Virus record (IMG/VR): IMGVR_UViG_3300008108_004064
Location: 1 to 64,000 of that record
DNA length: 64,000 nucleotides
DNA from: a virus
Direction: 5' to 3' (one strand)
Shown: one piece after another, positions 1-64,000 of the stretch
How positions within the stretch are numbered: the first letter of the stretch is position 1
How the letters are laid out: every line of letters begins with the position of its first letter
The notes under the pieces: model-generated
Seen by the model: only the letters and a program-made list of their open reading frames with translations
Databases searched by the model: none
What the model was told of the DNA's origin: nothing
Made by a program: the position numbers and the translations under genes

Positions 1-1188
1 CGAGATACGTCTAAGACTACTAGCTTAGCAAACTTTTTTGTCAGTTCCCCGGTATCAGTAGTAGAAGAAGGTCAGGTTGCGAGATTTGATATTAGAGCAA
101 CTAATTTAGAACCAGGTACAGTTGTTCCTTATAGAATTTTAGGTATATCCCAAGAGGATTTAACTGGAGATTCCCAAACTGTAGGATATGTAACTTTTGT
201 ATCGGGTGCAGTTGAGGGAGAAACTTATGCAAATGTAAGTTTGTCAATATATGAGGATTTTATAACTGAGGGACCTGAAAGTATAGTTTTACTTTTAGAA
301 CCAAGTTTTCCTTATACGTTACAATTATCTTCAACCATTTCAATAAAGGACACTACTCTTAATCCCGGACCTACGTATAGTATAACTGCAAATAAAAATA
401 GAGTATTCGAAAATGATACTATAGTATTTACGTTAGTCGCAACAAATGTACCAGCGGGTGGTATTGTTCCTTGGCAAATTGCAGAATTCGAACCAGACAC
501 TCCCGAAATAACTGTAAGCGATTTTTCGGGCATAACTAGCCTTACCGGAAACTTCCCTCCTCTGGTAGAAATTTCTACAGGGGTTTTTAGCTCAAATATA
601 ACTTTATCTATACGAGATGATTTAGTTTTTGAACAGTCTGAATATTTTTATGTGTTTATACCAGGCACAAGAATAGGTTCTCAGGTTGTAGAAATTATAG
701 ATTCAGGTAATACATTAATAACATCCGACGCTACTTTTTCCGGAAATATATTGGTTAATTTTTTAGACCCCGCGGTGTTACGGGCAAATTTAGGTAGTTT
801 AGCTTCGGGGGTTAGTTATTGGCAAGACACCACAGGACTAATCTCAGAGAATATGGTTATACAAGGAAAAACGCCATATGCAACTGAAGACTCCTTGGCA
901 TTGTATCAACCATTTTCTTACGTAATACGCTCAAAAGTTTCTATAGAAGAGTGGAGAGACTCAATAAAGGCTCTATTGCACCCCGCAGGAATGGTTATTT
1001 TTGGGGAAATAAATAATGAAACAACTACGGAAAACTTGTTAAGTTTAGAGGTTAAAGCAGTTTCTGATTCCACAATACGAACACAGGATTCCTTAACTAT
1101 AGATGATACGGAAGTAAATGCAAGTACAACATCTATAGGTGGCTCAAATGTAACTGTAGATTCTCTGACATTTTCCTTTAATCTTTAA
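1..1188 (+). CDS. Virion structural protein with Calx-beta-like repeats (5' end outside window)
   Basis: The reading frame is open from base 1 to the TAA at 1186, so the start lies upstream and 395 residues are visible. Two beta-rich repeats of the same pattern can be seen near residues 20–110 and 130–230. Each has an acidic VxE or VFE start, a central FxxxATN core, a VPxxI stretch, and ends in an SIxDxxxxE-like strand. This resembles Calx-beta or bacterial Ig-like modules of adhesion proteins. The last 140 residues form a different domain with a HPAGMVIFGE-type motif that I associate with tail structural proteins of T4-like cyanophages. It sits directly upstream of the gp8-like gene, so a baseplate or fibre role is likely. 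An in-frame TTG at 241 is not a convincing start. Confidence 0.7.
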   Translation, partial: RDTSKTTSLANFFVSSPVSVVEEGQVARFDIRATNLEPGTVVPYRILGISQEDLTGDSQTVGYVTFVSGAVEGETYANVSLSIYEDFITEGPESIVLLLEPSFPYTLQLSSTISIKDTTLNPGPTYSITANKNRVFENDTIVFTLVATNVPAGGIVPWQIAEFEPDTPEITVSDFSGITSLTGNFPPLVEISTGVFSSNITLSIRDDLVFEQSEYFYVFIPGTRIGSQVVEIIDSGNTLITSDATFSGNILVNFLDPAVLRANLGSLASGVSYWQDTTGLISENMVIQGKTPYATEDSLALYQPFSYVIRSKVSIEEWRDSIKALLHPAGMVIFGEINNETTTENLLSLEVKAVSDSTIRTQDSLTIDDTEVNASTTSIGGSNVTVDSLTFSFNL

Positions 1189-1198
1189 TAAATAATAG

Positions 1199-2503
1199 AT
1201 GCCGAATTTAGTCACAAAACAATTTAAAATAAGTAATTCAAAGAATTTCATAGAACAATTTTCAAGTTCTAGTGGAAATTCTTTGTATATGTTTTTAGCC
1301 AAACCTAGCGCTTGGGCGCCCGAGTCTGACACCCCGCCCGACCCTACAGATACTCAAAGAGATTATGCTAAGATTTGGGATGAGATTATAGCATTCAAAA
1401 AAATATCACCAGCGAATATTGTGAATGTAATTCGGAGGGTAAATTGGGTAGAGAACACGATTTACTCCGAATACGATAACGAAGATTTTAATCTTTTAAG
1501 TAAAGATTTCTTTGTCCTTAATAGAGAACTTGACGTATATAAATGTATCAGTAACAATAATGGATCCCCTTCTAGAGTGGAACCTACGGGTAAAAGTTTA
1601 AATATTTTTATTACATCAGATGGTTACAAATGGAAATATTTGTATAGTATTTCTAATTCCGATAGATTAAAGTTTCTAACAGATAATTGGATGCCTGTTA
1701 GAAAAAATGACGATGTTGCCTCAGTTGCAATAGATGGTGGCATAGAAAATATTAAGTTATATTCTGGAGGGATTGATTATTCCGCAAGAGCAAGAGTAAT
1801 TGTAGAGGGTGATGGCATATCTGCTAATGTCGGAACTAGACAAAGCTTAGGCGTAATATATGATTTCGTATATCTTAACAGTGGTAGTAAATATAGATTC
1901 GCAAATGCGTATGTTTTAGATAGTGGAAATTCTCAGGGAAGAGGAGCAAACATACGAGCAATTATAAGCCCTATAGGTGGACATGGTTCAGATCCAATTT
2001 CAGAATTGGGAGCCCATTACATAATGATTAATGCAGTAACAGAATATAATGAAGGCATTGGAGATTTTCCTGCAGGATTTACTTACAGAAAATTGGGACT
2101 AATAAAGAACCCAAAAAGTACTTCCGGTCAGGTGGCGAACGTATTAACATTAAGTGGTTTATCTGGAATATCTCTATCTAATGTAAATGGTATATTTTTA
2201 AATAACGAATTTATAGAGGGTATAACATCCTCCGCAAATGCCTTTGCAGTTACATCTAATGTAGTTTCGGGTAATGGTTTTGTTAGATATGTACAAGTAA
2301 TAGATTTAACTAAAAACTTTGGTTCTTTTACTATCGGTGAAAATATTATAGGAAAAACTTCTGGGGCGACTGCTAGAGTAGCAAATGTTTTAAGTGCGGA
2401 AGTTATTTCAGATACGGGTGAGATTTTTTATATAGAAAATAGAATACCAATAACTAAATCTCCAGATCAGACAGATAGTTTACATCTTGTACTAGAATTT
2501 TAA
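1199..2503 (+). CDS. gp8: Baseplate wedge subunit, T4 gp8-like
   Basis: This 434-residue protein matches the cyanophage-type gp8 baseplate wedge subunit. The N-terminal part reads like family members: a FIEQFS segment, the YMFLAKPSAW strand, WDEIIAFKKI and RRVNWV, then GYKWKYLYSIS and the LTDNWMPV motif near residues 140–165. The middle carries two SGGxDYxxxxxVxVEGDG-type beta units, usual in this family. The gene begins 10 bases after the preceding stop and is followed 11 bases later by the large baseplate/fibre gene, as expected for a baseplate operon. The role (wedge assembly linking the baseplate to fibres) is known for T4 gp8; its transfer here is by motif. Confidence 0.8.
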   Translation: MPNLVTKQFKISNSKNFIEQFSSSSGNSLYMFLAKPSAWAPESDTPPDPTDTQRDYAKIWDEIIAFKKISPANIVNVIRRVNWVENTIYSEYDNEDFNLLSKDFFVLNRELDVYKCISNNNGSPSRVEPTGKSLNIFITSDGYKWKYLYSISNSDRLKFLTDNWMPVRKNDDVASVAIDGGIENIKLYSGGIDYSARARVIVEGDGISANVGTRQSLGVIYDFVYLNSGSKYRFANAYVLDSGNSQGRGANIRAIISPIGGHGSDPISELGAHYIMINAVTEYNEGIGDFPAGFTYRKLGLIKNPKSTSGQVANVLTLSGLSGISLSNVNGIFLNNEFIEGITSSANAFAVTSNVVSGNGFVRYVQVIDLTKNFGSFTIGENIIGKTSGATARVANVLSAEVISDTGEIFYIENRIPITKSPDQTDSLHLVLEF

Positions 2504-2514
2504 GGAAAAATAAA

Positions 2515-5500
2515 ATGGCAGTAGATACTAGCGTTTCTCCATATTTCGATGATTTTAACGATTCCAAAAATTATGTTAGGGTTCTCTATAAACCCGGCGT
2601 CGCGGTACAAGCTAGAGAATTAACTCAAACACAGACTATACTTCAAAATCAGATTAAGTCTGTAGGTAATTTTTTATTTAAAGATGGTGCCAAGGTAACG
2701 GGCCCTAAACCTTCAGTTAATCTTGATGCTAGAACAGTTAAATTAAAACCTAATGATTCTAGCGGGCAGGCTTTAAATTTAAATAACTTACTTAATACCT
2801 TTGTTACTGCGACTAATTCTGATGTATTGGGTTATGTAGATTTTGTTTTTACTGCGGATGATCCTAACATAGGCGACCCTCCCAGTGTAGTTATATCTTT
2901 AAAAAGATTTAATTCTACCAACGATGGAATGTTTGATCAAAATACAGAATTAAGTTTTTACCTAGATTATACTGATGCTTTACTTAAAAACGCACCGAAC
3001 TATACTGCAGTTACGGCTGAAGATATAACTAAAAACGCATCAACAACTTTAAGTGCATTTTCTTCAACTGCACTGTTAGATAATCCAAGTACAATTATTC
3101 AAGTTGGAGATCTTTTAGTTCATCCTGGATTAACTAAAAAGGTGTATGTTACTGCACTTACAAGCACAACTCAAATTGAATTAAGTGAGGCTCCGGGAGT
3201 TACTTTTGGTAGCGAAAACGTTTCGTATGTCAATAAAGCAACTAATCCTACTTCCATCTTTATTCAAGATGATGCGACTTTTTATAAATCGGGATTTTTC
3301 GTAAAATCAAATACTCAAAGTATTGTTCCAGATAAAAATACATCATATCCCACAAAGTTGATCGCATTTCTAAGTGATCAACAAATTATAACTAGTAATG
3401 ATGACGCTAGCCTTTTAGATCCTGCACTTGAAAACTCAAATTATTTAGCACCAGGCGCGGATAGATTAAAAGTAGATTTAAATTTGGCCAGCTTAGATGT
3501 CATCGACGGACAAGCTACAGAAGATTCTCAAAATTTAATTCCTCTTTTGTTTTTTAACAGAGGAAAAATAGAGTACATAACTGAAATTTCTAATGACGCA
3601 GAATTAGACAGAAAACTTGCGGAAAGAACATACGACGAATCGGGTAGTTACGTAGTAACGCCTTTTCAAATTATGCCCGAAAATACACTGGAGGAAGATA
3701 GTAACTTAGAGTTTACCATATCACCAGGCAAAGCGTATGTTGGTGGATATATGGTTAGAACCATCGATGCCACACGAATTACCGTACCTAAACCAACAGC
3801 AACTGAAACTAAAACTAATCACAACATTAATACCACGTATGGAAGTTATTTTAGAGTAAAAACGGTAACAAACTCTCTAACCAATCCTGCTGATCTTGAA
3901 GCAGCCTCAATGTTTTTAGAGTTACATAACGTAGAAAACCCTACAAGTACATCTTCTTTAGTTGGAATTATTTCATTTAAAAATTTAGAGTATGATACCT
4001 TTGTAAGCGGTGACTCTCCAGAGTATAAATTATTTTTCCATAGCTATTCTCCATCTAAAGATGTTCCTGCAACTTGGGATGCTTGGTCTGCGAAGTATAA
4101 CATTCCTGCAGACGAAGGCAAATATATTGCAGATCAGTTATATACCAATAATGACTTATTAGGTAATTTTGGACCAGCATCGACTCCCTTTTATGGATTA
4201 TTTAGAGAACCTGATACCGCGGGGGTGGCATTTTGGCACGGGGAATGGATTAAAAGCGGCAAAGATATTGCGAAAGTTAAAGCAGCATTTGCCTTAGCGA
4301 TTCCTGCAGCAGATACAGCAGATTATGCAAGGGTAAGAACTAATTCTAAATCTTTTTTAGAAACATTAAATGGTAGTGTTTTTTATGATGGGTTACTTAA
4401 TGTTAGAAAGATTAAAAGTATTATAGGGGTTGCCAACAATTTAACTAGCCAAGGCACAAGTGCTACCTATAGCTCACCTTTCTTTAAAGCACTAATTTCA
4501 ACCAGCGGAGTGGCGCAGAATGGTGACACTATTATCTTCGATAAGGATAAGCCTTCAGATAGTTTAGTTTATCCTATCAATAAAACATACATAAAACGTG
4601 TAGATAAAATTAGAACTATCTACAATAAGGTTGTTAAAAATGCGGTCTTTGCCGGAGGAACATTCTCTACAACATTATCTTTGCCCGAAACTTTCGCATT
4701 GGGGGATGGCACGATACCTCCTAGTACAGCAAGAGCAAATTTTACTGTTCTTGTTAAATCTGGAGCAACAGCTTCCATAAAACTGGGAGCTTTCAATTTT
4801 GAGACAGGAACGGTAACCATATCAGGAGATGCAGCAACATTAACTATTGATACCGGTGATGCTACATTTACTGGTTTAGCAGATGTTAGTTTAACTGTAG
4901 AAAATGATGAGACAGTTCCAAGGGTAAAAACTTTAGTAGAAAATCAGGCAAAGTTAATAGATGTTGAACTAGCAGATCTTAAATATTCATTATTAAAATC
5001 AGACATTTTTTCTTTTGGTGGCGCACATAAGATATCTGATCCTACTCTTTATACTGGAGCGTGGAGTTCCTCTACAAACTATGATTATGATAAAATAGTA
5101 CATTATTTAGGATCAGTATATAAAGCTAAACTTCCAACGTATAATGTTTCCCCTGCATACTCAAATGCTTGGGCAATAGTAGAAAAAGAAGAAGCTTCCA
5201 GATACACATTCGATAATGGTCAGCGTGATAGTTTTTATGATCATGGCACAGTAACCTACGTAGGATCCGCAACCCCACCCGGTAATGTTCTAATAACATT
5301 CTCATACTTTACTCATACAGGGGATGGTCCTATTGTGGTTCAATCATACCCTGAAGATATGTATACTAGAATTCCTGTATATCGTTCAGTTATTGATGCC
5401 AAAGATTATACTTTAAGAGATTGTATAGATTTTAGACCGAGAAGAGCAGATGATTCTAATTATCAAGATTTCTCTGCTGCGGTTATTCCTAACTCTTCGA

Positions 5501-6981
5501 TATTGACAGAAATAGATGTTACTTATTATATTGGTAGAAAAGATAAAATTTATGTAACAAACAATTTACAAAACTTTGATTCTCCCTATAACAAATTTTA
5601 CTTAGAAATAGGTAAGGAAACTGCAAATCCTACTGATCCTGCGGACACTTCGGATCTATCTAAATTAAGTATTGCAACTTTAGAAATTCCTCCTTACGTT
5701 ACAAATTCGTTTGACGTAAAAGTTACATACGAAGATAATAAACGTTTTACTATGCGAGACATCGCACAGCTTGAAAACTTAACTATTAGTTTAGATAAAG
5801 CTGTAAAACTTCAAGCTATAGAAATTGCTATTTTAAAATCCACAACAACAAATGATGACGGTGAGGCATTATTAAAAACAGGTATTTTAGTTGAAGATTT
5901 TAAAGACTTTAATTCCGCAGATTTAGCTAGTGGTTATTTTTCTGTAGCAATTGACACAGATGAGGGAGAATGTTTCCCAAATTTTGGTGCATGGAATTTG
6001 GATTTAGGATTGCTTGAAGACACAGATATTTTTATGTTCAATGATATTATAACTAAGAAATATACTGAGGAGTTATATGTATCTAATTTGGAAGCTAATA
6101 ATGAAATTTTTGTAAATCCAGGCGGCGTCAATGACGGTAAAGGTAGAGCAGAAATTTCTAAGAAAAATAGTTTTAGAGTAAACATATTATTGGCAGGTGG
6201 CCTATTAATAGGTGGATATATTGCATATAAAACTGCAGCGGCTCTTACAGCAAAAGCAACATTTGGCGCAGCAGTTACTGGATATACAGATTATGCTTTA
6301 ATTGCTGCATACCAAGGAGAATCTACGTTAAGTATTGCATGGGGAGCGGCTAAGGAGTTAGGATACGCAGTTCTTGATGCATTTAAATCTATAGATGGAA
6401 TAATGTCTGTGGTTTCTTGGCCATATAAAGCAGCCAAATTAGGAGTGGATTTGAGTAATATTTTTAATCAGCCTATAGGGGTTACCGCAACTGAAGTATA
6501 TAATGGTTTAGGGTTTATATCTTCAGGTGCAGTATCAGCTACATGGGGAGCATTGTCAATTGGCGCAGATTTTGTTGCAGCAAAAACAGCAGGCGTGCCT
6601 ATCATAGGTGCAGCAACAAAAGCTATTGCAGCAGGTGTAGCTAAGGCAACTTCATATTTGTTAGGCGCTCCCGTGTTAGTACAAGTTGCAGCAGTTGCCG
6701 CAATAGTTTATGTTGGAGCAAAAGTAGTTTCTTGGGTTTGGAAAGGATTGAAGAAATTATTTTCGGATGTAAACATGAAAGAGAAAATTATATTTAAGAA
6801 AAAAATGCCGAATGGTTTAAATCTATACGAATTTGAATATAAGAAAGAGTTTAAATCCATTGCGGGGTATGGTAGATACGAAGGATACATTGCACAAGAA
6901 GTGGAAAAGAGATATCCAAAAGCAGTACAAATTGAAAGTAATGGTTATAAATCTGTAAATTATTCTTTAATAGGAACATAG
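2515..6981 (+). CDS. Large baseplate/fibre protein: DUF4815 N-terminus, DUF4214-like segment, short S74-type chaperone tail
   Basis: This is a 1488-residue structural protein. Residues 1 to about 450 resemble DUF4815 proteins of T4-like marine phages (YFDDF start, KPGVAVQARELTQ, later SPGKAYVGGY). Residues about 536–600 resemble DUF4214 (a YGLFREPDTAGVAFW core). From about residue 1220 to 1416 lies an alanine/glycine-rich, strongly hydrophobic region. The C-terminus from Ser1417-Asp1418 to the end resembles the peptidase S74 intramolecular chaperone: NMKEKI, then LNLYEFEYK, YIAQEVEKRYP and VNYSLI. That domain trimerises fibres and may cut itself off before the Ser-Asp pair. At about 72 residues it is shorter than usual and ends where the C-terminal helix normally follows. 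The next gene looks like the second half of the same architecture. Confidence 0.75.
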   Translation: MAVDTSVSPYFDDFNDSKNYVRVLYKPGVAVQARELTQTQTILQNQIKSVGNFLFKDGAKVTGPKPSVNLDARTVKLKPNDSSGQALNLNNLLNTFVTATNSDVLGYVDFVFTADDPNIGDPPSVVISLKRFNSTNDGMFDQNTELSFYLDYTDALLKNAPNYTAVTAEDITKNASTTLSAFSSTALLDNPSTIIQVGDLLVHPGLTKKVYVTALTSTTQIELSEAPGVTFGSENVSYVNKATNPTSIFIQDDATFYKSGFFVKSNTQSIVPDKNTSYPTKLIAFLSDQQIITSNDDASLLDPALENSNYLAPGADRLKVDLNLASLDVIDGQATEDSQNLIPLLFFNRGKIEYITEISNDAELDRKLAERTYDESGSYVVTPFQIMPENTLEEDSNLEFTISPGKAYVGGYMVRTIDATRITVPKPTATETKTNHNINTTYGSYFRVKTVTNSLTNPADLEAASMFLELHNVENPTSTSSLVGIISFKNLEYDTFVSGDSPEYKLFFHSYSPSKDVPATWDAWSAKYNIPADEGKYIADQLYTNNDLLGNFGPASTPFYGLFREPDTAGVAFWHGEWIKSGKDIAKVKAAFALAIPAADTADYARVRTNSKSFLETLNGSVFYDGLLNVRKIKSIIGVANNLTSQGTSATYSSPFFKALISTSGVAQNGDTIIFDKDKPSDSLVYPINKTYIKRVDKIRTIYNKVVKNAVFAGGTFSTTLSLPETFALGDGTIPPSTARANFTVLVKSGATASIKLGAFNFETGTVTISGDAATLTIDTGDATFTGLADVSLTVENDETVPRVKTLVENQAKLIDVELADLKYSLLKSDIFSFGGAHKISDPTLYTGAWSSSTNYDYDKIVHYLGSVYKAKLPTYNVSPAYSNAWAIVEKEEASRYTFDNGQRDSFYDHGTVTYVGSATPPGNVLITFSYFTHTGDGPIVVQSYPEDMYTRIPVYRSVIDAKDYTLRDCIDFRPRRADDSNYQDFSAAVIPNSSILTEIDVTYYIGRKDKIYVTNNLQNFDSPYNKFYLEIGKETANPTDPADTSDLSKLSIATLEIPPYVTNSFDVKVTYEDNKRFTMRDIAQLENLTISLDKAVKLQAIEIAILKSTTTNDDGEALLKTGILVEDFKDFNSADLASGYFSVAIDTDEGECFPNFGAWNLDLGLLEDTDIFMFNDIITKKYTEELYVSNLEANNEIFVNPGGVNDGKGRAEISKKNSFRVNILLAGGLLIGGYIAYKTAAALTAKATFGAAVTGYTDYALIAAYQGESTLSIAWGAAKELGYAVLDAFKSIDGIMSVVSWPYKAAKLGVDLSNIFNQPIGVTATEVYNGLGFISSGAVSATWGALSIGADFVAAKTAGVPIIGAATKAIAAGVAKATSYLLGAPVLVQVAAVAAIVYVGAKVVSWVWKGLKKLFSDVNMKEKIIFKKKMPNGLNLYEFEYKKEFKSIAGYGRYEGYIAQEVEKRYPKAVQIESNGYKSVNYSLIGT

Positions 6982-6982
6982 C

Positions 6983-8716
6983 ATGGCGACAGAATCTAGT
7001 TCTGCAGTAACATCTTCCAGGGACACGGACATACCAGTTTTTGCTGGTTCGGAAATACTGTCCTTCGTTGTTTCAGAAATGCCCCCAGGCATAAAAATTT
7101 ATACTTATGTAAATGGTATTAATCTTACTCCCTTTACTGGACCTGTTACTACGGGGGCAACAATAGGACAAGAGATTGTGACTGATCAATTAGGTAGTGC
7201 GCAAGGATATCTTTATATACCTAGCACAGAAGGTCAGTATAAATTTCTTGCAGGTGAGATTAGATTGACGTTTGGCGATAGTCCAGACGGAATTCAAAAT
7301 TGTAAATATACTTCTGAAACTACCTTAATGAATCATGGTTTGAGTCTTGTTGATACAGAACAAGGTGGGACAATTTCTTTAAGAAGAACTGAGAAATTTA
7401 GAACTTCAGTTTCGGGAAGTTCTGGAGAAGAGGATACTTCTTTAAACAGATTAAATCCGTTGTCCCAAAGTTTTACTGTTGATGAGGTAAGATATCCGTT
7501 AGGCGTTGTTGTTACGGGCGTAGGATTATTTGTCAGTCAAAAAGATGATAAATTACCGCTTGGGGTAGAATTGCGTCCTATGGATAAAGGTGCGCCATCT
7601 ACAACAGAGTATTTTTCCGGAACATCTGTATTTTTACCTCCCTCCAGTATACCAGAACCTCCTGAACCTGGAAAAAATATTACTCCTACAGATTTTACAT
7701 TTAGACATCCAATCTATCTAAAACCAGGGGAATATGCGTTTTCAGTTTTAACGAAGTCTAATAAGTACAAGTTATATAGTGCAACAACTGCAGATGGAAA
7801 GAAAGTAAAAAATCCTTTCGCTGGAAAATTATTTAAGGCGCAAAATACTGGAGGATGGGTTGGCGATGTCAATGAGGATTTAACTTTTTATCTAAGAAAA
7901 GCTAAATTTGATACAGGCACTATAACTTTTGAAATGATTACGCCTGACCTTGCAGAAATTGATTATAACAGGTTGCGTTTATTAAGTACAGAAGTTGGTT
8001 TAGGTGATACTGCATATGCAAGTTATAAATTACAAACTACTGAAGATAGTGCCACAAGAGATAAGACAGAGTTTCAACCAATTGTTCCGGGGGATACTGT
8101 AGATTTAACAGGCAGACAAAGTGTAAAAAATGTAGGCGATATTAAACTTCAAATATCACTAACTACAAAAAGCGAAGATGTTTCCCCAATTTTAGATAGA
8201 CAATTATTAAAAGCACAAATATTTAGAAATAATATTACGGCTTATTCTAGTGACGTATCTGCCTCTGAATTAAAAGCTGGGCATGGATCTGCAAGATCAA
8301 GATATATTAGCAAAGTAGTGTCTTTAGCAGAAGGATTCGATTCTACGGGGTTAGAAGTTAGATTAGATGTTAATAGAAAAATTGGTACGGATATAGAAGT
8401 TTTTGGTAGAGTTTTATCCAGAAAAGACAAAGCATTTGATACAGGTATTTTATCTAGACCATGGGTTCTTATGCCGTTAGTTTCTCCATCGTCAAAATCC
8501 TTTGCGGGAACTGACGACGATTCTTTTACGCAAGAAATTTATAGACTTCTTGAACCCTCTTTAGAATATACTGTAAATAAAACTATAGCTACTGGAGTAA
8601 TTGAGCCTGAGGATCACGATGATTTTGCCCACTATCAAATAAAGATAATTTTTTATGCAAGTAATCCAGTATATTTACCAAAGATAAGAAAACTGGTAGC
8701 AACTTCTTTACTATAA
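6983..8716 (+). CDS. Virion structural protein, companion of the DUF4815 protein
   Basis: This 577-residue protein starts one base after the preceding stop codon. Around residues 160–310 it has a recognisable beta-sandwich region: LSQSFTVD, YPLGVVVTGVGLFV, LPLGVELRP, then FTFRHPIYLKPGEYAFSVL and GKLFKAQNTGGW followed by EDLTFYLRKAKF. From memory of cyanophage T4-like proteins, this region normally follows DUF4815 in one polypeptide. Here it is a separate gene. No signal peptide or membrane segment is seen. A baseplate or proximal fibre role is inferred from the context. Confidence 0.7.
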   Translation: MATESSSAVTSSRDTDIPVFAGSEILSFVVSEMPPGIKIYTYVNGINLTPFTGPVTTGATIGQEIVTDQLGSAQGYLYIPSTEGQYKFLAGEIRLTFGDSPDGIQNCKYTSETTLMNHGLSLVDTEQGGTISLRRTEKFRTSVSGSSGEEDTSLNRLNPLSQSFTVDEVRYPLGVVVTGVGLFVSQKDDKLPLGVELRPMDKGAPSTTEYFSGTSVFLPPSSIPEPPEPGKNITPTDFTFRHPIYLKPGEYAFSVLTKSNKYKLYSATTADGKKVKNPFAGKLFKAQNTGGWVGDVNEDLTFYLRKAKFDTGTITFEMITPDLAEIDYNRLRLLSTEVGLGDTAYASYKLQTTEDSATRDKTEFQPIVPGDTVDLTGRQSVKNVGDIKLQISLTTKSEDVSPILDRQLLKAQIFRNNITAYSSDVSASELKAGHGSARSRYISKVVSLAEGFDSTGLEVRLDVNRKIGTDIEVFGRVLSRKDKAFDTGILSRPWVLMPLVSPSSKSFAGTDDDSFTQEIYRLLEPSLEYTVNKTIATGVIEPEDHDDFAHYQIKIIFYASNPVYLPKIRKLVATSLL

Positions 8717-8717
8717 T

Positions 8718-8924
8718 ATGTCAGATAGATTTTTACAAATTGAAGATAATCCTGATTATATAAAGGATACTGAAAACAATGCCATTTTAAATACGAATAT
8801 ACATGCAGTTCATGAGTATAAACAAAAGAAAAAACAAACGGCAACTATTCGAAGAATGGAACAAGAAATAAATACATTGAAAGAAGAGTTATCTAAAATT
8901 AAAAATCATTTAAATTTAAGTTAA
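8718..8924 (+). CDS. Small charged protein with C-terminal coiled coil
   Basis: This 68-residue protein is translationally linked to the preceding gene, whose stop lies one base before its ATG. The C-terminal half, from about residue 33, is a run of charged residues with leucine/isoleucine heptads (RRMEQEINTLKEELSKIKNHL) typical of a two- or three-stranded coiled coil. I do not recognise a family. Its place between two fibre or baseplate genes suggests a small connector or assembly helper, but this is inference. Confidence 0.6.
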   Translation: MSDRFLQIEDNPDYIKDTENNAILNTNIHAVHEYKQKKKQTATIRRMEQEINTLKEELSKIKNHLNLS

Positions 8925-8928
8925 AATC

Positions 8929-10548
8929 ATGCCATCACAAAGAAATTTTTCAAACGTAAATGTAGGTACCTCTCCTAATAGCGGAGATGGAGATCTTTTA
9001 CGAGATGCATTTACAAAGGTAAATGAAAACTTTTATTCTTTGTATTCCGGAGGGCAATTTTTAGGGTTTCCTACAGATGGTAGACTTACTCCAGGATATA
9101 CTTGGGCAAATGATAAAGATACAGGTATGTATCGTTTAGGTCCAGGTAGAATTGGATTTACTCTAAACGGGTCGGACTCTTTAAATTTAAATGAGGATGG
9201 TACTATTACATGGTTTAGCGCCCCCTTAGCTACGCAAGGATATGTTAATTCTCAGTTAACAAATTTTACCGGCGGAGTTAGTGCAGCTAATATCACAGTT
9301 GTTGTGGGTACAACCTCAGCGAATGTTACTGTAAATGGCGTTCCAGTGGTTTCTTCGTTACCCACTTTAGGCAACCACGAAGGTCGAATAGTATTTTTTA
9401 ATGGTGATGTTTGGATATTTACTGGTTATCCTACCGGCAATGGTGGAGGATTACCGGCAAACCCGGGAATCGCTAGATTGGCAGGATCGGATTATAGATG
9501 GGTGAGATTCAGAGGTGACAATGCGATTCCAATTGGTACAGTTAAACCAGAAACTGCGCCCGAGGGAACTATCTTTTATGAAACCGGCAATGCCAAACCA
9601 TACCTATTTTTATCAGGTTCATGGAGAACTTTATCCAGCGTAATAACATCAAGTGCACCCTCTGGTTTAGAAGTGTTAGTTTCTTTACCGGCAACAGGTA
9701 GTCCAGATAATTATTCAGGAAGAACGGTTGTTGTTGGAAGCATTGCTTATATCTTCATAAGCGGTCAATGGAGAACTTTAAGTAGTTACGTATCAGGCGC
9801 GGGTGGTTCGGGTGGTATTAGTTTTGGAACTTCTTTACCTGCTACAGCAAACGTTGGAGAATTGTTTAGAGTAACGGCAGGTTCTGCGACACTTCCGGGA
9901 TTATACATTTATGATACAACTTGGAAATCTATTCCTCAATATACCGCAAATACAGTAATTGCTAGAATTCCGACTCTTGCAGCTTTGCCAACAGATACAA
10001 CTTATTATAATCCCGGCGATTTAGTTATTGTTGGTTCAGCAACATATATTTTAAATACGACAAAAACTTCTTGGGATTTCTTTACACCTAATAGCGGTTC
10101 GGGCACTATTACTGGCATTGCGCTAAACCCAAATCAAGTAGGTACTACAGAATTAGCTGCAAATGCAGTGACTGCCGCGAAGATTGCATCAAATACAATT
10201 ATTAGTTCAAAACTAGTAAGTAATACTTTAACCACAAGAGAGTTTGCGGATAATTCCGTCACATCTGCAAAATTGGCAGCAAACTCTATAACAACAAGCA
10301 AAATTCAAGATAATTCTATTACTGGTGAAAAGATTGCCGCTAACACTATTAATGGTGCTAAAATAGTTTCTGGAACTATTGGTAGATCTCAGTTAGCACC
10401 AAATGTATTCACAGGTGTAACCGTTAGCGCAAATAATCTAGCTGAAATTTCGTTAAACTTAGGAACTATAACGTCGGGAGTTTTAAGATCATCAGATAAT
10501 AGATTTGTAATAGATTTGAATAATAAATCAATTAGAATAGAATTGTAA
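8929..10548 (+). CDS. Tail fibre-like protein with repeated NSIT-x-x-KI motif
   Basis: This 539-residue protein begins with a segment common in T4-like fibre proteins (NFSNVNVGTSPNSGDGDLLRDAF, then KVNENFYSLY). The middle contains several repeated beta units built around SWRTLSS and PATxxxPG motifs. Near residues 400–500 come about seven imperfect 10–11 residue repeats of the type NSIT-x-x-KI or NAVTAAKI, which usually form a triple-stranded fibre shaft. The last 40 residues are a small beta cap ending in DLNNKSIRIEL. It follows the coiled-coil gene and precedes the NlpC/P60 gene by one base. A receptor-binding or fibre role is likely. Confidence 0.75.
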   Translation: MPSQRNFSNVNVGTSPNSGDGDLLRDAFTKVNENFYSLYSGGQFLGFPTDGRLTPGYTWANDKDTGMYRLGPGRIGFTLNGSDSLNLNEDGTITWFSAPLATQGYVNSQLTNFTGGVSAANITVVVGTTSANVTVNGVPVVSSLPTLGNHEGRIVFFNGDVWIFTGYPTGNGGGLPANPGIARLAGSDYRWVRFRGDNAIPIGTVKPETAPEGTIFYETGNAKPYLFLSGSWRTLSSVITSSAPSGLEVLVSLPATGSPDNYSGRTVVVGSIAYIFISGQWRTLSSYVSGAGGSGGISFGTSLPATANVGELFRVTAGSATLPGLYIYDTTWKSIPQYTANTVIARIPTLAALPTDTTYYNPGDLVIVGSATYILNTTKTSWDFFTPNSGSGTITGIALNPNQVGTTELAANAVTAAKIASNTIISSKLVSNTLTTREFADNSVTSAKLAANSITTSKIQDNSITGEKIAANTINGAKIVSGTIGRSQLAPNVFTGVTVSANNLAEISLNLGTITSGVLRSSDNRFVIDLNNKSIRIEL

Positions 10549-10549
10549 A

Positions 10550-11197
10550 ATGTTAGGTCATAATGTTTCTGATGAATTATTACAATTATTAGAAGTTGAG
10601 AAAAGATTAGAATTGACTCAACGAGAGGGAAAACTTTTTAAAAGAGCAAATGATGAAAATACTGTAGCAGTATTATTGAAAAAAGATAATTCCGAAATAT
10701 CTAAATTGACTTTAGAAGAAAGATCAGAAATGAATCACTCTAAAGTCATTTTCGTAACTATAGGGTCATCTAAAAACTTTTCAGAAGTTTTTATACCTAA
10801 TAGATATTTTGAAGATTTTAGTTATGAGGGAAGACCTTTTATACATGGGATGTTTGATTGTTACACGTTAGTCAGAGATTATTATAAAAGAAAATTTAAT
10901 ATCTTTTTACCAACTAATATACAAAGAGATTGGGAGTGGTGGAATAAAGGAGAGAATCTTTATTTAGAAAATGCTAAAAATTGTTTATTCGAGGAAGTAG
11001 AAGATATTAAAAAGCATGATGTCTTACTTATGAAAATTAATAGTCCAGTACCAAATCATGCTGCAATTTATTTAGGGGAAGGAAAAATACTGCATCATAT
11101 GGCTGGTAGATTTTCCACAATACAGAATTTAACTTTTTCCTACAAACAAAAAATTTCAATAATTTATAGAAATAATTTATTAAAAAATGTCAACTAA
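10550..11197 (+). CDS. NlpC/P60-family tail peptidase
   Basis: This 215-residue protein has the NlpC/P60 Cys-His arrangement. Cys104 lies in the FDCYTLVRDYY helix, His170 in VPNHAAIYLG, and a second His pair follows in ILHHM. The fold resembles the C-terminal domain of lambda tail protein K. The first 90 residues carry no visible JAB/MPN metal motif, although gpK-type proteins often have such a domain there. In tails these enzymes cut peptidoglycan during DNA entry; that role is inferred from the tail-gene context. The 3' end overlaps the next gene by 11 bases. Confidence 0.8.
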   Translation: MLGHNVSDELLQLLEVEKRLELTQREGKLFKRANDENTVAVLLKKDNSEISKLTLEERSEMNHSKVIFVTIGSSKNFSEVFIPNRYFEDFSYEGRPFIHGMFDCYTLVRDYYKRKFNIFLPTNIQRDWEWWNKGENLYLENAKNCLFEEVEDIKKHDVLLMKINSPVPNHAAIYLGEGKILHHMAGRFSTIQNLTFSYKQKISIIYRNNLLKNVN

Positions 11198-11717
11198 TGT
11201 TTTATGGGCGGGTACCGTATCTGGTAGAAAAATAGTTTCTATCTTTAATAATCCGGACGGACAAACCGGAAGTAATGTTCCTTTGAATAATCCTTTACCA
11301 AATTTAAATAGAATTTATTTTGATTCTAGATTTGAATATCTTAGTATAACTTCAAAAACAGAATTTATTCAAGCATATCCATCTATAGATGTAAATACTG
11401 ATCCAAATAATAACAAAGGCAAAGAGGCTTCAGAATACCCAAAACAGGGAACCAATACTTACACTATATTTAGACATAATTTGGGATATCCTCCTGCCGT
11501 TGTAGTAATAGATTACGATACGAGGGAATTAATAGGATCCAATATGTTTGTTCAAAATTTAGATAATAACTCTTATAGAACAGCGACTCTTATGGTAGAT
11601 ACTACAAACGTATATTTGAAAGAAAAATATTTCGTACGAAGAGTAGGATTGCCCGCAATAACTAGAAGATATACTTTACTAATTTTTGAAAATACTGCAC
11701 AGGTAACTTTAGTATAA
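11187..11717 (+). CDS. Predicted virion protein, unknown function
   Basis: This 176-residue protein begins inside the end of the NlpC/P60 gene. It is beta-rich, with alternating hydrophobic strands such as NTYTIFRHNLGYPPAVVVID and RRYTLLIFENTAQVTL, and has no signal peptide or membrane helix. The RHNLGYPPAVVVI stretch looks like a small phage tail module seen near fibre genes. I do not recognise a named family. Its place in the fibre operon supports a structural role. Confidence 0.55.
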   Translation: MSTNVLWAGTVSGRKIVSIFNNPDGQTGSNVPLNNPLPNLNRIYFDSRFEYLSITSKTEFIQAYPSIDVNTDPNNNKGKEASEYPKQGTNTYTIFRHNLGYPPAVVVIDYDTRELIGSNMFVQNLDNNSYRTATLMVDTTNVYLKEKYFVRRVGLPAITRRYTLLIFENTAQVTLV

Positions 11718-11719
11718 TC

Positions 11720-12892
11720 ATGTCTAAATACTTAATTAATTTAACCGCAAATTTAGTCACTTTAGGTAATGTATTCACCACGGAAAGAAGTTATTTGTAT
11801 AAAAATCCTGAACAATATTACGCAGGATCATCTTTTGCATTCACTAAAACGTTGTATGTACCCGAACTTAGAGTATTTCAGGAAACGTTAGAAGGATTAT
11901 CTATAACAAATTTTACGCAAATTCCTTTGCGGGAAAGTTTACCTCCAGATATACCGTTTTCTGGACCTTTTTTGCAAAACTATTCTGCAGATGGCACTCT
12001 AAATACTTCATCATTCATTAACTTATTATTAATTGATAAGCCACCTCTTAGAACAGGATTTTTCGATTTTTATGTTAATGGATATATATTCTCAGGGCTT
12101 ATAACTAAACTTACGCAGTATAAACATTATAATTGGCAACAGGATGGTTCTAAATATAGTTATATAGAGCAACCAGTACCATTAGGATATGGTATACAAA
12201 TAAGTTCTAACCAATTATATACTGCAGAACTAGAATCCGACGGAAGTTATTCTTTGTTCCCCACCCCCTTATTTTTATTTTTATCGAGTTTAACTGGAAA
12301 TGAAGAAATACTTTCATCTGCTTCTAACTTAGATCCAAACACATATACTAATAATATACCCGGGTTACCTGAAGGCACTACTTTAGATTCTTTTCCTATA
12401 AGTAATACTATAGGTTCCTTACCGATAAGTTTATTCTATATTTCTGAGGCAGATGCTTTAAGATATATTGCATCATATCCAAATCTAATAGAAAGTGTCG
12501 GAAATAGTCCTACTGTAGGACAACAACTTTATGCGTCTGCTACAAGTAACAAAGAAATAACGTTCGATCCAATTTCATATCTGAACAAATATTCTGACGT
12601 TAGGCAATTATATGGATATGATACTTATGGTGCGACTGTACATTATATAACGATAGGGTATTATCAGGGAAGAACAATAGATAATGCTAGCTCAGAAAAT
12701 ACTTTAACTGGCGGTTTATATGATGAGCGAAATAGTGCTATTGATTTAACTAATAATTTAATAATTTGGCCTGAGGGTGAGACAATAGTTCCCTTGGGAG
12801 CCGGATTATCATACAAATATAATACGAGAACATATTTTTTAAATACCTCAGTTGAATTAGAAGGTAATTTAAAATATTTGGGAGTTCATTGA
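11720..12892 (+). CDS. Predicted adhesion protein with FDPxxYLxxYxD segment
   Basis: This 390-residue protein is in the fibre operon. Near residues 285–320 it carries a segment found in many bacterial surface proteins, often beside DUF4214: FDPISYLNKYSDVR, then YGATVHYITIGYYQGR. An earlier degenerate copy (ALRYIASYPNLIESVG) lies near residue 252. The rest is beta-rich without a recognised domain. Function is not known; binding to a host surface glycan or protein is an inference from context. Its last four bases overlap the start of the next gene (ATGA). Confidence 0.6.
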   Translation: MSKYLINLTANLVTLGNVFTTERSYLYKNPEQYYAGSSFAFTKTLYVPELRVFQETLEGLSITNFTQIPLRESLPPDIPFSGPFLQNYSADGTLNTSSFINLLLIDKPPLRTGFFDFYVNGYIFSGLITKLTQYKHYNWQQDGSKYSYIEQPVPLGYGIQISSNQLYTAELESDGSYSLFPTPLFLFLSSLTGNEEILSSASNLDPNTYTNNIPGLPEGTTLDSFPISNTIGSLPISLFYISEADALRYIASYPNLIESVGNSPTVGQQLYASATSNKEITFDPISYLNKYSDVRQLYGYDTYGATVHYITIGYYQGRTIDNASSENTLTGGLYDERNSAIDLTNNLIIWPEGETIVPLGAGLSYKYNTRTYFLNTSVELEGNLKYLGVH

Positions 12893-13374
12893 TGAGTATT
12901 ATTATAGAGAAAGATAATTTTTTGATAACCGATGGTTTAGGTAAAACTAAATTTTCTTTAGATAGAAGAATTCCTCACATTATTTACAATTTACCTGGAC
13001 TTAATACAATACCTAGAATTACAGAAGCAGACCCAACCGCATCTAATATTGAAAGAACTGATGAGATAATTCTTATCAATAATACGTTAATAAATACTGA
13101 TGATTATTTTATTCTTCCATTTATATCTATAAATGGGGGATACGCAGATTCGGGCGATGCCGTAATTAATGCGACAGGATCAACTGTACTTAGAATCATA
13201 AAGCAGCCAAGTTCTGGAGAATTTTTAGGTTCTAGTATTTTAACTTTTAAAGTAGAACCTGAAACTTTAAAAATTGTATGTAAACATAGTTTCGAAAGAA
13301 AAGGATATACCAATATAGAAGGGGATGACCCGATTGTTATATCCTACAGAGTATACTACGGGAGATTTTCATGA
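12889..13374 (+). CDS. Predicted tail/fibre accessory protein, unknown function
   Basis: This 161-residue protein is coupled to both neighbours by four-base ATGA overlaps. The composition is beta-rich with short strands such as TVLRIIKQPSSGEFLGSS and ILTFKVEPETLKIVCKH. There is no signal peptide, membrane helix or catalytic motif that I can see. The tight coupling to the adhesion-like gene before it suggests co-translation and a shared place in the particle. Confidence 0.55.
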   Translation: MMSIIIEKDNFLITDGLGKTKFSLDRRIPHIIYNLPGLNTIPRITEADPTASNIERTDEIILINNTLINTDDYFILPFISINGGYADSGDAVINATGSTVLRIIKQPSSGEFLGSSILTFKVEPETLKIVCKHSFERKGYTNIEGDDPIVISYRVYYGRFS

Positions 13375-13589
13375 CACTACAAGTGACGAATTTATCAGTT
13401 AACTATTTAGAAGACTTTACTAAGATTACCTTAGAAGTTTATACGATGCAAGGTACCGTAGAAAAATTAAAAGATAAATTAATTCTAACACTGCCCGGTA
13501 AATATAATTCTATTAACGATACTTTAATGGAAGAAGTCGAAAAAGAATTAGTAAAAAACGGATTTAATTACACACCTTTGGTAAACTAA
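13371..13589 (+). CDS. Small protein of unknown function in the fibre operon
   Basis: This 72-residue protein starts in a four-base overlap with the preceding gene and ends two bases before the tailspike gene. It looks like a small alpha/beta protein: two N-terminal strands, a TMQGTVEKLKDKLIL segment, and a C-terminal helix MEEVEKELVKNGF. I do not recognise it. It may be an assembly chaperone for the following spike, but nothing in the sequence proves this. Confidence 0.5.
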   Translation: MTLQVTNLSVNYLEDFTKITLEVYTMQGTVEKLKDKLILTLPGKYNSINDTLMEEVEKELVKNGFNYTPLVN

Positions 13590-13591
13590 AA

Positions 13592-15163
13592 ATGGTTACA
13601 CAAGTTAACAGCCTTGCCTCTCAACTAGCCTTTGTAGATAAAATACGAGGTAGAAGAAGATCTATAACTGAAACTATAAGATTAGTAAATTCTATTGCAG
13701 CAAACACTGCATACGTAGAACAATTTGGAGCAATCGGTAATGGCACCACAGATGATTCTGCTGCATTTCAATCAGCGATTGATAGTCTTGGTACTACCGG
13801 CGGAAAGATAATTTTATCTAATGATAGGGTTTATCGTATAGCATCAAATATAACGATCAAACCAAGTTGCCATCTTGAAGGGCAACAAAATATGATTGGT
13901 AGTAATGGTTATAATTATTTTACCAATTATAATGCAATAGGTGGTTCTATTCGCTTAGATTCTAGAGCAACTATTAATATGAGATCTGGCTCTAGTATAA
14001 GCAAGATGTTGATTAGGCAAAGTAATTTAAATTATCTAAGTCCTACTTCTTTTGCCGGAACAGCTATTACTATATCAGGATCCATAACTAATCTTGGTAA
14101 TACTGCAATAGCCGCGGATGATACCAGTGTCAGCGATGTTATGATACTAGGATTTAATCAGGCGATTTTTGCGAATAACTCTCAGCGTTTGCGAGTTACC
14201 CAATGTAATATTGATTCTAATAACGGTATCCTAGTTAATTCCGCATATGATGTGCCTGTTATTAATCGTGTACATTGCTGGCCTTTTGCAACTATAGCAG
14301 CAGTAGCCAGAGGGTGGGCACCGAATCCTGGTGGTAACGCATTGACCAGAGTTGGTACTGCGTACAAGTTTCAGAATACTGTAGATTGGGGTAAAATTAC
14401 TGATAGTTTTTCGTACGGATATCAACGAGGATTTTGGGTAGATAGTAGTAATAGTTGCGAACTTACAGGTTGCGGCGCCGATAATGTACCCGAAGCCGGA
14501 GCTGGAGGTACAGGCCAAAGTGGAGATATTGGATTCTTAGTTACAGGCGGTAGTACAGATACATTATTAACTAATTGCCAATCTGCAAGTAATGAAAAAG
14601 GGTTTTATATTAACACGTTGAACAATCTACCCACTCAACTTACTAATTGCGTAGGTTGGTATAATAGAGACCATGGAGTACTAGTAGAAGGTGGCGATGT
14701 CACAGTACTTGGGGGAATTTATAGAAATAGTCAGTATGGAATTAAGGTTGATAGTGCTTCTAGTAATATAAATCTGCAGACAATTAGATTTAGCGATATT
14801 AGTACGAAACCTGTATTTAGTGCGGGGCCTTCCATAATTATGGAAGGAATTCATTTTGAAAATTGGACCAACAGTTCTCCTGCAATTTTCCCAACATCTA
14901 ATATCACTGTTCCTGTTAGCAATGTACTAACTATTCCGAATGAGGGCAAATTCTTTAACGTAACCAGTGCTAGCGGTTTGGGTAACGTACAATATGGATG
15001 GCCGGGTAGAACTGTAACTTTTAAATTTAATTCCAATATTATAGTGTTACAATCAACGGGCGATGCCGGAGGAATTAATTTGAAATCCACTGCAAATACT
15101 ATGGTATTAACTAACGGCACCTTAACGATAGTTAGTGACGGTACTTCTTGGTATGAAACCTAA
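13592..15163 (+). CDS. Tailspike-like right-handed beta-helix protein (pectate lyase 3 type)
   Basis: Residues about 42–110 have the classic start of a pectate-lyase-3 beta-helix: VEQFGAIGNGTTDDSAAF, then AIDSLGTTGGKIIL and VYRIASNITIKPSCHLEG. Many short rungs rich in N, G, S and V follow up to about residue 420 (TNCQSASNEKGFYI, VLGGIYRNSQYGIKV), then a C-terminal beta domain. This fold is typical of phage depolymerase spikes that cleave surface polysaccharide, but I cannot assign catalytic carboxylates or a substrate. The length of 523 residues fits the family. The short N-terminal 40 residues may be the particle-attachment part. Confidence 0.8.
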   Translation: MVTQVNSLASQLAFVDKIRGRRRSITETIRLVNSIAANTAYVEQFGAIGNGTTDDSAAFQSAIDSLGTTGGKIILSNDRVYRIASNITIKPSCHLEGQQNMIGSNGYNYFTNYNAIGGSIRLDSRATINMRSGSSISKMLIRQSNLNYLSPTSFAGTAITISGSITNLGNTAIAADDTSVSDVMILGFNQAIFANNSQRLRVTQCNIDSNNGILVNSAYDVPVINRVHCWPFATIAAVARGWAPNPGGNALTRVGTAYKFQNTVDWGKITDSFSYGYQRGFWVDSSNSCELTGCGADNVPEAGAGGTGQSGDIGFLVTGGSTDTLLTNCQSASNEKGFYINTLNNLPTQLTNCVGWYNRDHGVLVEGGDVTVLGGIYRNSQYGIKVDSASSNINLQTIRFSDISTKPVFSAGPSIIMEGIHFENWTNSSPAIFPTSNITVPVSNVLTIPNEGKFFNVTSASGLGNVQYGWPGRTVTFKFNSNIIVLQSTGDAGGINLKSTANTMVLTNGTLTIVSDGTSWYET

Positions 15164-15173
15164 GGTAAGATAA

Positions 15174-15506
15174 ATGGCTTCTACAAAAAATTTAGTAATA
15201 GATAAGGGAACTACTTTTGTCGAGTATATTAATTATTTAGACAATAGTAAAAATCCTATATCTTTACAAGGTTATACCGTTGCGGGTCAAATGCGCAGAT
15301 CGTTTTACACGGCAAATGCTATAACTTTCACTGCTAACATTGTTGATGCCGCAAATGGGAATGTTCAAATTTCTTTGACGGCGTCAGAAACAGCAAATAT
15401 AAAAGATGGCAGATATGTGTATGATGTTGAGGCAACAAGCAATGCTACGGTTAAAAGAATAATAGAAGGTTTGGTAACAGTATACCCCGGAGTTACAAAT
15501 GTCTAA
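15174..15506 (+). CDS. Small beta-sandwich virion protein
   Basis: This 110-residue protein has a pattern I know from T4-like cyanophages: a KNLVIDKGTTF start, then a SLQGYTVAGQMRRS strand, FTANIVDAANGNVQISLTA, and DGRYVYDVEA with a C-terminal IIEGLVTVYPGVT. It resembles the N-terminal domain of baseplate-peripheral BppU-type proteins, an adaptor fold for fibres. It lies between the tailspike and the neck gene 13, and its last eight bases overlap gene 13. An adaptor role for a fibre or spike is inference. Confidence 0.65.
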   Translation: MASTKNLVIDKGTTFVEYINYLDNSKNPISLQGYTVAGQMRRSFYTANAITFTANIVDAANGNVQISLTASETANIKDGRYVYDVEATSNATVKRIIEGLVTVYPGVTNV

Positions 15507-16242
15507 GGTAACCAACAGAGAACAATTAAGAGATTACTGCCTAAGAAGATTGGGTAGCCCTGTCATTGAAATTAACATTGACGATGATCAAATTGAAGAT
15601 CGTATTGATGACGCATTCCAATTCTACAGAGAATATCATTATGATGCAGTAGAATTAGTTTATTTGAAGCATGAAATTACTACAGAAAATTTAGCCAATG
15701 GCTATATTGAAATGAGCGATGCAGTTGTCGGAGTGAATAATATTTTTCCGTTTACTAATAAAACTACAGGAAATAATTTATTCAGCCTTCAATATCAAAT
15801 TTTAATTAATGATCTTTACAGCCTAATGTCTACAGATTTAATTTATTATTATCAGGTTAAAAGACATATTGAACTATTGAGTCAGCTTTTATCAGGAACT
15901 AAACCGATTAGATTCAATCGTCATATGAATAGATTATTTGTAGATATGAGCTGGGATGATAATCTAGATGTAGGAGACTATATTATAGTAGAAGCATATC
16001 GAATCTTAGATCCCGAGACATATCGAGATGTTTACGATGATCGTTTCTTGAAGATGTATACTACTGCTTTAATTAAGAGACAATGGGGGGAGAATTTGAA
16101 GAAGTTCTCCGGAGTACAACTCCCTGCAGGAGTAACAATTAATGCAGATAAAATTTATGACGAAGCAGTCGTTGAATTAAAACAGATTGAAGATGATATG
16201 CAGTCTAGCTTCGAATTACCTGTGAACTTTTATACAGGATAA
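15499..16242 (+). CDS. gp13: Neck protein gp13
   Basis: This 247-residue protein opens with REQLRDYCLRRLGSPVIEINIDDDQIEDRIDDAF, followed by FYREYHYDAVE, the hallmark of gp13 in T4-like phages. T4 gp13 forms part of the head-completion neck with gp14. The DPETYRDVYDDRFLKMYTTALIKRQWG segment near residue 170 is also family-typical. A 58-base gap with no clear signal separates it from gene 14. Confidence 0.9.
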   Translation: MSKVTNREQLRDYCLRRLGSPVIEINIDDDQIEDRIDDAFQFYREYHYDAVELVYLKHEITTENLANGYIEMSDAVVGVNNIFPFTNKTTGNNLFSLQYQILINDLYSLMSTDLIYYYQVKRHIELLSQLLSGTKPIRFNRHMNRLFVDMSWDDNLDVGDYIIVEAYRILDPETYRDVYDDRFLKMYTTALIKRQWGENLKKFSGVQLPAGVTINADKIYDEAVVELKQIEDDMQSSFELPVNFYTG

Positions 16243-16300
16243 TTATTAACAGGGTACATAGCAGAGTCTAATACCTGGTCAATAGAAAGTCAATACTTTT

Positions 16301-17044
16301 ATGCCTACAGTTAACCAATATTTTCAATCGGGAAGAAGTATTGGGGTTGCCTCTGAGCAAAACCTTTATGAGGATTTGATTATAGAATCCATGAAGATTT
16401 ATGGGTTCGAGGTTTACTATCTACCTAGAAAACCTGCAGGGTATGATGATATTCTAACTGAGAATACTGGAAATTATTATGAAAACGCATATCCCATTGA
16501 AATGTATATGGAAAATGTACAGGGGTTTCAGGGCGAGGGCGAACTGCTAACTAAGTTTGGTTTGGAAATTAGAGATTCGGCAAATTTTGTAGTTGCAAGA
16601 AAACGATGGTCGGAAACGATAGGTAGTACGGGCAACTCTATACTACCAGAAAGACCCGCTGAAGGAGATTTAATTTATTTTCCTTTAACCAAAGGTATTT
16701 TTGAGATACGAAAGGTTGATGGGCATGAACCTTTTTATCAGATAGGCAAGTTATACACATTCAAGTTATATTGCGAATTGATGCAGTTCTCCAATGAAAG
16801 ATTTAATACAGGAGTTGCTGAGATAGATGAAATTGCTGCAGGATTTGATCTTGGTGTTGATAATTTTGAGTTGGTACAAGAAAATGACGAAAGTATATTG
16901 CTTGAAACTAATGAGTTAACACCTATGATACAAGAAGGATATACTTCAGATAAACCGTTTGTTCTTGCAGATAATGAAAAATTCGAAAAAGAAAAAGATT
17001 CGGTTTTAGATTTTACTGAAAAAAATCCGTTTGGAGATATTTAA
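16301..17044 (+). CDS. gp14: Neck protein gp14
   Basis: This 247-residue protein matches gp14: it starts with TVNQYFQSGRSIGVASEQNLYEDLIIES and continues with MKIYGFEVYYLPRK, and later has GDLIYFPLTKGIFEIRKVDGHEPFYQ. With gp13 it forms the connector through which heads join tails. The C-terminus ends in NPFGDI, as in cyanophage relatives. The stop codon overlaps the start of gene 15 by one base (TAATG). Confidence 0.9.
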   Translation: MPTVNQYFQSGRSIGVASEQNLYEDLIIESMKIYGFEVYYLPRKPAGYDDILTENTGNYYENAYPIEMYMENVQGFQGEGELLTKFGLEIRDSANFVVARKRWSETIGSTGNSILPERPAEGDLIYFPLTKGIFEIRKVDGHEPFYQIGKLYTFKLYCELMQFSNERFNTGVAEIDEIAAGFDLGVDNFELVQENDESILLETNELTPMIQEGYTSDKPFVLADNEKFEKEKDSVLDFTEKNPFGDI

Positions 17045-17790
17045 TGTTAGATCAAAGATACTATTGGGGAACAGTTAGAAAGGCAATCGTTGCGTTTGGT
17101 AATATGTTTAATAATATTACCATCGAAAAGAAGGGGCCTAATAATACAACTATTGTTCAAAGAGTACCCTTATCGTATTCTCCTAAACAAAAGTTTTTAG
17201 CAAGAATAAATCAACAACCAAATGTTGATAAAGCTAGCATGCAGGTAATTTTGCCTCGCATGGGGTTTGAAATGGTTGCAATGGATTATGATCCTAACAG
17301 AAAAATTAGTCCCCTGCAACAAACTAGATCTCTAAGTGGTTCTACAACTGCAAGTACTCAGTATGCACCTACTCCTTATAATCTTACAGTTTTACTTTAC
17401 ATCTATGCAAGAAATCAGGACGATGGTCTGCAAATAATAGAACAAATTTTACCGTATTTTAATCCTGATTATAATTTAACGTTAAAGGCAATACCCGAAT
17501 TAAATATTCAGAATGATCTACCTATACTTTTAAATACTATAGGATTTGAGGATGATTATGAGGGAGATTTTACTACAAGAAGATCTGTAACTTGGACGTT
17601 GGGATTTACTGTAAAATTAAACTTCTATGGCCCTATTACCAAAACAGGAATCATCAAGAAAGTTATTGCAAATACTTTTGATAATAAGGATTTAACTAAT
17701 CAAAGACAAAAAATTACTGTACAAACTAATCCTAATACTGCAAATGTATCTGATGATTATAGTTATTTAGAAGTGTTTGAAGATTTTTAA
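17044..17790 (+). CDS. gp15: Tail sheath stabiliser gp15
   Basis: This 248-residue protein fits gp15, the tail terminator that caps the tube and sheath as a hexamer. Visible family features are YYWGTVRKAIVAFGNMFNNI at the N-terminus, VPLSYSPKQKFLARI, the QVILPRMGFEM strand, PYNLTVLLYIYARNQDDGLQIIEQILPYFNPDY, and RRSVTWTLGFTVKLNFYGP. T4 gp15 has the same block order. It starts in a one-base overlap with gene 14 and ends two bases before gene 16. Confidence 0.93.
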   Translation: MLDQRYYWGTVRKAIVAFGNMFNNITIEKKGPNNTTIVQRVPLSYSPKQKFLARINQQPNVDKASMQVILPRMGFEMVAMDYDPNRKISPLQQTRSLSGSTTASTQYAPTPYNLTVLLYIYARNQDDGLQIIEQILPYFNPDYNLTLKAIPELNIQNDLPILLNTIGFEDDYEGDFTTRRSVTWTLGFTVKLNFYGPITKTGIIKKVIANTFDNKDLTNQRQKITVQTNPNTANVSDDYSYLEVFEDF

Positions 17791-17792
17791 AA

Positions 17793-18218
17793 ATGAAAAA
17801 CTTAAAAAAATTAGATTCGTTATTTGACCTTGATCCGATGCCAGAATCATCTTCAGAATTAATTGTTCCTGAAAAAATGAATAGTAATAAATCATTGGAT
17901 CAGGAGGATGACTATCAACTAGCAAGACAAACTCTGAGAAAATTAATTCTAAAGGGGGATGATACTTTAGATAATTTAATAGAGTTATCTAAAAATTCTG
18001 AGACTCCGAGGCATTACGAAGTTGCTGGACAGTTTATCAAAACATTATCTGATGTGTCTAAAGACTTACTTGCACTCCAAAAACAAGTTAAGGATTTAGA
18101 AGTACAAGATTCTCCTAACCATATTAATACTCAGAATAACGTAGTATTTGCGGGGTCAACTAATGATCTTATGAAACTGCTAGGCAAAAAAGATAATGGC
18201 AAGTCAATCGACCAATAA
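17793..18218 (+). CDS. gp16: Terminase small subunit gp16
   Basis: This 141-residue protein sits directly before the large terminase with a 23-base overlap, the fixed place of gene 16. It is largely helical: an acidic N-terminus (LDSLFDLDPMPES), a central DDYQLARQTLRKLILKGDDTLDNLIELSK helix pair, and a QFIKTLSDVSKDLLALQKQVKDL coiled-coil stretch matching the oligomerising core of T4 gp16. It recognises DNA and regulates the packaging motor. Confidence 0.85.
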   Translation: MKNLKKLDSLFDLDPMPESSSELIVPEKMNSNKSLDQEDDYQLARQTLRKLILKGDDTLDNLIELSKNSETPRHYEVAGQFIKTLSDVSKDLLALQKQVKDLEVQDSPNHINTQNNVVFAGSTNDLMKLLGKKDNGKSIDQ

Positions 18219-19872
18219 AAAGATTTCATACAACGGTAATCCAAATCTAAAACAAATTGGAACCGTAATATCCTATACCTCTGAGCAGGTTGCGGAATTA
18301 ATGAAATGTATTTCGGATCCAATTTATTTTATAGAAACATATTGCCAAATTGTTTCTTTAGATAAGGGTTTAATCCCTTTTAAACTTTATGATTGCCAAA
18401 AACGAAAAGTAGATTTAATATTAAACAATCGTAGAGTTATATTAATGGAAGGTAGACAGCAGGGCAAAACAATTACGTCTGCTGCTTGTATACTTTGGTA
18501 TACTTTATTCCAACCGAATAAAACGGTTGCTATTCTAGCCAACAAGTCTGCCGCTGCTCGAGAAGTTCTTTATCGTTATGAGATGATGTATGAACTTCTT
18601 CCTATGTGGATGCAACAAGGTGTTAAGACATTTAACAAAGGTGATATTGAATTAGAAAATGGTTCAAGAATATTTACTGCGGCAACAAGTTCTTCGGGTA
18701 TTCGAGGTAAATCTGTAAACTGGTTGTATATTGATGAAGCTGCAATTATTCCGAATAACGTAGCAGAGGACTTCTTCACTTCGGTTTATCCTGTAGTATC
18801 TGCGGGTGAAACTACAAAAATTCTTCTAACATCTACTCCATTGGGATATAATCACTTCTGGAAATTCTGGAATGAAGCAGAGCAAGGGCTTAATGGATTC
18901 GTTCCAATGTTTATTCATTACAGCGAAATACCTGGCAGAGATGAAAAGTGGGCAGAAGAACAAAGATCTATTCTAGGTGAACTGAAATTTAATCAGGAAG
19001 TTCTATGTAAGTTCCTTGGATCATCTAACACACTTATCAATCCTGATACGATTGGTAGAATGTCACATAAACAACCTATTCACACCTATGAGGGTTTGTC
19101 TGTTTATGAGGAACCTGAGGAAGAACATATCTACATGCTAGTTGCAGATACTTCTAGAGGAGTCGGTGGAGATTATTGTGCATTCTCAGTAATGGATATC
19201 ACTAAGTATCCATATCGTGTAGTTGCAAAGTATAGAAATAATAGAATCAGTCCCTTATTATATCCGAATATAATTCATAAGGTTGCTAAGGATTTTAACA
19301 AAGCATATTGTTTAATAGAAATAAACGACAACGGTCAGCAAGTCGCAGATTCTCTATATACCGATCTAGAATATGAAAATGTATTCTTTGTCGGAAGCAA
19401 TTCAAAATCTGGGCAGTTTTTGTCCGGAGGGTTCTCACCTGGCGCTACACTTGGTGTAAGAACGACCAAACTGGTTAAGCGTTTAGGATGTACTGCCTTT
19501 AAGAGTCTCGTTGAAAATAATAAATTACTAATCCATGATGCAGATATAATTAGTGAGATATCTACGTTCATAGAAGTTCGTGGACTCTATAAAGCGGATG
19601 AGGGATATCACGATGATCTGGTGATGACTCTGGTGCTATTTGCCTGGGCCACAAATGAGGCATTCTTTAAGGACTTGACGGATACTAATTTAAGAAAAAT
19701 ACTATATGAGGAACAGTTTAAACAAATTGAGGAGAATCTTACTCCATTTGGGGAACTAGATGAGGGTCCTACGGAGAGGACAACCGTAGAAATTGAAGCT
19801 GGGGATATGTGGTTCAAAGACGGTAGAGAAGATATGAATAAAACTATACTAAATTGGCTGGAAAAAGTCTAA
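18196..19872 (+). CDS. gp17: Terminase large subunit gp17 (packaging ATPase-nuclease)
   Basis: This 558-residue protein has both gp17 domains. In the ATPase domain, Walker A is GRQQGKT at residues 86–92, Walker B is WLYIDE at 176–181, and the coupling motif LTSTP is at 211–215. The RNase H-like nuclease begins near VADTSRG with Asp318 and ends in a GYHDDLVMTL segment, which supplies the last acidic residues. T4 gp17 is about 50 residues longer at the N-terminus. The motor packages DNA into the prohead and cuts concatemers. Confidence 0.97.
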   Translation: MASQSTNKKISYNGNPNLKQIGTVISYTSEQVAELMKCISDPIYFIETYCQIVSLDKGLIPFKLYDCQKRKVDLILNNRRVILMEGRQQGKTITSAACILWYTLFQPNKTVAILANKSAAAREVLYRYEMMYELLPMWMQQGVKTFNKGDIELENGSRIFTAATSSSGIRGKSVNWLYIDEAAIIPNNVAEDFFTSVYPVVSAGETTKILLTSTPLGYNHFWKFWNEAEQGLNGFVPMFIHYSEIPGRDEKWAEEQRSILGELKFNQEVLCKFLGSSNTLINPDTIGRMSHKQPIHTYEGLSVYEEPEEEHIYMLVADTSRGVGGDYCAFSVMDITKYPYRVVAKYRNNRISPLLYPNIIHKVAKDFNKAYCLIEINDNGQQVADSLYTDLEYENVFFVGSNSKSGQFLSGGFSPGATLGVRTTKLVKRLGCTAFKSLVENNKLLIHDADIISEISTFIEVRGLYKADEGYHDDLVMTLVLFAWATNEAFFKDLTDTNLRKILYEEQFKQIEENLTPFGELDEGPTERTTVEIEAGDMWFKDGREDMNKTILNWLEKV

Positions 19873-19883
19873 AAGCTGATAAT

Positions 19884-19891
19884 TATAAATA
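19884..19891 (+). promoter_or_regulatory. T4-type late promoter before gene 18
   Basis: TATAAATA, the canonical late -10 element recognised by gp55 sigma, stands 55 bases before the gene 18 start. A gp55 gene is present in this window. The leader also holds a weak AT-only dyad (TATAGA/TCTATA, 19908–19925) and a strong AAGGAG ribosome site just before the ATG. Confidence 0.85.
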
Positions 19892-19945
19892 AATAGAAAT
19901 TCAAAATTATAGAGATATATCTATAAAATTATCAAGGAGAAGAAG

Positions 19946-22600
19946 ATGGCATTTCAGCTTTCACCTGGCGTTTTAGTTACCGAAGAGGATAGAAGCACGG
20001 TAGTTCCTTCGGTCGCAACTACTGCTGGAGCATTTTCGGGAGCCTTTGTATGGGGGCCTGTTGGGGAAGTAACTACCGTAGATTCTGAGGGTAAGTTAGT
20101 AGAGATTTTTGGTAAACCGAATGATACAACTGCGGGATATTTTTTCACTGCAGCAAACTTTTTGTCGTATGGAAATAATTTGCAAGTTGTACGCAATGTT
20201 AATAGGGCATCTGCAAGAAATGCAGTTTCGGAACCAAATGGTTCTGTAGGACCCGTAACTATAACATCCGCACCATATATTTTTACTAGTGCGGGCACAG
20301 TAACAGTAACATTTGAAGCTTCACCTACAGGAAATACTGCAACAGGAAATGTAACACTTACAGCGGAAGGACGACTTCTTTCAGTTGACATTTCGGAGCC
20401 AGGGTTTGGATATAGTACTCCTCCTACCGTATCTTTAACAGGGTTGAGTCCATCAGCGACAACTGCAGTTCTAGGTGGCGGAAGAGTTGAGGAGATTAAT
20501 GTAGTAAATTCTGGTAACAACTATACTACACTATCTAATATCGTAATACAGAATCAAGATTCTACTTTTGCAAGTGCAAACTTAGATGTGCATTTTAAAT
20601 TAAGAGACATTCAAATTAGTAACGGTGGAACTAATTACGGCCCTGCTGAGACAGGGTGTAACGTAGTTATCAGCGGAGGCATTTTAGTTCCAGGTGGAGC
20701 TCATGCAACAGCAACACCGATCGTCACAGGAAATGTAATTACTGGTTTTACTATTACCAGCAGCGGCAATGGTTATATTAGTGCACCCAATGTCATCATC
20801 AATCGTTTAGATGGCAACACCGGAACAGAAGCAGTCCTTACTGCTAATTTAGGATATGGTATTATCAACAAAATTACTGTTCTAAACAAAGGTGCGGGCG
20901 GATATAATTTTACACCTAACGTCACTATCAATAGAAATAACAGTTTAGGTGGAACTGTTGCAACTGCTAATGTGAGAATTGCAGCGCCAATTAATACCAT
21001 TACCGTTAATGGTAATGTTACTATTAACTATGTTCCAAATGTAACAATTATTCCTGCAGCTGGAGATTTGCAATATATTACAAGTAATGCTGCAGCGATT
21101 GCCTCTCTTGGGTATAGTATAGCAAGTGTTAACGTAATAAACCCTGGTTCGGGCTATGATGATGCCCCAACTGTCTCAATCACAAGCCCTTCCGGAAACG
21201 CAAGCGCGACCGCAAGTGTAGTATTTGATGTACCATTAATTGAAAACTTCGATGATTGGTTATCCAATCATAGTACTGGTGGATTTAGTTACGGTACATT
21301 TGCTGCTAAATACCCAGGTACTTTAGGCAACGGAATTAGAGTTTCTATGGCGGATGTTGCCACATATGATGGCTGGACATTCGCAGGTCAATTCAATTCT
21401 GCTCCTCGAACATCTGCTAGCGTATCTGCAAAAGGTGGAACGGATGACGAATTACATGTGATAGTTATTGACGCATTTGGTACATGGACAGGTTCTCCGG
21501 GGGCAGTGCTTGAGAAATTCTCATTTTTATCTAAAGCTCAGGATGCGAAAAATTCGGACCAATCTACAAACTATTACAAGGATGTGATATCCAATCAATC
21601 TAAGTATATTTGGGTAATAGACCACCCATCTGATACGACGAATTGGGGTTCCAGTGGTGCAGTTAATTATGACACTCTTACTTCGGTTTCTAATAGGCTG
21701 TTATCTGGCGGGGTATCTTCAGATGGCATATCTACCGCAAATGTTTTAGATGGATATAGTCTGTTCGCTAATGATGAATTATATGATGTTTCGTTGATTC
21801 CTATGGGACCAACAACAATTGCTGCTGCAGTTAATCAGGTAATTAACATTGCTGAAACTAGAAGAGATTGTGTAGTATTCTCGTCTCCTCCATATACAGA
21901 TGTTGTTAATACTACAGGTCAAGCTACAAAAATTACCACATACAGAGATACTTTAACAAGTTCCTCATTTGCTGTTCTTGATTCGGGATGGAAGTATCAG
22001 TACGATAGATATAATGACAAGTACAGATATGTTCCTCTGAATGGAGATGTTGCTGGTCTTTCCGCAAGAACAGACTATATTGCGGATCCTTGGTTCTCTC
22101 CTGCGGGATATAATCGCGGTGTAATTAAGAACGTAGTTAAATTGGCTTGGTCTCCATCAAAGAATGATAGAGATACTCTTTACAAGAAGGGTGTAAATCC
22201 TGTAGTAACATTCCCAGGACAAGGCACATTGTTATTTGGTGATAAGACTCTTCTAGCAAGACCAAGTGCTTTTGATAGAATCAACGTTCGCAGATTGTTT
22301 ATTGTATTAGAGAAAGCAATTGCTACTGCATCGAAGTTCCAATTGTTCGAGTTTAATGATAGTTTCTCGCAGGCACAGTTTAGAAATCTAGTTGAGCCAT
22401 TCTTAAGAGACGTACAGGGACGTCGAGGTATTACAGATTTCCGTGTAGTATGTGATGATACAAATAACACACCTGCAGTAATTGATCGCAATGAATTTGT
22501 TGCAGACATTTTCATTAAGCCTGCAAGAGCAATCAACTTTATCCAGTTGAATTTTATTGCTACAAGATCTGGTGTGTCTTTCGAAGAAGTAGGCGCTTAA
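19946..22600 (+). CDS. gp18: Tail sheath protein gp18 with large beta-repeat insertion
   Basis: The N-terminus (QLSPGVLVTEEDRST, then GAFSGAFVWGPVGE and FLSYGNNLQVVRN) and the C-terminal half are those of a contractile sheath subunit; the C-terminus has FRNLVEPFLRDVQGRRGITDF and RPARAINFIQLNFIATRSG-like strands. At 884 residues it is over 200 longer than T4 gp18. The extra length lies at about residues 100–430. It contains six imperfect repeats with a GxGY-x(3-4)-PxVxI core (for example near 153–165, 281–286, 401–413). Such modules decorate other phage surface proteins. The insertion should face outward on the extended tail, which is inference. Confidence 0.93.
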   Translation: MAFQLSPGVLVTEEDRSTVVPSVATTAGAFSGAFVWGPVGEVTTVDSEGKLVEIFGKPNDTTAGYFFTAANFLSYGNNLQVVRNVNRASARNAVSEPNGSVGPVTITSAPYIFTSAGTVTVTFEASPTGNTATGNVTLTAEGRLLSVDISEPGFGYSTPPTVSLTGLSPSATTAVLGGGRVEEINVVNSGNNYTTLSNIVIQNQDSTFASANLDVHFKLRDIQISNGGTNYGPAETGCNVVISGGILVPGGAHATATPIVTGNVITGFTITSSGNGYISAPNVIINRLDGNTGTEAVLTANLGYGIINKITVLNKGAGGYNFTPNVTINRNNSLGGTVATANVRIAAPINTITVNGNVTINYVPNVTIIPAAGDLQYITSNAAAIASLGYSIASVNVINPGSGYDDAPTVSITSPSGNASATASVVFDVPLIENFDDWLSNHSTGGFSYGTFAAKYPGTLGNGIRVSMADVATYDGWTFAGQFNSAPRTSASVSAKGGTDDELHVIVIDAFGTWTGSPGAVLEKFSFLSKAQDAKNSDQSTNYYKDVISNQSKYIWVIDHPSDTTNWGSSGAVNYDTLTSVSNRLLSGGVSSDGISTANVLDGYSLFANDELYDVSLIPMGPTTIAAAVNQVINIAETRRDCVVFSSPPYTDVVNTTGQATKITTYRDTLTSSSFAVLDSGWKYQYDRYNDKYRYVPLNGDVAGLSARTDYIADPWFSPAGYNRGVIKNVVKLAWSPSKNDRDTLYKKGVNPVVTFPGQGTLLFGDKTLLARPSAFDRINVRRLFIVLEKAIATASKFQLFEFNDSFSQAQFRNLVEPFLRDVQGRRGITDFRVVCDDTNNTPAVIDRNEFVADIFIKPARAINFIQLNFIATRSGVSFEEVGA

Positions 22601-22615
22601 TAGGAGTATAAAGAA

Positions 22616-23203
22616 ATGGCAATCCCATTTAATGTAGATAGATTTAAAGCTGAACTAACGAACGGCGGAGCGAGGCCAAACCAATTCGCCGTTCAATTGA
22701 CGTTCCCAAACTATGTTGTGGCAAGAGCAGCCGCTGTAAATAAAGCTCCGTTTTTAGTTACTGCTTCAGAATTACCTGGTCAATCGATTGGTGTGACTCC
22801 TGTTTATTACAGAGGTCGCCTAATTAAAATGGCAGGTGATAGAGAGTTTGCTCCATTCAGTTGCACAGTTCTAAACGATTCTAGCTTTACTATTAGAACA
22901 GCATTAGAACAATGGATGAATGGTATTGAGAATTTAAGAAACAAAACTGGCGCATTACAGCCATCTCAATATCAGACAGATATGTTTATTTCTCAATTAG
23001 ACAGAAATGGTGCAGTTCTGAAACAATATAAATTATACGGTGTATTCCCAACAGATATTGGTGCAGTACCATTAGACTTTGGTACTAATGATCAGATATC
23101 TTCTTTTGGTGTAACGTTCCAATATCAGACTTTTGAGGCAACTAATACACCAGCAAGTCAATTGATAAACGCTATTACATCTTTAGGCGGAGTAGCGGTT
23201 TAA
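22616..23203 (+). CDS. gp19: Tail tube protein gp19
   Basis: This 195-residue protein follows gene 18 by 15 bases. Its blocks are those of gp19: NVDRFKAELTNGGARPNQF, ASELPGQSIGVTPVYYRGRLIKMAGDREF (in two parts), ALEQWMNGIENL, and a C-terminal FGVTFQYQTFEATN strand. It forms the inner tube through which DNA passes. There is no unusual insertion, in contrast to the sheath. Confidence 0.95.
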   Translation: MAIPFNVDRFKAELTNGGARPNQFAVQLTFPNYVVARAAAVNKAPFLVTASELPGQSIGVTPVYYRGRLIKMAGDREFAPFSCTVLNDSSFTIRTALEQWMNGIENLRNKTGALQPSQYQTDMFISQLDRNGAVLKQYKLYGVFPTDIGAVPLDFGTNDQISSFGVTFQYQTFEATNTPASQLINAITSLGGVAV

Positions 23204-23223
23204 TATTATAAAGTGATTAAATA

Positions 23224-24756
23224 ATGGCCATTAAACTATTTGGTTTTACTATTGCTCGTGAAGACGAGGATATTGATAAAAAGAATCAGGCGTTTGCCAC
23301 GCCTGTTCCTGACGACGGTGCCACTACTATTCAAACCAGCGGATTTAATGCTGGAGGATATTTTGGTACCTATGTTGACATGGATGCCACTGCTAAATCT
23401 GAGGCAGAATTAATTACCAGATATAGAGAGGCATCCGCATATTCTGATTGTTCCGCAGCAGTAGATGAAATTGTCACTGAGGCAATTGCCGCGGTGGATG
23501 ACGAACAACCGGTGCAAATTAATCTTGACAATGTAGATGTTGCTGATGATATTAAAGAAACTATAGAAAATGAATTTGAGAAAATTCTGCAGCTCCTAGA
23601 ATTTAATAATAAGGGCCATGACATTTTTAGAAGATGGTATATTGACGGAAGAATATATTATCAAAAAGTAATTGATATGAAAAACCCTAAGCGTGGGGTT
23701 ATGGAACTAATTCAATTAGATCCTAGAAAAATAAGAAAAATTAAAGAAGTAAAAAGAGAAAAAGATAAAGAAACTAATATAGATAAGATTAAATCTATAG
23801 AAGAATATTTTATCTATAATGATAAAGGGATTAATTACAATCCTAATTTTTCTTATTCTTCAACAGTAAACCAAGGATTAAGAATTTCCACAGACTCGAT
23901 AGCATATGCGCCATCTGGGTTAATGGATTTAGAAAAGAATGTAGTTGTTGGGCATTTGCATAAAGCAATTAAGCCTGTAAATCAATTAAAGATGATGGAA
24001 GATGCGGTAGTCATTTATAGATTGGCTAGAGCACCCGAAAGAAGAATATTTTATATTGATGTTGGTAATTTACCAAAGATTAAAGCCGAGCAGTATCTAA
24101 AAGATATTATGGCTCGCTATAGAAACAAGGTTGTTTACGACTCTAACACAGGTGAGATTAGAGACGATAGAAAATTTATGTCGATGCTTGAGGATTTTTG
24201 GTTACCGCGCAGAGAAGGTGGTAAAGGAACAGAAATTAGTACTTTGCCTGGTGGAGAAAGCTTAGGTCAAATTGATGATGTAAATTATTTTCAAAATAAA
24301 TTATACCAGGCATTAAACGTTCCTGTTTCAAGAATGCAACCTCAGCAAGGCATTTCTTTTGGTAGAGCAACTGAGATAACAAGAGACGAATTAAAATTTG
24401 CCAAGTTTGTGTCAAGACTTCGCAAAAAGTTTAACGTAATATTTGACGACATTCTAAAAACTCAATTAGTTTTGAAGGGTGTTATAAATGAAAAAGACTG
24501 GGCAATTATTGGAGAAAAGATTCAATATAAGTATGCCCAGGATCAGTATTTTGAGGAAATGAAGGCTGCGGAAAATTATAGAAATCAAATCGATTTATTA
24601 AATTTAGCGCAACCATACGTAGGAATATATTTTAGTCAAAGATTTATTATGAAAAATGTTTTAAGAATGTCTGATAAAGATATTCAAACTATGAAGTCGG
24701 AGATAGAAAATGAACCACCTCCGCCTCAAATAAATACTGAGCAAACCGGACAATAA
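23224..24756 (+). CDS. gp20: Portal protein gp20
   Basis: This 510-residue protein matches gp20, the dodecameric head-tail portal. Visible blocks include RYREASAYSDCSAAVDEIVTEAI near residue 62, DIFRRWYIDGRIYYQKVID, MELIQLDPRKIRKIK, LVKPVNQLKMMEDAVVIYRL-like residues, RAPERRIFYIDVGNLPK and RMQPQQGISFGRATEITRDELKFAKF. It starts after the tube gene and precedes the prohead core genes, the conserved order. Confidence 0.95.
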   Translation: MAIKLFGFTIAREDEDIDKKNQAFATPVPDDGATTIQTSGFNAGGYFGTYVDMDATAKSEAELITRYREASAYSDCSAAVDEIVTEAIAAVDDEQPVQINLDNVDVADDIKETIENEFEKILQLLEFNNKGHDIFRRWYIDGRIYYQKVIDMKNPKRGVMELIQLDPRKIRKIKEVKREKDKETNIDKIKSIEEYFIYNDKGINYNPNFSYSSTVNQGLRISTDSIAYAPSGLMDLEKNVVVGHLHKAIKPVNQLKMMEDAVVIYRLARAPERRIFYIDVGNLPKIKAEQYLKDIMARYRNKVVYDSNTGEIRDDRKFMSMLEDFWLPRREGGKGTEISTLPGGESLGQIDDVNYFQNKLYQALNVPVSRMQPQQGISFGRATEITRDELKFAKFVSRLRKKFNVIFDDILKTQLVLKGVINEKDWAIIGEKIQYKYAQDQYFEEMKAAENYRNQIDLLNLAQPYVGIYFSQRFIMKNVLRMSDKDIQTMKSEIENEPPPPQINTEQTGQ

Positions 24757-24765
24757 GGAGTTATA

Positions 24766-25065
24766 GTGGATAATCCAATTAGAAACATGGTAGATAATAT
24801 TCTAGCAAACAAAGAAGCAGAAGCCTTGGGTAATTTTGAAGCTGCGATTGCGGATAAAATGAATGACGCCTTAGAAATTAGAAAGCAGGAAGTTGCTTCA
24901 AGCCTAGGTGAATCGAATCTAACAGACAAGATTAATAAGGTTGCAGAATTTATAGGTGACCTTGTTACAGGTGAGGCCGGTAGAAAAGCCGCAGAAAAAA
25001 TGAACCAAAAGAAAGATGATAAGCAGCCTGCACAACCAACTCAACAACCTGCAAAAAGCCAATGA
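24766..25065 (+). CDS. gp67: Small prohead core protein, gp67-like
   Basis: This 99-residue protein starts at a GTG with an AAGGAG site eight bases upstream. It is helical and charged, with NMVDNILANKEAEALGNFEAAIADKMNDALE then a lysine/proline/glutamine tail (KKDDKQPAQPTQQ). Size, composition and position between portal and protease fit gp67 (prohead core) of T4-like phages, whose sequence is poorly conserved. The name rests mostly on synteny. The stop overlaps the next ATG by four bases. Confidence 0.6.
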   Translation: MDNPIRNMVDNILANKEAEALGNFEAAIADKMNDALEIRKQEVASSLGESNLTDKINKVAEFIGDLVTGEAGRKAAEKMNQKKDDKQPAQPTQQPAKSQ

Positions 25066-27317
25066 AATCATTTAATCGTTTAAGAGAAGAATCGCTGGAA
25101 GAAAAGTTAAAAGCATCTGATCCTACAGGAAAATGGATCAGCGATTTTGTTCATAGCGATAATCCTAAATTTGCCGGCAAGAGCAAAAAAGAACGTATTC
25201 GTATGGCACTTGGTGCATCTTATGCTGCCAAACGACAGAACGAAGATAACAATCACATTGTAGAAGCAACACATCGCATTGGTTTAACAGTTACCGACCC
25301 TAACCATCCTATGGTCAGCAAGCGCAAAGAAACCATACAGAAGACTGTGCGTATGCCAGGTGAGGATCGAGAAAATGCCATCAAACGTGCCATTGCTCAT
25401 TATCGTCGCAAGGGCTACAAGGTACATGATCATCACTACATTGGTACTGTGAATGAAGAAGTTGAACTTATTGAAAAATATACTGAAAACGATATTGCCA
25501 ATGGCGGTACAGTTATATACAAGCACCAAGGCAAACATTATATGAGCAAGGTGTCGCATAAAACCGGTGCTGGCGCTGGTACTAAAATTCATACTACATC
25601 TGCTCTGGGTCATGTTGTGCCTCTGCACCACGTAGTTTCAACAGATGCATCTGATTGGAACACTTATAAGAACAGACCTGTAAAAGAAGAAGTTGAACAG
25701 ATTGATGAGTTAAAAAGATCTACTTTAGCTAGTTATGCCAACAAAGCAGAAAAATCATATCATTCAACTAGCGATGCTAAAACTAAAGCTAAGCGCGATG
25801 TTGGATTAGATAGAGCTGATAGAAAAATAGAAAAGAAAGATAATGCTAAAAATCCATTTAATGAAAATATAGAACAAATTGACGAGTTAAAAAGATCTAC
25901 TCTCGCTAGTTATGCGGGTAAAGCAAGTAAAGAGGTTGCCAAATCTCAAAGCTATGCGGCCAAATTTAAAAAAGATTCAGAATTTGAAAGAGACGTTGGG
26001 CATCCTTCCAGAGCTCGTGTATTAGATAAAGAAAGAGATGTAGAATTAAAGCATGCAAAGAAAAGACAAGCTGGCTTTGATAAAGCTCTGACTCGTTTAG
26101 CTAAGGAAGAGTCAGAGCATATACAAGAGGGCGGTTTTGATATTCCAGAAATTCCAAGAGCACCGACCCCAAAGCCTGCACCAAAAGATAAAAATAAAAT
26201 TGCTGAGGGTTCAACACAAGACAAGTTATATCAACAGCATCAAGCTATTCGCACTGCTAACAAAAGACCAAATCCTGAATATTATAAAGAGCTCGGAATG
26301 GCATATGATATTAAGGATGACAAAGAAAGAATGGCGAAACAAGCTGAAATTAAAAAGAAATATAAAGTAGAAGGCGCTCAATTAGATCAGTTAAAGACTA
26401 TGCGAGATGATCCTAAGTGGCAAGAAAATCCTGAGCATAAAGCACAATTAGATAAACGATTTAAGATGGCTAAGGATAGAGCAGACTTAGACAAAGGCGA
26501 GGTTGTAGATCCTGCAGGTAAACCTGTACCCGTTCTTACTCCTGATAAGTTTAAAGAGAAAAATCCTAACTTTATGAAAGAGGAAGGTGATTATCCTCAT
26601 CAGGGAGTTGGAGTGAGTAGAAGTATGCAAATGGCTGCGGACATTGCTCGCCAAAAAGCAAGAACTTCTATGATGCAATCCAAATATGGGAACGAGTTTC
26701 AGGATAAAGCAATTCCGGATTATGATGAAGATAAGATGGATTTAAAACCTGGAACCGCACCTGGTACATATCAGGCTACAGTTAGAATGAGAGAAAGAAT
26801 GAAACAAGAAAGTTTCTCTTCTCTTAGAAATAAAATTGCTGAAGCTAAAAAAATGAAAGGTGAAGATCCTTGTTGGGATGACTACAAAATGATCGGAACC
26901 AAAACGAAAAATGGTAGAGAAGTTCCTAATTGTGTCCCGAAGGAAAGTGTAGCTGAAGGTAAAGAAGAACAAGAATATGATTATGAGGGAGACATGGCAA
27001 TGTCTGATTTGCGTTCAATTTTACACAACGCAAAAACAGTACATGATATGTTAGAACCAAACACAAATATTCCTGAGTGGTGCCAGTCTAAAATTACTTT
27101 AGCAGAGGATTATATTTCGACCGTGGCAAATTATATGAGAGGTGAGATGACCGAGGAAGCTATTCTTGAGGCATCTAAACCTGGACTATATGCAAATATT
27201 CATGCTAAGAGAAAAAGAATAGCAAAGGGATCCGGTGAGCGTATGAGAAAACCTGGTACCAAAGGAGCTCCTACTGCACAAGCATTTAAAGACTCAGCAA
27301 AGACAGCTAAAAAATAA
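25062..27317 (+). CDS. Long mosaic protein in the prohead core region, unknown function
   Basis: This 751-residue, lysine/glutamate-rich, largely helical protein starts in a four-base overlap with the gp67-like gene. It is a patchwork of short units I recognise from other marine phage proteins: a SDNPKFAGKSKKERIRMALG unit near 33–52, a TVTDPNHPMVSKRKE unit near 75, a GGTVIYKHQGKHYMSK unit near 148, a duplicated EQIDELKRSTLASYA motif near residues 210 and 269, a DPCWDDYKMIGTK/VPNCVPKE unit near 605, and a WCQSKITLAEDYIS unit near 672. No enzyme motif is visible. It may be an internal head or core protein, by synteny only. Codon use at 25150–25680 (CGT/CGC arginine) differs from the AGA-rich remainder. 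Confidence 0.65.
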   Translation: MKSFNRLREESLEEKLKASDPTGKWISDFVHSDNPKFAGKSKKERIRMALGASYAAKRQNEDNNHIVEATHRIGLTVTDPNHPMVSKRKETIQKTVRMPGEDRENAIKRAIAHYRRKGYKVHDHHYIGTVNEEVELIEKYTENDIANGGTVIYKHQGKHYMSKVSHKTGAGAGTKIHTTSALGHVVPLHHVVSTDASDWNTYKNRPVKEEVEQIDELKRSTLASYANKAEKSYHSTSDAKTKAKRDVGLDRADRKIEKKDNAKNPFNENIEQIDELKRSTLASYAGKASKEVAKSQSYAAKFKKDSEFERDVGHPSRARVLDKERDVELKHAKKRQAGFDKALTRLAKEESEHIQEGGFDIPEIPRAPTPKPAPKDKNKIAEGSTQDKLYQQHQAIRTANKRPNPEYYKELGMAYDIKDDKERMAKQAEIKKKYKVEGAQLDQLKTMRDDPKWQENPEHKAQLDKRFKMAKDRADLDKGEVVDPAGKPVPVLTPDKFKEKNPNFMKEEGDYPHQGVGVSRSMQMAADIARQKARTSMMQSKYGNEFQDKAIPDYDEDKMDLKPGTAPGTYQATVRMRERMKQESFSSLRNKIAEAKKMKGEDPCWDDYKMIGTKTKNGREVPNCVPKESVAEGKEEQEYDYEGDMAMSDLRSILHNAKTVHDMLEPNTNIPEWCQSKITLAEDYISTVANYMRGEMTEEAILEASKPGLYANIHAKRKRIAKGSGERMRKPGTKGAPTAQAFKDSAKTAKK

Positions 27318-27326
27318 GAGGTAATT

Positions 27327-27710
27327 ATGCCAGTAGTTAAAACAGTTCTTAAGAAAGTTAGGCAGCAAGCCGGTATTAAATTAATCGGTGACGGTACTGC
27401 TACTATTACTTCTTTGGATTTAAAATTAGCAGATGAAACTGTAGATCAACCTAATGTGAAGATAACAGTTACTGGCGCGATGTGGACTGCTCCAGGGCCG
27501 GTGCCAATTATTATGACACGAGATGGTGTTGTTACTCAATACTTCAACGGCAATGATAATTGGTCAATGACTCAGACATTAGGATTTCCTGATACTGCAA
27601 ATGCCAGTGCAAATATTTCAGTTGCGATGCCTGCAAACTCTATGATTTACTTACACCTAACTAAGTTAGATGGATTTGACGAACCGAATCAACAAATTTT
27701 ACCTAGGTAA
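27327..27710 (+). CDS. Small beta-rich head protein, unknown function
   Basis: This 127-residue protein lies between the mosaic gene and the protease gene 21. It is a compact beta protein with strands AGIKLIGDGTATITSLDLKLAD, VKITVTGAMWTAPG and MIYLHLTKLDGFDEPNQQ. It has no signal peptide or membrane helix. I remember similar proteins in the same place in other aquatic T4-like phages, which suggests a conserved structural or decoration role. The function is not known. Confidence 0.6.
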   Translation: MPVVKTVLKKVRQQAGIKLIGDGTATITSLDLKLADETVDQPNVKITVTGAMWTAPGPVPIIMTRDGVVTQYFNGNDNWSMTQTLGFPDTANASANISVAMPANSMIYLHLTKLDGFDEPNQQILPR

Positions 27711-27715
27711 GAACT

Positions 27716-28366
27716 ATGAAACTAATTAAAGAAACGGCGCATGAATTAAAATATCTTGTCGAAGAAAATAAAAACGGCGGCAAGAATGTTTTTATCGAAG
27801 GTATTTTTGCCCAATCAGATAAAAAAAATAAAAATAACAGAACTTACGGCAAATCTATTATGGAGCGTGAGGTAGAAAAGTACCAAGAGCTTATCGGTCA
27901 AAAGAGATCGTTAGGTGAATTGGGACACCCTGATAATCCATCTATTAACCTACACCAGGTATCACATCTAATTACTTCTCTAAACATGGAAGGTAACGAT
28001 GTAATTGGTAGAGCTAAAATTTTAGAAACACCTATGGGAACCATCGCAAAGAACTTAATTGAGAATGGTGTACAATTGGGTGTATCTACTAGAGGTTTGG
28101 GTTCGTTAAAAATGAACTCGGAGGGCGTCAACGAAGTGCAGGATGATTTTCATCTAGCAACCGTTGATATTGTGGCTGACCCATCTGCCCCGGATGCTTT
28201 TGTACAAGGCATTATGGAATCCGCAGAATGGATACTAGATAATGGCGTTTGGAAGGCGGTGCATATTGAAGCTGCCCAAAAACAAATTAGAAAGACTTCT
28301 AGTAAAAATCTAGAAGAGGAAAAATTAAAAATATTTGAGCAATTCTTATCTCATCTGTCTAGATAA
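27716..28366 (+). CDS. gp21: Prohead core protease gp21
   Basis: This 216-residue protein has the serine protease fold of herpes-type maturation enzymes. The family residues are His71 in GELGHP and Ser124 in LGVSTRG, and the surrounding NRTYGKSIMEREVEKYQELI block is typical of gp21. It cleaves scaffold and capsid precursors during head maturation. It starts with a weak ribosome site six bases after the previous stop and is followed by a late promoter for gene 22. Confidence 0.95.
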   Translation: MKLIKETAHELKYLVEENKNGGKNVFIEGIFAQSDKKNKNNRTYGKSIMEREVEKYQELIGQKRSLGELGHPDNPSINLHQVSHLITSLNMEGNDVIGRAKILETPMGTIAKNLIENGVQLGVSTRGLGSLKMNSEGVNEVQDDFHLATVDIVADPSAPDAFVQGIMESAEWILDNGVWKAVHIEAAQKQIRKTSSKNLEEEKLKIFEQFLSHLSR

Positions 28367-28373
28367 CTAGAAT

Positions 28374-28381
28374 TATAAATA
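28374..28381 (+). promoter_or_regulatory. T4-type late promoter before gene 22
   Basis: TATAAATA lies seven bases after the stop of gene 21 and 36 bases before the ATG of gene 22, which has a TTAGGAGA ribosome site. Position and sequence match T4 late promoters. Confidence 0.85.
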
Positions 28382-28416
28382 ATGATTGAGTATATTCATA
28401 CAGTTAGGAGACTCTA

Positions 28417-29580
28417 ATGTCAGTAGAAAGCAAAATTAAGGAATTGCTAGGACGCGTGGATGTGAAAGCTTCGTTGAACGAAGCCGAGCAAATGGGCGCA
28501 TCTAGTGTAAGTAAAGATTCCTCAATCAGTCCTAAAAATAGTGGAGATTCTTCTTCGCCTAAACAGGGTGATTCCGAAGACGCATCCTACGAGGAAAGAA
28601 ACGAAAAGGACGCCAACCAGGGCGCAATTACAGCAAAGGGTATTTCTAAAAATACTATTGCTATGAAGGCACCTGTAGGAGACGCTCCTAACTTCACTAC
28701 AGTTCAAGGCACACCGAACCTAGGTGCTGATTGGCCGGCTATTCCAATGAATTCAGGAATTCGCGAGGAAGAAGAAGTCGAGGAAGAAGAAATTATCATC
28801 GAAGATGATGAGGTAACAGATGAAACTGTTGCTGAGGATACAGAAGAAAATCTGCAGGTAGATATTTCCGCAATCTTTGGCGAAGATCTTTCCGAAGAGT
28901 TTAAGCAAAAAGCAAGCTCCATTTTCGAAGCAGCAGTTATTGCTAAAGTAAATGACGAAATGGAAAGAGTAACTCAGGCTTTAGAAGAAAGATATTCTGC
29001 GGAGTTTGAAGAATACAAAGAAGGTATTGTTGAGAAGGTTGACGCATACCTAAACTATGTAGTTGAGAACTACATGGAAGAAAACAAACTTGCAGTTGAA
29101 CAGGGACTACGTACAGAAATCGCTGAAGATTTCATGGCTGGTCTCAAGGTACTCTTTAAAGAACATTACATTGAAGTGCCTGAAGAAAAATATGATGTGA
29201 TAGGTGATCTACAGAGCAAGGTAACAGAGTTAGAAGAAGGTCTAAACTATCAACTAGAGCAAAACGTTTCTTTAAATGCAGAAGTAATTTCTCTAAGAAA
29301 AAATGCTATCGTTGCTGAAATGAGCAAAGATCTAGCACATACTGATGCTAAGAGACTGTCAAAGCTTCTAGAAGGCGTTGACTTCGATAACGAAGGACTT
29401 TACAAGGAAAAGGTTGCTGTTATTAAAGAAAATTATTTCTCAGTAACAGACATTAAAAAGCCATCAGAAATGATGACACAACCTTTACTGGAAGAAACTA
29501 CCGTTCAAGAAAGCTTTGAATCTAACGATGCTGTATCTTCGTATGCTAAAGCCTTATCAAGAACAATTAAAAGAGTATAA
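28417..29580 (+). CDS. gp22: Prohead scaffold protein gp22
   Basis: This 387-residue acidic helical protein lies between protease and capsid genes, the fixed site of gene 22. The N-terminus is VESKIKELLGRVDVKASLNEAEQ; a low-complexity acidic run (EEEEVEEEEIIIEDDE) spans about residues 118–140; coiled-coil stretches follow to the C-terminus (SKVTELEEGLNYQLEQNVSL). It forms the inner core of the prohead and is degraded by gp21. Glutamate-rich sites suitable for gp21 cleavage are abundant, but I did not map them. Confidence 0.9.
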   Translation: MSVESKIKELLGRVDVKASLNEAEQMGASSVSKDSSISPKNSGDSSSPKQGDSEDASYEERNEKDANQGAITAKGISKNTIAMKAPVGDAPNFTTVQGTPNLGADWPAIPMNSGIREEEEVEEEEIIIEDDEVTDETVAEDTEENLQVDISAIFGEDLSEEFKQKASSIFEAAVIAKVNDEMERVTQALEERYSAEFEEYKEGIVEKVDAYLNYVVENYMEENKLAVEQGLRTEIAEDFMAGLKVLFKEHYIEVPEEKYDVIGDLQSKVTELEEGLNYQLEQNVSLNAEVISLRKNAIVAEMSKDLAHTDAKRLSKLLEGVDFDNEGLYKEKVAVIKENYFSVTDIKKPSEMMTQPLLEETTVQESFESNDAVSSYAKALSRTIKRV

Positions 29581-29582
29581 CT

Positions 29583-29590
29583 TATAAATA
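29583..29590 (+). promoter_or_regulatory. T4-type late promoter before gene 23
   Basis: TATAAATA stands 30 bases before the capsid gene. It lies inside a perfect 7-base dyad, AACTTAT at 29579–29585 and ATAAGTT at 29594–29600, so promoter and dyad coincide. A strong AAGGAGA ribosome site precedes the ATG. Confidence 0.85.
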
Positions 29591-29619
29591 CATATAAGTT
29601 GTAAAAAAAGGAGAATCAA

Positions 29620-30912
29620 ATGTTTTTATCCGAGAACTATCAAAAGAAATGGGAAGCGATCCTAGATCACCCAGATCTTCCACAAATTAAAGATTCTTAC
29701 AAGCGTGCTGTTACCGCAGTATTGCTAGAGAATCAGGAAAAGTCTTTACGTGAAGAGCGTCAAGCACTATTCGAAACCCCAGTAAATAACATCAGCGCAA
29801 CTGATGGTATTCAAAAGTATGACCCAATTCTTATTGGTCTAGTACGTCGTGCAATGCCTAACCTAATGGCTTATGACATTTGCGGCGTTCAGCCAATGAC
29901 AGGTCCTACTGGACTAATTTTTGCGATGAGATCGCTATACGGCGGAACAACAGATACACGTGCTAATACCAGCACTCGTACTGAAGCATTGTTCAACGAA
30001 GCTAACACAAGCTTCTCCGGCGATTTCACAAACGCAACAGGCAACAATCCAGTTGACGGCACATATAACATAGGTCGCCCAATTAGCACCGGCACAATGG
30101 AAGCTAAGAGTGACTATGCTGAAATGTCGTTCTCGATCGATAAGACAACAGTTACTGCTAAGTCACGTGCATTAAAGGCTGAGTACACTGTTGAATTGGC
30201 ACAAGACTTAAAAGCAATTCATGGTCTTGATGCTGAGGCAGAACTATCGAACATCCTCTCGCAAGAGTTTATGTTTGAAATCAACCGCGAGATTGTTCGT
30301 ACAATCTACAAAGTTGCTAAAGCAGGTTCGCCATCGACAGCAACTGCTGGAACTTTCGACTTAGACATCGATTCAAACGGACGTTGGTCTGTTGAGCGTT
30401 TCAAAGGTCTTCTATTCAATATCGAACGTGATGCTAACCACATTGCTCAAGATACTCGTAGAGGAAAAGGTAACTTCATCGTTTGCTCCGCAGACGTTGC
30501 AAGTGCATTAGCTATGTCGGGCGTTCTAGATTACGCTCCAGCATTAAGCACAAACCTAAATGTCGACGACACTGGCAATACTTTCGCAGGTGTTCTAAAC
30601 GGTCGCTATCGTGTTTACATCGACCCATATTCGGCTAACCTAGGTGCAAGCAACCAGTTCTACATGGTTGGTTACAAAGGCGCAAGCCCATATGATGCAG
30701 GTATGTTCTATTGCCCATATGTTCCTCTACAAATGGTACGTGCAATTGATCCTAACAGCTTCCAGCCAAAGATCGGCTTCAAGACACGTTACGGTCTAAT
30801 TGCTAACCCATATGTAACATCGGCAAATGGTTTATCGGATTCGGATGCAGATAATTTTACTGCAGATCGTAACCAATACTACCGTCGTACAAAGGTTGTT
30901 AACCTAATGTAA
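29620..30912 (+). CDS. gp23: Major capsid protein gp23
   Basis: This 430-residue protein is gp23. Clear blocks are YQKKWEAILDHPDLPQIKD at the N-terminus, IGLVRRAMPNLMAYDICGVQPM, GPTGLIFAMRSLYGG, the AEYTVELAQDLKAIHGLDAEAELSNILS block (in two parts), and the C-terminal KIGFKTRYGL and YYRRTKVVNLM. The N-terminal 60-odd residues should be removed by gp21 on maturation, as in T4. Codon use is richer in G+C and in C-ending codons than neighbours, as expected of a highly expressed gene. A late promoter precedes it and a strong terminator follows. Confidence 0.97.
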   Translation: MFLSENYQKKWEAILDHPDLPQIKDSYKRAVTAVLLENQEKSLREERQALFETPVNNISATDGIQKYDPILIGLVRRAMPNLMAYDICGVQPMTGPTGLIFAMRSLYGGTTDTRANTSTRTEALFNEANTSFSGDFTNATGNNPVDGTYNIGRPISTGTMEAKSDYAEMSFSIDKTTVTAKSRALKAEYTVELAQDLKAIHGLDAEAELSNILSQEFMFEINREIVRTIYKVAKAGSPSTATAGTFDLDIDSNGRWSVERFKGLLFNIERDANHIAQDTRRGKGNFIVCSADVASALAMSGVLDYAPALSTNLNVDDTGNTFAGVLNGRYRVYIDPYSANLGASNQFYMVGYKGASPYDAGMFYCPYVPLQMVRAIDPNSFQPKIGFKTRYGLIANPYVTSANGLSDSDADNFTADRNQYYRRTKVVNLM

Positions 30913-30936
30913 TAAACCGACGTTAAGATCGGACTT

Positions 30937-30962
30937 AAGGGGGAAGAAATTCCCCCTTTTTT
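30937..30962 (+). terminator. Rho-independent terminator after gene 23
   Basis: A 9-bp stem (AAGGGGGAA at 30937–30945 with TTCCCCCTT at 30950–30958) closes a GAAA tetraloop and runs into six T residues. It lies 24 bases after the capsid stop codon. This is the clearest terminator in the window and isolates capsid transcription from the next late promoter. Confidence 0.92.
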
Positions 30963-30977
30963 ATTGTATTACGCGGC

Positions 30978-30985
30978 TATAAATA
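30978..30985 (+). promoter_or_regulatory. T4-type late promoter after gene 23
   Basis: TATAAATA is placed 16 bases beyond the terminator T-tract and 22 bases before the next ATG, which has an AAGGAGA ribosome site. It restarts late transcription for the following tail-type gene. Confidence 0.82.
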
Positions 30986-31007
30986 ATAGTAATAAGTAAG
31001 GAGAAGT

Positions 31008-31595
31008 ATGGCGTTTACTGCAAATATTGGCGAAATTAAACAGAGCTTAGTAAGCAGCGTTGCAACAACGTATGATTATCTAAGACCAAACGCCTTTAGA
31101 TTTAGTATTAAGGATTTGCCAAGAACTTCCTTTACTTGTCAATCCGCAAATCTTCCAGATATGCAATTAGGATTTGCAACACAACCTACACCTTTTGTTG
31201 ACATTCCTACAATAGGTGATAAAATAAACTTCGGAGAATTCACCATCAGATTTTTGGTTTCCGAGGATATGTCAAATTATTTAGAATTGTATCGTTGGTT
31301 ATTAGCTCTTGGATTTCCAAATGATTATAATCAATTTAAAGCTTTTACCGAAAAACGGCCAAGTAGATTTCCATTTGTTACTAAATTAAATGGACAGGAA
31401 GAAGTTTTGGCATACTCGGATGGTACTTTGACTATTTTAGACTCGACAAATAATCCTAAAGTTAATATAATATTTAAAAATCTGTTCCCTATATCATTGC
31501 AAAGTTTAGATTTTGATATCGCATCACAAACCGTAGAATACTTTACTGCAATTGCCACATTTAAGTATACATTTTTCGAAGTAGAACCTTTATAA
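31008..31595 (+). CDS. Tail-tube-like structural protein (gp19/gp3 type)
   Basis: This 195-residue protein has the beta-barrel pattern of tube-like proteins: RPNAFRFSIKDLPRTSFTCQSANLPDMQLG, then PFVDIPTIGDKINFGEFTIRFLV, EDMSNYLELYRWLLALGFP and a closing VEYFTAIATFKYTFFEVEPL strand pair. Cyanophage relatives stand in the same place after gene 23. Its own late promoter marks it as a virion gene. It could be the tail completion protein gp3 or a baseplate tube initiator; I cannot decide from sequence alone. Confidence 0.7.
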   Translation: MAFTANIGEIKQSLVSSVATTYDYLRPNAFRFSIKDLPRTSFTCQSANLPDMQLGFATQPTPFVDIPTIGDKINFGEFTIRFLVSEDMSNYLELYRWLLALGFPNDYNQFKAFTEKRPSRFPFVTKLNGQEEVLAYSDGTLTILDSTNNPKVNIIFKNLFPISLQSLDFDIASQTVEYFTAIATFKYTFFEVEPL

Positions 31596-31610
31596 TAAAT
31601 TGGAGTTATT

Positions 31611-32489
31611 ATGAATAAAAAAGTAAAACCAATGCCGTTGCCTTCTATTCCTCAGTTGCCAAAAGCAGGAGAAGCACAGCAAGCTCAAAACCAGGGACGT
31701 CTTGAAGTAAAAATTGATGATTTGAGAAAAGAAAGAATTTTCATTGCAACTCCTTGCTATGGAGGCCAACTAACTGAGGCGTATTTTAGATCGACAATTC
31801 GACTTCTAACATTCTGCAATCAACATCAAATTCCTGTAGCATTCGGAACGATTGCAAATGAATCTTTAGTTACCCGTGCAAGAAATGTACTTGTAGCATA
31901 TTTTCTACAAAGCAACTTTACCCGCCTAATGTTCATTGATGCGGATATTGAATTTCAACTTGAAGATGTTATCAAGTTAATTGCACATGACAAAGATGTT
32001 GTTGTTGGTGCATATCCTAAGAAAGGTGTTAATTGGCAGCGTATTCGTGAAAGCGTACGAGGAACACATGATTCTTTAGATGATAAGCAAATTGCTTCTT
32101 TTGGGAGTGACTATGCTATTAATTTTAAATTCATTAATCGTGATGCAAAACAGATTGCTATTGAGAACGGTCTAATTCGTTTACATGACGGTGCAACAGG
32201 CTTCATGATGATTAAGCGCGAAGTCATTGATAAAATGATTGAAGCATATCCTGAACTTAAATACAACAACGATCTAAATACTCCTAAAGAATTGGATCCC
32301 CACTTCTATGCTTTCTTCGACACAATGATCGATCCGAAAGACAAGCGTTATCTTTCTGAGGATTATACCTTCAGCCGTAGATGGCAAGACATCGGCGGAG
32401 AAATTTGGCTTGATCCTTCAATCTCCCTAAACCACTATGGTTCATTCAACTTCCAAGGTAATCCTTCGCAAATTATTCAAGTAGGATAA
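31611..32489 (+). CDS. GT-A type glycosyltransferase
   Basis: This 292-residue protein has a nucleotide-sugar binding DxD motif (FIDADIEF, Asp110 and Asp112) after a Rossmann-like start (RIFIATPCYGG). A GATGFMMIKREVIDKM block and LSEDYTFSRRWQDIGGEIW acceptor-side block near residues 250–270 complete a GT-A domain. The first 30 residues are proline/glutamine-rich linker. Similar proteins lie beside uvsY in other aquatic T4-like phages. The acceptor (DNA, protein or glycan) is not known. Confidence 0.75.
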   Translation: MNKKVKPMPLPSIPQLPKAGEAQQAQNQGRLEVKIDDLRKERIFIATPCYGGQLTEAYFRSTIRLLTFCNQHQIPVAFGTIANESLVTRARNVLVAYFLQSNFTRLMFIDADIEFQLEDVIKLIAHDKDVVVGAYPKKGVNWQRIRESVRGTHDSLDDKQIASFGSDYAINFKFINRDAKQIAIENGLIRLHDGATGFMMIKREVIDKMIEAYPELKYNNDLNTPKELDPHFYAFFDTMIDPKDKRYLSEDYTFSRRWQDIGGEIWLDPSISLNHYGSFNFQGNPSQIIQVG

Positions 32490-32490
32490 T

Positions 32491-32931
32491 ATGAAACTTA
32501 CTGATCTGCAGCAAGCTTGGGCAGAGGATTGTAAAATAGATGAAATGAATCTTGGAAAGGAGTCCGCAAGGACTCCTAATCTACATTCTAAGTATTTAAA
32601 TTATCTAACTTCTACCCGGCTTAATTTAAGAAAAGCTGAATCAGATTATTTTAATATGAGGCGGCTTAAGTACAAATACTATCGGGGCGAACTTACTCAA
32701 GAAGAGCTTGTAGATACAGGATGGGTACAGTGGCAAGGAAACAAACCATTAAAAAATGAAATGGACGAGTTTCTGCAATGCGATAAAGACTTAATTGAAT
32801 TGCAGGATAAAATTGAATATTTCAAAACAGTACTATATCAGTTGGAACAAATTATTCGTTCCTTAAATAGTAGAACATGGGATATTAAAAACTGCATCGA
32901 GTGGAACAAATTTACTAGCGGTATGATTTAA
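32491..32931 (+). CDS. uvsY: Recombination mediator UvsY
   Basis: This 146-residue helical protein matches UvsY: LTDLQQAWAEDCKIDEMNL at the N-terminus, HSKYLNYLTSTRLNLRKAESDYF, RLKYKYYRGELTQEEL, and C-terminal YQLEQIIRSLNSRTWDIKNCIEW. UvsY loads the UvsX recombinase on single-stranded DNA covered by gp32. The stop codon shares its last base with the ATG of uvsW, so the two are co-translated. Confidence 0.93.
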   Translation: MKLTDLQQAWAEDCKIDEMNLGKESARTPNLHSKYLNYLTSTRLNLRKAESDYFNMRRLKYKYYRGELTQEELVDTGWVQWQGNKPLKNEMDEFLQCDKDLIELQDKIEYFKTVLYQLEQIIRSLNSRTWDIKNCIEWNKFTSGMI

Positions 32932-34418
32932 TGACAGCAGAAGATATCATAGTAGTTAAAAAAGACGAAGTACATGTAAAAGTTTATTGTGAGCCTTCTA
33001 TTGCACAAGAACTTAATGATTACTTCTCCTTTGATGTACCGGGAGCAAAATTTCATCCATTGTACAAATCTCGTATGTGGGATGGTAAGGTTAGATTGTT
33101 CTCAATGTTTACCAAAGAAATATATGCTGGTCTAAAAGATTATGTAGAGACATTTGCGAAGGAAAGAGAATATTCTTATAAAGATGCAGTAACTCCTGTA
33201 TTCAAAGATCCTGTTACATATGAAGATATAGAACAGTTCTGCAAAGAATTAAATCTCGCTTCTAGAGGACAACCTATCGAAATACGAGAATACCAAATAG
33301 AAGCGGTATATAGAGCTATTGCAGATGGAAGAAGATTATTGCTTTCACCAACTGGTTCAGGTAAGTCTTTAATCATATATTGCTTAATTCGATGGCATGA
33401 AAAGTTTGGTCGAAGACAAGTAATTCTTGTTCCTACTACCTCATTAGTTGAACAGATGTATTCAGACTTTCAAGACTATTCTTCAATTAATGGTTGGAAG
33501 GCATCTAATCATTGCCATAGAATTTATGGTGGCCATGAAAAATCAAATGAGTTTGATGTAGTTATTAGTACATGGCAATCTTTATATAAATTACCAAAAA
33601 GTTTCTTTGAAGGGTTTCAAACAATATATGGCGACGAAGCTCATTTATTCAAGGCAAAGTCCTTAACCAGTATTCTAAATAAATGTACAGGTTCTCCTTA
33701 CCGCATTGGCACAACAGGAACTTTGGATGGAACTAAAACTCACAGATTAGTTCTTGAGGGAATATTTGGGCCTGTTCTAAAAGTCACAACAACAAAACAA
33801 CTTATTTCTGATAAGACTTTAGCTGATCTTAAAATTTTTAATATTATTTTAGAATATCCTGACGAAATAAAAAAAGCGGTTAAGAAGAATACCTATCAAG
33901 AAGAAATGGACTTTCTTGTTCAACATGAACCAAGAAATAAGTTTATACGAAATCTTGCATTGAAACAAACTAATAATACCTTAGTACTTTTTCAGTTTGT
34001 AGAAAAACACGGCAAAGCTCTTTTTGAAATGATACAACAAAAAGAGCCCGAAAGAAAAGTGTTTTTTGTATATGGTGGAACAGATGCAGAGCAAAGAGAG
34101 GAAATACGAGGATTGACAGAGAAAGAAAAGAATGCTATTATTGTGGCATCATATGGAACATTTTCTACGGGGATAAATATTAAAAACCTACATAGCATAA
34201 TTTTTGCTTCTCCTTCAAAGTCTCGTATACGTAATTTGCAATCTATTGGTCGAGGTTTGCGAACAAGTGAAAATAAAGAAGCTTGTACTTTATATGATAT
34301 CGGTGATGATTTAACTTGGAAAACGAAAAAGAATTATACCTTATTACATATGATAGAAAGAATTAAAATTTATAATGATGAACACTTCAATTATAAAATC
34401 ATAAAGGTATCATTATAA
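32931..34418 (+). CDS. uvsW: Recombination DNA-RNA helicase UvsW
   Basis: This 495-residue superfamily 2 helicase has Walker A SPTGSGKS near residues 139–146, the GDEAH box, the GTTGTLDGT motif III, and motif VI QSIGRGLRT. The N-terminal domain before the helicase core (YFSFDVPGAKFHPLYKSRMWDGKVRLFS) is the diagnostic T4 UvsW accessory domain. UvsW unwinds R-loops and branched DNA and drives the switch from origin to recombination-dependent replication. It overlaps the next gene by one base. Confidence 0.95.
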   Translation: MTAEDIIVVKKDEVHVKVYCEPSIAQELNDYFSFDVPGAKFHPLYKSRMWDGKVRLFSMFTKEIYAGLKDYVETFAKEREYSYKDAVTPVFKDPVTYEDIEQFCKELNLASRGQPIEIREYQIEAVYRAIADGRRLLLSPTGSGKSLIIYCLIRWHEKFGRRQVILVPTTSLVEQMYSDFQDYSSINGWKASNHCHRIYGGHEKSNEFDVVISTWQSLYKLPKSFFEGFQTIYGDEAHLFKAKSLTSILNKCTGSPYRIGTTGTLDGTKTHRLVLEGIFGPVLKVTTTKQLISDKTLADLKIFNIILEYPDEIKKAVKKNTYQEEMDFLVQHEPRNKFIRNLALKQTNNTLVLFQFVEKHGKALFEMIQQKEPERKVFFVYGGTDAEQREEIRGLTEKEKNAIIVASYGTFSTGINIKNLHSIIFASPSKSRIRNLQSIGRGLRTSENKEACTLYDIGDDLTWKTKKNYTLLHMIERIKIYNDEHFNYKIIKVSL

Positions 34419-34918
34419 TGGAACAATCAAACGTCGTACTCATAAAATTAATAACAGGCGAAAATGTTGTCTGCGAAACAAATGAGGATTGCGATTCTTA
34501 TATCGAAAAAAAGTTTATTGATATCTACAATCCTGTGTTGGTAAATGTTTTAAGAATGCCAAGGGGAACTAATCTTGTAGAATCCTATATTATGATGCCC
34601 TGGGTAGGATTCGCAAAAACAGATTTTTGTAGAATAGCTGCAGATAAAGTTATTACTTTAGTAGATGTAGAAGATGGTATACGAGATAACTATATAGATT
34701 TTGTAGAAAGACGTAAAGAAGAACAGGAGGAGGATTCTGAGGATGAAGGCGGTGTTAAGTTTTTAGAATCCCCAAATGAAACAGAAATGGAAATTGAAGA
34801 ATTTCTTGAACAAGCCTTAGAAAAATTAGGAGATAACCTTGAAGAAGACGAAGAATACGATGGAAGAGAAGATTCCTATTTTGGAAGAGTTAGAAGAAGT
34901 ACAAGAACTCTCCACTAA
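34418..34918 (+). CDS. Conserved small protein, possible Sm-like barrel with acidic tail
   Basis: This 166-residue protein has an N-terminal barrel-like pattern: NVVLIKLITGENVVCE, then FIDIYNPVLVNVL, SYIMMPWVGFAKTDF and a KVITLVDVEDGIRDNY closing segment. Similar small proteins stand next to gp55 in other aquatic T4-like phages; an Sm-like fold is my inference. The last 60 residues are very acidic (EEQEEDSEDEGG, EEFLEQALEKLGDNLEEDEEY). The 3' end overlaps gene 55 by up to 80 bases. The function is not known. Confidence 0.6.
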   Translation: MEQSNVVLIKLITGENVVCETNEDCDSYIEKKFIDIYNPVLVNVLRMPRGTNLVESYIMMPWVGFAKTDFCRIAADKVITLVDVEDGIRDNYIDFVERRKEEQEEDSEDEGGVKFLESPNETEMEIEEFLEQALEKLGDNLEEDEEYDGREDSYFGRVRRSTRTLH

Positions 34919-35465
34919 GCAACCTGCAGAGCCTGCTCATTATGTAGACAATAAAAAGTTTTTACAGGCTCTTATAGACTACAGAAAATTAATAGATGCA
35001 GCCAATGCTGCAGGTGAAGAAATTCCTAGAGTTCCTGATTATATAGGTGAGTGCTTTGTTAAGATTGCTACACACTTATCATATAAATCAAACTTCATTA
35101 ATTACACTTTCCGAGATGATATGATTTCGGACGGCATAGAAAATTGTTTAACTGCCGCCGCAAAATTTGATCCTTCAAAATCATCCAATCCATTTGCTTA
35201 TTATACCCAAATCATTTATTTTGCCTTTATTCGTAGAATACAAAAAGAGAAAAAGCATCAGGCGACTAAATACAAAATAATTGAAAACTTAGATTTAGAT
35301 TCAATTATTCAACAAAATGATGACAGCGAATCTGCAAGACAATTGATAGAGTTTTTGAAAAAACAATTGGATGGAATCGATCCCGAAAAAAGAGAAACTC
35401 CTGCTCAAACCAAAGCTAGAAAAAAGAAACAGTCTGAACCATCTATGGACTTTTTGGATGAATAA
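34860..35465 (+). CDS. gp55: Late-transcription sigma factor gp55
   Basis: This protein has the T4 gp55 pattern: PRVPDYIGECFVKIATHLSYKSNFINYTFRDDMISDGIENCLTAA followed by KFDPSKSSNPFAYYTQIIYFAFIRRIQKEKKHQ, equivalent to sigma70 region 2. I chose the ATG at 34860 (201 residues) over a TTG at 34839. gp55 directs host RNA polymerase to TATAAATA promoters, several of which are present here before 18, 22 and 23. Its start lies within the acidic tail of the preceding gene. Confidence 0.9.
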   Translation: MEEKIPILEELEEVQELSTKQPAEPAHYVDNKKFLQALIDYRKLIDAANAAGEEIPRVPDYIGECFVKIATHLSYKSNFINYTFRDDMISDGIENCLTAAAKFDPSKSSNPFAYYTQIIYFAFIRRIQKEKKHQATKYKIIENLDLDSIIQQNDDSESARQLIEFLKKQLDGIDPEKRETPAQTKARKKKQSEPSMDFLDE

Positions 35466-35468
35466 TAT

Positions 35469-36065
35469 ATGGATCATGATTTAGAATTTGAGAAGCAATA
35501 TTGGAATACTTGCGTTAATACTTTTTATGAGGACAAGAAGCAGTATACATATGCTAGTTATATGGGATTAACTAGAATGTGGGATAGTTTTGATGTACAA
35601 CATAAAACCATTCTGGATATTGGTGGCGGTCCTAGTAGTATGCTTTTGCGATGCGTAAATTTAAAAAAAGGAAAGATAGTAGATCCCATAGATTATCCGC
35701 AATGGACAAAAGATAGATATGCAATTCATAATGTAGATGTTGAAGTAAACTATGGTGAAAATATAAATGAAAAAGGTTGGGATGAGGTTTGGATATATAA
35801 TTGTTTACAACATGTTGAAAGTCCAGAAAAAATATTATTGAATGCGTTGAAGGCGGGAAAATTACTAAGACTTTTTGAATGGATAAACATTCCTCCGCAT
35901 CCCGGACATCCTCACGAGTTGACTTCTTCACTATTTTATAATATACTTACGGATGTTACTAAAACTAAATACTCCAGTGTAGTGAATCTTTGGGACGAGC
36001 CTTCGGCTTGTTATGGTGAAGCTTTTTATGATGTTTTTGAATCGTTAATATATGAGCAAAATTAA
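35469..36065 (+). CDS. Class I SAM-dependent methyltransferase
   Basis: This 198-residue protein has motif I LDIGGGPSSM near residues 44–53 and a later WDEVWIYNCLQHVESPEKIL block, which fits motif IV/V of small-molecule or glycan methyltransferases. No DNA-methyltransferase (N/D)PPY motif is present. Start is the ATG after a weak site four bases downstream of gp55. It overlaps queE by 14 bases, so it is probably part of the 7-deazaguanine operon, but its substrate is unknown. Confidence 0.75.
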   Translation: MDHDLEFEKQYWNTCVNTFYEDKKQYTYASYMGLTRMWDSFDVQHKTILDIGGGPSSMLLRCVNLKKGKIVDPIDYPQWTKDRYAIHNVDVEVNYGENINEKGWDEVWIYNCLQHVESPEKILLNALKAGKLLRLFEWINIPPHPGHPHELTSSLFYNILTDVTKTKYSSVVNLWDEPSACYGEAFYDVFESLIYEQN

Positions 36066-36906
36066 AGTATCTGAATTATTTTATTCTATCCAAGGTGAGG
36101 GGCGTTATATGGGCGTCCCTTCAATCTTTCTTAGAACCTTCGGTTGTAATTTTACATGCGATGGATTTGGTGTACCGAAAGGATTTGTAAATCATGCGCG
36201 AGACATTGTCGCCAAAGACGTTCATCTTTATAAGACTTATAAAGAGCTTCCTCTTGTATCCACTGGTTGTGATTCATACGCTAGTTGGGATCCTCGTTTC
36301 AAGCATCTTTCTCCCGTTCTATCTTGTGACAGTGTTGCCGAGGCAATTGTCGAACTACTTCCACACAAAGAGTGGAAAGACGAACATCTAGTTATTACGG
36401 GTGGAGAACCCTTATTGGGTTGGCAAAAAGCATACCCACTATTGTTAGAGCATCCTAAGATGAAAAATTTGGATGAACTAACTTTTGAGACTAATGGTAC
36501 TCAGCGTTTGAATCCTGAGTTAGAAGAATATCTATTTCAGGAATGGACTCGGTTTGGTCGAGACTATGATAAGTTAACTTTTTCAGTATCGCCTAAATTA
36601 TCGGTATCGGGTGAATCAAAAGAAGATGCTTTGAAACCTGAAGTAATTAAACAGTATCAGGATGTAGGATATACTTATCTAAAGTTTGTTGTGGCTTCGG
36701 AAGAGGATTTAAATGAAGCTGAAGAATGGATTGAGGAATATAAAAAGGCAGGCTTTAGTGGCCCAGTATATTTTATGCCGGTAGGTGGAGTCGAATCTGT
36801 TTACGTCTTAAATAATAAGAAGGTGGCAGAGTTGGCGTTGAAAAGAGGTTATAGGTATTCTGATAGATTGCAGGTGCCTTTATTTAAAAATGAATGGGGC
36901 ACTTAA
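36052..36906 (+). CDS. queE: 7-carboxy-7-deazaguanine synthase QueE
   Basis: This 284-residue radical-SAM enzyme begins with the QueE signature SELFYSIQGEGRYMGVPSIFLR. The cluster ligands are not a compact CxxxCxxC: Cys32 and Cys36 (CNFTC) are followed by the third likely ligand Cys73 in TGCDSYASW, an insertion seen in some phage QueE. The TGGEP motif lies near 116–120. QueE converts 6-carboxy-5,6,7,8-tetrahydropterin to 7-carboxy-7-deazaguanine. Its neighbours folE and queD supply the substrate, and a DpdA-like gene follows. Confidence 0.9.
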   Translation: MSKIKVSELFYSIQGEGRYMGVPSIFLRTFGCNFTCDGFGVPKGFVNHARDIVAKDVHLYKTYKELPLVSTGCDSYASWDPRFKHLSPVLSCDSVAEAIVELLPHKEWKDEHLVITGGEPLLGWQKAYPLLLEHPKMKNLDELTFETNGTQRLNPELEEYLFQEWTRFGRDYDKLTFSVSPKLSVSGESKEDALKPEVIKQYQDVGYTYLKFVVASEEDLNEAEEWIEEYKKAGFSGPVYFMPVGGVESVYVLNNKKVAELALKRGYRYSDRLQVPLFKNEWGT

Positions 36907-37083
36907 ATGTATGAAACTCATAAACGAACTTTTTTAAGAGCAGTAACTTGGAGAATAGTTGCTACTCTTGTTACTGCAATATGGACAGGATTAAGCGGAG
37001 CCATTATTATAAACATTTTTATGACAGTGGCACACTATATACATGAACGGGCATGGCTCAAGGTGAAGTGGGGAAGATTTTAA
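36907..37083 (+). CDS. Small membrane protein, DUF2061-like
   Basis: This 58-residue gene fills the space between queE and the phosphoribosyltransferase gene exactly: its ATG follows the queE stop and its TAA abuts the next ATG. It reads RTFLRAVTWRIVATLVTAIW near the N-terminus, then a hydrophobic GLSGAIIINIFMTVAHYIHE segment and ERAWLKVKWGRF. The AVTWRI-AT and HERAW patterns match DUF2061. Two membrane helices are likely. Its role is unknown. Confidence 0.75.
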   Translation: MYETHKRTFLRAVTWRIVATLVTAIWTGLSGAIIINIFMTVAHYIHERAWLKVKWGRF

Positions 37084-37509
37084 ATGAGATATTCTTTTCA
37101 GGAGTTTGATGAAGATATACATTATCTAGTTAAACAAATAGAACAATCTTCAAAAAAATATGATTATGTGGTTGGTATTAAACGAGGTGGTCTAATACCC
37201 GCAGTTTGTATCTCTAATGCATTAAAGGTTCCATTATATAGTTTATCTTGGTCTACTAGAGATTTTCCATATAGTGATACTCATAATTCAGCTCTTGCCC
37301 CACTCTCAAAAATACTTTTGGTAGATGATCTTTGTGATTCAGGCAAAACCTTAATTGGAATAAAAGAGTTATATTCCTTTTGCGATATTGACACGGCGGT
37401 GTTATTATATAATGTGGATCAAATCCATGTACCAACATACTATGCTAAAGAATTTAGTAGAAAAGAACAAAAAGAATTTATTGATTTCTGGTGGGAAGAT
37501 TATAAATAA
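37084..37509 (+). CDS. Type I phosphoribosyltransferase-like protein
   Basis: This 141-residue protein has the PRPP-binding loop ILLVDDLCDSGKT near residues 78–90 and an upstream YVVGIKRGGLIPAV segment (pyrophosphate loop). It resembles Gpt-type purine phosphoribosyltransferases. It lies in the 7-deazaguanine block and could salvage or charge a guanine-type base, but this is not shown. Its last codons (DYK, stop) contain the TATAAATA element described next. Confidence 0.8.
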   Translation: MRYSFQEFDEDIHYLVKQIEQSSKKYDYVVGIKRGGLIPAVCISNALKVPLYSLSWSTRDFPYSDTHNSALAPLSKILLVDDLCDSGKTLIGIKELYSFCDIDTAVLLYNVDQIHVPTYYAKEFSRKEQKEFIDFWWEDYK

Positions 37510-37530
37510 CTATGTCACATAAAGGTGACA
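37501..37530 (+). promoter_or_regulatory. Late-type promoter element and dyad before folE
   Basis: TATAAATA at 37501–37508 overlaps the stop of the upstream gene. Five bases later is a perfect 6-bp dyad, TGTCAC (37513–37518), ATAAAG loop, GTGACA (37525–37530). FolE would then be expressed late, which is unusual for a nucleotide-precursor enzyme. The element could also be coincidence, since the codons force part of it. The dyad may be a leader hairpin or an operator. Confidence 0.45.
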
Positions 37531-37569
37531 AATTTCTAAACTCATATCCGTGTAAGGAAGGATTCAAAA

Positions 37570-38247
37570 ATGTCATATAACAAAACAAAAACTGACCCTG
37601 AACTTGGTGCAAGGGTACATGAACATCTTGTAAAGATGGGCGTGGAAACTCCCTCATTTAAAACAACACTAGACCGTAAAGATAAGATTGCAGAAATTGA
37701 AAAAAGTTTCAGTCATATCATGCAGGTATTGGGTCTTGATTTAGACGACGATAGTCTAGCAGAAACTCCAAAGCGTGTTGCTAAGATGTACGTGAATGAA
37801 ATTTTCTGGGGACTAGATTACGACGCATTCCCTAAGTGTACTACTGTTGATAATAAGATGCATTACAATGAAATGGTAGTAGAACGTAATGTCATTGTTC
37901 AAAGTAATTGCGAACATCACTTTGTAGTTATTGACGGTCTTGCTACAGTAGCATATGTACCTAATAAAAAAGTATTGGGACTAAGTAAAATTAATCGTAT
38001 TGTGGAATACTTTAGTAAGCGTCCACAGATTCAGGAACGTCTAACAGAGCAAATTTTTCATGCACTAAGTTATATTCTTGAAACAGATGATGTCGCAGTA
38101 ATGATTGATGCTCAGCATTACTGTGTAAAATCTCGAGGCGTAGAAGATACGGGCAGTTCGACAGTAACAGTTCGTCTCGGTGGTGGCTTTAAAACCGATC
38201 CTGCAGCAAGAAATGAATTTTTAAGTATTGCCCGAATGGGAAAATAA
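37570..38247 (+). CDS. folE: GTP cyclohydrolase I, FolE
   Basis: This 225-residue enzyme has all the FolE metal ligands: Cys114 and His117 in the CEHH motif, and Cys185 in AQHYCVKSRGV. The family blocks LAETPKRVAKMYVNEIFWGLD and KVLGLSKINRIVEYFSKRPQIQERLTEQI (given in parts) are intact. FolE makes dihydroneopterin triphosphate from GTP, the entry of the 7-deazaguanine pathway. It has an AAGGAAG ribosome site and a 60-base leader. Confidence 0.95.
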   Translation: MSYNKTKTDPELGARVHEHLVKMGVETPSFKTTLDRKDKIAEIEKSFSHIMQVLGLDLDDDSLAETPKRVAKMYVNEIFWGLDYDAFPKCTTVDNKMHYNEMVVERNVIVQSNCEHHFVVIDGLATVAYVPNKKVLGLSKINRIVEYFSKRPQIQERLTEQIFHALSYILETDDVAVMIDAQHYCVKSRGVEDTGSSTVTVRLGGGFKTDPAARNEFLSIARMGK

Positions 38248-38760
38248 ATGACAGTTAATATTATGGTTGATCTGGAGACAATGTCTACTAGATCACACGC
38301 TGCGATTTGTTCAATAGGTGCAGTAAAGTTTGAAGGTAAAGAGATTCTCGATACCTTTTACTGCACCATTGACTTACGAACCTGCAAAGATGTTGGATTG
38401 CATATATCTAAAGAAACTGTGGAGTGGTGGTCAAAGCAAAACAAAGAAGCACTAAGAGCTTTAACTAAAGACACAATACCTTTGCAAGAAGCCTTAGATA
38501 AATTTGAGATTTGGTTAGGTCCTAAAAGTTTACCTGTCTGGGGGAATGGTGCAGTATTTGATAATACAATTCTTGCTAATGCATATTTTTATTCGGGTAG
38601 AGAACCTCCTTGGAAATGTTGGGATGACAGATGTTATCGAACGGTTAAGAATTTATTCCATTGGATTCCTGCAGACGAGAGAGAAGGTGTTTATCATAAT
38701 GCTTTAGATGATGCTATGTATCAGACAAAACATTTAATAAAGATTTTAGGTGAAGAATGA
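38248..38760 (+). CDS. DEDD-family 3'-5' exonuclease, DexA-like
   Basis: This 170-residue protein opens with the exonuclease I motif MVDLETMSTRSHAAICSIG (Asp8, Glu10), has KETVEWWSKQNKEAL and the VWGNGAVFDNTIL motif II, and ends with YHNALDDAMYQ (His, Asp). The ETVEWW segment resembles T4 DexA exonuclease A and the Rv2179c-like exoribonucleases. It starts one base after folE and overlaps the glycosyltransferase by four bases (ATGA). In T4 DexA contributes to host DNA degradation; here the operon link with base modification is notable. Confidence 0.85.
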   Translation: MTVNIMVDLETMSTRSHAAICSIGAVKFEGKEILDTFYCTIDLRTCKDVGLHISKETVEWWSKQNKEALRALTKDTIPLQEALDKFEIWLGPKSLPVWGNGAVFDNTILANAYFYSGREPPWKCWDDRCYRTVKNLFHWIPADEREGVYHNALDDAMYQTKHLIKILGEE

Positions 38761-40121
38761 ATACGTATCGTAAAAGAATTGCATTTTGCTTAAGTGATCA
38801 ACATACTATCCCTCATGGTGGCCTTGGTCAATTTGCTAAATCCTTCGTTGAGACTTTTACCCCTCTCGGATATAAGATCGATATCATCACAGACAAACCC
38901 ACAACCAATTTAGATTTTAAAAAATATTTAGAATCAGTTGGTGCTAACTTCGAATGGTGTCCTCAACCAATATCATATAGTAATCACACCAAAACATTTA
39001 TGTTTGAAGATTCCTATAACTTTGAGAAGATGGCATCGTTTAGAGATGCTATGATGCATGCTTTAAGTAGAAATCTCTATGACATTATTATCTGCAACAC
39101 ATTAGAATCTTTTCCCGCAATCTATTCGTTGAACCTACACAAAAATGTACAAATTATTTACTATACTCACAACGAAAGTATGGTATTTCTTGATGACAGA
39201 ACTTGGAAGAATGAATTTACAGAATCCTTTAACGAGGTGTTCAACGCATTGATGCGTGTTAAAGGCATTACTATAGGTACACAGACAGAGAGAAATTTAG
39301 TAGAATTAAATCATAATGGTATTTTAAATTCAGAGTGTTTACCGATTCCAATGACTGAAACTAGTTTGTTGGAAGAAAATTTTAATATTAGAGAAGGTAT
39401 TCTTTGGATCGGTCGTTGGGAGCCAAGAAAGAATCCTGATGAATATATTCGAGTAATTAAAGAAACAGGATTGCCTGCAAAAATTATTACCAATACAAAT
39501 GGTGCAAAAAAGTTCGCAGCTGAACTAGATGCAATAGGCGCTAAATATGAGATGAAGGTTGGGGTGTATGGAAAAGAGAAATCTGATTTTCTAAGATCTG
39601 CTAGGATAGCATATAACCCTGCTATTCGAGAAAGTTTTGGATTGGCATTTTGGGAAACGCTTGGACATATGCCAACCTTTGCTTTAGATGGTATGTCTTG
39701 GTTGAAAAATTTTAATAGTACTTTTTACTTTGCCGAAAGTAAAAATGTAATGGTCAATAAAATTAAAGATGCCTACGAAAAATATTCTAATCCAAAAGAT
39801 TGGTATGATACTGGAGCATTAGAATATGTTAAGAACATTAATAACGAAGGTATCAAAAAATGGATTGCCTGCTTTGATAGTTTTAAACCAACTCAATCAA
39901 ATTCAGATAAAGCAAAAATTAATGAAGTGGAAACCACATCATATAAAGAGTTCATTATAAGTCTAGAAAGAAAGGCTTTGGCTATCGACGATGTCAAATC
40001 TGTATTGACAAACAAAGGAAAATTTAATATAATCTATACTGATGAGAACACTTATTTAACCAAAGATAAAGACTTTATACCAACCGAAAGAAGTAACTCC
40101 TTAGAAAGTTTATTTGTATGA
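38757..40121 (+). CDS. GT-B glycosyltransferase coupled to dpdA-like gene
   Basis: This 454-residue protein is of GT-B type: an N-terminal domain with HGGLGQFAKSFVE and IIICNTLESFPAIYS, then a second domain with ILWIGRWEPRKNPDEY, AKIITNTNG, GKEKSDFLRSARIAYNPAIRESFGLAFWE (in parts). The overall order recalls T4 alpha-glucosyltransferase, which acts on modified DNA bases, but I cannot show closeness. It overlaps the exonuclease before it and the DpdA-like gene after it by four bases each. Tight coupling suggests that it modifies the base which DpdA inserts; this is inference. Confidence 0.8.
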   Translation: MNTYRKRIAFCLSDQHTIPHGGLGQFAKSFVETFTPLGYKIDIITDKPTTNLDFKKYLESVGANFEWCPQPISYSNHTKTFMFEDSYNFEKMASFRDAMMHALSRNLYDIIICNTLESFPAIYSLNLHKNVQIIYYTHNESMVFLDDRTWKNEFTESFNEVFNALMRVKGITIGTQTERNLVELNHNGILNSECLPIPMTETSLLEENFNIREGILWIGRWEPRKNPDEYIRVIKETGLPAKIITNTNGAKKFAAELDAIGAKYEMKVGVYGKEKSDFLRSARIAYNPAIRESFGLAFWETLGHMPTFALDGMSWLKNFNSTFYFAESKNVMVNKIKDAYEKYSNPKDWYDTGALEYVKNINNEGIKKWIACFDSFKPTQSNSDKAKINEVETTSYKEFIISLERKALAIDDVKSVLTNKGKFNIIYTDENTYLTKDKDFIPTERSNSLESLFV

Positions 40122-41407
40122 GCAAACAATTAGAATATGTTATATCAGGTCCTGCATACTTAAGACTGGGTGCAGAGCAATGTAATGATCCTGAGACTTT
40201 AGACATGATTAATAGCATGATTCTAAATACTGTTCACAATAAAAATAACCATCAGTTTTCTCTTTTGTATAATGGATTTACAGAAAAGAACTTTGGAGCC
40301 AAATTACAAAAGTACAGACCAGCAATTAAAAATATTCATGCAGACTCAGGCGGTCTGCAAATTATTACTAGGGGTCTACAAAATACTCCTGAGACAAGAG
40401 AAAAGGTTTATACGAATCAAGGAACCTATGCAGACATAGGTATGGCATTTGACGAAATTCCTGTTAAGGCAACAACTTCATCTGGCACTAGTTCTAAGAT
40501 TGATACTAAGCGTCGCTATGTAGATATAGAAAATTTTGATGCTTATGCAAAGCAAACAGGTAAGAATGTAAAAGATCAGATTGAAAAATTTGATGCTATG
40601 GGAAGTAAATGCCGACCATTTGTTATTGTACAAGGATCGGGTCATGATACCTATGCTAGATGGTCTGAGTTATTATTAAAAGAAATACCACAAAATTTAC
40701 ACAACAGAATAGGCGGAGTTGCTATGGGATCCGCTGCTTTAGGCATGGGTCCTTTGGAAGATGTTAAACGAGCATTTTATGCAACGACTGTTCCTTTTGA
40801 TAAACCTTTTCATCTACACGTTCTTGGTGTAGGTGCATTAAAACGAATCCTTCCTTATCTATTGTTTAGTCAAACTGGTTTATATGAAGGCATAGATATT
40901 TCATATGACTCAACTACACATTCTATGTCGCTGGACAATGGATTGTTTTATTTCTCATTTAGCAAAAAGAATGCGCCAGGTGATTATGGCGGATCATCTG
41001 TAAAAATGGGAAGGGCATATTCTAATATTTACAGAACAGTATCTGAAGAAATTAATTCTGTATGTGGTACATCATATGACCCCGAGGAGTATCACAAGTT
41101 AATGAATATTGCTGTTGGACAATATTTAGAAGAAGGCGGAAAGTTTATTGACATTATGAGAGCAAGATTGGGGTTTATTCTAACCAATGTACATAATTTT
41201 ACATATGACGTTTCTAATCTAATGAATTCTAAAGAAGCATTTTTAAAATTCTGCAGAGAAAAGAATTGTGAAAACGAATATGCCACATTATTTGACGTAA
41301 AAACAATTGATGACTTCAATCATTGGGAATCTCAGGTAGGTAAATTTATGGATTCAGAGCCAGTGAATATTGTAGCACCATCTTCACTTGAGGAGTTATT
41401 TGCATGA
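40118..41407 (+). CDS. dpdA: DpdA-like DNA transglycosylase (TGT-family 7-deazaguanine insertion)
   Basis: This 429-residue protein shows the tRNA-guanine transglycosylase pattern: HADSGGLQI with Asp76, ADIGMAFDEIPV, VQGSGHDTYARW at 171–182, GGVAMGS, HLHVLGVG at 232–239, and a DSTTHS motif at 264–269 for the second catalytic Asp. The CxCxxC zinc site of bacterial TGT is not visible. DpdA enzymes swap guanine in DNA for a 7-deazaguanine; QueE, FolE and QueD-like genes beside it favour DNA over tRNA as substrate. It is coupled by four-base overlaps to the GT-B gene before and the small T-fold gene after. Confidence 0.85.
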   Translation: MSKQLEYVISGPAYLRLGAEQCNDPETLDMINSMILNTVHNKNNHQFSLLYNGFTEKNFGAKLQKYRPAIKNIHADSGGLQIITRGLQNTPETREKVYTNQGTYADIGMAFDEIPVKATTSSGTSSKIDTKRRYVDIENFDAYAKQTGKNVKDQIEKFDAMGSKCRPFVIVQGSGHDTYARWSELLLKEIPQNLHNRIGGVAMGSAALGMGPLEDVKRAFYATTVPFDKPFHLHVLGVGALKRILPYLLFSQTGLYEGIDISYDSTTHSMSLDNGLFYFSFSKKNAPGDYGGSSVKMGRAYSNIYRTVSEEINSVCGTSYDPEEYHKLMNIAVGQYLEEGGKFIDIMRARLGFILTNVHNFTYDVSNLMNSKEAFLKFCREKNCENEYATLFDVKTIDDFNHWESQVGKFMDSEPVNIVAPSSLEELFA

Positions 41408-41799
41408 TTATTAGGCAAGACGTTAGACCCAATAAAATGATCTGGGTTACCTTTCGCAAAGAAGGTATTCATTGTTATCCCGCAGCAGCCACAGATCCTA
41501 ATCTAGCAACAGGAGACAAATATGATGTTTCGTTCCTTGCCAATCCTCATCGGCATATTTTTCATTTCAGGGTGTGGATCTCCATCACTCACAATGACCG
41601 TGATATCGAGTTCATCCAATTCAAACGGTGGTTGGAATCATTGTATTCAGGGGAAGAAGATTGTTTGCGATTGGACTACAAATCATGCGAGATGATGTCA
41701 GATGAATTATATGAAAGAATAACACAAAGATATCCTAATAGAGAAGTTTGGATTGAAGTATCCGAAGATGGTGAGAATGGTTCTTTTATTAAATACTGA
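41404..41799 (+). CDS. Small T-fold protein, QueD-like
   Basis: This 131-residue protein resembles a second 6-pyruvoyltetrahydropterin-synthase/QueD type T-fold domain. The N-terminal EGIHCYPAA lines up with the FxAAH ligand, the PHRHIFHFRVWI strand with LHGHxxxVxI, and IEFIQFKRWLE with DFxxLK. The CEMMSDELYERI and VWIEVSEDGENGSFI segments fit the C-terminal helix and Glu-containing strand. The alignment is my own reading. It starts in a four-base overlap with the DpdA-like gene. It may catalyse a tailoring or reduction step, or replace part of the QueD function, since the other QueD copy has an altered metal site. Confidence 0.6.
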   Translation: MIIRQDVRPNKMIWVTFRKEGIHCYPAAATDPNLATGDKYDVSFLANPHRHIFHFRVWISITHNDRDIEFIQFKRWLESLYSGEEDCLRLDYKSCEMMSDELYERITQRYPNREVWIEVSEDGENGSFIKY

Positions 41800-41806
41800 G
41801 GTTTAA

Positions 41807-42985
41807 ATGAATAAATTATATTACATGGGCTTAGAGCCTTACGAAGGTAGATATACTCTTCAGCTTCAACAATGGAATGAAGAAGTATTTAAACGTCGAG
41901 GCATTAATTATGAAATTATTCATGGTGATACCTTAGATAATTCTAAAGCAATTGTCACGGGACAAGTATTAGATGCACATGGAAGAAGCTATTATTCTTT
42001 GACGCAGATGGCAAAGCTTGTTCAAAAGATGAAAGCGGGCGAAATAAGATATGATGATGTAATTTTCTTTGAGGATATGTTTACCCCCGGTATAGAAGCT
42101 CTTCCATATATTATGGATCAGTGTGGCTGGGAATATCAACCAAGAGTTTTTGTTCGTTGTCTAGCACAGACTATTGATCCTGATGACTTTCTTCATGTCT
42201 GGGATATGCAGGAGTGGATGGCACATTATGAGAAGATGGTAAATGTATGGGTAAACGGAGTTCTTGCTTCTAATGAAGAAATGGTAGCCCATATGAAAAT
42301 TGCAGGTTGGAATGTTCCTATGTATAATATTTCTGGTCTTGCTTTTAGTAAAGATGAAGTTAGAAGTAGAGTTAAGGAAATTAAACCTTTTCAGGAAAGA
42401 AAAAATCGAGTTGTCTTTGCTGCAAGATTCGATCAAGAAAAACAACCTGATTTCTTTATGGATATTGTAGAACATTATGGGCCTAATTCTGATATAGAAT
42501 TTGCAGTATTGTCAGGTGGCCCATTACGCAGCAATGATGAAAAATATTTAGAAAGAGCAAAGCAACTTCAGGCTACTAATTCTAATTTTAAAATTTATGA
42601 AAATTTGCAAAAGAATGAATATTATGAAATTCTTGCAGATTCGAAAGTTCTATTTAATTGCGCACTACAGGATTGGGTAAGTAATACTGCATCAGAAGCA
42701 GACGCTCTAGGAACAAATTGTTTATTTCCTGCGTATAGATCATTCCCTGAGACTTTTGCTAATGATGCAGAATGCCTTTATATCCCTTGGTCAAAAGAAG
42801 ACGCTACAAATAAACTTGAATGTTTATTAGAATTTCCTAGAAGCAATATAGGTAAACTAGCAGATTGGACTTCAGGAACTATTGATAGATGTTTAGATAT
42901 TATTCTTTCAAATCCTGCAGCAAATGAGTATAATAGAAATGTTAAAACATATCGAAACTTTTTAGCACAAAGTAAATATGAATAA
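41807..42985 (+). CDS. GT-B glycosyltransferase
   Basis: This 392-residue protein is a two-domain glycosyltransferase. The N-terminal domain has LYYMGLEPYEGRYTLQLQQWNEEVF and an acidic EDMFTPGIEALPY stretch; the second domain has RVVFAARFDQEKQPDFFMDIVE and the YYEILADSKVLFNCALQDW then SNTASEADALGTNCLFPAY donor-site block. The QLQQWNEEVF-like start recurs in cyanophage proteins of unknown substrate. It ends in an eight-base overlap with the GalE-like gene, so nucleotide-sugar supply and transfer are probably linked. The acceptor could be DNA or a glycan. Confidence 0.75.
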   Translation: MNKLYYMGLEPYEGRYTLQLQQWNEEVFKRRGINYEIIHGDTLDNSKAIVTGQVLDAHGRSYYSLTQMAKLVQKMKAGEIRYDDVIFFEDMFTPGIEALPYIMDQCGWEYQPRVFVRCLAQTIDPDDFLHVWDMQEWMAHYEKMVNVWVNGVLASNEEMVAHMKIAGWNVPMYNISGLAFSKDEVRSRVKEIKPFQERKNRVVFAARFDQEKQPDFFMDIVEHYGPNSDIEFAVLSGGPLRSNDEKYLERAKQLQATNSNFKIYENLQKNEYYEILADSKVLFNCALQDWVSNTASEADALGTNCLFPAYRSFPETFANDAECLYIPWSKEDATNKLECLLEFPRSNIGKLADWTSGTIDRCLDIILSNPAANEYNRNVKTYRNFLAQSKYE

Positions 42986-43967
42986 TACTGTTATTGTAAC
43001 GGGTGCCGCCGGTTATATCGGTGGTACCATATGCGCTAAGCTCAAAGAAAAGGGGTATTCTGTTGTAGGTATAGATAGAAGAGAATTGCCCTCTCATCTA
43101 TATCAATACATAGACCATTTCCTTAAGGTAGATTTTACACATGAGTTTTCTTTAAGGCGTATTGACAGAAAACCGTTGGCGGTTATTCATTGCGCCGGAA
43201 CAAGTTTAGTTGGTCCTAGTATTGAAAATCCAAGTGGTTATTATGACAATAATGTAGTTAAAACTTTAAAGTATATAGATTACATAAGATCTCATTCTCC
43301 ATATACTAAATTTATTTTTAGTAGTAGTGCATCTGTATATGGTAATCCGATGAGTTCAAAACCAATTACTGAAAATTTTGACACTAACCCGATCTCGCCA
43401 TACGGTCAGTCTAAATTGATGACTGAGATGATGCTAAAATCTTTTAAAAGTGCCTATGATTTAAAATATGTTTCATTCAGATATTTTAATGCGTGCGGTG
43501 CCTTAAGCGATGGCGCACATGGTCAGGATCCCGATGCAACGCATATATTTGCCAGACTCTTTGAATCAATAAAAAAAGAAACACAATTCTTTTTAAATGG
43601 CAAAGATTATGTAACAAAGGATGGAACCTGCATACGAGATTATGTCCATGTAGAGGATATAGCCAATGCACACATAATAGCTATTGAAAAAAATATCGAA
43701 GGGATATATAATATAGGATCAGATACAGGTACGTCTAATCTAGAAATTATTAAACAGGTAGGTAAATTTTTCGGGAAACCTCTATCAATAGAGATTAAAG
43801 AACAAAGAATGGGGGATCCCGCAATTTTAGTTGCAAGTGCTAAAAAGTTATCTGATGAAACAGGCTGGAAAGCAGAACATAGTATCAAAAAAATTATTAA
43901 AGATTTAAATGATTGGTATGACTCTGAAAACTATGCCAAGAGGACTAAGGCAATCATCCCTCTATAA
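42978..43967 (+). CDS. galE: UDP-glucose/UDP-GlcNAc 4-epimerase-like, GalE family
   Basis: This 329-residue short-chain dehydrogenase has the NAD site GAAGYIGG near residues 9–16, FSSSASVYG for the catalytic Ser, and Tyr142-x3-Lys146 in SPYGQSK. The FRYFNACGA and THIFARLFE blocks match GalE rather than dTDP-glucose dehydratase. It would convert UDP-hexoses (for example UDP-Glc to UDP-Gal) for the adjacent glycosyltransferase. It is followed by a 41-base gap and queD. Confidence 0.85.
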   Translation: MNNTVIVTGAAGYIGGTICAKLKEKGYSVVGIDRRELPSHLYQYIDHFLKVDFTHEFSLRRIDRKPLAVIHCAGTSLVGPSIENPSGYYDNNVVKTLKYIDYIRSHSPYTKFIFSSSASVYGNPMSSKPITENFDTNPISPYGQSKLMTEMMLKSFKSAYDLKYVSFRYFNACGALSDGAHGQDPDATHIFARLFESIKKETQFFLNGKDYVTKDGTCIRDYVHVEDIANAHIIAIEKNIEGIYNIGSDTGTSNLEIIKQVGKFFGKPLSIEIKEQRMGDPAILVASAKKLSDETGWKAEHSIKKIIKDLNDWYDSENYAKRTKAIIPL

Positions 43968-44008
43968 AGACTCTGCTTGCTGTCAAACTTGCTCATAGGA
44001 GACTAGAG

Positions 44009-44536
44009 ATGGCAAAATTTTATTCAACAAAAACTTATGGTAATGACAGAGGATTGTCATGTTGTTTCAGACAATGGCGTGCTACACATAGTCATTGTTC
44101 AACATTGCATGGTTACTCAATTGGTATTAAACTCATATTTGAATGCGATACACTAGATGATAAAAATTGGTGTATGGACTTTGGTGGTCTTAAAGAATTC
44201 AAAGCATGGGCAGATCATATGTTCGATCACACATTAGTTGTTGCAGAAGACGACCCGCTGTTAGATCGTTTTAAAGAAATGAGCGGCTGGAGTTCTAATC
44301 CAGAGCATGACGGCAATCCTGAGCGAGTACAAGTAGAACCATATCGCAGATCGGGTGTTTGTGATCTACGTATTGTACCTTCTGTAGGATGTGAAATGTT
44401 TGCTAAACTATGCTATGACAAAATGGCAGAACTGTTGGCATCAGGTAGTATGCGCTATCCAATCAATCCAAGCGTAAGAGTAAAATCTGTAGAAGTATTT
44501 GAACATGCAGGTAACTCTGCTACATATGAAGGATAA
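44009..44536 (+). CDS. queD: 6-carboxytetrahydropterin synthase, QueD
   Basis: This 175-residue T-fold enzyme converts dihydroneopterin triphosphate to 6-carboxytetrahydropterin. Cys30 in CSTLHGY is the likely catalytic Cys, and the MDFGGLKEF, FDHTLVV and C-terminal VEVFEHAGNSATY segments match QueD. One point is odd: the usual HGH zinc motif reads HGY (His34, Tyr36), and the first His of FxAAH is replaced by Trp23; His27 or His29 may substitute. It has a strong AGGAGA ribosome site. Together with FolE and QueE it completes the route to 7-carboxy-7-deazaguanine. Confidence 0.88.
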   Translation: MAKFYSTKTYGNDRGLSCCFRQWRATHSHCSTLHGYSIGIKLIFECDTLDDKNWCMDFGGLKEFKAWADHMFDHTLVVAEDDPLLDRFKEMSGWSSNPEHDGNPERVQVEPYRRSGVCDLRIVPSVGCEMFAKLCYDKMAELLASGSMRYPINPSVRVKSVEVFEHAGNSATYEG

Positions 44537-45032
44537 AACAAATATAGCAAAAGGTGTCAATAGTAAGGATGAGAAGATAGGTGATTTGACTGTAGCATTT
44601 ATTAATCAAAGCACTTCTGAATATCCCGTTACTGTTGGCACCGCAAAGTTTGAACCTGTTCCCGTAACTAAACAAAAAGATTTAATGTTGAATGTAGCTA
44701 GACTACATGCACAACAAGAGTATGATAGAATAATGGAATTAGTTGCTGTGCTTCAAAAGCAAGCTAAGCAAATTATGAAGCGGCTGGAGTTTACAGATAA
44801 AGTCCATGCTGCAGAATATAAGTTTCAAATTTATCATGGACAATGTTATTGGTTAGCCTTTGATCTTAATATTAAAAAATATATTTTACACCACTTAGGA
44901 CCAAATGATTGGTCTACTGGCACACCCGATAATTTACAATACGTTACTCGTGTCAAATGGTTAGGTGATCATACCTGGTTAGAAGTCGATGAACATGGAA
45001 ATACAATAAATGAAAATAGCGCTAGTTACTGA
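44526..45032 (+). CDS. DUF2452-like protein
   Basis: This protein has the DUF2452 pattern: FEPVPVTKQKDLMLNVARLHAQQEYDRI, then FKFQIYHGQCYWLAFDL-like residues and KYILHHLGPNDWSTGTP with a C-terminal YVTRVKWLGDHTWLEVDE. I chose the ATG at 44526 (168 residues) over 44499, which would overlap queD by 38 bases; the chosen start still overlaps it by 11. The role of DUF2452 is not known to me. It overlaps gene 47 by 23 bases. Confidence 0.7.
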   Translation: MKDKTNIAKGVNSKDEKIGDLTVAFINQSTSEYPVTVGTAKFEPVPVTKQKDLMLNVARLHAQQEYDRIMELVAVLQKQAKQIMKRLEFTDKVHAAEYKFQIYHGQCYWLAFDLNIKKYILHHLGPNDWSTGTPDNLQYVTRVKWLGDHTWLEVDEHGNTINENSASY

Positions 45033-46062
45033 TACACACTTTGGTGCAAGATCAGACTCCTTGGCATTTGATGCTTACTTCAAAAAGTTTTATCAAGAAG
45101 TATTTTTCCCAGAATTAGATAAGAGAGGCATTGAAAAGATAATACATCTTGGAGATTGCTTTGATCGTCGCAAATATGTAAATTTTAATTCTTTGAAATC
45201 CTGCAGAGAGTATTTCTTCGATGAGGTAACTAAAAGAAATATTCAAATGGACATGATCGTAGGTAACCATGATACATTTTTTAAAAATACCAATGATGTA
45301 AATTCGCCTGATCTTTTACTAGGAGAATATAATAACATACTAGCATTTGATCGCCCGACGGAAGTAGATGGTATCGTTTACTTGCCTTGGTTGTGTGCAG
45401 ATAATTATCATGAAGCAACTGATCTAATTAAGAAAACTAAATCAAAAGTTTGTTTCGGACATTTAGAAATTGCAGGTTTCGTAATGTTCAAAGGACAAAA
45501 CACTCATGAATCGCATGAAGGATTAGATCCCGGGATGTTTAAGAAATTTGATTTAGTATGCTCTGGTCATTACCACCACAAACATAGCAAAGGTAATATA
45601 CATTATCTAGGTAATCCCTATCAGATGTTTTGGAATGATCATGAAGATGATCGTGGATTCCATATATTTGATACTGAAACTTTAGAGTTAGAGTTTATTA
45701 AAAATCCTTTTTCTATCTTTGAGAAATATTACTACGATGATGAGAAAGAGGATCCCGATTCTATAGATTCGGATGTGTTTGCTAAAAAATTAATTAAACT
45801 TATTGTTGTCAATAAAAAGGACTTCGTAAAATTTGATAGGTTTATAGAAAGAATATATTCAAAAGAACCTATTGAATTAAAAATTATTGAGGACTTTTCT
45901 GAATTCGAAGCCGAAGCACTAGACGAATCTATTGACTTAGAAGACACAATGACATTATTATCTAACTATGTAGATAGTGTAGAGACAGATGCCGATAGAG
46001 ATAAAATAAAAGGTATTCTGAGAACACTATACGTTGAAGCGCAGCACTATGAGGAAGCATGA
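45010..46062 (+). CDS. gp47: Recombination nuclease subunit gp47 (Mre11-like)
   Basis: This 350-residue metallophosphoesterase has DTHFG at 8–12, IIHLGDCFDRRKY, VGNHDTFF, and GHYHHKH near 187, the five motifs of Mre11/SbcD nucleases. With gp46 it resects ends for T4 recombination-dependent replication and degrades host DNA. It overlaps both neighbours, the 3' end by four bases with gene 46 (ATGA). Confidence 0.95.
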   Translation: MKIALVTDTHFGARSDSLAFDAYFKKFYQEVFFPELDKRGIEKIIHLGDCFDRRKYVNFNSLKSCREYFFDEVTKRNIQMDMIVGNHDTFFKNTNDVNSPDLLLGEYNNILAFDRPTEVDGIVYLPWLCADNYHEATDLIKKTKSKVCFGHLEIAGFVMFKGQNTHESHEGLDPGMFKKFDLVCSGHYHHKHSKGNIHYLGNPYQMFWNDHEDDRGFHIFDTETLELEFIKNPFSIFEKYYYDDEKEDPDSIDSDVFAKKLIKLIVVNKKDFVKFDRFIERIYSKEPIELKIIEDFSEFEAEALDESIDLEDTMTLLSNYVDSVETDADRDKIKGILRTLYVEAQHYEEA

Positions 46063-47777
46063 TAAAATTTAAAACTATTCGATGGAAAAACTTTTTATCT
46101 ACTGGTTCACAATTCACCGAAGTTAAATTAGATAGATCTACCACAACTCTTGTTGTGGGTGAAAACGGCGCAGGTAAAAGTACTATCCTAGATGCTCTGT
46201 GCTTTGTTCTTTTTAACAAACCTTTTAGAAATATCAATAAGCCTCAGTTGATGAACAGCATCAACGGGAAGAATCTTCAAGTTGAGCTAGAGTTTAGTAT
46301 TGGTCCAAAAGAATATAAGGTAGTTCGAGGCATAAAGCCAGGTATCTTTGAAATTTATTCGCAGGGCGAATTGTTGAACCAAGATGCTGCAGCTAAAGAT
46401 TACCAAAAGTATCTAGAAGATGGTATTCTAAAATTAAATTATAAATCATTTACTCAAATTGTTATACTTGGCAGCGCATCCTTTACTCCCTTTATGCAGT
46501 TACCACTAGGACATCGAAGAGAAATTATTGAGGATATTTTAGACATACAAATATTCACGGTAATGAACAGTGTTCTAAAAAATAAAATTGCAGATAATAA
46601 AGCCAAGATTACAGACATAGAAACTAAAATAGAAATAGGCAAGAACAAGGTAAAGTTACAGCAAAGCTACATAAAAACACTTGAAGAAGATAAACAAAAG
46701 AAGGTAGAAGATGTACGAAAACGAATATCTGAATCGACTGCGGAGATTACAAAACTCAATGGTGACGTTGCAATCGAGAAAGAAAAAGAGACTGGCCTTC
46801 AATCCTCTGTACTCGATGCGAAGGAGAAGCGCAATAAGAGATCTGAAATGGAAGTTATCCTTAGAAAACTTACCGAAAAAATTAAGAATCAGGAAAAGAA
46901 TATTGGGTTTTACGAGCAACATGATGTTTGCCCGACATGTAATCAAGGACTTGACGAACAACATAAACAAGAAGCGATCTCTACGCACACGCACAAGATT
47001 GAAGAAGTACAACTTGCCGTTGAATCTCTCTCCAAAGAACTTGAAGATATTGAAACTAGACTTGATGAGATTGCTGCAATCGAAGAAGAAATATCTCAAT
47101 GTAAAGAAAATATCATCGAGTATAACTCAAAGATAATTAGCGAACAAAACTATATAAAAAGACTGCAAGAGGAAATACAGGAAGAAACAGGTAACGTATC
47201 TAATATAGAAGATGAAAGAGCTACTTTAAAAACATTGGCGAAGGAAGTAGTAGTTTTATCTGAAGATAAAGGTAAGTTAGTTCAGGAAAAACATTACTAT
47301 GATATTGCGAATATTCTGTTAAAAGATACAGGAATTAAAACAAAAATTATTCGACAGTATTTGCCCGTTATTAATAAACTGGTAAATAAGTATTTGACCG
47401 CAATGGATTTCTTTGTTCATTTTGAACTTGATGAAACATTCAACGAAACCATAAAGTCAAGACACAGAGATGATTTTTCCTACGCCTCATTTAGTGAGGG
47501 CGAAAAGCAAAGAATAGATTTGGCATTGCTGTTCACTTGGAGAACTATTGCTAAAATGAAAAATTGCGCTAGCACAAATCTTTTATTGCTTGATGAGGTT
47601 TTTGATTCTTCTTTAGATGCAAACGGAACAGACTATGTAATGAACCTGATAAATACTTTAGGAGACGAGACTAATGTATTCGTCATTAGTCACAAAGGAG
47701 ATCTTTTATTTGATAAATTCAGAAGTGTTATCAAATTTGAGAAACAACAAAATTTTTCTAGAATACAAGGAAATTAA
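46059..47777 (+). CDS. gp46: Recombination nuclease subunit gp46 (Rad50-like)
   Basis: This 572-residue SMC-type ATPase has Walker A GENGAGKST at 34–42, a central coiled coil with the zinc hook CPTC near residue 289, the ABC signature SFSEGEKQR and Walker B LLLLDEVFDSSLD near 515, then the His switch ISHKGD. It is the partner of gp47. Length and order are normal for T4 gp46. Confidence 0.96.
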   Translation: MIKFKTIRWKNFLSTGSQFTEVKLDRSTTTLVVGENGAGKSTILDALCFVLFNKPFRNINKPQLMNSINGKNLQVELEFSIGPKEYKVVRGIKPGIFEIYSQGELLNQDAAAKDYQKYLEDGILKLNYKSFTQIVILGSASFTPFMQLPLGHRREIIEDILDIQIFTVMNSVLKNKIADNKAKITDIETKIEIGKNKVKLQQSYIKTLEEDKQKKVEDVRKRISESTAEITKLNGDVAIEKEKETGLQSSVLDAKEKRNKRSEMEVILRKLTEKIKNQEKNIGFYEQHDVCPTCNQGLDEQHKQEAISTHTHKIEEVQLAVESLSKELEDIETRLDEIAAIEEEISQCKENIIEYNSKIISEQNYIKRLQEEIQEETGNVSNIEDERATLKTLAKEVVVLSEDKGKLVQEKHYYDIANILLKDTGIKTKIIRQYLPVINKLVNKYLTAMDFFVHFELDETFNETIKSRHRDDFSYASFSEGEKQRIDLALLFTWRTIAKMKNCASTNLLLLDEVFDSSLDANGTDYVMNLINTLGDETNVFVISHKGDLLFDKFRSVIKFEKQQNFSRIQGN

Positions 47778-47779
47778 TT

Positions 47780-48373
47780 ATGGCTGATACTTGGCAATTA
47801 GATGTACATACAGTAAACGCATATTGTTATTACAGTGGTGTGTTTGATAAGTTAATGGTTGATGATATAGTAAAAATGGGCGATGAGCTGTTACTAGGTG
47901 ATGCACAGGTCGGCGGAGATTTTGCATCGGTTGGCGGCAAAAATGAAAAGATCAGAAAAACTACAATCGGCTGGGTACCTACTACTGAGCAAAATGCCTG
48001 GTTATATAGAATGTTAACCGATGCAGTTCAAAGAGCAAACAAAGAATGGTTTGGATTTGATCTTAATCATATTGAATCTTTACAATATTCTATCTACAAT
48101 AAAGGTGACTTCTATGATGCGCATGTAGACCATCACTATCAGGGCGTAGGACAGTATCCAAGAAAGTTAAGTTTTTCTATGCAGTTATCTGATCCTGAGG
48201 ACTATAAAGGTGGCGACGTTATGCTAATTACCTCACAGGACCCATTTCCTATTCCAAAAGAAAGAGGTACAATCACATTCTTCCCATCCTATACTTTGCA
48301 TGAAGTTAAACCTGTTACAAAAGGAACTCGCAGAGCTTTAGTTGGTTGGGTACATGGGCCACGTTGGAAATGA
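47780..48373 (+). CDS. 2-oxoglutarate/Fe(II) oxygenase, PKHD-type
   Basis: This 197-residue protein has the double-stranded beta-helix Fe(II) triad: His115 and Asp117 in FYDAHVD, and His174 in TLHEVKPV, with Arg184/185 in GTRRALVGWVHGP as the 2-oxoglutarate anchor. Such PKHD hydroxylases are frequent in T4-like marine phages. The substrate is unknown (protein, or DNA/base hydroxylation). It ends in a four-base overlap (ATGA) with a small membrane-protein gene. Confidence 0.88.
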   Translation: MADTWQLDVHTVNAYCYYSGVFDKLMVDDIVKMGDELLLGDAQVGGDFASVGGKNEKIRKTTIGWVPTTEQNAWLYRMLTDAVQRANKEWFGFDLNHIESLQYSIYNKGDFYDAHVDHHYQGVGQYPRKLSFSMQLSDPEDYKGGDVMLITSQDPFPIPKERGTITFFPSYTLHEVKPVTKGTRRALVGWVHGPRWK

Positions 48374-48513
48374 CACTAGTTATAAATTTTTTAGCTTTTT
48401 TGCTGTTATTGACTTATTCCATAAGTCAGGGTGATCTTTTTGGAATGCTTCTGAGTTCAATTGGCTTTTTAATTATGCACGTTTTATTAGAGGATCTAAA
48501 AGATGCCGACTAA
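48370..48513 (+). CDS. Tiny membrane protein
   Basis: This 47-residue gene starts in a four-base ATGA overlap with the oxygenase gene and overlaps the next gene by 11 bases. Residues 2–17 (TLVINFLAFLLLLTYS) and 24–40 (FGMLLSSIGFLIMHVLL) form two hydrophobic helices with a short acidic tail. Both overlaps and the composition argue for a real gene. Its function is unknown. Confidence 0.65.
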   Translation: MTLVINFLAFLLLLTYSISQGDLFGMLLSSIGFLIMHVLLEDLKDAD

Positions 48514-48778
48514 AATTCCTTTAGAGTATTTGGACTTAAATAATGATTTTGGCTTTACTGCGGTAAATGAAAATGAAGTGACCGAACCAATTCTAACAGA
48601 AGTCAAAACTTCTGTTGATTCGGAAACAAAACAAAAATTACAAACTCTTGAAAAATTAATTTTACCGCTTTTGGTAAACTTAATGAAGAATCCGGAAAAG
48701 GAATATATCCATTGGCCTAACAGGGTTCCGCTGATAGAGAAACAAATTGAAAAGATTTTGGCTATAACTAGGGCTTGA
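48503..48778 (+). CDS. Small conserved protein of unknown function
   Basis: This 91-residue protein starts within the tiny membrane-protein gene. The C-terminal half is a helical unit, LQTLEKLILPLLVNLMKNPEKEYIHWPNRVPLIEKQIEKIL, here in several pieces, which I remember from small proteins of cyanophages and other T4-like phages. No function is known. Its stop codon overlaps the -35 element of the next promoter. Confidence 0.65.
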   Translation: MPTKIPLEYLDLNNDFGFTAVNENEVTEPILTEVKTSVDSETKQKLQTLEKLILPLLVNLMKNPEKEYIHWPNRVPLIEKQIEKILAITRA

Positions 48779-48803
48779 CTTCTAACCTGTTAGGTGTTAT
48801 AAT
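48775..48803 (+). promoter_or_regulatory. Sigma70-like promoter for the VWA gene
   Basis: TTGACT at 48775–48780 and a perfect TATAAT at 48798–48803 are 17 bases apart, an almost consensus sigma70 promoter and unlike the late promoters. A perfect dyad, CTAAC-CT-GTTAG at 48782–48793, fills the spacer. The 12 bases ending the promoter (AGGTGTTATAAT) are repeated exactly in the promoter at 51006–51034. Confidence 0.88.
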
Positions 48804-48820
48804 ATAAAAAACCTGACAGG
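48784..48820 (+). promoter_or_regulatory. Candidate operator pair around the VWA-gene promoter
   Basis: AACCTGTTAGG (48784–48794) and AACCTGACAGG (48810–48820) differ at two bases and start 26 bases apart. The second site is a perfect CCTG-A-CAGG palindrome and runs into the AGGAGA ribosome site of the gene. The pair could bind a repressor at promoter and leader, or a translational regulator at the second site. No binder is known. Confidence 0.5.
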
Positions 48821-48828
48821 AGACCTAG

Positions 48829-51009
48829 ATGCAAGATTCCAAATCACTACTAGCAAAACTTCTAGCAACCGAAAATATTACTGTAGAACATAAAAAGGTT
48901 TCTACAGCATACTTCGATACCAAAAATAGAGTCATGGTTCTTCCCATGTGGAAGTTTATGTCTTCTAGTCTTTATGATTTACTTCTAGGTCACGAAGTAG
49001 GTCACGCTTTGAATACTCCCCCTGATGGCTGGCACGATCAAGTTACGGATAAAATGAAGAAAGGTTTTAAGACTTTTCTAAATGTTATTGAGGATGTCCG
49101 TATTGAAAAGCTTATTCAAAATAAATTCCCTGGTCTAAAGACTTCTTTCCGAAAGGGTTATTCCGAATTGGTGGCTATGGACTTCTTTGGAATATCCAAA
49201 ATGGCAGTCGACATAGATGAGCTTCCTTTGATTGATCGTATTAATTTGCATTACAAAGTTGGATCATATCTGAATGTTCATTTTGAAGACTCGGAAAAAT
49301 ACTATATTGATCGTCTTGACAAACTGAAAACTTGGGAAGAAGTTGTTCAAATTGCAACTGAATTGTATGAATATTCCAAAGACGAATCTAAGATGCGCGA
49401 TCTCTGTGAGTTAGAAGACTTCGACGATGAAAACGAAGACGACGATATGGATGACGCTGAATGGGAAGAATCGGATGACCAAGGTAGTAACAAAACCAAA
49501 AATGGGCGTCAGTCTGGAACAGGTGAAGAATTTGATCCGGAGTCTTTAACCGACAAATATTTTAGGGCAAGAGAAAAAGAACTTTTGGATGATAAGGTTA
49601 AACCGTATGTCTATGCAAACTGCCCTAAACCCGATCTAGATAAAATTATTATTCCGCATAAGAAAATTGCTGAGAACTATGATAACTTTACTTACAGAAG
49701 TCCTGTGTATGATAGTGATATCTGCAAGTTAATGGCGCCGAACATAATTGAATCAACTAAGGAAAAATTGTATCAGAAGTTTTTGAATACTAATAAAAAA
49801 TATATTTCGTATTTGGTTAAAGAATTTGAATTGCGAAAAAATGCAAATCAATTTGCCAGAGCAGCAATTTCGAAAACAGGTAAATTAGATATGAAAAAGG
49901 TTCATCAATATAAACTAAACGATGATCTTTTCAAACGTATGACGACTGTACCAAAAGGCAAGTCGCATGGATTACTTATGTTCGTAGATTATTCGGGTTC
50001 TATGTCTGAGAACATTGGACCAACTATTGAGCAAAGTATTGTGCTGGCAATATTCTGCCGAAAGGTTAATATCCCTTTTAGAGTGTATGCTTTTACAGAT
50101 TCTACAGCCGGCGATTTTTATAAAGAACTCGGCATATCTAGAGACGTTCACGGAAGGTTCCCCGATTCTGAAAGAAAATTTTCTAGAAACAGAGATGATA
50201 TTCATTTAGATGATATGTTTTTTAGACTTCGAGAATATCTATCTAGCGATATGTCTGGTCGAGAATTTAAGAATGCTATTCGTTATTGGCTTCTTGCGGG
50301 AGCTGCTTTTGGTAATCGAAACTGGAGCAGAAACATGCATACTGATCTTGATAAGGAAGATCAAACTAGATACATCTTTAATAACGATTTTGAAAATTTG
50401 AATGGTACTCCTTTGAATGAAGCAATTGTTTCTGCGATTGAGATAGCAAAACAGTTTAAAACCAGTTATAAACTAGACGTTGTCAACACTGTATTTTTGA
50501 CAGATGGCGACTCCAATGATACAGGAATGAAATATGACAGCGACGAGCGCACTTCTTATCTCGATAAGTATAACGGCGATTATACTCTCATTGTTCGGGA
50601 TCCTGAAACTAAGCTTGAAGGCAAGAAAGCTCCTAGGGCAGAAACGACAGTAGCATTGCTTGACTTACTTAAGAAAGTGGCGGGTGTAAATGTTATTGGT
50701 TTTCATATTGCAAATTATTTTAACCAAGGCGTGGTTTTGGATCGATTGAGAAAGTTTGGTAAATATGATACGGACTTTCATAAAAAGTATAAAGAGGCTC
50801 GCCGTAATAAGGTTTACATAATCAACGATGCGGGGTTTGATGACTATTACATTATTCCTGGAGGAAAGAATCTACAGATCAAAGATGATGAAATGGATGT
50901 TGATGCCAATGCAAAGAAATCAGAACTTAAAAATGCTTTCTTGAAAATGCAAAGAGGCAAGTCAATAAATCGAGTTCTTTTGAGTAGATTTGCTGAAAAA
51001 ATTGCTTGA
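48829..51009 (+). CDS. CobT-like VWA protein with HExxH motif
   Basis: This 726-residue protein is the VWA partner of the MoxR-type ATPase encoded next. An HEVGH motif (His55, Glu56, His59) lies near the N-terminus, followed by EDVRIEKLIQNKFPGL, an arrangement seen in CobT/VWA proteins and zincin-like domains. An acidic stretch (DENEDDDMDDAEWEESDD) lies at about 205–222. The VWA metal-ion site is DYSGS at 387–391, with Thr/Asp residues in FLTDGDSND. Such pairs insert metals or remodel complexes. It has its own promoter with a candidate operator pair. Confidence 0.85.
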   Translation: MQDSKSLLAKLLATENITVEHKKVSTAYFDTKNRVMVLPMWKFMSSSLYDLLLGHEVGHALNTPPDGWHDQVTDKMKKGFKTFLNVIEDVRIEKLIQNKFPGLKTSFRKGYSELVAMDFFGISKMAVDIDELPLIDRINLHYKVGSYLNVHFEDSEKYYIDRLDKLKTWEEVVQIATELYEYSKDESKMRDLCELEDFDDENEDDDMDDAEWEESDDQGSNKTKNGRQSGTGEEFDPESLTDKYFRAREKELLDDKVKPYVYANCPKPDLDKIIIPHKKIAENYDNFTYRSPVYDSDICKLMAPNIIESTKEKLYQKFLNTNKKYISYLVKEFELRKNANQFARAAISKTGKLDMKKVHQYKLNDDLFKRMTTVPKGKSHGLLMFVDYSGSMSENIGPTIEQSIVLAIFCRKVNIPFRVYAFTDSTAGDFYKELGISRDVHGRFPDSERKFSRNRDDIHLDDMFFRLREYLSSDMSGREFKNAIRYWLLAGAAFGNRNWSRNMHTDLDKEDQTRYIFNNDFENLNGTPLNEAIVSAIEIAKQFKTSYKLDVVNTVFLTDGDSNDTGMKYDSDERTSYLDKYNGDYTLIVRDPETKLEGKKAPRAETTVALLDLLKKVAGVNVIGFHIANYFNQGVVLDRLRKFGKYDTDFHKKYKEARRNKVYIINDAGFDDYYIIPGGKNLQIKDDEMDVDANAKKSELKNAFLKMQRGKSINRVLLSRFAEKIA

Positions 51010-51034
51010 TTGTTTTTTGAAAAGGTGTTATAAT
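51006..51034 (+). promoter_or_regulatory. Sigma70-like promoter for the MoxR-type ATPase gene
   Basis: TTGATT at 51006–51011 and TATAAT at 51029–51034 are 17 bases apart; the -35 overlaps the stop of the preceding gene. The bases AGGTGTTATAAT match the promoter at 48775–48803 exactly. The ATPase ATG follows at 51068 with a GAGGAAG ribosome site. Confidence 0.85.
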
Positions 51035-51067
51035 TAGATGTAGTCATTACTTGAGGAAGATTATATT

Positions 51068-52231
51068 ATGTCCAAGACGCATTATACTGAGCAACAACGT
51101 CAAGAATTGGTTAGCAAACTAATTGCTACTCATGGTAAAATTCTTGATAAAAAAGACATTCTAAATTTTTGTGAAAATAATAACCTGCCGAATCCGCATT
51201 TTTTGATTAGTCGTCGAGACATTAAGGTGGGGCGTTCATATGATTTGGGAAGATTTGATTCTTTTATTCCTGAAACTGCAGCTGCGTTGACAGCGCAAGT
51301 AGTTCCTCTGAAGCAACCTAAAATGCATATGGTAGAAGATAGCACAGTTCCGGTCAAAGATTCTACTTATGTTCCTTTTGGTTTCTTTAAGCAACTCGAG
51401 CAAATTATCAGCTCAAAGACTTTCTATCCTGTTTTTATTACTGGTCTATCAGGCAACGGCAAGACTACTATGGTAGAACAGGTTGCTGCTAAGCTTAAAC
51501 GAGAATGTATTCGAGTAAATATTAGTATTGAAACAGATGAAGACGATCTAATCGGCGGCAATACTCTGCAGGATGGTAATGTAATCTATCGTGAAGGCCC
51601 CGTTATTATGGCAATGCGTCGGGGTGCAGTTTTGCTTATTGATGAAATTGATCGTGGTTCCAATAAGCTAATGTGTATGCAAAGTATTCTTGAGGGTAAG
51701 CCTTTGTTCAATAAAAAGACAGGCGAAGTAATTTATCCTGCTCCCGGATTTACTGTTATTGCAACTGCGAACACCAAAGGTCGGGGCACAGAAGATGGTC
51801 GATTTATTGCAGCACAGATTCTAGATGAGGCTTTTCTAGAAAGATTCCCTATCACTGTTGAACAAGAGTATCCTTCGACTACTGTTGAGAAAAAAATTCT
51901 TCGTAACAAGATGAATTTTTATGGTAAGCTAGATGAAGAGTTTCTTGAGATGTTAGTCAATTGGGCGGATATTATTCGTAAGACTTTCCAAGAAGGTGGT
52001 GTGGATGAGATTATTAGTACTCGTCGATTGGTAAATATTGCACAGGCGTATTCGATTTTTAATAATCGAGAAGATGCAATTAAGTATTGTATTAATCGAT
52101 TTGACGATGATACCAAAACAGCATTTATGGATTTGTATGAAAAGATGTCCACTCCTGTAGAAGCAACCAGTGCTTTGCCGGAACAGGACGTAGCACAAGT
52201 AACAAATTTTGATGATGATATTCCATTTTAA
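51068..52231 (+). CDS. cobS: MoxR/CobS-type AAA+ ATPase
   Basis: This 387-residue AAA+ protein has Walker A GLSGNGKTT at 126–134, Walker B LLIDEID at 179–185, sensor I in IATANTKGRGTED, and LDEAFLERF arginine-finger region. It resembles CobS of cobaltochelatase, a known auxiliary gene of T4-like cyanophages, and MoxR proteins. The linked VWA/CobT-like gene implies a working pair. It need not act in cobalamin synthesis: chaperone or counter-defence roles are possible. The N-terminal 100 residues hold a DNA-binding-like LISRRDIKVGRSYDLGRF segment. Confidence 0.88.
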   Translation: MSKTHYTEQQRQELVSKLIATHGKILDKKDILNFCENNNLPNPHFLISRRDIKVGRSYDLGRFDSFIPETAAALTAQVVPLKQPKMHMVEDSTVPVKDSTYVPFGFFKQLEQIISSKTFYPVFITGLSGNGKTTMVEQVAAKLKRECIRVNISIETDEDDLIGGNTLQDGNVIYREGPVIMAMRRGAVLLIDEIDRGSNKLMCMQSILEGKPLFNKKTGEVIYPAPGFTVIATANTKGRGTEDGRFIAAQILDEAFLERFPITVEQEYPSTTVEKKILRNKMNFYGKLDEEFLEMLVNWADIIRKTFQEGGVDEIISTRRLVNIAQAYSIFNNREDAIKYCINRFDDDTKTAFMDLYEKMSTPVEATSALPEQDVAQVTNFDDDIPF

Positions 52232-52249
52232 ATTTAATTAAAAATAAAC

Positions 52250-52267
52250 GGCGCACTTCAGTGCGCT
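52250..52267 (+). other. Perfect GC-rich hairpin between cobS-like gene and sugar island
   Basis: GCGCAC (52251–52256) and GTGCGC (52261–52266) enclose a TTCA loop; a G-T pair extends it by one. The + strand has no T-tract after it, so it is a weak + terminator. On the - strand a T-rich tail would follow, but no gene is seen on that strand. It lies 13 bases before the next ATG, which has no ribosome site, so it may affect translation. Confidence 0.6.
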
Positions 52268-52279
52268 GTTCCTACGTAT

Positions 52280-53110
52280 ATGCACACTGATGAAATTACA
52301 TATGACGCCTTTATTCGAAGATGGTTCGGTAGGCTAGGTAACAATATACAGCAATTATCTAATGGCATTTACTTTTGTAAAAAAGAAAATGCTCACTTCA
52401 CTTCCCCAGAACATCCTATGATCAATGCGATTGATCTATGTTTTGGTACAACAAAATATACTATTCCGGAAACTTCTCATAATTGGTTATTTTTCTTTAA
52501 CGGACCAGAAGCAGATTTTGTTTTTGATGTGGATGATTTAAATAAAAACAGAAAGAAAATTTGCGAGGATTTTATACTACCAAACTTAAAGGTAGATCAA
52601 ACTAAAATAAAAGAACCTTTACCTGACGATCACTTAATTATACACTTAAGAAGCGGTGATCTTTTTACTCATTGGCCAAGTACTCACCCTCAAAATCCTT
52701 TGGTTTATTACATGAGTTTACTTAACTTATTTGAATTCAATGCTACTGTCGTTTCCGAGGATGAGAGGCATCCTTTTATAGAAGTGTTCAAAAAATTAAG
52801 AGTGCCTGTAGAAGTATTATCTGTGGAGGATACATATGCTAAGTTGTTGAGAGCTGTAAGTTTAGCTACCTCAGGTATAGGTAGTTTTCCTGTATCCGCT
52901 GCCCTTTGTTCTAAAAATATAAAAAGATTTTATTGTACAAATTTACATCAAGAATATAGTTTAAATCATTTTATGTTAAAAGAACATCTTGAAGTTTATG
53001 TAATGGATCTAGGTGATAAATATATAAAAGTAGGTGAATGGAAATACTCCCCTGAAACCTTTGAGAAGTTTTATAATTATAACGAACATACATTATTTAG
53101 GAGACTATAA
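52280..53110 (+). CDS. GT11-like fucosyltransferase
   Basis: This 276-residue protein has the pattern of alpha-1,2-fucosyl/colitosyltransferases of family GT11: the N-terminal glycine-rich [15 protein letters not shown] segment, corresponding to GGLGNQxFQ, and [11 protein letters not shown] near residue 120, corresponding to the HxRRGD motif. [17 protein letters not shown] segment follows near residue 212. Family assignment is by motif only. No Shine-Dalgarno site precedes the ATG. It is followed by Gmd, which makes the GDP-sugar precursor. Confidence 0.65.
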
Positions 53111-53111
53111 T

Positions 53112-54125
53112 ATGGACAAAAGAGTTGCCTTAATTACAGGCATTACCGGGCAAGACGGTTCTTATCTTGCAGAACTTCTTTTGGAAAAAGGTTATGAGGT
53201 ACATGGCGTTATTCGTCGTAGTTCCTCAATCAATACTTCCCGCATAGATCATATCTATAGTAATTCAAATCTACATTTACACTATGGCGATGTAACTGAT
53301 TCATTGTCCATAATGAATATTCTCAAAAAATATAATCCAACTGAAATTTATAATTTGGCAGCACAAAGTCATGTTAAGGTTTCTTTTGAAACTCCTGAAT
53401 ATACAGCAATGGTAGATGGTCTTGGAACTTTAAAAATTCTTGAAGCTGTTAGAATTTTAAATATGGAAAAGACAACTAAAATTTACCAAGCATCGACTTC
53501 AGAATTATATGGTTTGGTGCAAGAAATTCCTCAGAAAGAAACTACTCCTTTTTATCCTAGATCTCCATATGGTGTAGCAAAGTTATATGCATATTGGATC
53601 GTAAAGAACTATCGTGAATCGTATAATATGTTTGCTTGTTCTGGTATTCTTTTCAACCATGAATCACCAAGACGAGGTTTTAATTTTGTAACTAAAAAGG
53701 TAGTTGATGGATTGGCGAATATCGGAGCAGGATTTCAAGATTGTTTGTACATGGGAAATCTAAATGCGAAAAGAGATTGGGGACATGCAAAAGACTATGT
53801 CAAGGCTATGTGGCTTATTCTACAACAGGACACTCCTGAAGATTTTGTCATAGCTACCGGCGAACAATATTCGGTTAAAGAATTTATTGAAAGATGTGCT
53901 CCCTATTATGGTATGAAGATCCGCTGGGAAGGCGAAGGACTTGACGAAGTCGGCATTAATGATTATACCGGCAAAGTAATTATTCGTGTTGACCCTAAGT
54001 ATTTTAGACCGGCAGAAGTGGAAACTCTTCTCGGAGATGCCACAAAGGCAAAGAGTGTTCTAGGATGGACACCTGAATATTCTTTTGACGATCTAGTCAA
54101 AGAAATGTGTACACAATTTAATTGA
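53112..54125 (+). CDS. gmd: GDP-mannose 4,6-dehydratase, Gmd
   Basis: The ATG at 53112 gives a 337-residue protein beginning [21 protein letters not shown], the usual Gmd start; an upstream in-frame ATG at 53034 would overlap the previous gene. The NAD site is GITGQDG at 10–16, Ser/Thr at STSELYG, and Tyr153-x3-Lys157 in YGVAK. Residues such as [15 protein letters not shown] are typical of Gmd. It makes GDP-4-keto-6-deoxymannose, the branch point for fucose, colitose and perosamine. Confidence 0.96.
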
Positions 54126-54132
54126 GGACAAT

Positions 54133-54759
54133 ATGTATCCTGAGTCATATCAAGAGGTAAATAGAAAAGTAACTGAAAGATACTTAAACTACAATAATGG
54201 TTTTTTTATTGAGGTTGGCGGTGCAGATGGCGTTACTCAAAGTAATACCCTACACCTAGAAAGGTATAAAAATTGGACGGGGGTTTTAGTTGAGCCAAAT
54301 ATTGAGGCGGCAAAAAAATGCCAAATGAACAGACCCAACTCTAAAGTCTTTAATTATGCTTTAGTTGCAGATGATTATCAAGACGAAGAATTAACCATGT
54401 TACATCGAGCTTGGTATAATGGCGATCCTGGTCTAACTTCCTCCGCCCATAATTCTAGTATAAACGATATACCTGAATGGAATGGCTTTAATTACAAGTT
54501 TAATATACCTGCAACAACTTTAACTAATGTGTTAGAAAACTTGAACATGGAAAATCAAACAATAGATTTTCTATCATTGGATGCGGAAGGATATGAATTA
54601 GAAATCTTAAAAGGGTTAGATATGAAAAGATTCTGTCCAAAAATTATTTTAATAGAATGGCATCTTGATCTGCAGGATGTTTTTAACGTGTTAGATTCTA
54701 CACATAAACTGGAAGAACAGTTATCTAAACATGATTATGTTTTTATTCTAAAGGATTAA
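54133..54759 (+). CDS. FkbM-family methyltransferase
   Basis: This 208-residue protein has FkbM features: FIEVGGADGVTQSNTLHLE as motif I, GVLVEPNIEAAKKC, and TIDFLSLDAEGYELEILKGLD with the LDAEGYE motif near residues 150–156. FkbM enzymes O-methylate sugars or other small molecules. Its place between Gmd and the Fcl/ColC-like gene suggests that it methylates a sugar of the island. Confidence 0.9.
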   Translation: MYPESYQEVNRKVTERYLNYNNGFFIEVGGADGVTQSNTLHLERYKNWTGVLVEPNIEAAKKCQMNRPNSKVFNYALVADDYQDEELTMLHRAWYNGDPGLTSSAHNSSINDIPEWNGFNYKFNIPATTLTNVLENLNMENQTIDFLSLDAEGYELEILKGLDMKRFCPKIILIEWHLDLQDVFNVLDSTHKLEEQLSKHDYVFILKD

Positions 54760-54761
54760 CT

Positions 54762-55727
54762 ATGGAAATGTATAAAAGTAGTAAAATATTTGTTGCGGGG
54801 CATAATGGATTGGTTGGTTCCGCAATTGTAAGAAAGTTACAAAACGAAGGATATACTAACTTAGTATTGAGGACTAAGGCTGAACTTGATCTTAGAAATC
54901 AAGATGCAGTTAAAGACTTTTTTAAAATAGAAAAGCCTGAATTTGTATTTCTTGCTGCAGCAAAAGTCGGAGGTATTAATTATAACGCAGAATACCCTGC
55001 CGATTTTATCTATGACAATTTGATGATACAAACAAATGTTATAGACACTGCATATAGAAACGGTGTAAAAAAATTATTGTTTCTGGGATCGGCTTGTATA
55101 TACCCGAAAGTTACTCCTCAGCCAATTAAAGAAGAATATCTATTGACTGCTCCGTTGGAGCCGACAAATGAAGGATATGCTTTGGCAAAAATTACTGGTT
55201 TGAGAATGTGCGAATATTATAGAAAACAGTATGGGTTTAATGCAATTAGTTTAATGCCAGCAAATCTATATGGCACTAACGACAATTTTGATCCTGAAAA
55301 ATGTCACGTTATTCCTGGGATGATTACTAAATTTAATGCAGCTAAAAAGAATAATACTGATGTAACATTCTGGGGTGACGGTACACCTACTAGAGAATTT
55401 TTGTTCGTAGATGATTTAGCAGATGCTTGCTTATTTTTAATGCATAATTATAATGAAAGCGAATTTATTAATGTAGGTTCTGATGTAGAAATTGAGATTA
55501 AGGAACTATGTGAAATTATAAGAAAAGAAATTGGGTTCGAAGGAAACATCATTTGGGATGAATCTAAACCAAACGGAACTCCTAGAAGAAAAATGGACAA
55601 TACTAGATTGTTTAATATGGGATGGAGACCGAAGATAGATTTTAATACCGGACTGGCACAAACAATTAATTGGTTTCTTACAGAAAAAGATCGTATAAAA
55701 ACTCTTATGTCTAGGATCCCAGGATGA
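54762..55727 (+). CDS. fcl: GDP-fucose/GDP-colitose synthase-type epimerase-reductase
   Basis: This 321-residue protein has GHNGLVGS at 13–20, Tyr139-x3-Lys143 in YALAK, and the epimerisation residues Cys112 in GSACIYP and His in CHVIPGM. GDP-L-fucose synthase (Fcl) and GDP-colitose synthase (ColC) share this pattern, so either product is possible. It overlaps the ColD-like gene by four bases. Because the next enzyme is of 3-dehydratase type, ColC function must be considered; Fcl is the default name. Confidence 0.88.
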   Translation: MEMYKSSKIFVAGHNGLVGSAIVRKLQNEGYTNLVLRTKAELDLRNQDAVKDFFKIEKPEFVFLAAAKVGGINYNAEYPADFIYDNLMIQTNVIDTAYRNGVKKLLFLGSACIYPKVTPQPIKEEYLLTAPLEPTNEGYALAKITGLRMCEYYRKQYGFNAISLMPANLYGTNDNFDPEKCHVIPGMITKFNAAKKNNTDVTFWGDGTPTREFLFVDDLADACLFLMHNYNESEFINVGSDVEIEIKELCEIIRKEIGFEGNIIWDESKPNGTPRRKMDNTRLFNMGWRPKIDFNTGLAQTINWFLTEKDRIKTLMSRIPG

Positions 55728-56893
55728 AATGGCCTTTAATGGGTGAGACTATCACTTTGGGTGATAGATTAAAAATGGCACACTTTGCTTTGACCGCTCC
55801 TAAGTTTACCAACGGAGAAAAAGTAAAGAAGTTTGAAAAAGAATGGAACGAGTGGTTGGGATCTAAACATTCTTTGTATGTGTCTTCCGGAAGCACTGCA
55901 AACTTTTTATTGGTTGCTGCAGTAAAAGAATTATACGGTCTTAAGAATGGGGACAAAGTTCTTTTACCTGCATGCACATGGATGACAAATGTTGCACCTA
56001 TCATGCAACTAGGCCTTGAACCAGTATTTTGCGATATTAATCTAGATAATTTTAGTTTCGATGTTGTGGACGTGGTAAAGCTATCGAAGAAGCATGATAT
56101 TAAGATGATCTTCGTAACTCATCTGTTAGGTTTTTCTGCAAATAATGAAGCTTTAAGAACAATTTTTCCGAGAGCTATTATTATAGATGACATATGCGAA
56201 TCACATGGATGTAAAGATGTATATGGTAAAAAGCATGGTTCGAATAGTTTAGGTGCAACATTTAGTTTCTATTTTGGTCACCATATGTCTACAATTGAAG
56301 GTGGAATGATTTCTACTAACAATACTGATCTATATGATCTAATGAAACTAAAGAGAAGTCATGGTATGGCTAGAGAATCTCTTCGTTTCGACGAATATGC
56401 GAAAGCGTATCCAAATATAGATAAGCAGTTTTTGTTCGTCACTGATGGATATAACTTTAGAAATCATGAAATATGTGCAGTGCTTGGTTCTTCCCAGCTA
56501 AAGCGGTTGGACAAAATGATTAGTATTCGTAATAGAAATCACACTTTATTCACTAAAATTATTGACAAATATTCTAATCTCTTTTATAATATTAAAGATC
56601 ATCCTAGCAATAGTAGTTTTTGTTTGCCCTTCATATGTAGGTCAAATGAGATTATGCTTGCAATGAAAGAGAAGTTTATTAAGTATGGTATTGAATATAG
56701 ACCAGTTGTTTCAGGTAATCTTTTAGAGCAACCGTTCTTGGCTAATTATGTAATCGATACTGATAAACAAAGAACAAATGCAGACATTGTACATACGCAA
56801 GGTGTTTATGTAGGCAATAACCACTTTGTTACCGAAGAAGATATGAAATTTTTAGAAAAGGTCGTAGGAGAGATAAATGAATCGTTTAGGTGA
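55724..56893 (+). CDS. ColD-like PLP enzyme with His instead of catalytic Lys
   Basis: This 389-residue DegT/DnrJ/EryC1-fold protein has the normal cofactor blocks (SSGSTANFLL at 54–63, LLPACTWMTNVAPI, IIIDDICESHG at 162–171), but the SxxxxK lysine is replaced: SFYFGHHMSTIEGGM has His186-His187. In GDP-4-keto-6-deoxymannose 3-dehydratase (ColD) and the related CDP-sugar 3-dehydratase E1, His also replaces Lys (His188 in ColD), and the reaction removes the 3-hydroxyl. Length is almost the same as ColD. This suggests synthesis of a GDP-3,6-dideoxyhexose such as colitose, not an amino sugar. It overlaps the gene before by four bases and the next by 17. Confidence 0.85.
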   Translation: MKWPLMGETITLGDRLKMAHFALTAPKFTNGEKVKKFEKEWNEWLGSKHSLYVSSGSTANFLLVAAVKELYGLKNGDKVLLPACTWMTNVAPIMQLGLEPVFCDINLDNFSFDVVDVVKLSKKHDIKMIFVTHLLGFSANNEALRTIFPRAIIIDDICESHGCKDVYGKKHGSNSLGATFSFYFGHHMSTIEGGMISTNNTDLYDLMKLKRSHGMARESLRFDEYAKAYPNIDKQFLFVTDGYNFRNHEICAVLGSSQLKRLDKMISIRNRNHTLFTKIIDKYSNLFYNIKDHPSNSSFCLPFICRSNEIMLAMKEKFIKYGIEYRPVVSGNLLEQPFLANYVIDTDKQRTNADIVHTQGVYVGNNHFVTEEDMKFLEKVVGEINESFR

Positions 56894-57227
56894 ACTAATA
56901 GAACAAATTATTCATGATACGGTAAATCGTGTATTAGAAGATGACCAGATGCCAGATTCTGAATATATTACAACAGATAATCTAGGTGAAATAATTGAGA
57001 AGCTAGCTATTATTCATATTCGTATGTGGATGTTGGAAGATGCTATGCAGGCAGCGAAATCTGATGAGGAACTTGCCGATCTCAAAAGAAAGGTTGATAT
57101 TTGTTTTAAGGTTAAGCGGCCTAAATATGTTCAAGCAATTAATCTTCTAGTAGATGATGCTATTAGAACAGGAAAGTCTTTGAGAGAAGATTCTGTAAAA
57201 TTATATAAAGGCGTAGAGCATGGCTAA
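56877..57227 (+). CDS. Small helical protein, weakly DUF4254-like
   Basis: This 116-residue protein overlaps the ColD-like gene by 17 bases. It is mostly helical with EIIEKLAIIHIRMWMLEDAM, then ELADLKRKVDICFKVKRPKYVQAINLLVDDAI, a layout resembling DUF4254 proteins seen in sugar loci of bacteria. The match is weak. It overlaps the following gene by eight bases. Its role is unknown. Confidence 0.55.
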   Translation: MNRLGELIEQIIHDTVNRVLEDDQMPDSEYITTDNLGEIIEKLAIIHIRMWMLEDAMQAAKSDEELADLKRKVDICFKVKRPKYVQAINLLVDDAIRTGKSLREDSVKLYKGVEHG

Positions 57228-58218
57228 AATAATATTCTTTAATCACTATCATCGAGGCGATCTTTTAACTAGTAGAGAATTTGTTAGACAAATAACTAAA
57301 GAATTGCAGGATGTAGAATTTGCGTATATGCATTTTAATCATCCAAAATTAACTAGAGATTTAGATATTCCGAAAATAGGAGACCCCTCTTCTTTGGATC
57401 CAAAAACTCCTTTTTATCAGGATGGGGATGACCTATATGTTAATACATGGATAGGTTGTTTCTGGGATATCTTTTGTCAGCATGGCGGCATTAATATGTT
57501 TTCTCTTTGGCATCAATGGGAAAAAGTTTATGAAACAATTAATGCGGTGTTTGGTAGTAATTTGAAATTAAATTCGGAAAAAGAATATTATCTTCCAAGT
57601 ATAGATTATTCCAGGTATAATTTAAAAAATGTAAATGCCTATTTAGAACAATCCAAAGATAGAAAAAAGATTCTATTATGTAATGGTGTTCCTAAATCTG
57701 GACAATCTTTCGCAGACAATATGTCTAGTTTTATACATGAAACTGCAAAAAAATATTCTAATATAGATTTTATTTGTACGGAAAAATTTGAAAAAGTTTT
57801 AGATAATATTCTGTTTACAGATGATATTATCGGAGACAACGAGATTGAAGATAATAGAGCACCCTGGGAAGATAGACAAACTAATCTGTGTGATCTGTAT
57901 GAGATTTCTTATCTAAGTACAAAATGCGAAGCTATTGTTGGTAAAAACTCTGGTCCTTTTGTATTTTGTGAAACTAAAGAAAATTATATGGATCCTGAGA
58001 AAAAATTCTTATCCTATAATGTTAGTTGGGGTCCTGCATTTCATACTGAAAAGAAAAGTCCTACGGAAACTATGTCACATGGGCTAAAGTATAACTGCGA
58101 TTATATGATACTTGCTATCGAAGGTCCTTACTTAGAAATAGGTAATTTGAATAATCTTACGGATGACGATAAAATTAATATACAAGTTTCATTAAATGAA
58201 TTAGCACAGAGTCTATGA
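57220..58218 (+). CDS. Predicted glycosyltransferase-like protein
   Basis: This 332-residue protein is probably of two Rossmann-like domains. It begins KIIFFNHYHRGDLLTSREFVRQI, resembling the ligand-binding start of heptosyltransferase-like proteins. Near residue 240 it has YLSTKCEAIVGKNSGPFVFCETKENY, which fits the nucleotide-sugar region of GT9-like or ADP-heptose-type enzymes. No strong family match is claimed. It overlaps both neighbours and is within the sugar island. Confidence 0.55.
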   Translation: MAKIIFFNHYHRGDLLTSREFVRQITKELQDVEFAYMHFNHPKLTRDLDIPKIGDPSSLDPKTPFYQDGDDLYVNTWIGCFWDIFCQHGGINMFSLWHQWEKVYETINAVFGSNLKLNSEKEYYLPSIDYSRYNLKNVNAYLEQSKDRKKILLCNGVPKSGQSFADNMSSFIHETAKKYSNIDFICTEKFEKVLDNILFTDDIIGDNEIEDNRAPWEDRQTNLCDLYEISYLSTKCEAIVGKNSGPFVFCETKENYMDPEKKFLSYNVSWGPAFHTEKKSPTETMSHGLKYNCDYMILAIEGPYLEIGNLNNLTDDDKINIQVSLNELAQSL

Positions 58219-59090
58219 AAAAAATAAAATTAGGATTTACTGATACTCACGAACACATTGCACAATTCTTTTCGAGTCTATTAGCTAATAGATTTGATGT
58301 AGAAATCGACAACGAGAATCCTGACTATCTAATTTTTGGTGATGAAAATTTTGGTAATCAAAATTTAAATTTTAATAAAAAAGATGTAGTTAAAATTTTC
58401 TATACAGGAGAGAATCGTAGACCAGAAAATTATGATTGCCATTATGCAATATCTTTCGATCATAATTTTAATTCTTGGCATTATAGATTACCATTATTTG
58501 TAGTCTATATGTGGTCGTTAGATCAGATTCATAAGACTCCTTTTCAGTATTATCATATCCTTGGTAATTTCCCTGCAATGGAAAAGACTAGATTTGCTTC
58601 TTTTGTGGTTGGGAATCCTGGGTGCAAAGAAAGAAACGAATTCTTTGAAAAGCTAAATGCAATTAAAAAGGTAGATAGCGGAGGCAAACTTTTTAATAAC
58701 ATTAACGCTTCATTAGATGGTGAAGAAGCAAAAATTAATTTCCTTGCAGAAAGAAAATTTAATATTTGCTTTGAGTCTATGTCCTATCCCGGATATGTAA
58801 CTGAAAAGATTCTTCATGCTTTTTATGCTAAGACTATTCCTATCTATTGGGGATCGACTACTGTAGAAAGTGATTTTAATTCTAGAGCATTTGTTAATGT
58901 ACATGATTTTAGTTCTTTTGAAGAGGCAATCGATCATGTTATGATGCTAGACTCCAATGAAGATCTATACCAAAGAATGATTGCCGAGCCTGCTTTTGCA
59001 TCTAATATACCCAGGGACTACGTAATTTTAAATAACTTTTTAAATTGGTTTGAATCTATTGTTTATAATAGAATTGATGCGAGAGAATAA
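58215..59090 (+). CDS. GT10-family alpha-1,3-fucosyltransferase-like
   Basis: This 291-residue protein carries the GT10 core: FNICFESMSYPGYVTEKIL with Glu187 and Tyr194-Val-Thr-Glu-Lys198, then HAFYAKTIPIYWGSTTVESDF at 201–221 with FVNVHDF. Helicobacter pylori FucT and eukaryotic Lewis fucosyltransferases share the YVTEK and IPIYWG motifs. The expected donor is GDP-fucose, made by Gmd and Fcl upstream, or a GDP-colitose. It starts in a four-base overlap with the preceding gene. Confidence 0.85.
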   Translation: MKKIKLGFTDTHEHIAQFFSSLLANRFDVEIDNENPDYLIFGDENFGNQNLNFNKKDVVKIFYTGENRRPENYDCHYAISFDHNFNSWHYRLPLFVVYMWSLDQIHKTPFQYYHILGNFPAMEKTRFASFVVGNPGCKERNEFFEKLNAIKKVDSGGKLFNNINASLDGEEAKINFLAERKFNICFESMSYPGYVTEKILHAFYAKTIPIYWGSTTVESDFNSRAFVNVHDFSSFEEAIDHVMMLDSNEDLYQRMIAEPAFASNIPRDYVILNNFLNWFESIVYNRIDARE

Positions 59091-59812
59091 TGAATATACA
59101 AACTTTTATTTTCAATTGGCGTGGTCAATATGAAAAAACTATTGAAAAAGAAACACAACTAAAAGCCTTAGGAAAATCTCCTATCGTAATTAACAGCGAC
59201 GATGCTTATAATAATGTTGCAGGTTGGCATCACATTGGCGACGATTGTTACTTTGGTGAACAGTTTGCGAAGGCGGTGGAACTATTTACCGGAGATGTAT
59301 TGTTCCATGTACAGGCAGATGCATCATATGATAATTGGGAACAGTTGTATGAGGATGCCGAAAAACATTTTGAGAAAACTGATTGGGGTATCTATGCGCC
59401 GAATGTAGATTATACTTGGTATGATTCTTCGAGAACCGATATTACAAGTTTAGAGTTTCCCATACCCGGTTTAAAAATTGTAGCAAATACAGATTGTACT
59501 TGTTGGTTTATTCACAAAGATATTATTGACTTATATAAGAAGCGTAATTTAAAATTAGAACAATATAAGATGGGATGGTCCTGGGATATAGTATTACCCG
59601 CTATTTGCTATATCAATCAAAGACCAGTAATACGCGATTATAACCACACAGTAAAGCATCCGCAGGGAACTAATTATAACACGCAGCAAGCAGAAAAAGA
59701 AATGTGGGACTTATTTCAGTCTTTGCCGAAAGATTTACAAGAAGCCTTTAGTTATATCAAAGGCGACAGACAACAGTTAGCTAAATATTATGCAGAAGAT
59801 TATATCATTTAG
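59090..59812 (+). CDS. GT-A glycosyltransferase-like protein
   Basis: This 240-residue protein shares one base with the stop of the GT10 gene. It has a GT-A-like order: IQTFIFNWRGQYEKTIEKE at the N-terminus, SPIVINSDDAYNNVAGWHHIG, and a DxD-like VQADASYD near residues 74–80. A WSWDIVLPAICYI block and HTVKHPQGTNYN follow. A second, similar small gene overlaps its end by 23 bases. The acceptor is unknown. Confidence 0.6.
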   Translation: MNIQTFIFNWRGQYEKTIEKETQLKALGKSPIVINSDDAYNNVAGWHHIGDDCYFGEQFAKAVELFTGDVLFHVQADASYDNWEQLYEDAEKHFEKTDWGIYAPNVDYTWYDSSRTDITSLEFPIPGLKIVANTDCTCWFIHKDIIDLYKKRNLKLEQYKMGWSWDIVLPAICYINQRPVIRDYNHTVKHPQGTNYNTQQAEKEMWDLFQSLPKDLQEAFSYIKGDRQQLAKYYAEDYII

Positions 59813-60428
59813 CCTTTGGGGCGATTCCGCTAAGTATGGCGTAGGTGCTATACGAAACGCACAATTAGCACAAAAATATTTTCCTGATTGGAAGTGTGTT
59901 TTTTACTATGATTCCTCAGTGCCCGGAATTTATATTAGTGCCTTAAATGGTTTTAACAACGTTGAAACTATACAAATAACAGATGGGACATATGGGGCCT
60001 TTTGGAGATTATTTCAAATACAAAAAAATAGTATAACTTTAATTCGAGATACTGATTCTCGTTTATCTGAGAGAGAAAAAAATATTGTTAATGATTGGTT
60101 ATCCACAAATAGAAAAGTTTGTATAATTCGAGATCATATACGGCATTACGATTTTCCTATTCTAACAGGTATGTTTGGAATTAAAGGTGAACTACCAGAA
60201 CAAGCATATGAAGATATGAAAAAACACTGGAAAAATTTTAGTTACGCCTCAGAACAAATTTGGTTGGGGAATACTATATTTAGATTGCTTCCTGAGGAGT
60301 GCGAAGTTTATGGAATTAAAGAAAAACTTTGGATGAGGGAAACATATTCTGCGCTAGGAAAAGATTTTATTGGACAAGCATATGATGAAAATGATAATGG
60401 TATCTATGAGGGGCAGTTAAATGACTAA
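59790..60428 (+). CDS. Predicted GT-A-like glycosyltransferase
   Basis: This 212-residue protein overlaps the preceding gene by 23 bases. It has IISFSLWGDSAKYGVGAIRNAQLAQKYFPDW at the N-terminus, then a TLIRDTDSRLSEREKNIVNDWL segment in which RDTD is a DxD-type motif, and GMFGIKGELPEQAYEDM. Similar small proteins occur in phage and bacterial glycan clusters. I can claim only a probable GT-A fold. Confidence 0.6.
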   Translation: MQKIISFSLWGDSAKYGVGAIRNAQLAQKYFPDWKCVFYYDSSVPGIYISALNGFNNVETIQITDGTYGAFWRLFQIQKNSITLIRDTDSRLSEREKNIVNDWLSTNRKVCIIRDHIRHYDFPILTGMFGIKGELPEQAYEDMKKHWKNFSYASEQIWLGNTIFRLLPEECEVYGIKEKLWMRETYSALGKDFIGQAYDENDNGIYEGQLND

Positions 60429-61152
60429 ACGTGTCACTATAATTACTCCGACTACAGGAACTAAATATCTAGACGAATGTTTACTTTCAGTAAAAAATCA
60501 AACTTATACTAATCTACAACACTTTATAGTTATAGATGGTCCTGATTATAATGAAAAAGCATTAAAAATTATATCCCCCTATAAAGATAAAACTATTCTA
60601 ACACTTCCGGAAAATACGGGGGCAGGTGGCTACAATGGTCATCGAATATATGGTAGTATTCCATACATTCTAAATACTGATTATGTGATGTTTTTAGATG
60701 AAGATAATTGGTTAGAACCCAATCACGTAGAAAGCCTTGTTAATGTGATAGAACAAGGCAATGACTGGGCTTTTTCTTTAAGAAACATTTATGACAGCAA
60801 TAGTAATTTTATTTGCACTGACGATTGCGAAAATCTCGGACTCTGGCCTACGTGCATATCTGAGCAAGAGCTCTTCGTCGACGTCGGAGCATACTTCCTC
60901 CCGACCTCAATAGCAATTCAAATCTCTCCTCTATGGTATAGACGAGCGAGACACCCCGAAGAGCAGCCCGAAGTCGATAGAATTATAATGCAGGTTCTAT
61001 TGCAATATGGATTTAAATATGATACCAATGGAAAGTATACTTTAAACTACAGAGTTGGAAATAGAACTGATTCTGTACAAAAGGATTTCTTTCTTTGGGG
61101 AAATGAAAAAATGAAACAGAAATACAACGGAGAATATCCTTGGAGAAAATAA
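60421..61152 (+). CDS. GT2-family glycosyltransferase
   Basis: This 243-residue protein starts VTIITPTTGTKYLDECLLSVKNQTY with a VMFLDEDNWLEPNHVE DxD-type block near residue 89, the GT2 layout. It overlaps the gene before it by eight bases. The stretch 60841–60960 has 62 G or C of 120, well above the surrounding sequence, and uses C-ending codons; it encodes LWPTCISEQELFVDVGAYFLPTS in two parts. This may be a recombined segment. Confidence 0.8.
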   Translation: MTKRVTIITPTTGTKYLDECLLSVKNQTYTNLQHFIVIDGPDYNEKALKIISPYKDKTILTLPENTGAGGYNGHRIYGSIPYILNTDYVMFLDEDNWLEPNHVESLVNVIEQGNDWAFSLRNIYDSNSNFICTDDCENLGLWPTCISEQELFVDVGAYFLPTSIAIQISPLWYRRARHPEEQPEVDRIIMQVLLQYGFKYDTNGKYTLNYRVGNRTDSVQKDFFLWGNEKMKQKYNGEYPWRK

Positions 61153-61159
61153 AATAATT

Positions 61160-61828
61160 ATGAAAAAACCAGTTGTAATTTATTCCAGCGACGATAATCC
61201 AGATTATGTAGAGTTTGAACCAATCGTTAAAGAGTTTTGGGAAACTCTTGGGTTTGAACCGTATTATGCTAAAATTGGAAGTGAGGAATATCCTTTAATA
61301 GAAGGGGTCGAATCTTCATTGCAATCTCAGATTGTACGATTGTATGCGCCGAGACTATTTCCTAACAGAATAGTCTTGACGACAGATATAGACATGTTGC
61401 CCTTTGATAAAAATTATTTTTTAGAAAAACTACCTCAAGCAAAAAATCAAATATCTATATTTTGCGCAGATAGCTACGAAGGCAAACGATATCCGATGTG
61501 TTATTTGGCAGCATATGGTAAAACTTTTGAATCTATAGCTTTAGAAAAAAATGAAACGTGGGAACAATTTGTTATAAGATTACATAGTTTAAATTTAGGA
61601 TGGAATACTGACGAATTATACATGACAGAAAGAATCAATAATTCTTCTTTTAAAAAAATAAAATATTCTAGAGGTTGGTTACCAAACGGTGTAGCGAAAA
61701 ATAGATTATGTAGAGTATTTTGGTATTGGGATGAATCTGAGAAATATTATGATGCACATTGCCCTAGGCCTTATTCCGCACATAAAGAACAAATTGATAG
61801 TTTACGATATTTTCTAACAACAGAATAA
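61160..61828 (+). CDS. Predicted glycosyltransferase with DxD motif
   Basis: This 222-residue protein has a GT-A-like order: PVVIYSSDDNPDYVEFEPIVKEFW at the N-terminus, a VLTTDIDMLPFDKNYF segment near residue 72 with the DxD-type TDIDM, and a WNTDELYMTERI block near 150. It is plausible as a GT8-type or related transferase. It follows the GT2 gene by seven bases and precedes the carbamoyltransferase by two. Confidence 0.6.
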   Translation: MKKPVVIYSSDDNPDYVEFEPIVKEFWETLGFEPYYAKIGSEEYPLIEGVESSLQSQIVRLYAPRLFPNRIVLTTDIDMLPFDKNYFLEKLPQAKNQISIFCADSYEGKRYPMCYLAAYGKTFESIALEKNETWEQFVIRLHSLNLGWNTDELYMTERINNSSFKKIKYSRGWLPNGVAKNRLCRVFWYWDESEKYYDAHCPRPYSAHKEQIDSLRYFLTTE

Positions 61829-61830
61829 AT

Positions 61831-62268
61831 ATGAACACTAGTATATTAAGTATTTACGGGTCGCATGATGCATCCGCTACGTTTCTTGATAAAAATAATA
61901 AACTAAGAATTTTAGAATTAGAAAGATTCTCGGATATACGCTACGCAATGTTTAGTAAAAAATTTGATGATTGGCCTATCTGCGTAAAGGAAAAAGTCCG
62001 CGAGGATTTTCTCCTACACATAAAATCAGAAATAAAAGAACAACCTACAACTATTATATTTGGTAGTTTAATAGATAAAGATTTGGAATTACTTAGAAAA
62101 ATTTTTCCTACGTGTGAGAACTACGAACAATTTGATGCCCATCACCTATCTCATGCATATGGTTCCTATTTTCAATCTCCATTTAAGGATGCGTTAGTAT
62201 TTACTGTTGACGGAGGTGGAAGTGATCTTGGGGCATATACCACTACTAAAGTTTGGAATACCTATTAG
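61831..62268 (+). CDS. NodU/CmcH-family carbamoyltransferase, N-terminal fragment
   Basis: This 145-residue open frame encodes the beginning of a NodU/CmcH carbamoyltransferase: ILSIYGSHDASATFL corresponds to the GxHDASA nucleotide-binding motif, and HHLSHAYGSYFQSPFKDALVFTVDGGG to the HxxxHA/DGxG part. The frame then reads SDLGAYTTTKVWNTY and stops. The remaining domains are encoded in the +2 frame from about 62250. A single gene split by one base change is the simplest reading. Confidence 0.75.
   Translation: MNTSILSIYGSHDASATFLDKNNKLRILELERFSDIRYAMFSKKFDDWPICVKEKVREDFLLHIKSEIKEQPTTIIFGSLIDKDLELLRKIFPTCENYEQFDAHHLSHAYGSYFQSPFKDALVFTVDGGGSDLGAYTTTKVWNTY
62241..62268 (+). other. Frameshift zone in the carbamoyltransferase gene
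   Basis: The first frame reads GAYTTTK-VWNTY-stop; the second continues as KFGIPISEISPGKDNNDLGVF. If one A of the AAA at 62250–62254 is removed, the two frames join as GAYTTKFGIPISEI without a stop. Translation beyond this needs +1 frameshifting or the gene is broken. Sequencing error in the A-run is another possibility. Confidence 0.7.
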
Positions 62269-63337
62269 TGAAATTAGTCCTGGCAAGGATAACAATGACT
62301 TAGGAGTTTTTTTATCCTATGCAGGAAAAATAATGGGATTGTGCGCATATGGAAACATTAATGATAAATGGATTCCTGCGTTCGAAAGCTTTTATTTACA
62401 CAGAGATATAAAAAGATTGGGTAGAGAAATAAATTTAGATTTAAGTTTAAATACTATTTCAGGACAACTTGGATATGATTTAGCGGCAACATCCCAGCAT
62501 GTTTTTGAAAATCTTTTAATGGAGTTCATGCTAAATATTTTTTATCAAAATAAAAAGAATATTGTCATGACAGGAGGTTGTGCATTAAATGTTTTGTTCA
62601 ATCAAAAGTTAAAAAAGATTTTAAATGCTGAAGGATATGATTTATATGTACCTCCGAACCCTAATGATTGTGGACAATCATTAGGACAATATTTGTATAA
62701 GACAAAAGAGCATATTGAGCCGTTAGTCTATAGCGGCTTCGATATACTTGATAGAGATAAGTTTGATTTATTTTTATCTAATGGTAAGTATTTTACCGAG
62801 GAATCTTCCCCGGAAAAAATAGTTAGTTTAATTAGTGAAGGAAAAATTGGAGGCATCATACAAGGATATTCCGAAGTTGGTCCCAGAGCTTTAGGAAATA
62901 GAAGTATTATCTGCGACCCATCTTTTAAGGATATGAAAGATATCCTAAATGCAAAAGTTAAGTTTAGAGAATGGTTTAGGCCATTTGCCCCGGTATGCAG
63001 AGAAGAGGATATGCATAAGTATTTTGATGATGCCTTTGCTTCACATTATATGAGCTATGCTCCTTTGGTTAAAAAGGAATACAGAGATAAACTTCCATCG
63101 ATTACACACTATGATGGAACATCAAGATTACAAACTGTAAATAGTAAACAGCATAAACTATTTTATGATATACTTTCTTGTATGCAAAATACTAAGAAAA
63201 TACCAGTAATATTGAACACATCTTTTAATATTAAGGGAAGACCTATACTAACTAAAATAGAAGACGCCTTTTATGTTTTAGATAATACTGAATTGGATTT
63301 TTTGGTGGTAGAAAATTTACTAGTATTTAAAAAATAA
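62250..63337 (+). pseudogene. NodU/CmcH-family carbamoyltransferase, C-terminal part
   Basis: This frame (open from 62207, but TTG there is not a credible start) contains the rest of the family: LGVFLSYAGKIMGLCAYGN, NIVMTGGCALNVLFNQKL, GYSEVGPRALGNRSIICDP and NTSFNIKGRPIL. The conserved residues of the YrdC-like C-terminal carbamoyl-adenylate domain are present. The two fragments sum to about 500 residues, close to NodU/TobZ-type proteins. These enzymes carbamoylate hydroxyls of sugars; a phage DNA-carbamoyltransferase relative is also known. Confidence 0.75.
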
Positions 63338-63340
63338 ATT

Positions 63341-64000
63341 ATGAATGACTTCTTAAGCCATGTTCATTTTGCAAATTTAGCTGACTATGTTTTTGCAAGA
63401 AATATTTTTCCTGATACTCCCGGGGAAGGAATAATCACTGTAGGATTAAATACTAGTTTTAATATAAAGAGTGGGGATATTGTTTATTCCAAGTATGAAT
63501 TTTTAGGCCCGTTACTAGAAATTTTATCTAGACAAAATTCTTTAACTGATCTAAAACTAATAAGTCATGAGAGCGATAGGGGAGTCACAAAAGAATTATT
63601 TGATCTTAAACCTACGTGTATAACTAAGTGGTATGCGCAAAATGTAGAATATGAGCATAGGGATTTAATACCAATTCCTTTAGGATTATCTGCTAGTTAT
63701 TATAGTAAAACCCATATGGTTTCTCCCCCCGAAAAAAAGTTTGACGGACCTAAAGAAACACTTCTTTATATAAACCATAGAATAGAAACTCATCCTACTT
63801 CTAGACAATGGATTTACGATCACTTTAAAAACGTAGATTGGTGTACTGTAGACTTACCAAATTTAAAAAAAGAAGAATATCTTAAAAGATTAGAAACTCA
63901 TAAGTTTATTTTATGTCCAAGGGGAAATGGTGTCGATACTTGTAGATTGTGGGAATCTTTATATTATGGTATGATACCGATTGTTGAAGATCATTTAACA
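63341..64000 (+). CDS. Exostosin/GT47-like glycosyltransferase (3' end outside window)
   Basis: The frame starts at ATG 63341 and is open to the last base, giving 220 residues. Near residues 195–219 it reads HKFILCPRGNGVDTCRLWESLYYGMIPIVEDH in two parts, which matches the exostosin/GT47-type motif (CPRGNGxDxxRxWExLxxGxIPIV). The first 150 residues show Rossmann-like strands such as LIPIPLGLSASYY. The gene is another transferase of the island, truncated by the window end. Confidence 0.75.
   Translation, partial: MNDFLSHVHFANLADYVFARNIFPDTPGEGIITVGLNTSFNIKSGDIVYSKYEFLGPLLEILSRQNSLTDLKLISHESDRGVTKELFDLKPTCITKWYAQNVEYEHRDLIPIPLGLSASYYSKTHMVSPPEKKFDGPKETLLYINHRIETHPTSRQWIYDHFKNVDWCTVDLPNLKKEEYLKRLETHKFILCPRGNGVDTCRLWESLYYGMIPIVEDHLT

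Follow-up and report, generated by a model that had tools for sequence, protein, structure and literature searches.

In the viral DNA analysed here (the window, 64,000 nucleotides; positions 1 to 64,000 of IMG/VR record IMGVR_UViG_3300008108_004064), an operon probably serves to replace phage guanine with a 7-deazaguanine made independently of QueC and then probably capped with a sugar, a reading to which we give a probability of about 55%. The enzyme assignments are well supported, and the sugar step is one that we infer from gene neighbourhoods. FolE, QueD and QueE, each recognized by its family, would convert GTP to 7-carboxy-7-deazaguanine (CDG). A DpdL-like T-fold protein would turn CDG into 7-deazaguanine, probably by decarboxylation, where QueC would lead to preQ0, and a DpdA2 enzyme with the corresponding fold and catalytic residues would exchange the base into DNA post-replicatively. 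A phosphoribosyltransferase may salvage the guanine freed by DpdA, and a glycosyltransferase (GT2), whose partnership is suggested by gene distribution, would add the sugar afterwards, using a donor from GalE or other phage sugar-nucleotide enzymes. The modification would probably shield phage DNA against host nucleases, as other phage 7-deazaguanines do.

Every gene of the set described in an earlier note on this DNA was found at its position, with homologies far above chance level, and the gene order of the operon, whose genes discussed below all lie on the + strand, is shared by dozens of other contigs. The identities proposed there for FolE, QueE and QueD were borne out by family matches and conserved residues. 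The gene at 36052–36906 encodes a QueE-like radical-SAM 7-carboxy-7-deazaguanine synthase that matches phrog_2076 (2.6e-54), QueE structures in the PDB and, under their cut-offs, the NCBIfam models of QueE (7e-17 and weaker). It has the three cysteines of a radical-SAM cluster (C32-x3-C36-x36-C73), which are conserved in 99% of 177 relatives, the third (C73) being shifted by an insertion. At 37570–38247 lies the gene for FolE, a GTP cyclohydrolase I (TIGR00063, 1e-70, above the curated cut-off), and a xanthine/guanine phosphoribosyltransferase-like gene at 37084–37509 (PF00156, 5e-12) was found again in many related operons. QueD, 6-carboxytetrahydropterin synthase, is encoded at 44009–44536 (PTPS PF01242, 1.6e-16; phrog_2389, 8.5e-36) and combines the PTPS fold with the Cys, Asp-His and Glu of QueD; C30, H34-G35-Y36, D73-H74 and E165 are conserved among 110 relatives, and its zinc motif reads HGY instead of HGH, as it does in 94% of phage relatives. 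The adjoining galE (42978–43967; TIGR01179, 3.8e-86, above cut-off), encoding UDP-glucose 4-epimerase with GxxGxxG and YxxxK motifs, is a possible source of the sugar donor. A PADLOC search returned nothing relevant.

The product of 40118–41407 is, judging from its sequence and structural model, a TGT/DpdA enzyme, and insertion of the base into DNA, as by a DpdA2-type DNA guanine transglycosylase, is predicted for it. The TGT/DpdA residues that had been reported for it are present: D76 lies in DSGGLQ, Q172-G173 and LGVG (236–239) follow, and D264 lies in YDST, all of them invariant or nearly so among diverged relatives, and in an hhalign alignment with E. coli Tgt (E 8e-8) the catalytic Asp residues of the two proteins coincide. 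Sequence profiles of DpdA and of the DpdL-like protein gave no convincing match against the PDB, so that structure prediction was needed for both. Foldseek, the check that the earlier note had proposed, placed only TGT structures or the DpdA structure 7ui4 at ranks 1–9 for the DpdA model (pLDDT 91), with no unrelated family among these nine. The fold, the two catalytic Asp residues, the QG and LGxG motifs and homology to the KVP40/nt-1 enzymes assign it to DpdA2; identity to the KVP40 protein is 28.7% over 96% (E 1e-48). The KVP40 DpdA alone, used as a scan query, matched only two near-identical records.

The QueD paralogue at 41404–41799 had been noted earlier with no role assigned to it. Its existence and its QueD fold stand: the AF2 model (pLDDT 86) has E. 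coli QueD as its best PDB match (E 1.1e-4, probability 1.00), and in the hhalign alignment the zinc His residues are retained and the QueD catalytic Cys27 and Asp70-His71 are missing. It is thus a QueD-related T-fold protein without the catalytic Cys and Asp-His, and it accompanies folE, queD, queE and DpdA where queC is absent. These are the features of DpdL, reportedly a QueD-like protein predicted to decarboxylate CDG in place of QueC. We take the paralogue to correspond to this predicted CDG decarboxylase, and decarboxylation of CDG to 7-deazaguanine is its most likely reaction, as suggested by model, alignment and gene distribution. A homologue with 32% identity adjoins folE/queE in Cellulophaga phage phiST, which is presumably the phage with 2′-deoxy-7-deazaguanosine (dDG) in its DNA.

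The earlier observation that no QueC is visible holds, and the proposed search of the full record was likewise empty: neither Pfam PF06508 nor a phage-QueC profile found the gene in the whole 126,298-base record, its second half included. This strongly suggests that QueC is missing from the virus, and does not prove it, because the record is linear and possibly a fragment. QueC above the family cut-off was also absent from 26 further records bearing DpdL-like or DpdA genes. In KVP40, pf16 and Mendera, QueC adjoins DpdA2 and DpdL is absent, and across 147 distinct DpdA loci a DpdL-like gene was found in 106, QueC in 28 and both in none. The tree needs four label changes, at least three of which are forced; the switch between QueC and the DpdL-like gene has occurred at least three times. 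All but two of the well-flanked DpdA2 loci that lack QueC have the QueD-like gene and a glycosyltransferase, and in the two exceptions the glycosyltransferase stands alone, with no QueD-like gene. Overall, the data support the several-gene 7-deazaguanine pathway proposed for this DNA, in which a DpdA-like enzyme inserts the base and QueC is lacking.

Among the pathway genes lie galE and two genes for glycosyltransferases, which the earlier note had left unconnected. GT1 (38757–40121), of GT-B type, has weak Pfam matches to Glycos_transf_1 and Glyco_transf_4 and an EX7E motif; its stop overlaps the DpdA start, and it occurs in a subset of related loci. GT2 (41807–42985), predicted to glycosylate the modified base, is GT-B/GT4-like, with a Glycos_transf_1 domain (PF00534, 3e-6), RxxxEK and E/D-x7-E. 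Profiles of the window's glycosyltransferases matched only WlaC and the trehalose synthase TreT in the PDB, with weak E-values. Among well-flanked DpdA2 loci, GT2 is present in 68 of 68 with DpdL vs. 0 of 19 with QueC, and it lies at most 500 bp from DpdL in 297 of 306 loci (not deduplicated). It holds this slot beside DpdL despite divergence to about 24% identity (locus L141). When 50,697 isolate-phage records were searched with the window's GT2, only four (three DpdL-bearing phages) matched, and a diverged GT2 used as query, at a coverage of at least 80%, matched only DpdL-bearing isolate phages. A second TGT-like family is found upstream of DpdL in 68 of 68 checkable loci, with GT2 in 75 of the 80 loci of that set. 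In loci L276 and L370, GT2 is present but no DpdL could be detected in the stretch examined. Some operons also contain sugar-nucleotide genes, namely MannoseP_isomer with a cytidylyltransferase, GalE, or a PIG-L-like domain fused to DpdL (a weak match, Pfam E 0.006); such genes are modestly enriched (13/40 vs. 1/23, p 0.011, relatedness ignored). A large glycan cluster lies apart from the operon in this genome, at 52–69 kb; even so, the division between DpdL and QueC loci weakens the idea that the operon's glycosyltransferases are random glycan genes.

In Cellulophaga phiST, Rhizobium RHph_I1_18, Vibrio D479 and Aeromonas Ahp1, all of them isolate phages, DpdL is present but GT2 has no match, so DpdL need not go with a sugar. 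Together with dDG and DpdL, both reportedly found in phages, these four would fit a rather unlikely outcome, in which DpdL decarboxylates, DpdA2 inserts, the glycosyltransferases are unrelated and the end product is plain dDG. Such an outcome leaves unaccounted for a GT2 that splits perfectly with DpdL among DpdA2 phages, has hardly any relatives among other isolate phages and keeps its position even when strongly diverged. Other observations speak against the sugar step: glycosyltransferases are common in phages, this genome has its own glycan cluster besides the operon, and plain 7-deazaguanine is without an obvious oxygen acceptor at C7, because of which the glycosylation chemistry would be unusual or the DpdL product different.

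The earlier note had suggested the carboxy form as product, unless QueC lies elsewhere or comes from the host; on this view dCDG would result from direct insertion, or preQ0 or ADG would be inserted with the help of a host QueC. dCDG in phage DNA has reportedly been observed, and the record is without QueC. A 2019 survey also raised the possibility that a phage missing QueC alone might carry CDG (PMC6884629). However, a dedicated QueD-like gene replaces QueC throughout, with co-occurrence in 0 of 147 loci, and this gene and GT2 would be superfluous if host QueC sufficed. Host-supplied QueC is less likely as the main explanation, DpdL and QueC being mutually exclusive. A carboxy product is not the likeliest outcome, because the paralogue presumably corresponds to the predicted CDG decarboxylase and, with the glycosyltransferase, takes QueC's place; we consider this whole alternative improbable. 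It is more improbable still, to the point of being hardly credible, that the pathway raises queuosine in host tRNA and leaves DNA unmodified. FolE, QueD and QueE also serve queuosine synthesis and the 40118 product is a member of the TGT superfamily, but that product groups with phage DpdA2 (KVP40/nt-1 type), far from tRNA TGTs, and preQ1 requires QueF as well as the QueC not found in the record.

The preferred reading, a QueC-independent and sugar-capped 7-deazaguanine, has partial counterparts elsewhere. The preQ0/G+ DpdA2 phages Vibrio nt-1 and KVP40 (PMC6884629) share a homologous DpdA2 beside folE and the same early pathway, whereas queC lies beside dpdA there and the DpdL-like gene and GT2 are missing. 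Phages with DpdL and the dDG or dCDG modification reportedly share a QueD-like protein predicted to substitute for QueC through CDG decarboxylation, which here is paired with a glycosyltransferase and a DpdA2-type inserter. As with the alpha- and beta-glucosyltransferases of T4 and arabinosylation in RB69, a phage glycosyltransferase is predicted to act on an already modified base, although that base is 5-hydroxymethylcytosine there and 7-deazaguanine here. Glycosyltransferases that act on a 7-deazaguanine nucleotide exist for animal tRNA (manQ and galQ), but their sugar is placed on the cyclopentenediol of queuosine, which this pathway does not make. The literature searched contained no sugar-bearing deazaguanine in DNA, and we know of none. 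Known phage 7-deazaguanines bear small groups at C7, and a sugar on this base, if true, would represent a new DNA hypermodification class, and perhaps a common one, as hundreds of viral contigs matched. Tentatively, and at slightly less than even odds, widespread aquatic phages may carry glycosylated 7-deazaguanine DNA, possibly as a C-glycoside at the carbon freed by decarboxylation, by way of a QueC-replacing DpdL–glycosyltransferase pair serving two or more DpdA subfamilies that differ widely. The gene pattern predicts different bases in QueC phages and in DpdL–glycosyltransferase phages, and isolated phages with DpdL and a glycosyltransferase include X1, Phosso and, with GT2, Acidovorax ACP17, Pseudomonas PA5oct/Paride and Synechococcus BUCT-ZZ01.

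The operon lies in a linear record of 126,298 bases, whose first 64 kb form the window, and the portal and terminase families mark the virus as a T4-like myovirus; its major capsid protein is nearest to those of Pelagibacter phage HTVC008M and Methylophilales phage Melnitz (about 63%). All gene positions in the earlier note were confirmed. Among the enzymes that it named, FolE is certain (TIGR00063, 1e-70), and QueE and QueD clearly fall among the phage members of their respective families. The cluster cysteines of QueE (C32, C36 and C73, the third shifted by an insertion) are 99% conserved among 177 relatives. QueD retains the Cys, Asp-His and Glu residues and has a Tyr at the third zinc ligand position, as do 94% of related phage QueDs. 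A DUF2452 protein encoded directly 3′ of queD (44499-45032) is conserved in many related loci.

We consider the operon a DNA 7-deazaguanine system with a probability of about 0.9. The analysis established families, folds, catalytic residues and gene distribution, from which we infer every reaction: FolE, QueD and QueE would produce 7-carboxy-7-deazaguanine (CDG), a DpdL-like enzyme would convert it, DpdA2 would insert the product into DNA, the glycosyltransferase GT2 would add a sugar, and the released guanine would be recycled by a phosphoribosyltransferase.

The proposed DpdA2 (40118–41407), called DpdA-like in the earlier note, has no Pfam match and matches the Tgt model TIGR00430 weakly (1e-5); it belongs to one family with KVP40-type DpdA2. 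A profile of 12 diverged members aligned with E. coli Tgt (E 8e-8), placing D76 at the Asp of DSGGFQ and D264 at the catalytic Asp of FDCVMP, and the QG and LGVG motifs align likewise. The structural comparison that the note had proposed bears out its assignment: an AlphaFold2 model built from 36 relatives (pLDDT 91, pTM 0.90) had TGT structures or the bacterial DpdA 7ui4 as all of its first nine PDB matches.

The adjacent QueD-like paralogue (41404–41799; 131 residues) falls in no named family and belongs to phrog_17812 (unknown). Its model (pLDDT 86) best matches E. coli QueD (E 1.1e-4, probability 1.00), and hhalign against QueD gave 41% probability (E 0.00028), which was interpreted jointly with the fold. 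H23, H49 and H51 match the zinc histidines and C95-E96 the SE of QueD, an invariant Leu45 occupies the Cys27 position, and nothing corresponds to the Asp70-His71 pair. The protein is therefore predicted to keep the fold and metal site of QueD without its chemistry. It resembles DpdL, reportedly described by Cui and colleagues in 2023 as a predicted CDG decarboxylase. In Cellulophaga phage phiST, its homologue adjoins queE, folE and queD. Fusions of DpdL to unrelated N-terminal regions occur in Vibrio phage Bakedbeans (L386:6212-7363) and Chryseobacterium phage MA9V-3 (L389:6395-7276).

The absence of QueC noted from the window extends to the whole record, where neither PF06508 nor a phage-QueC profile found it. 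A further 26 records with this DpdL-like or DpdA gene, among them those of seven named isolate phages, gave no QueC above the family cut-off; Xanthomonas phage X1 gave one weak match below it. In KVP40, pf16 and Mendera, which have DpdA2 without DpdL, QueC adjoins DpdA. Among 147 distinct DpdA2 loci, 106 carry DpdL, 28 QueC, none both and 13 neither; in 11 of these 13, one flank or both measure less than 4 kb. Mapping the DpdL label onto a tree of 66 representatives requires four changes, at least three of them forced by well-supported branches, so the swap seems to have happened repeatedly. This, together with the distribution, argues that the missing QueC was replaced, and that DpdL is quite probably the replacement.

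GT2 (41807–42985) begins 7 bases after the DpdL-like gene and is followed by galE. In DpdA2 loci flanked by 4 kb or more on each side, it occurs in 68/68 with DpdL vs. 0/19 with QueC, and of 306 loci that carry GT2 and DpdL, counted without deduplication, 297 have the two within 500 bp of each other. In locus L141 and its relatives, the slot holds a GT2 only 24% identical to that of the window. Among 50,697 records of isolate phages, the window GT2 had matches in BUCT-ZZ01, ACP17 (two records) and X1 only. A diverged GT2 matched, at a coverage of at least 80%, PA5oct-like phages, Phosso, ACP17 and X1. All of these phages carry DpdL. Two DpdA2 loci (L276:4879-9004 and L370) have GT2 and another glycosyltransferase-like ORF, with neither DpdL nor QueC detectable in the stretch.

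DpdL also accompanies other TGT-like proteins. Another set of viral contigs has a different family of about 512 aa (DSGGYQ, LQG, SFDCASP; L048:6033-7571 and relatives), without a match in Pfam or PHROG, paired with DpdL and GT2; this protein lies upstream of DpdL in all 68 checkable loci, and GT2 is present in 75/80. By inspection, DpdL phages without a GT2 match mostly have a third, short TGT-like protein, seen near DpdL at about 260-290 aa in Cellulophaga, Chryseobacterium, Aeromonas and Vibrio phages (L002:8813-9592, L389:7749-8543, L387:7450-8322, L388:7683-8540).

Whether a sugar is added to the modified base is an evenly balanced question. Doubt arises because phiST, RHph_I1_18, D479 and Ahp1 have DpdL without a GT2 match, and because C7 of plain 7-deazaguanine carries no oxygen. 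As this is the ring's nucleophilic carbon, however, a C-glycoside there is chemically conceivable; alternatively, DpdL may yield something other than plain 7-deazaguanine. DpdA2 and queC-less phages are already known, as are DpdL, 2′-deoxy-7-deazaguanosine (dDG) and the carboxy form in DNA (dCDG); our literature search found no report of glycosylated deazaguanine in phage DNA.

Several lineages have sugar-nucleotide genes inside the operon, namely galE, a fusion of a cytidylyltransferase with a mannose-phosphate isomerase-type cupin, and, in locus L246, a PIG-L-like domain (weak Pfam match) fused to DpdL; the PHxDDE motif of this domain recurs in L262 and X1. Such genes occur in 13/40 DpdL vs. 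1/23 QueC representatives (Fisher p 0.011, uncorrected for relatedness). PAPS-reductase-type PP-loop proteins are encoded in the DpdA operon of QueC-less phages (L246:9274-9864, L262:9274-9888, L003:2843-3376), where they occur together with the PIG-L-like domain. Elsewhere in the window, a large phage sugar/glycan cluster (52280-64000, extending beyond it to about 68669 in the record) encodes a GDP-mannose dehydratase-like protein (53034, by eye), an FkbM methyltransferase (54133), a GDP-fucose synthase-like epimerase (54762), a DegT aminotransferase (55724), a GT10 fucosyltransferase (58215), a GT family 2 protein (60421) and further epimerases (64823 and 67668 of the record). By eye, a NodU-type carbamoyltransferase-like protein is split over two overlapping frames (61831-62268 and 62207-63337), possibly through a frameshift or sequencing error.

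What the first reader, a model, noticed from the sequence alone, without database searches (positions are those of the whole stretch)
38757..41407. GT-B glycosyltransferase coupled by a 4-base overlap to the DpdA-like gene
The exonuclease, GT-B, DpdA-like and T-fold genes form an unbroken chain of ATGA overlaps, so their products are translated together. A second GT-B gene and a GalE-like epimerase follow. One reading is that the inserted 7-deazaguanine is glycosylated, analogous to glucosylated hydroxymethylcytosine in T4. I know of no described DNA modification of this exact kind.
Basis: inference. Interest (0 to 1): 0.78.

Follow-up and report, generated by a model that had tools for sequence, protein, structure and literature searches.

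The report
Sliding-clamp-tethered sugar enzyme for phage DNA
A freshwater phage, probably of cyanobacteria, carries a sugar-transferring enzyme joined genetically to the enzyme that swaps guanine in DNA for an altered base; both end in the short tail that the phage's DNA polymerase is expected to use to ride the replication clamp, so the phage probably puts sugars on its own DNA in a way not yet described.

Summary
In detail: exonuclease, GT-B (GT1), DpdA and a T-fold-like gene are linked by ATGA overlaps, and a second GT-B (GT2) and a GalE follow. The GT1-DpdA overlap is kept across relatives. New evidence favours DNA as the target. (1) In the 126-kb record exactly three proteins end in [ST]LExLF: GT1, DpdA and the DNA polymerase. 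T4 gp43 (SLDFLFG) and gp55 (SLDFLY) carry the same kind of tail, their known gp45-clamp epitope. The tail is in 30/33 non-redundant GT1s and 30/32 DpdAs, in none of the neighbouring families, and it varies in step with the polymerase tail. (2) Where GT1 is missing, an unrelated 300-aa protein with the same tail and the same 4-nt overlap fills its slot. (3) DpdA2 clusters fall into two classes: 46/52 non-redundant loci have GT2 plus the T-fold-like gene and no queC at the locus; the other 6 have queC and neither. So GT2 is the near-universal partner, and GT1 a clamp-tethered addition of one clade. GT1 models confidently as a GT4-like retaining GT-B; it is not a T4 alpha- or beta-GT. Best reading: sugar is added to DpdA2-inserted 7-deazaguanine in DNA. 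The exact base, sugar and linkage are unknown.

The parts
38757..40121 (+). GT1: GT4-like retaining GT-B glycosyltransferase, 454 aa, EX7E (E292/E300), GR/K (R220/K225)
   Evidence: weak PF00534/PF13439; invariant residues; AlphaFold2 pLDDT 88.4; Foldseek: MshA 3c4q, BshA, HepE, WaaG
40098..40115 (+). GT1 C-terminal SLESLF tail, inferred sliding-clamp-binding motif
   Evidence: low pLDDT tail with short helix
40118..40121 (+). ATGA overlap of GT1 stop and dpdA start
40118..41407 (+). DpdA2-type DNA guanine transglycosylase, 429 aa; DSGGLQ (D76) and SYDSTTH (D264) conserved
   Evidence: phrog_10773; KVP40 and related vibriophage DpdA, X1, Moby, ACP17; hhalign to E. coli Tgt P=94.7, E=5.7e-8; TIGR00430 E=1e-5, below cut-off
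41384..41401 (+). DpdA C-terminal SLEELF tail, inferred sliding-clamp-binding motif
41404..41799 (+). T131 (phrog_17812): small protein of QueC-less 7-deazaguanine clusters, T-fold/QueD-like, function unknown
   Evidence: hhalign to QueD P=83.6 over 44 columns of the C-terminal half
41807..42985 (+). GT2: second GT-B glycosyltransferase, near-universal partner of QueC-less DpdA2
   Evidence: (PF00534 27.2 bits, cut-off 26.4)
42978..43967 (+). GalE, UDP-glucose 4-epimerase
   Evidence: TIGR01179 288.9 bits, cut-off 262.3
44009..44536 (+). QueD-like 6-carboxytetrahydropterin synthase
   Evidence: PF01242; phrog_2389
36052..36906 (+). QueE-like 7-carboxy-7-deazaguanine synthase
   Evidence: phrog_2076
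37084..37509 (+). xanthine/guanine phosphoribosyltransferase-like protein, recurrent in the cluster
   Evidence: PF00156; closest xanthine PRT, below cut-off
37570..38247 (+). FolE, GTP cyclohydrolase I
   Evidence: PF01227; phrog_2197
38248..38760 (+). Rv2179c-like 3'-5' exonuclease, overlaps GT1 by ATGA here; link not strictly conserved
   Evidence: (PF16473)
34839..35465 (+). gp55-type late sigma factor, ends SMDFLDE (hydrophobic-acidic tail)
   Evidence: phrog_234

Best explanation
The locus is a QueC-less, DpdA2-type DNA hypermodification operon. FolE, QueD and QueE make 7-carboxy-7-deazaguanine; T131 may process it further. DpdA2 exchanges guanine in phage DNA for the 7-deazaguanine base. 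GT2, present in nearly all such phages, and GT1, in this clade, transfer sugar to that base; GalE adjusts the UDP-hexose donor. GT1 and DpdA carry the phage's own C-terminal clamp-binding peptide and so ride the gp45-type clamp on replicating DNA. Shown by sequence or model: gene order, overlaps, fold, intact catalytic motifs, tails, QueC/GT2 exclusivity. Inferred: clamp binding, DNA as acceptor, the modified base as acceptor, sugar identity.
For: Only GT1, DpdA and DNA polymerase end in [ST]L[ED]x[LF]F among 264 ORFs of the 126-kb record. T4 gp43 ends SLDFLFG and gp55 SLDFLYEAND; these C-terminal clamp-binding motifs are interchangeable (PMC2988020). Tail in 30/33 non-redundant GT1 and 30/32 DpdA, 0 in ten neighbouring families, 7 of 1069 other ORFs, four of them DNA polymerases and one the GT1-slot replacement. 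Tail variants match within a phage: BUCT-ZZ01 polymerase LDDFF, DpdA LDSFF, GT1 LEDFF; L280 FF in both. Slot replacement L126:7102-8004 with tail SSLESLFL and the same overlap. GT2 and T131 in 46/52 DpdA2 loci, QueC in the other 6 (Fisher p=4.9e-8). No thymidylate-synthase-fold hydroxymethylase in 16 records. T4 alpha-GT also binds gp45 (PMC13216743). DpdA2-type vibriophages carry dPreQ0 or dPreQ1 in DNA (PMC6884629; PMC12028318).
Against: No biochemical or mass-spectrometric evidence. GT2, the more universal partner, has no clamp tail. KVP40 and pf16 DpdAs lack a good tail although their polymerases have one. GT1 occurs in 6 loci without detectable DpdA (fragments of 9-82 kb). Fold matches are generic GT4 enzymes, including pterin glucosyltransferases. 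A sugar cassette about 8 kb downstream could point to glycan or protein targets. Counts are from related phages, so not independent.
Confidence: 0.6

Rival explanations
1. The glycosyltransferases act before insertion, on the free 7-deazaguanine base or a pterin intermediate; DpdA then inserts the glycosylated base or the product is a small molecule.
For: HuiG is assigned the attachment of GlcNAc to the exocyclic amine of a preQ0-derived base in huimycin biosynthesis (PMC7439116). Foldseek hits for GT1 include cyanobacterial tetrahydrobiopterin glucosyltransferases 9v0l and 5ze7. The cluster holds FolE and PTPS-family enzymes.
Against: A small-molecule enzyme needs no clamp tail, yet GT1 and its unrelated slot replacement both carry one. 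A bulky glycosylated base would have to fit DpdA. This rival remains open for GT2, which has no tail.
Confidence: 0.18
2. GT1 and/or GT2 glycosylate virion protein or host glycan and are in the operon by chance or for expression timing; the downstream sugar cassette is part of the same system.
For: GMD, fucose-synthase-like epimerase, DegT, GT10 fucosyltransferase, GT2-family and carbamoyltransferase genes at 53-63 kb. GT1 fold is generic GT4, shared with LPS enzymes such as WaaG.
Against: GT2 and T131 segregate with dpdA2 and against queC in 52 non-redundant loci. GT1 is tail-matched to the polymerase. The cassette is about 8 kb away and none of its window proteins carries the tail.
Confidence: 0.12
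3. GT1 glycosylates a different DNA base, such as a hydroxymethylated pyrimidine, as in T4.
For: Clamp tail implies DNA; T4 alpha-GT binds gp45 (PMC13216743).
Against: No thymidylate-synthase-fold hydroxymethylase in own record or 15 related records. The 2OG oxygenase at 47780 matches 2OG-FeII_Oxy_3, with no Tet/JBP hit. GT1 stays with folE/queD/queE in L091 and L092, where dpdA is not found.
Confidence: 0.07

Closest known systems
Phage DpdA2 7-deazaguanine DNA modification (Vibrio phage nt-1, KVP40, 6E35.1a; PMC6884629, PMC12028318)
   Same: DpdA2 homologue (28-29% identity to the KVP40-type protein), FolE/QueD/QueE in the same cluster, DNA-modifying context.
   Different: No QueC found; GT2 and T131 present; clamp-type tail on DpdA, absent in KVP40 DpdA; additional clamp-tailed GT1.
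T4 alpha- and beta-glucosyltransferases
   Same: GT-B fold; phage DNA as inferred acceptor; clamp association for alpha-GT (PMC13216743); two GTs in one phage.
   Different: No match to their Pfam families in the Pfam scan; neither is among the top 50 fold hits; no hydroxymethylcytosine synthesis found; GT1 tail is a C-terminal SLExLF, T4 alpha-GT ends differently.
HuiG in the huimycin cluster (PMC7439116)
   Same: GT linked to FolE/QueD/QueE-type genes, proposed to add sugar to a 7-deazapurine.
   Different: Acts on a secreted small molecule; no DpdA, no clamp tail known.
tRNA queuosine glycosylation (mannosyl- and galactosyl-queuosine; from memory)
   Same: Sugar on a 7-deazaguanine nucleoside in nucleic acid.
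   Different: tRNA, sugar on the cyclopentenediol of queuosine; late queuosine enzymes have not been reported in phages of this kind (PMC6884629 found no QueA/G/H).

Membership tests
DpdA2 DNA guanine transglycosylases | homology to the KVP40/nt-1-type protein over full length | tested here: met
   KVP40 28.7% over 96%, E=1e-48; alignment
DpdA2 DNA guanine transglycosylases | TGT superfamily fold/catalytic aspartates | tested here: met
   hhalign to E. coli Tgt P=94.7, DSGGFQ/DSGGLQ aligned; TIGR00430 E=1e-5 (below cut-off); D76 and D264 invariant. Assignment of D264 as nucleophile is by motif only
DpdA2 DNA guanine transglycosylases | 7-deazaguanine in phage DNA | not testable with these tools
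   needs LC-MS
T4-type DNA glucosyltransferases (AGT/BGT) | PF11440/PF09198 sequence family | tested here: not met
   only weak PF00534 and PF13439 listed for GT1
T4-type DNA glucosyltransferases (AGT/BGT) | hydroxymethylcytosine substrate made by the phage | tested here: not met
   no PF00303 match in own or 15 related records (several are fragments)
GT4-like retaining GT-B glycosyltransferases | GT-B fold | tested here: met
   pLDDT 88.4, pTM 0.88; top hits MshA, BshA, HepE at E about 1e-11 to 1e-8
GT4-like retaining GT-B glycosyltransferases | EX7E motif and basic donor-binding residues | tested here: met
   E292, E300, R220, K225 invariant
gp45-type sliding-clamp clients | C-terminal hydrophobic-acidic clamp-binding peptide on a variable linker | tested here: met
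gp45-type sliding-clamp clients | physical binding to the clamp | not testable with these tools
   no complex prediction or assay available; clamp gene present (G000 66047-66703, phrog_223)

The most novel reading that the evidence does not exclude
T4-like phages, probably mostly of cyanobacteria, carry an unrecognised class of DNA hypermodification. A QueC-less 7-deazaguanine pathway (DpdA2 + T131) yields a glycosylated 7-deazaguanine, with GT2 as core enzyme. In some clades an exchangeable, clamp-tethered transferase (GT1, or the unrelated R300 protein) decorates the base at the replication clamp together with clamp-tethered DpdA.
Probability: 0.45. Interest if true: 0.9.

Novelty: new variant of a known kind. 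Interest (0 to 1): 0.8.

Why it matters
Sugar on a 7-deazaguanine in DNA has, to my knowledge and in the open papers searched, not been described; it would combine the two main phage strategies against restriction (base replacement and glucosylation). The clamp tails suggest how a post-replicative base exchange can be coupled to replication, and give a sequence handle for finding further DNA-modifying enzymes. The QueC/GT2 split makes a testable prediction about which DpdA2 phages carry sugar. It may also bear on the very low modified-base levels reported for some predicted phages, where targeted assays would miss an unexpected adduct (inference).

Tried and rejected
DNA-level search of phage records: no match. 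PDB sequence-profile searches for DpdA and T131: nothing useful; GT1 and GT2 gave only one weak hit each and the deeper GT2 profile none. PF01702 (TGT) scan to find another DpdA beside dpdA-less GT1 loci: uninformative, since it also misses known DpdA2s. AlphaFold of the slot-replacement protein R300 from 7 near-identical sequences: pLDDT 44.6, not used; its DND motif only hints at a GT-A. Rejected: GT1 as a T4 GT relative; hydroxymethyl-pyrimidine acceptor. Considered from memory and left open: T131 as the 7-carboxy-7-deazaguanine decarboxylase DpdL (Cui et al. 2023, not held); if so the base would lack a C7 handle and the sugar would need another atom.

Full report
Observation. Searches confirm the genes and three ATGA overlaps: Exo/GT1 (38757-38760), GT1/DpdA (40118-40121), DpdA/T131 (41404-41407). 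The window is bases 1-64000 of a 126,298-base virus record. Among 23 IMG/VR relatives 22 have exactly the 4-nt GT1/DpdA overlap; BUCT-ZZ01 has 8 nt. Of 80 GT1 loci from a wider scan, 7 end inside GT1; of the other 73, 67 have DpdA next downstream (three of these after about 1 kb) and 6 have none in the contig.

What the proteins are. DpdA belongs with the DpdA2-type proteins of KVP40-like vibriophages and is recognisable as a tRNA-guanine transglycosylase relative. Relatives of this subfamily have measured dPreQ0 (nt-1, 0.1% of G; PMC6884629) or dPreQ1 (6E351A, 15% of G; PMC12028318) in DNA. GT1 models with pLDDT 88.4 as a GT-B, nearest to retaining GT4 enzymes such as MshA, BshA and HepE, with EX7E and donor-site residues invariant in 27 sequences. 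GT2 is a second, distantly related GT-B. GalE passes the curated UDP-glucose 4-epimerase cut-off.

The clamp tail. GT1 ends SNSLESLFV, DpdA ends PSSLEELFA. A search of all 264 ORFs of at least 60 aa in the whole record for [ST]L[ED]x[LF]F at the C-terminus returns three: GT1, DpdA and the DNA polymerase (ATLEGLFG). T4 gp43 ends ASLDFLFG and gp55 PSLDFLYEAND, their gp45-binding epitopes; the gp55, gp33 and gp43 C-termini are interchangeable, and the gp55 epitope sits on a divergent linker (PMC2988020); the clamp carries a hydrophobic patch for them (PMC7892883). After removing near-duplicates the tail is in 30/33 GT1, 30/32 DpdA, 0 of T131, GT2, GalE, QueD, QueE, FolE, Exo, PRT, uvsW and SbcD, and 7 of 1069 other ORFs: four DNA polymerases, the GT1-slot replacement and two gp26-like proteins. 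Tails match the polymerase of the same phage in form: LF in most, FF in BUCT-ZZ01 and L280, shortened forms in L258 and L216. Exceptions are KVP40 and pf16 DpdA, and a group of marine contigs whose DpdA ends SLPEDF. T4 alpha-GT co-purifies with gp45, beta-GT does not (PMC13216743), so a clamp-bound DNA sugar transferase has precedent.

Slot replacement. In L122-L126 and L157 DpdA is 80-81% identical to the window's, but GT1 is absent from the whole contig. Its place, with the same 4-nt overlap, is taken by a 300-aa protein (R300) with no family match that ends SSLESLFL. All eight R300 relatives found by its own scan are close copies, and a remote homologue lies near DpdA2 and QueC in L282. Two unrelated proteins keeping both overlap and tail suggest the slot is for an enzyme that works with DpdA at the clamp.

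Two classes of DpdA2 cluster. Among 52 non-redundant DpdA2 loci with enough flank, 46 have both GT2 and T131 and 18 of these also GT1 (in a few of these 18 GT1 is not adjacent to DpdA). The other six (KVP40, pf16, Moby, L239, L254, L282) have neither, and all six have a PF06508 QueC. Of 27 searched records with GT2/T131, nearly all lack QueC; L233's record has one weak hit (23.5 bits) and X1 one below cut-off elsewhere in the genome. The record of L092, which has GT1, GT2 and T131 but no detected DpdA, also has a hit (30.6 bits) far from the cluster. Fisher p=4.9e-8 on 52 loci, 6.3e-6 on the searched records counting the weak L233 hit; phages are related, so these are descriptive. T131 also occurs in 7-deazaguanine clusters of phiST, PA5oct, Phosso and others. 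Hence the pathway here probably branches at 7-carboxy-7-deazaguanine, unless the host supplies preQ0, and GT2 is its standard glycosyltransferase.

Mechanism. FolE, QueD and QueE make CDG (established pathway, PMC13329287). T131 may modify it. DpdA2 swaps it into DNA. GT1 and GT2 add sugar, with GalE shaping the donor pool; GT1 and DpdA act while bound to the clamp. Steps up to CDG follow from known families; insertion is by homology; clamp binding and glycosylation are inferred. No thymidylate-synthase-fold base hydroxymethylase was found in own and 15 related records, so no alternative glycosylated base is apparent. In L091 and L092, GT1 stays with folE, queD and queE although no DpdA is found in the contig; the other four such loci were not read in detail.

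Alternatives and limits. A GT acting on the free base has precedent (huimycin, PMC7439116) and is the main rival, especially for GT2, which has no tail. The cassette at 53-63 kb leaves a glycan or protein role possible but does not explain the tails. Records are metagenomic and fragmentary, hosts unknown; the cyanophage assignment rests on BUCT-ZZ01 being the nearest cultured relative. Relevant papers by Cui et al. 2023 and the 2024 review were not held, so novelty is judged on the open library and memory only; searches for DpdA with the sliding clamp or glycosylated 7-deazaguanine in phage DNA found no report.

Noticed in passing
window 52280-63337: Sugar cassette: GDP-mannose 4,6-dehydratase, epimerase, FkbM methyltransferase, DegT aminotransferase, GT10 fucosyltransferase, GT2-family protein and carbamoyltransferase.
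   Followed up: partly
window 41404-41799; L198, L199, L200, L203: T131 (phrog_17812, unknown function) recurs in 7-deazaguanine clusters of unrelated phages and segregates against QueC.
   Followed up: partly
window 37084-37509: Xanthine/guanine phosphoribosyltransferase-like gene recurs in the cluster; could salvage the guanine released by DpdA (inference).
   Followed up: no
L043 9505-10755; L239 6170-7456: Inositol-3-phosphate synthase next to dpdA2 and queC in Stenotrophomonas phage Moby and relatives.
   Followed up: no
L002 14102-14863; L043 21106-21867: Annotated gp26-like baseplate proteins also end in GLDDFFV / GLEDFFG, like the clamp tails.
   Followed up: no
L058 3695-4686; L086 9353-10344: About 980 bases without an ORF of 80 aa or more on the plus strand between GT1 and dpdA.
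   Followed up: no
L092 3392-4456: IMP dehydrogenase/GMP reductase-family gene inside a GT1/folE/queD/queE cluster with no DpdA detected.
   Followed up: no
window 31611-32489: Conserved GT-A-like protein (weak Anp1/GT2 matches) near the structural genes in most relatives.
   Followed up: no
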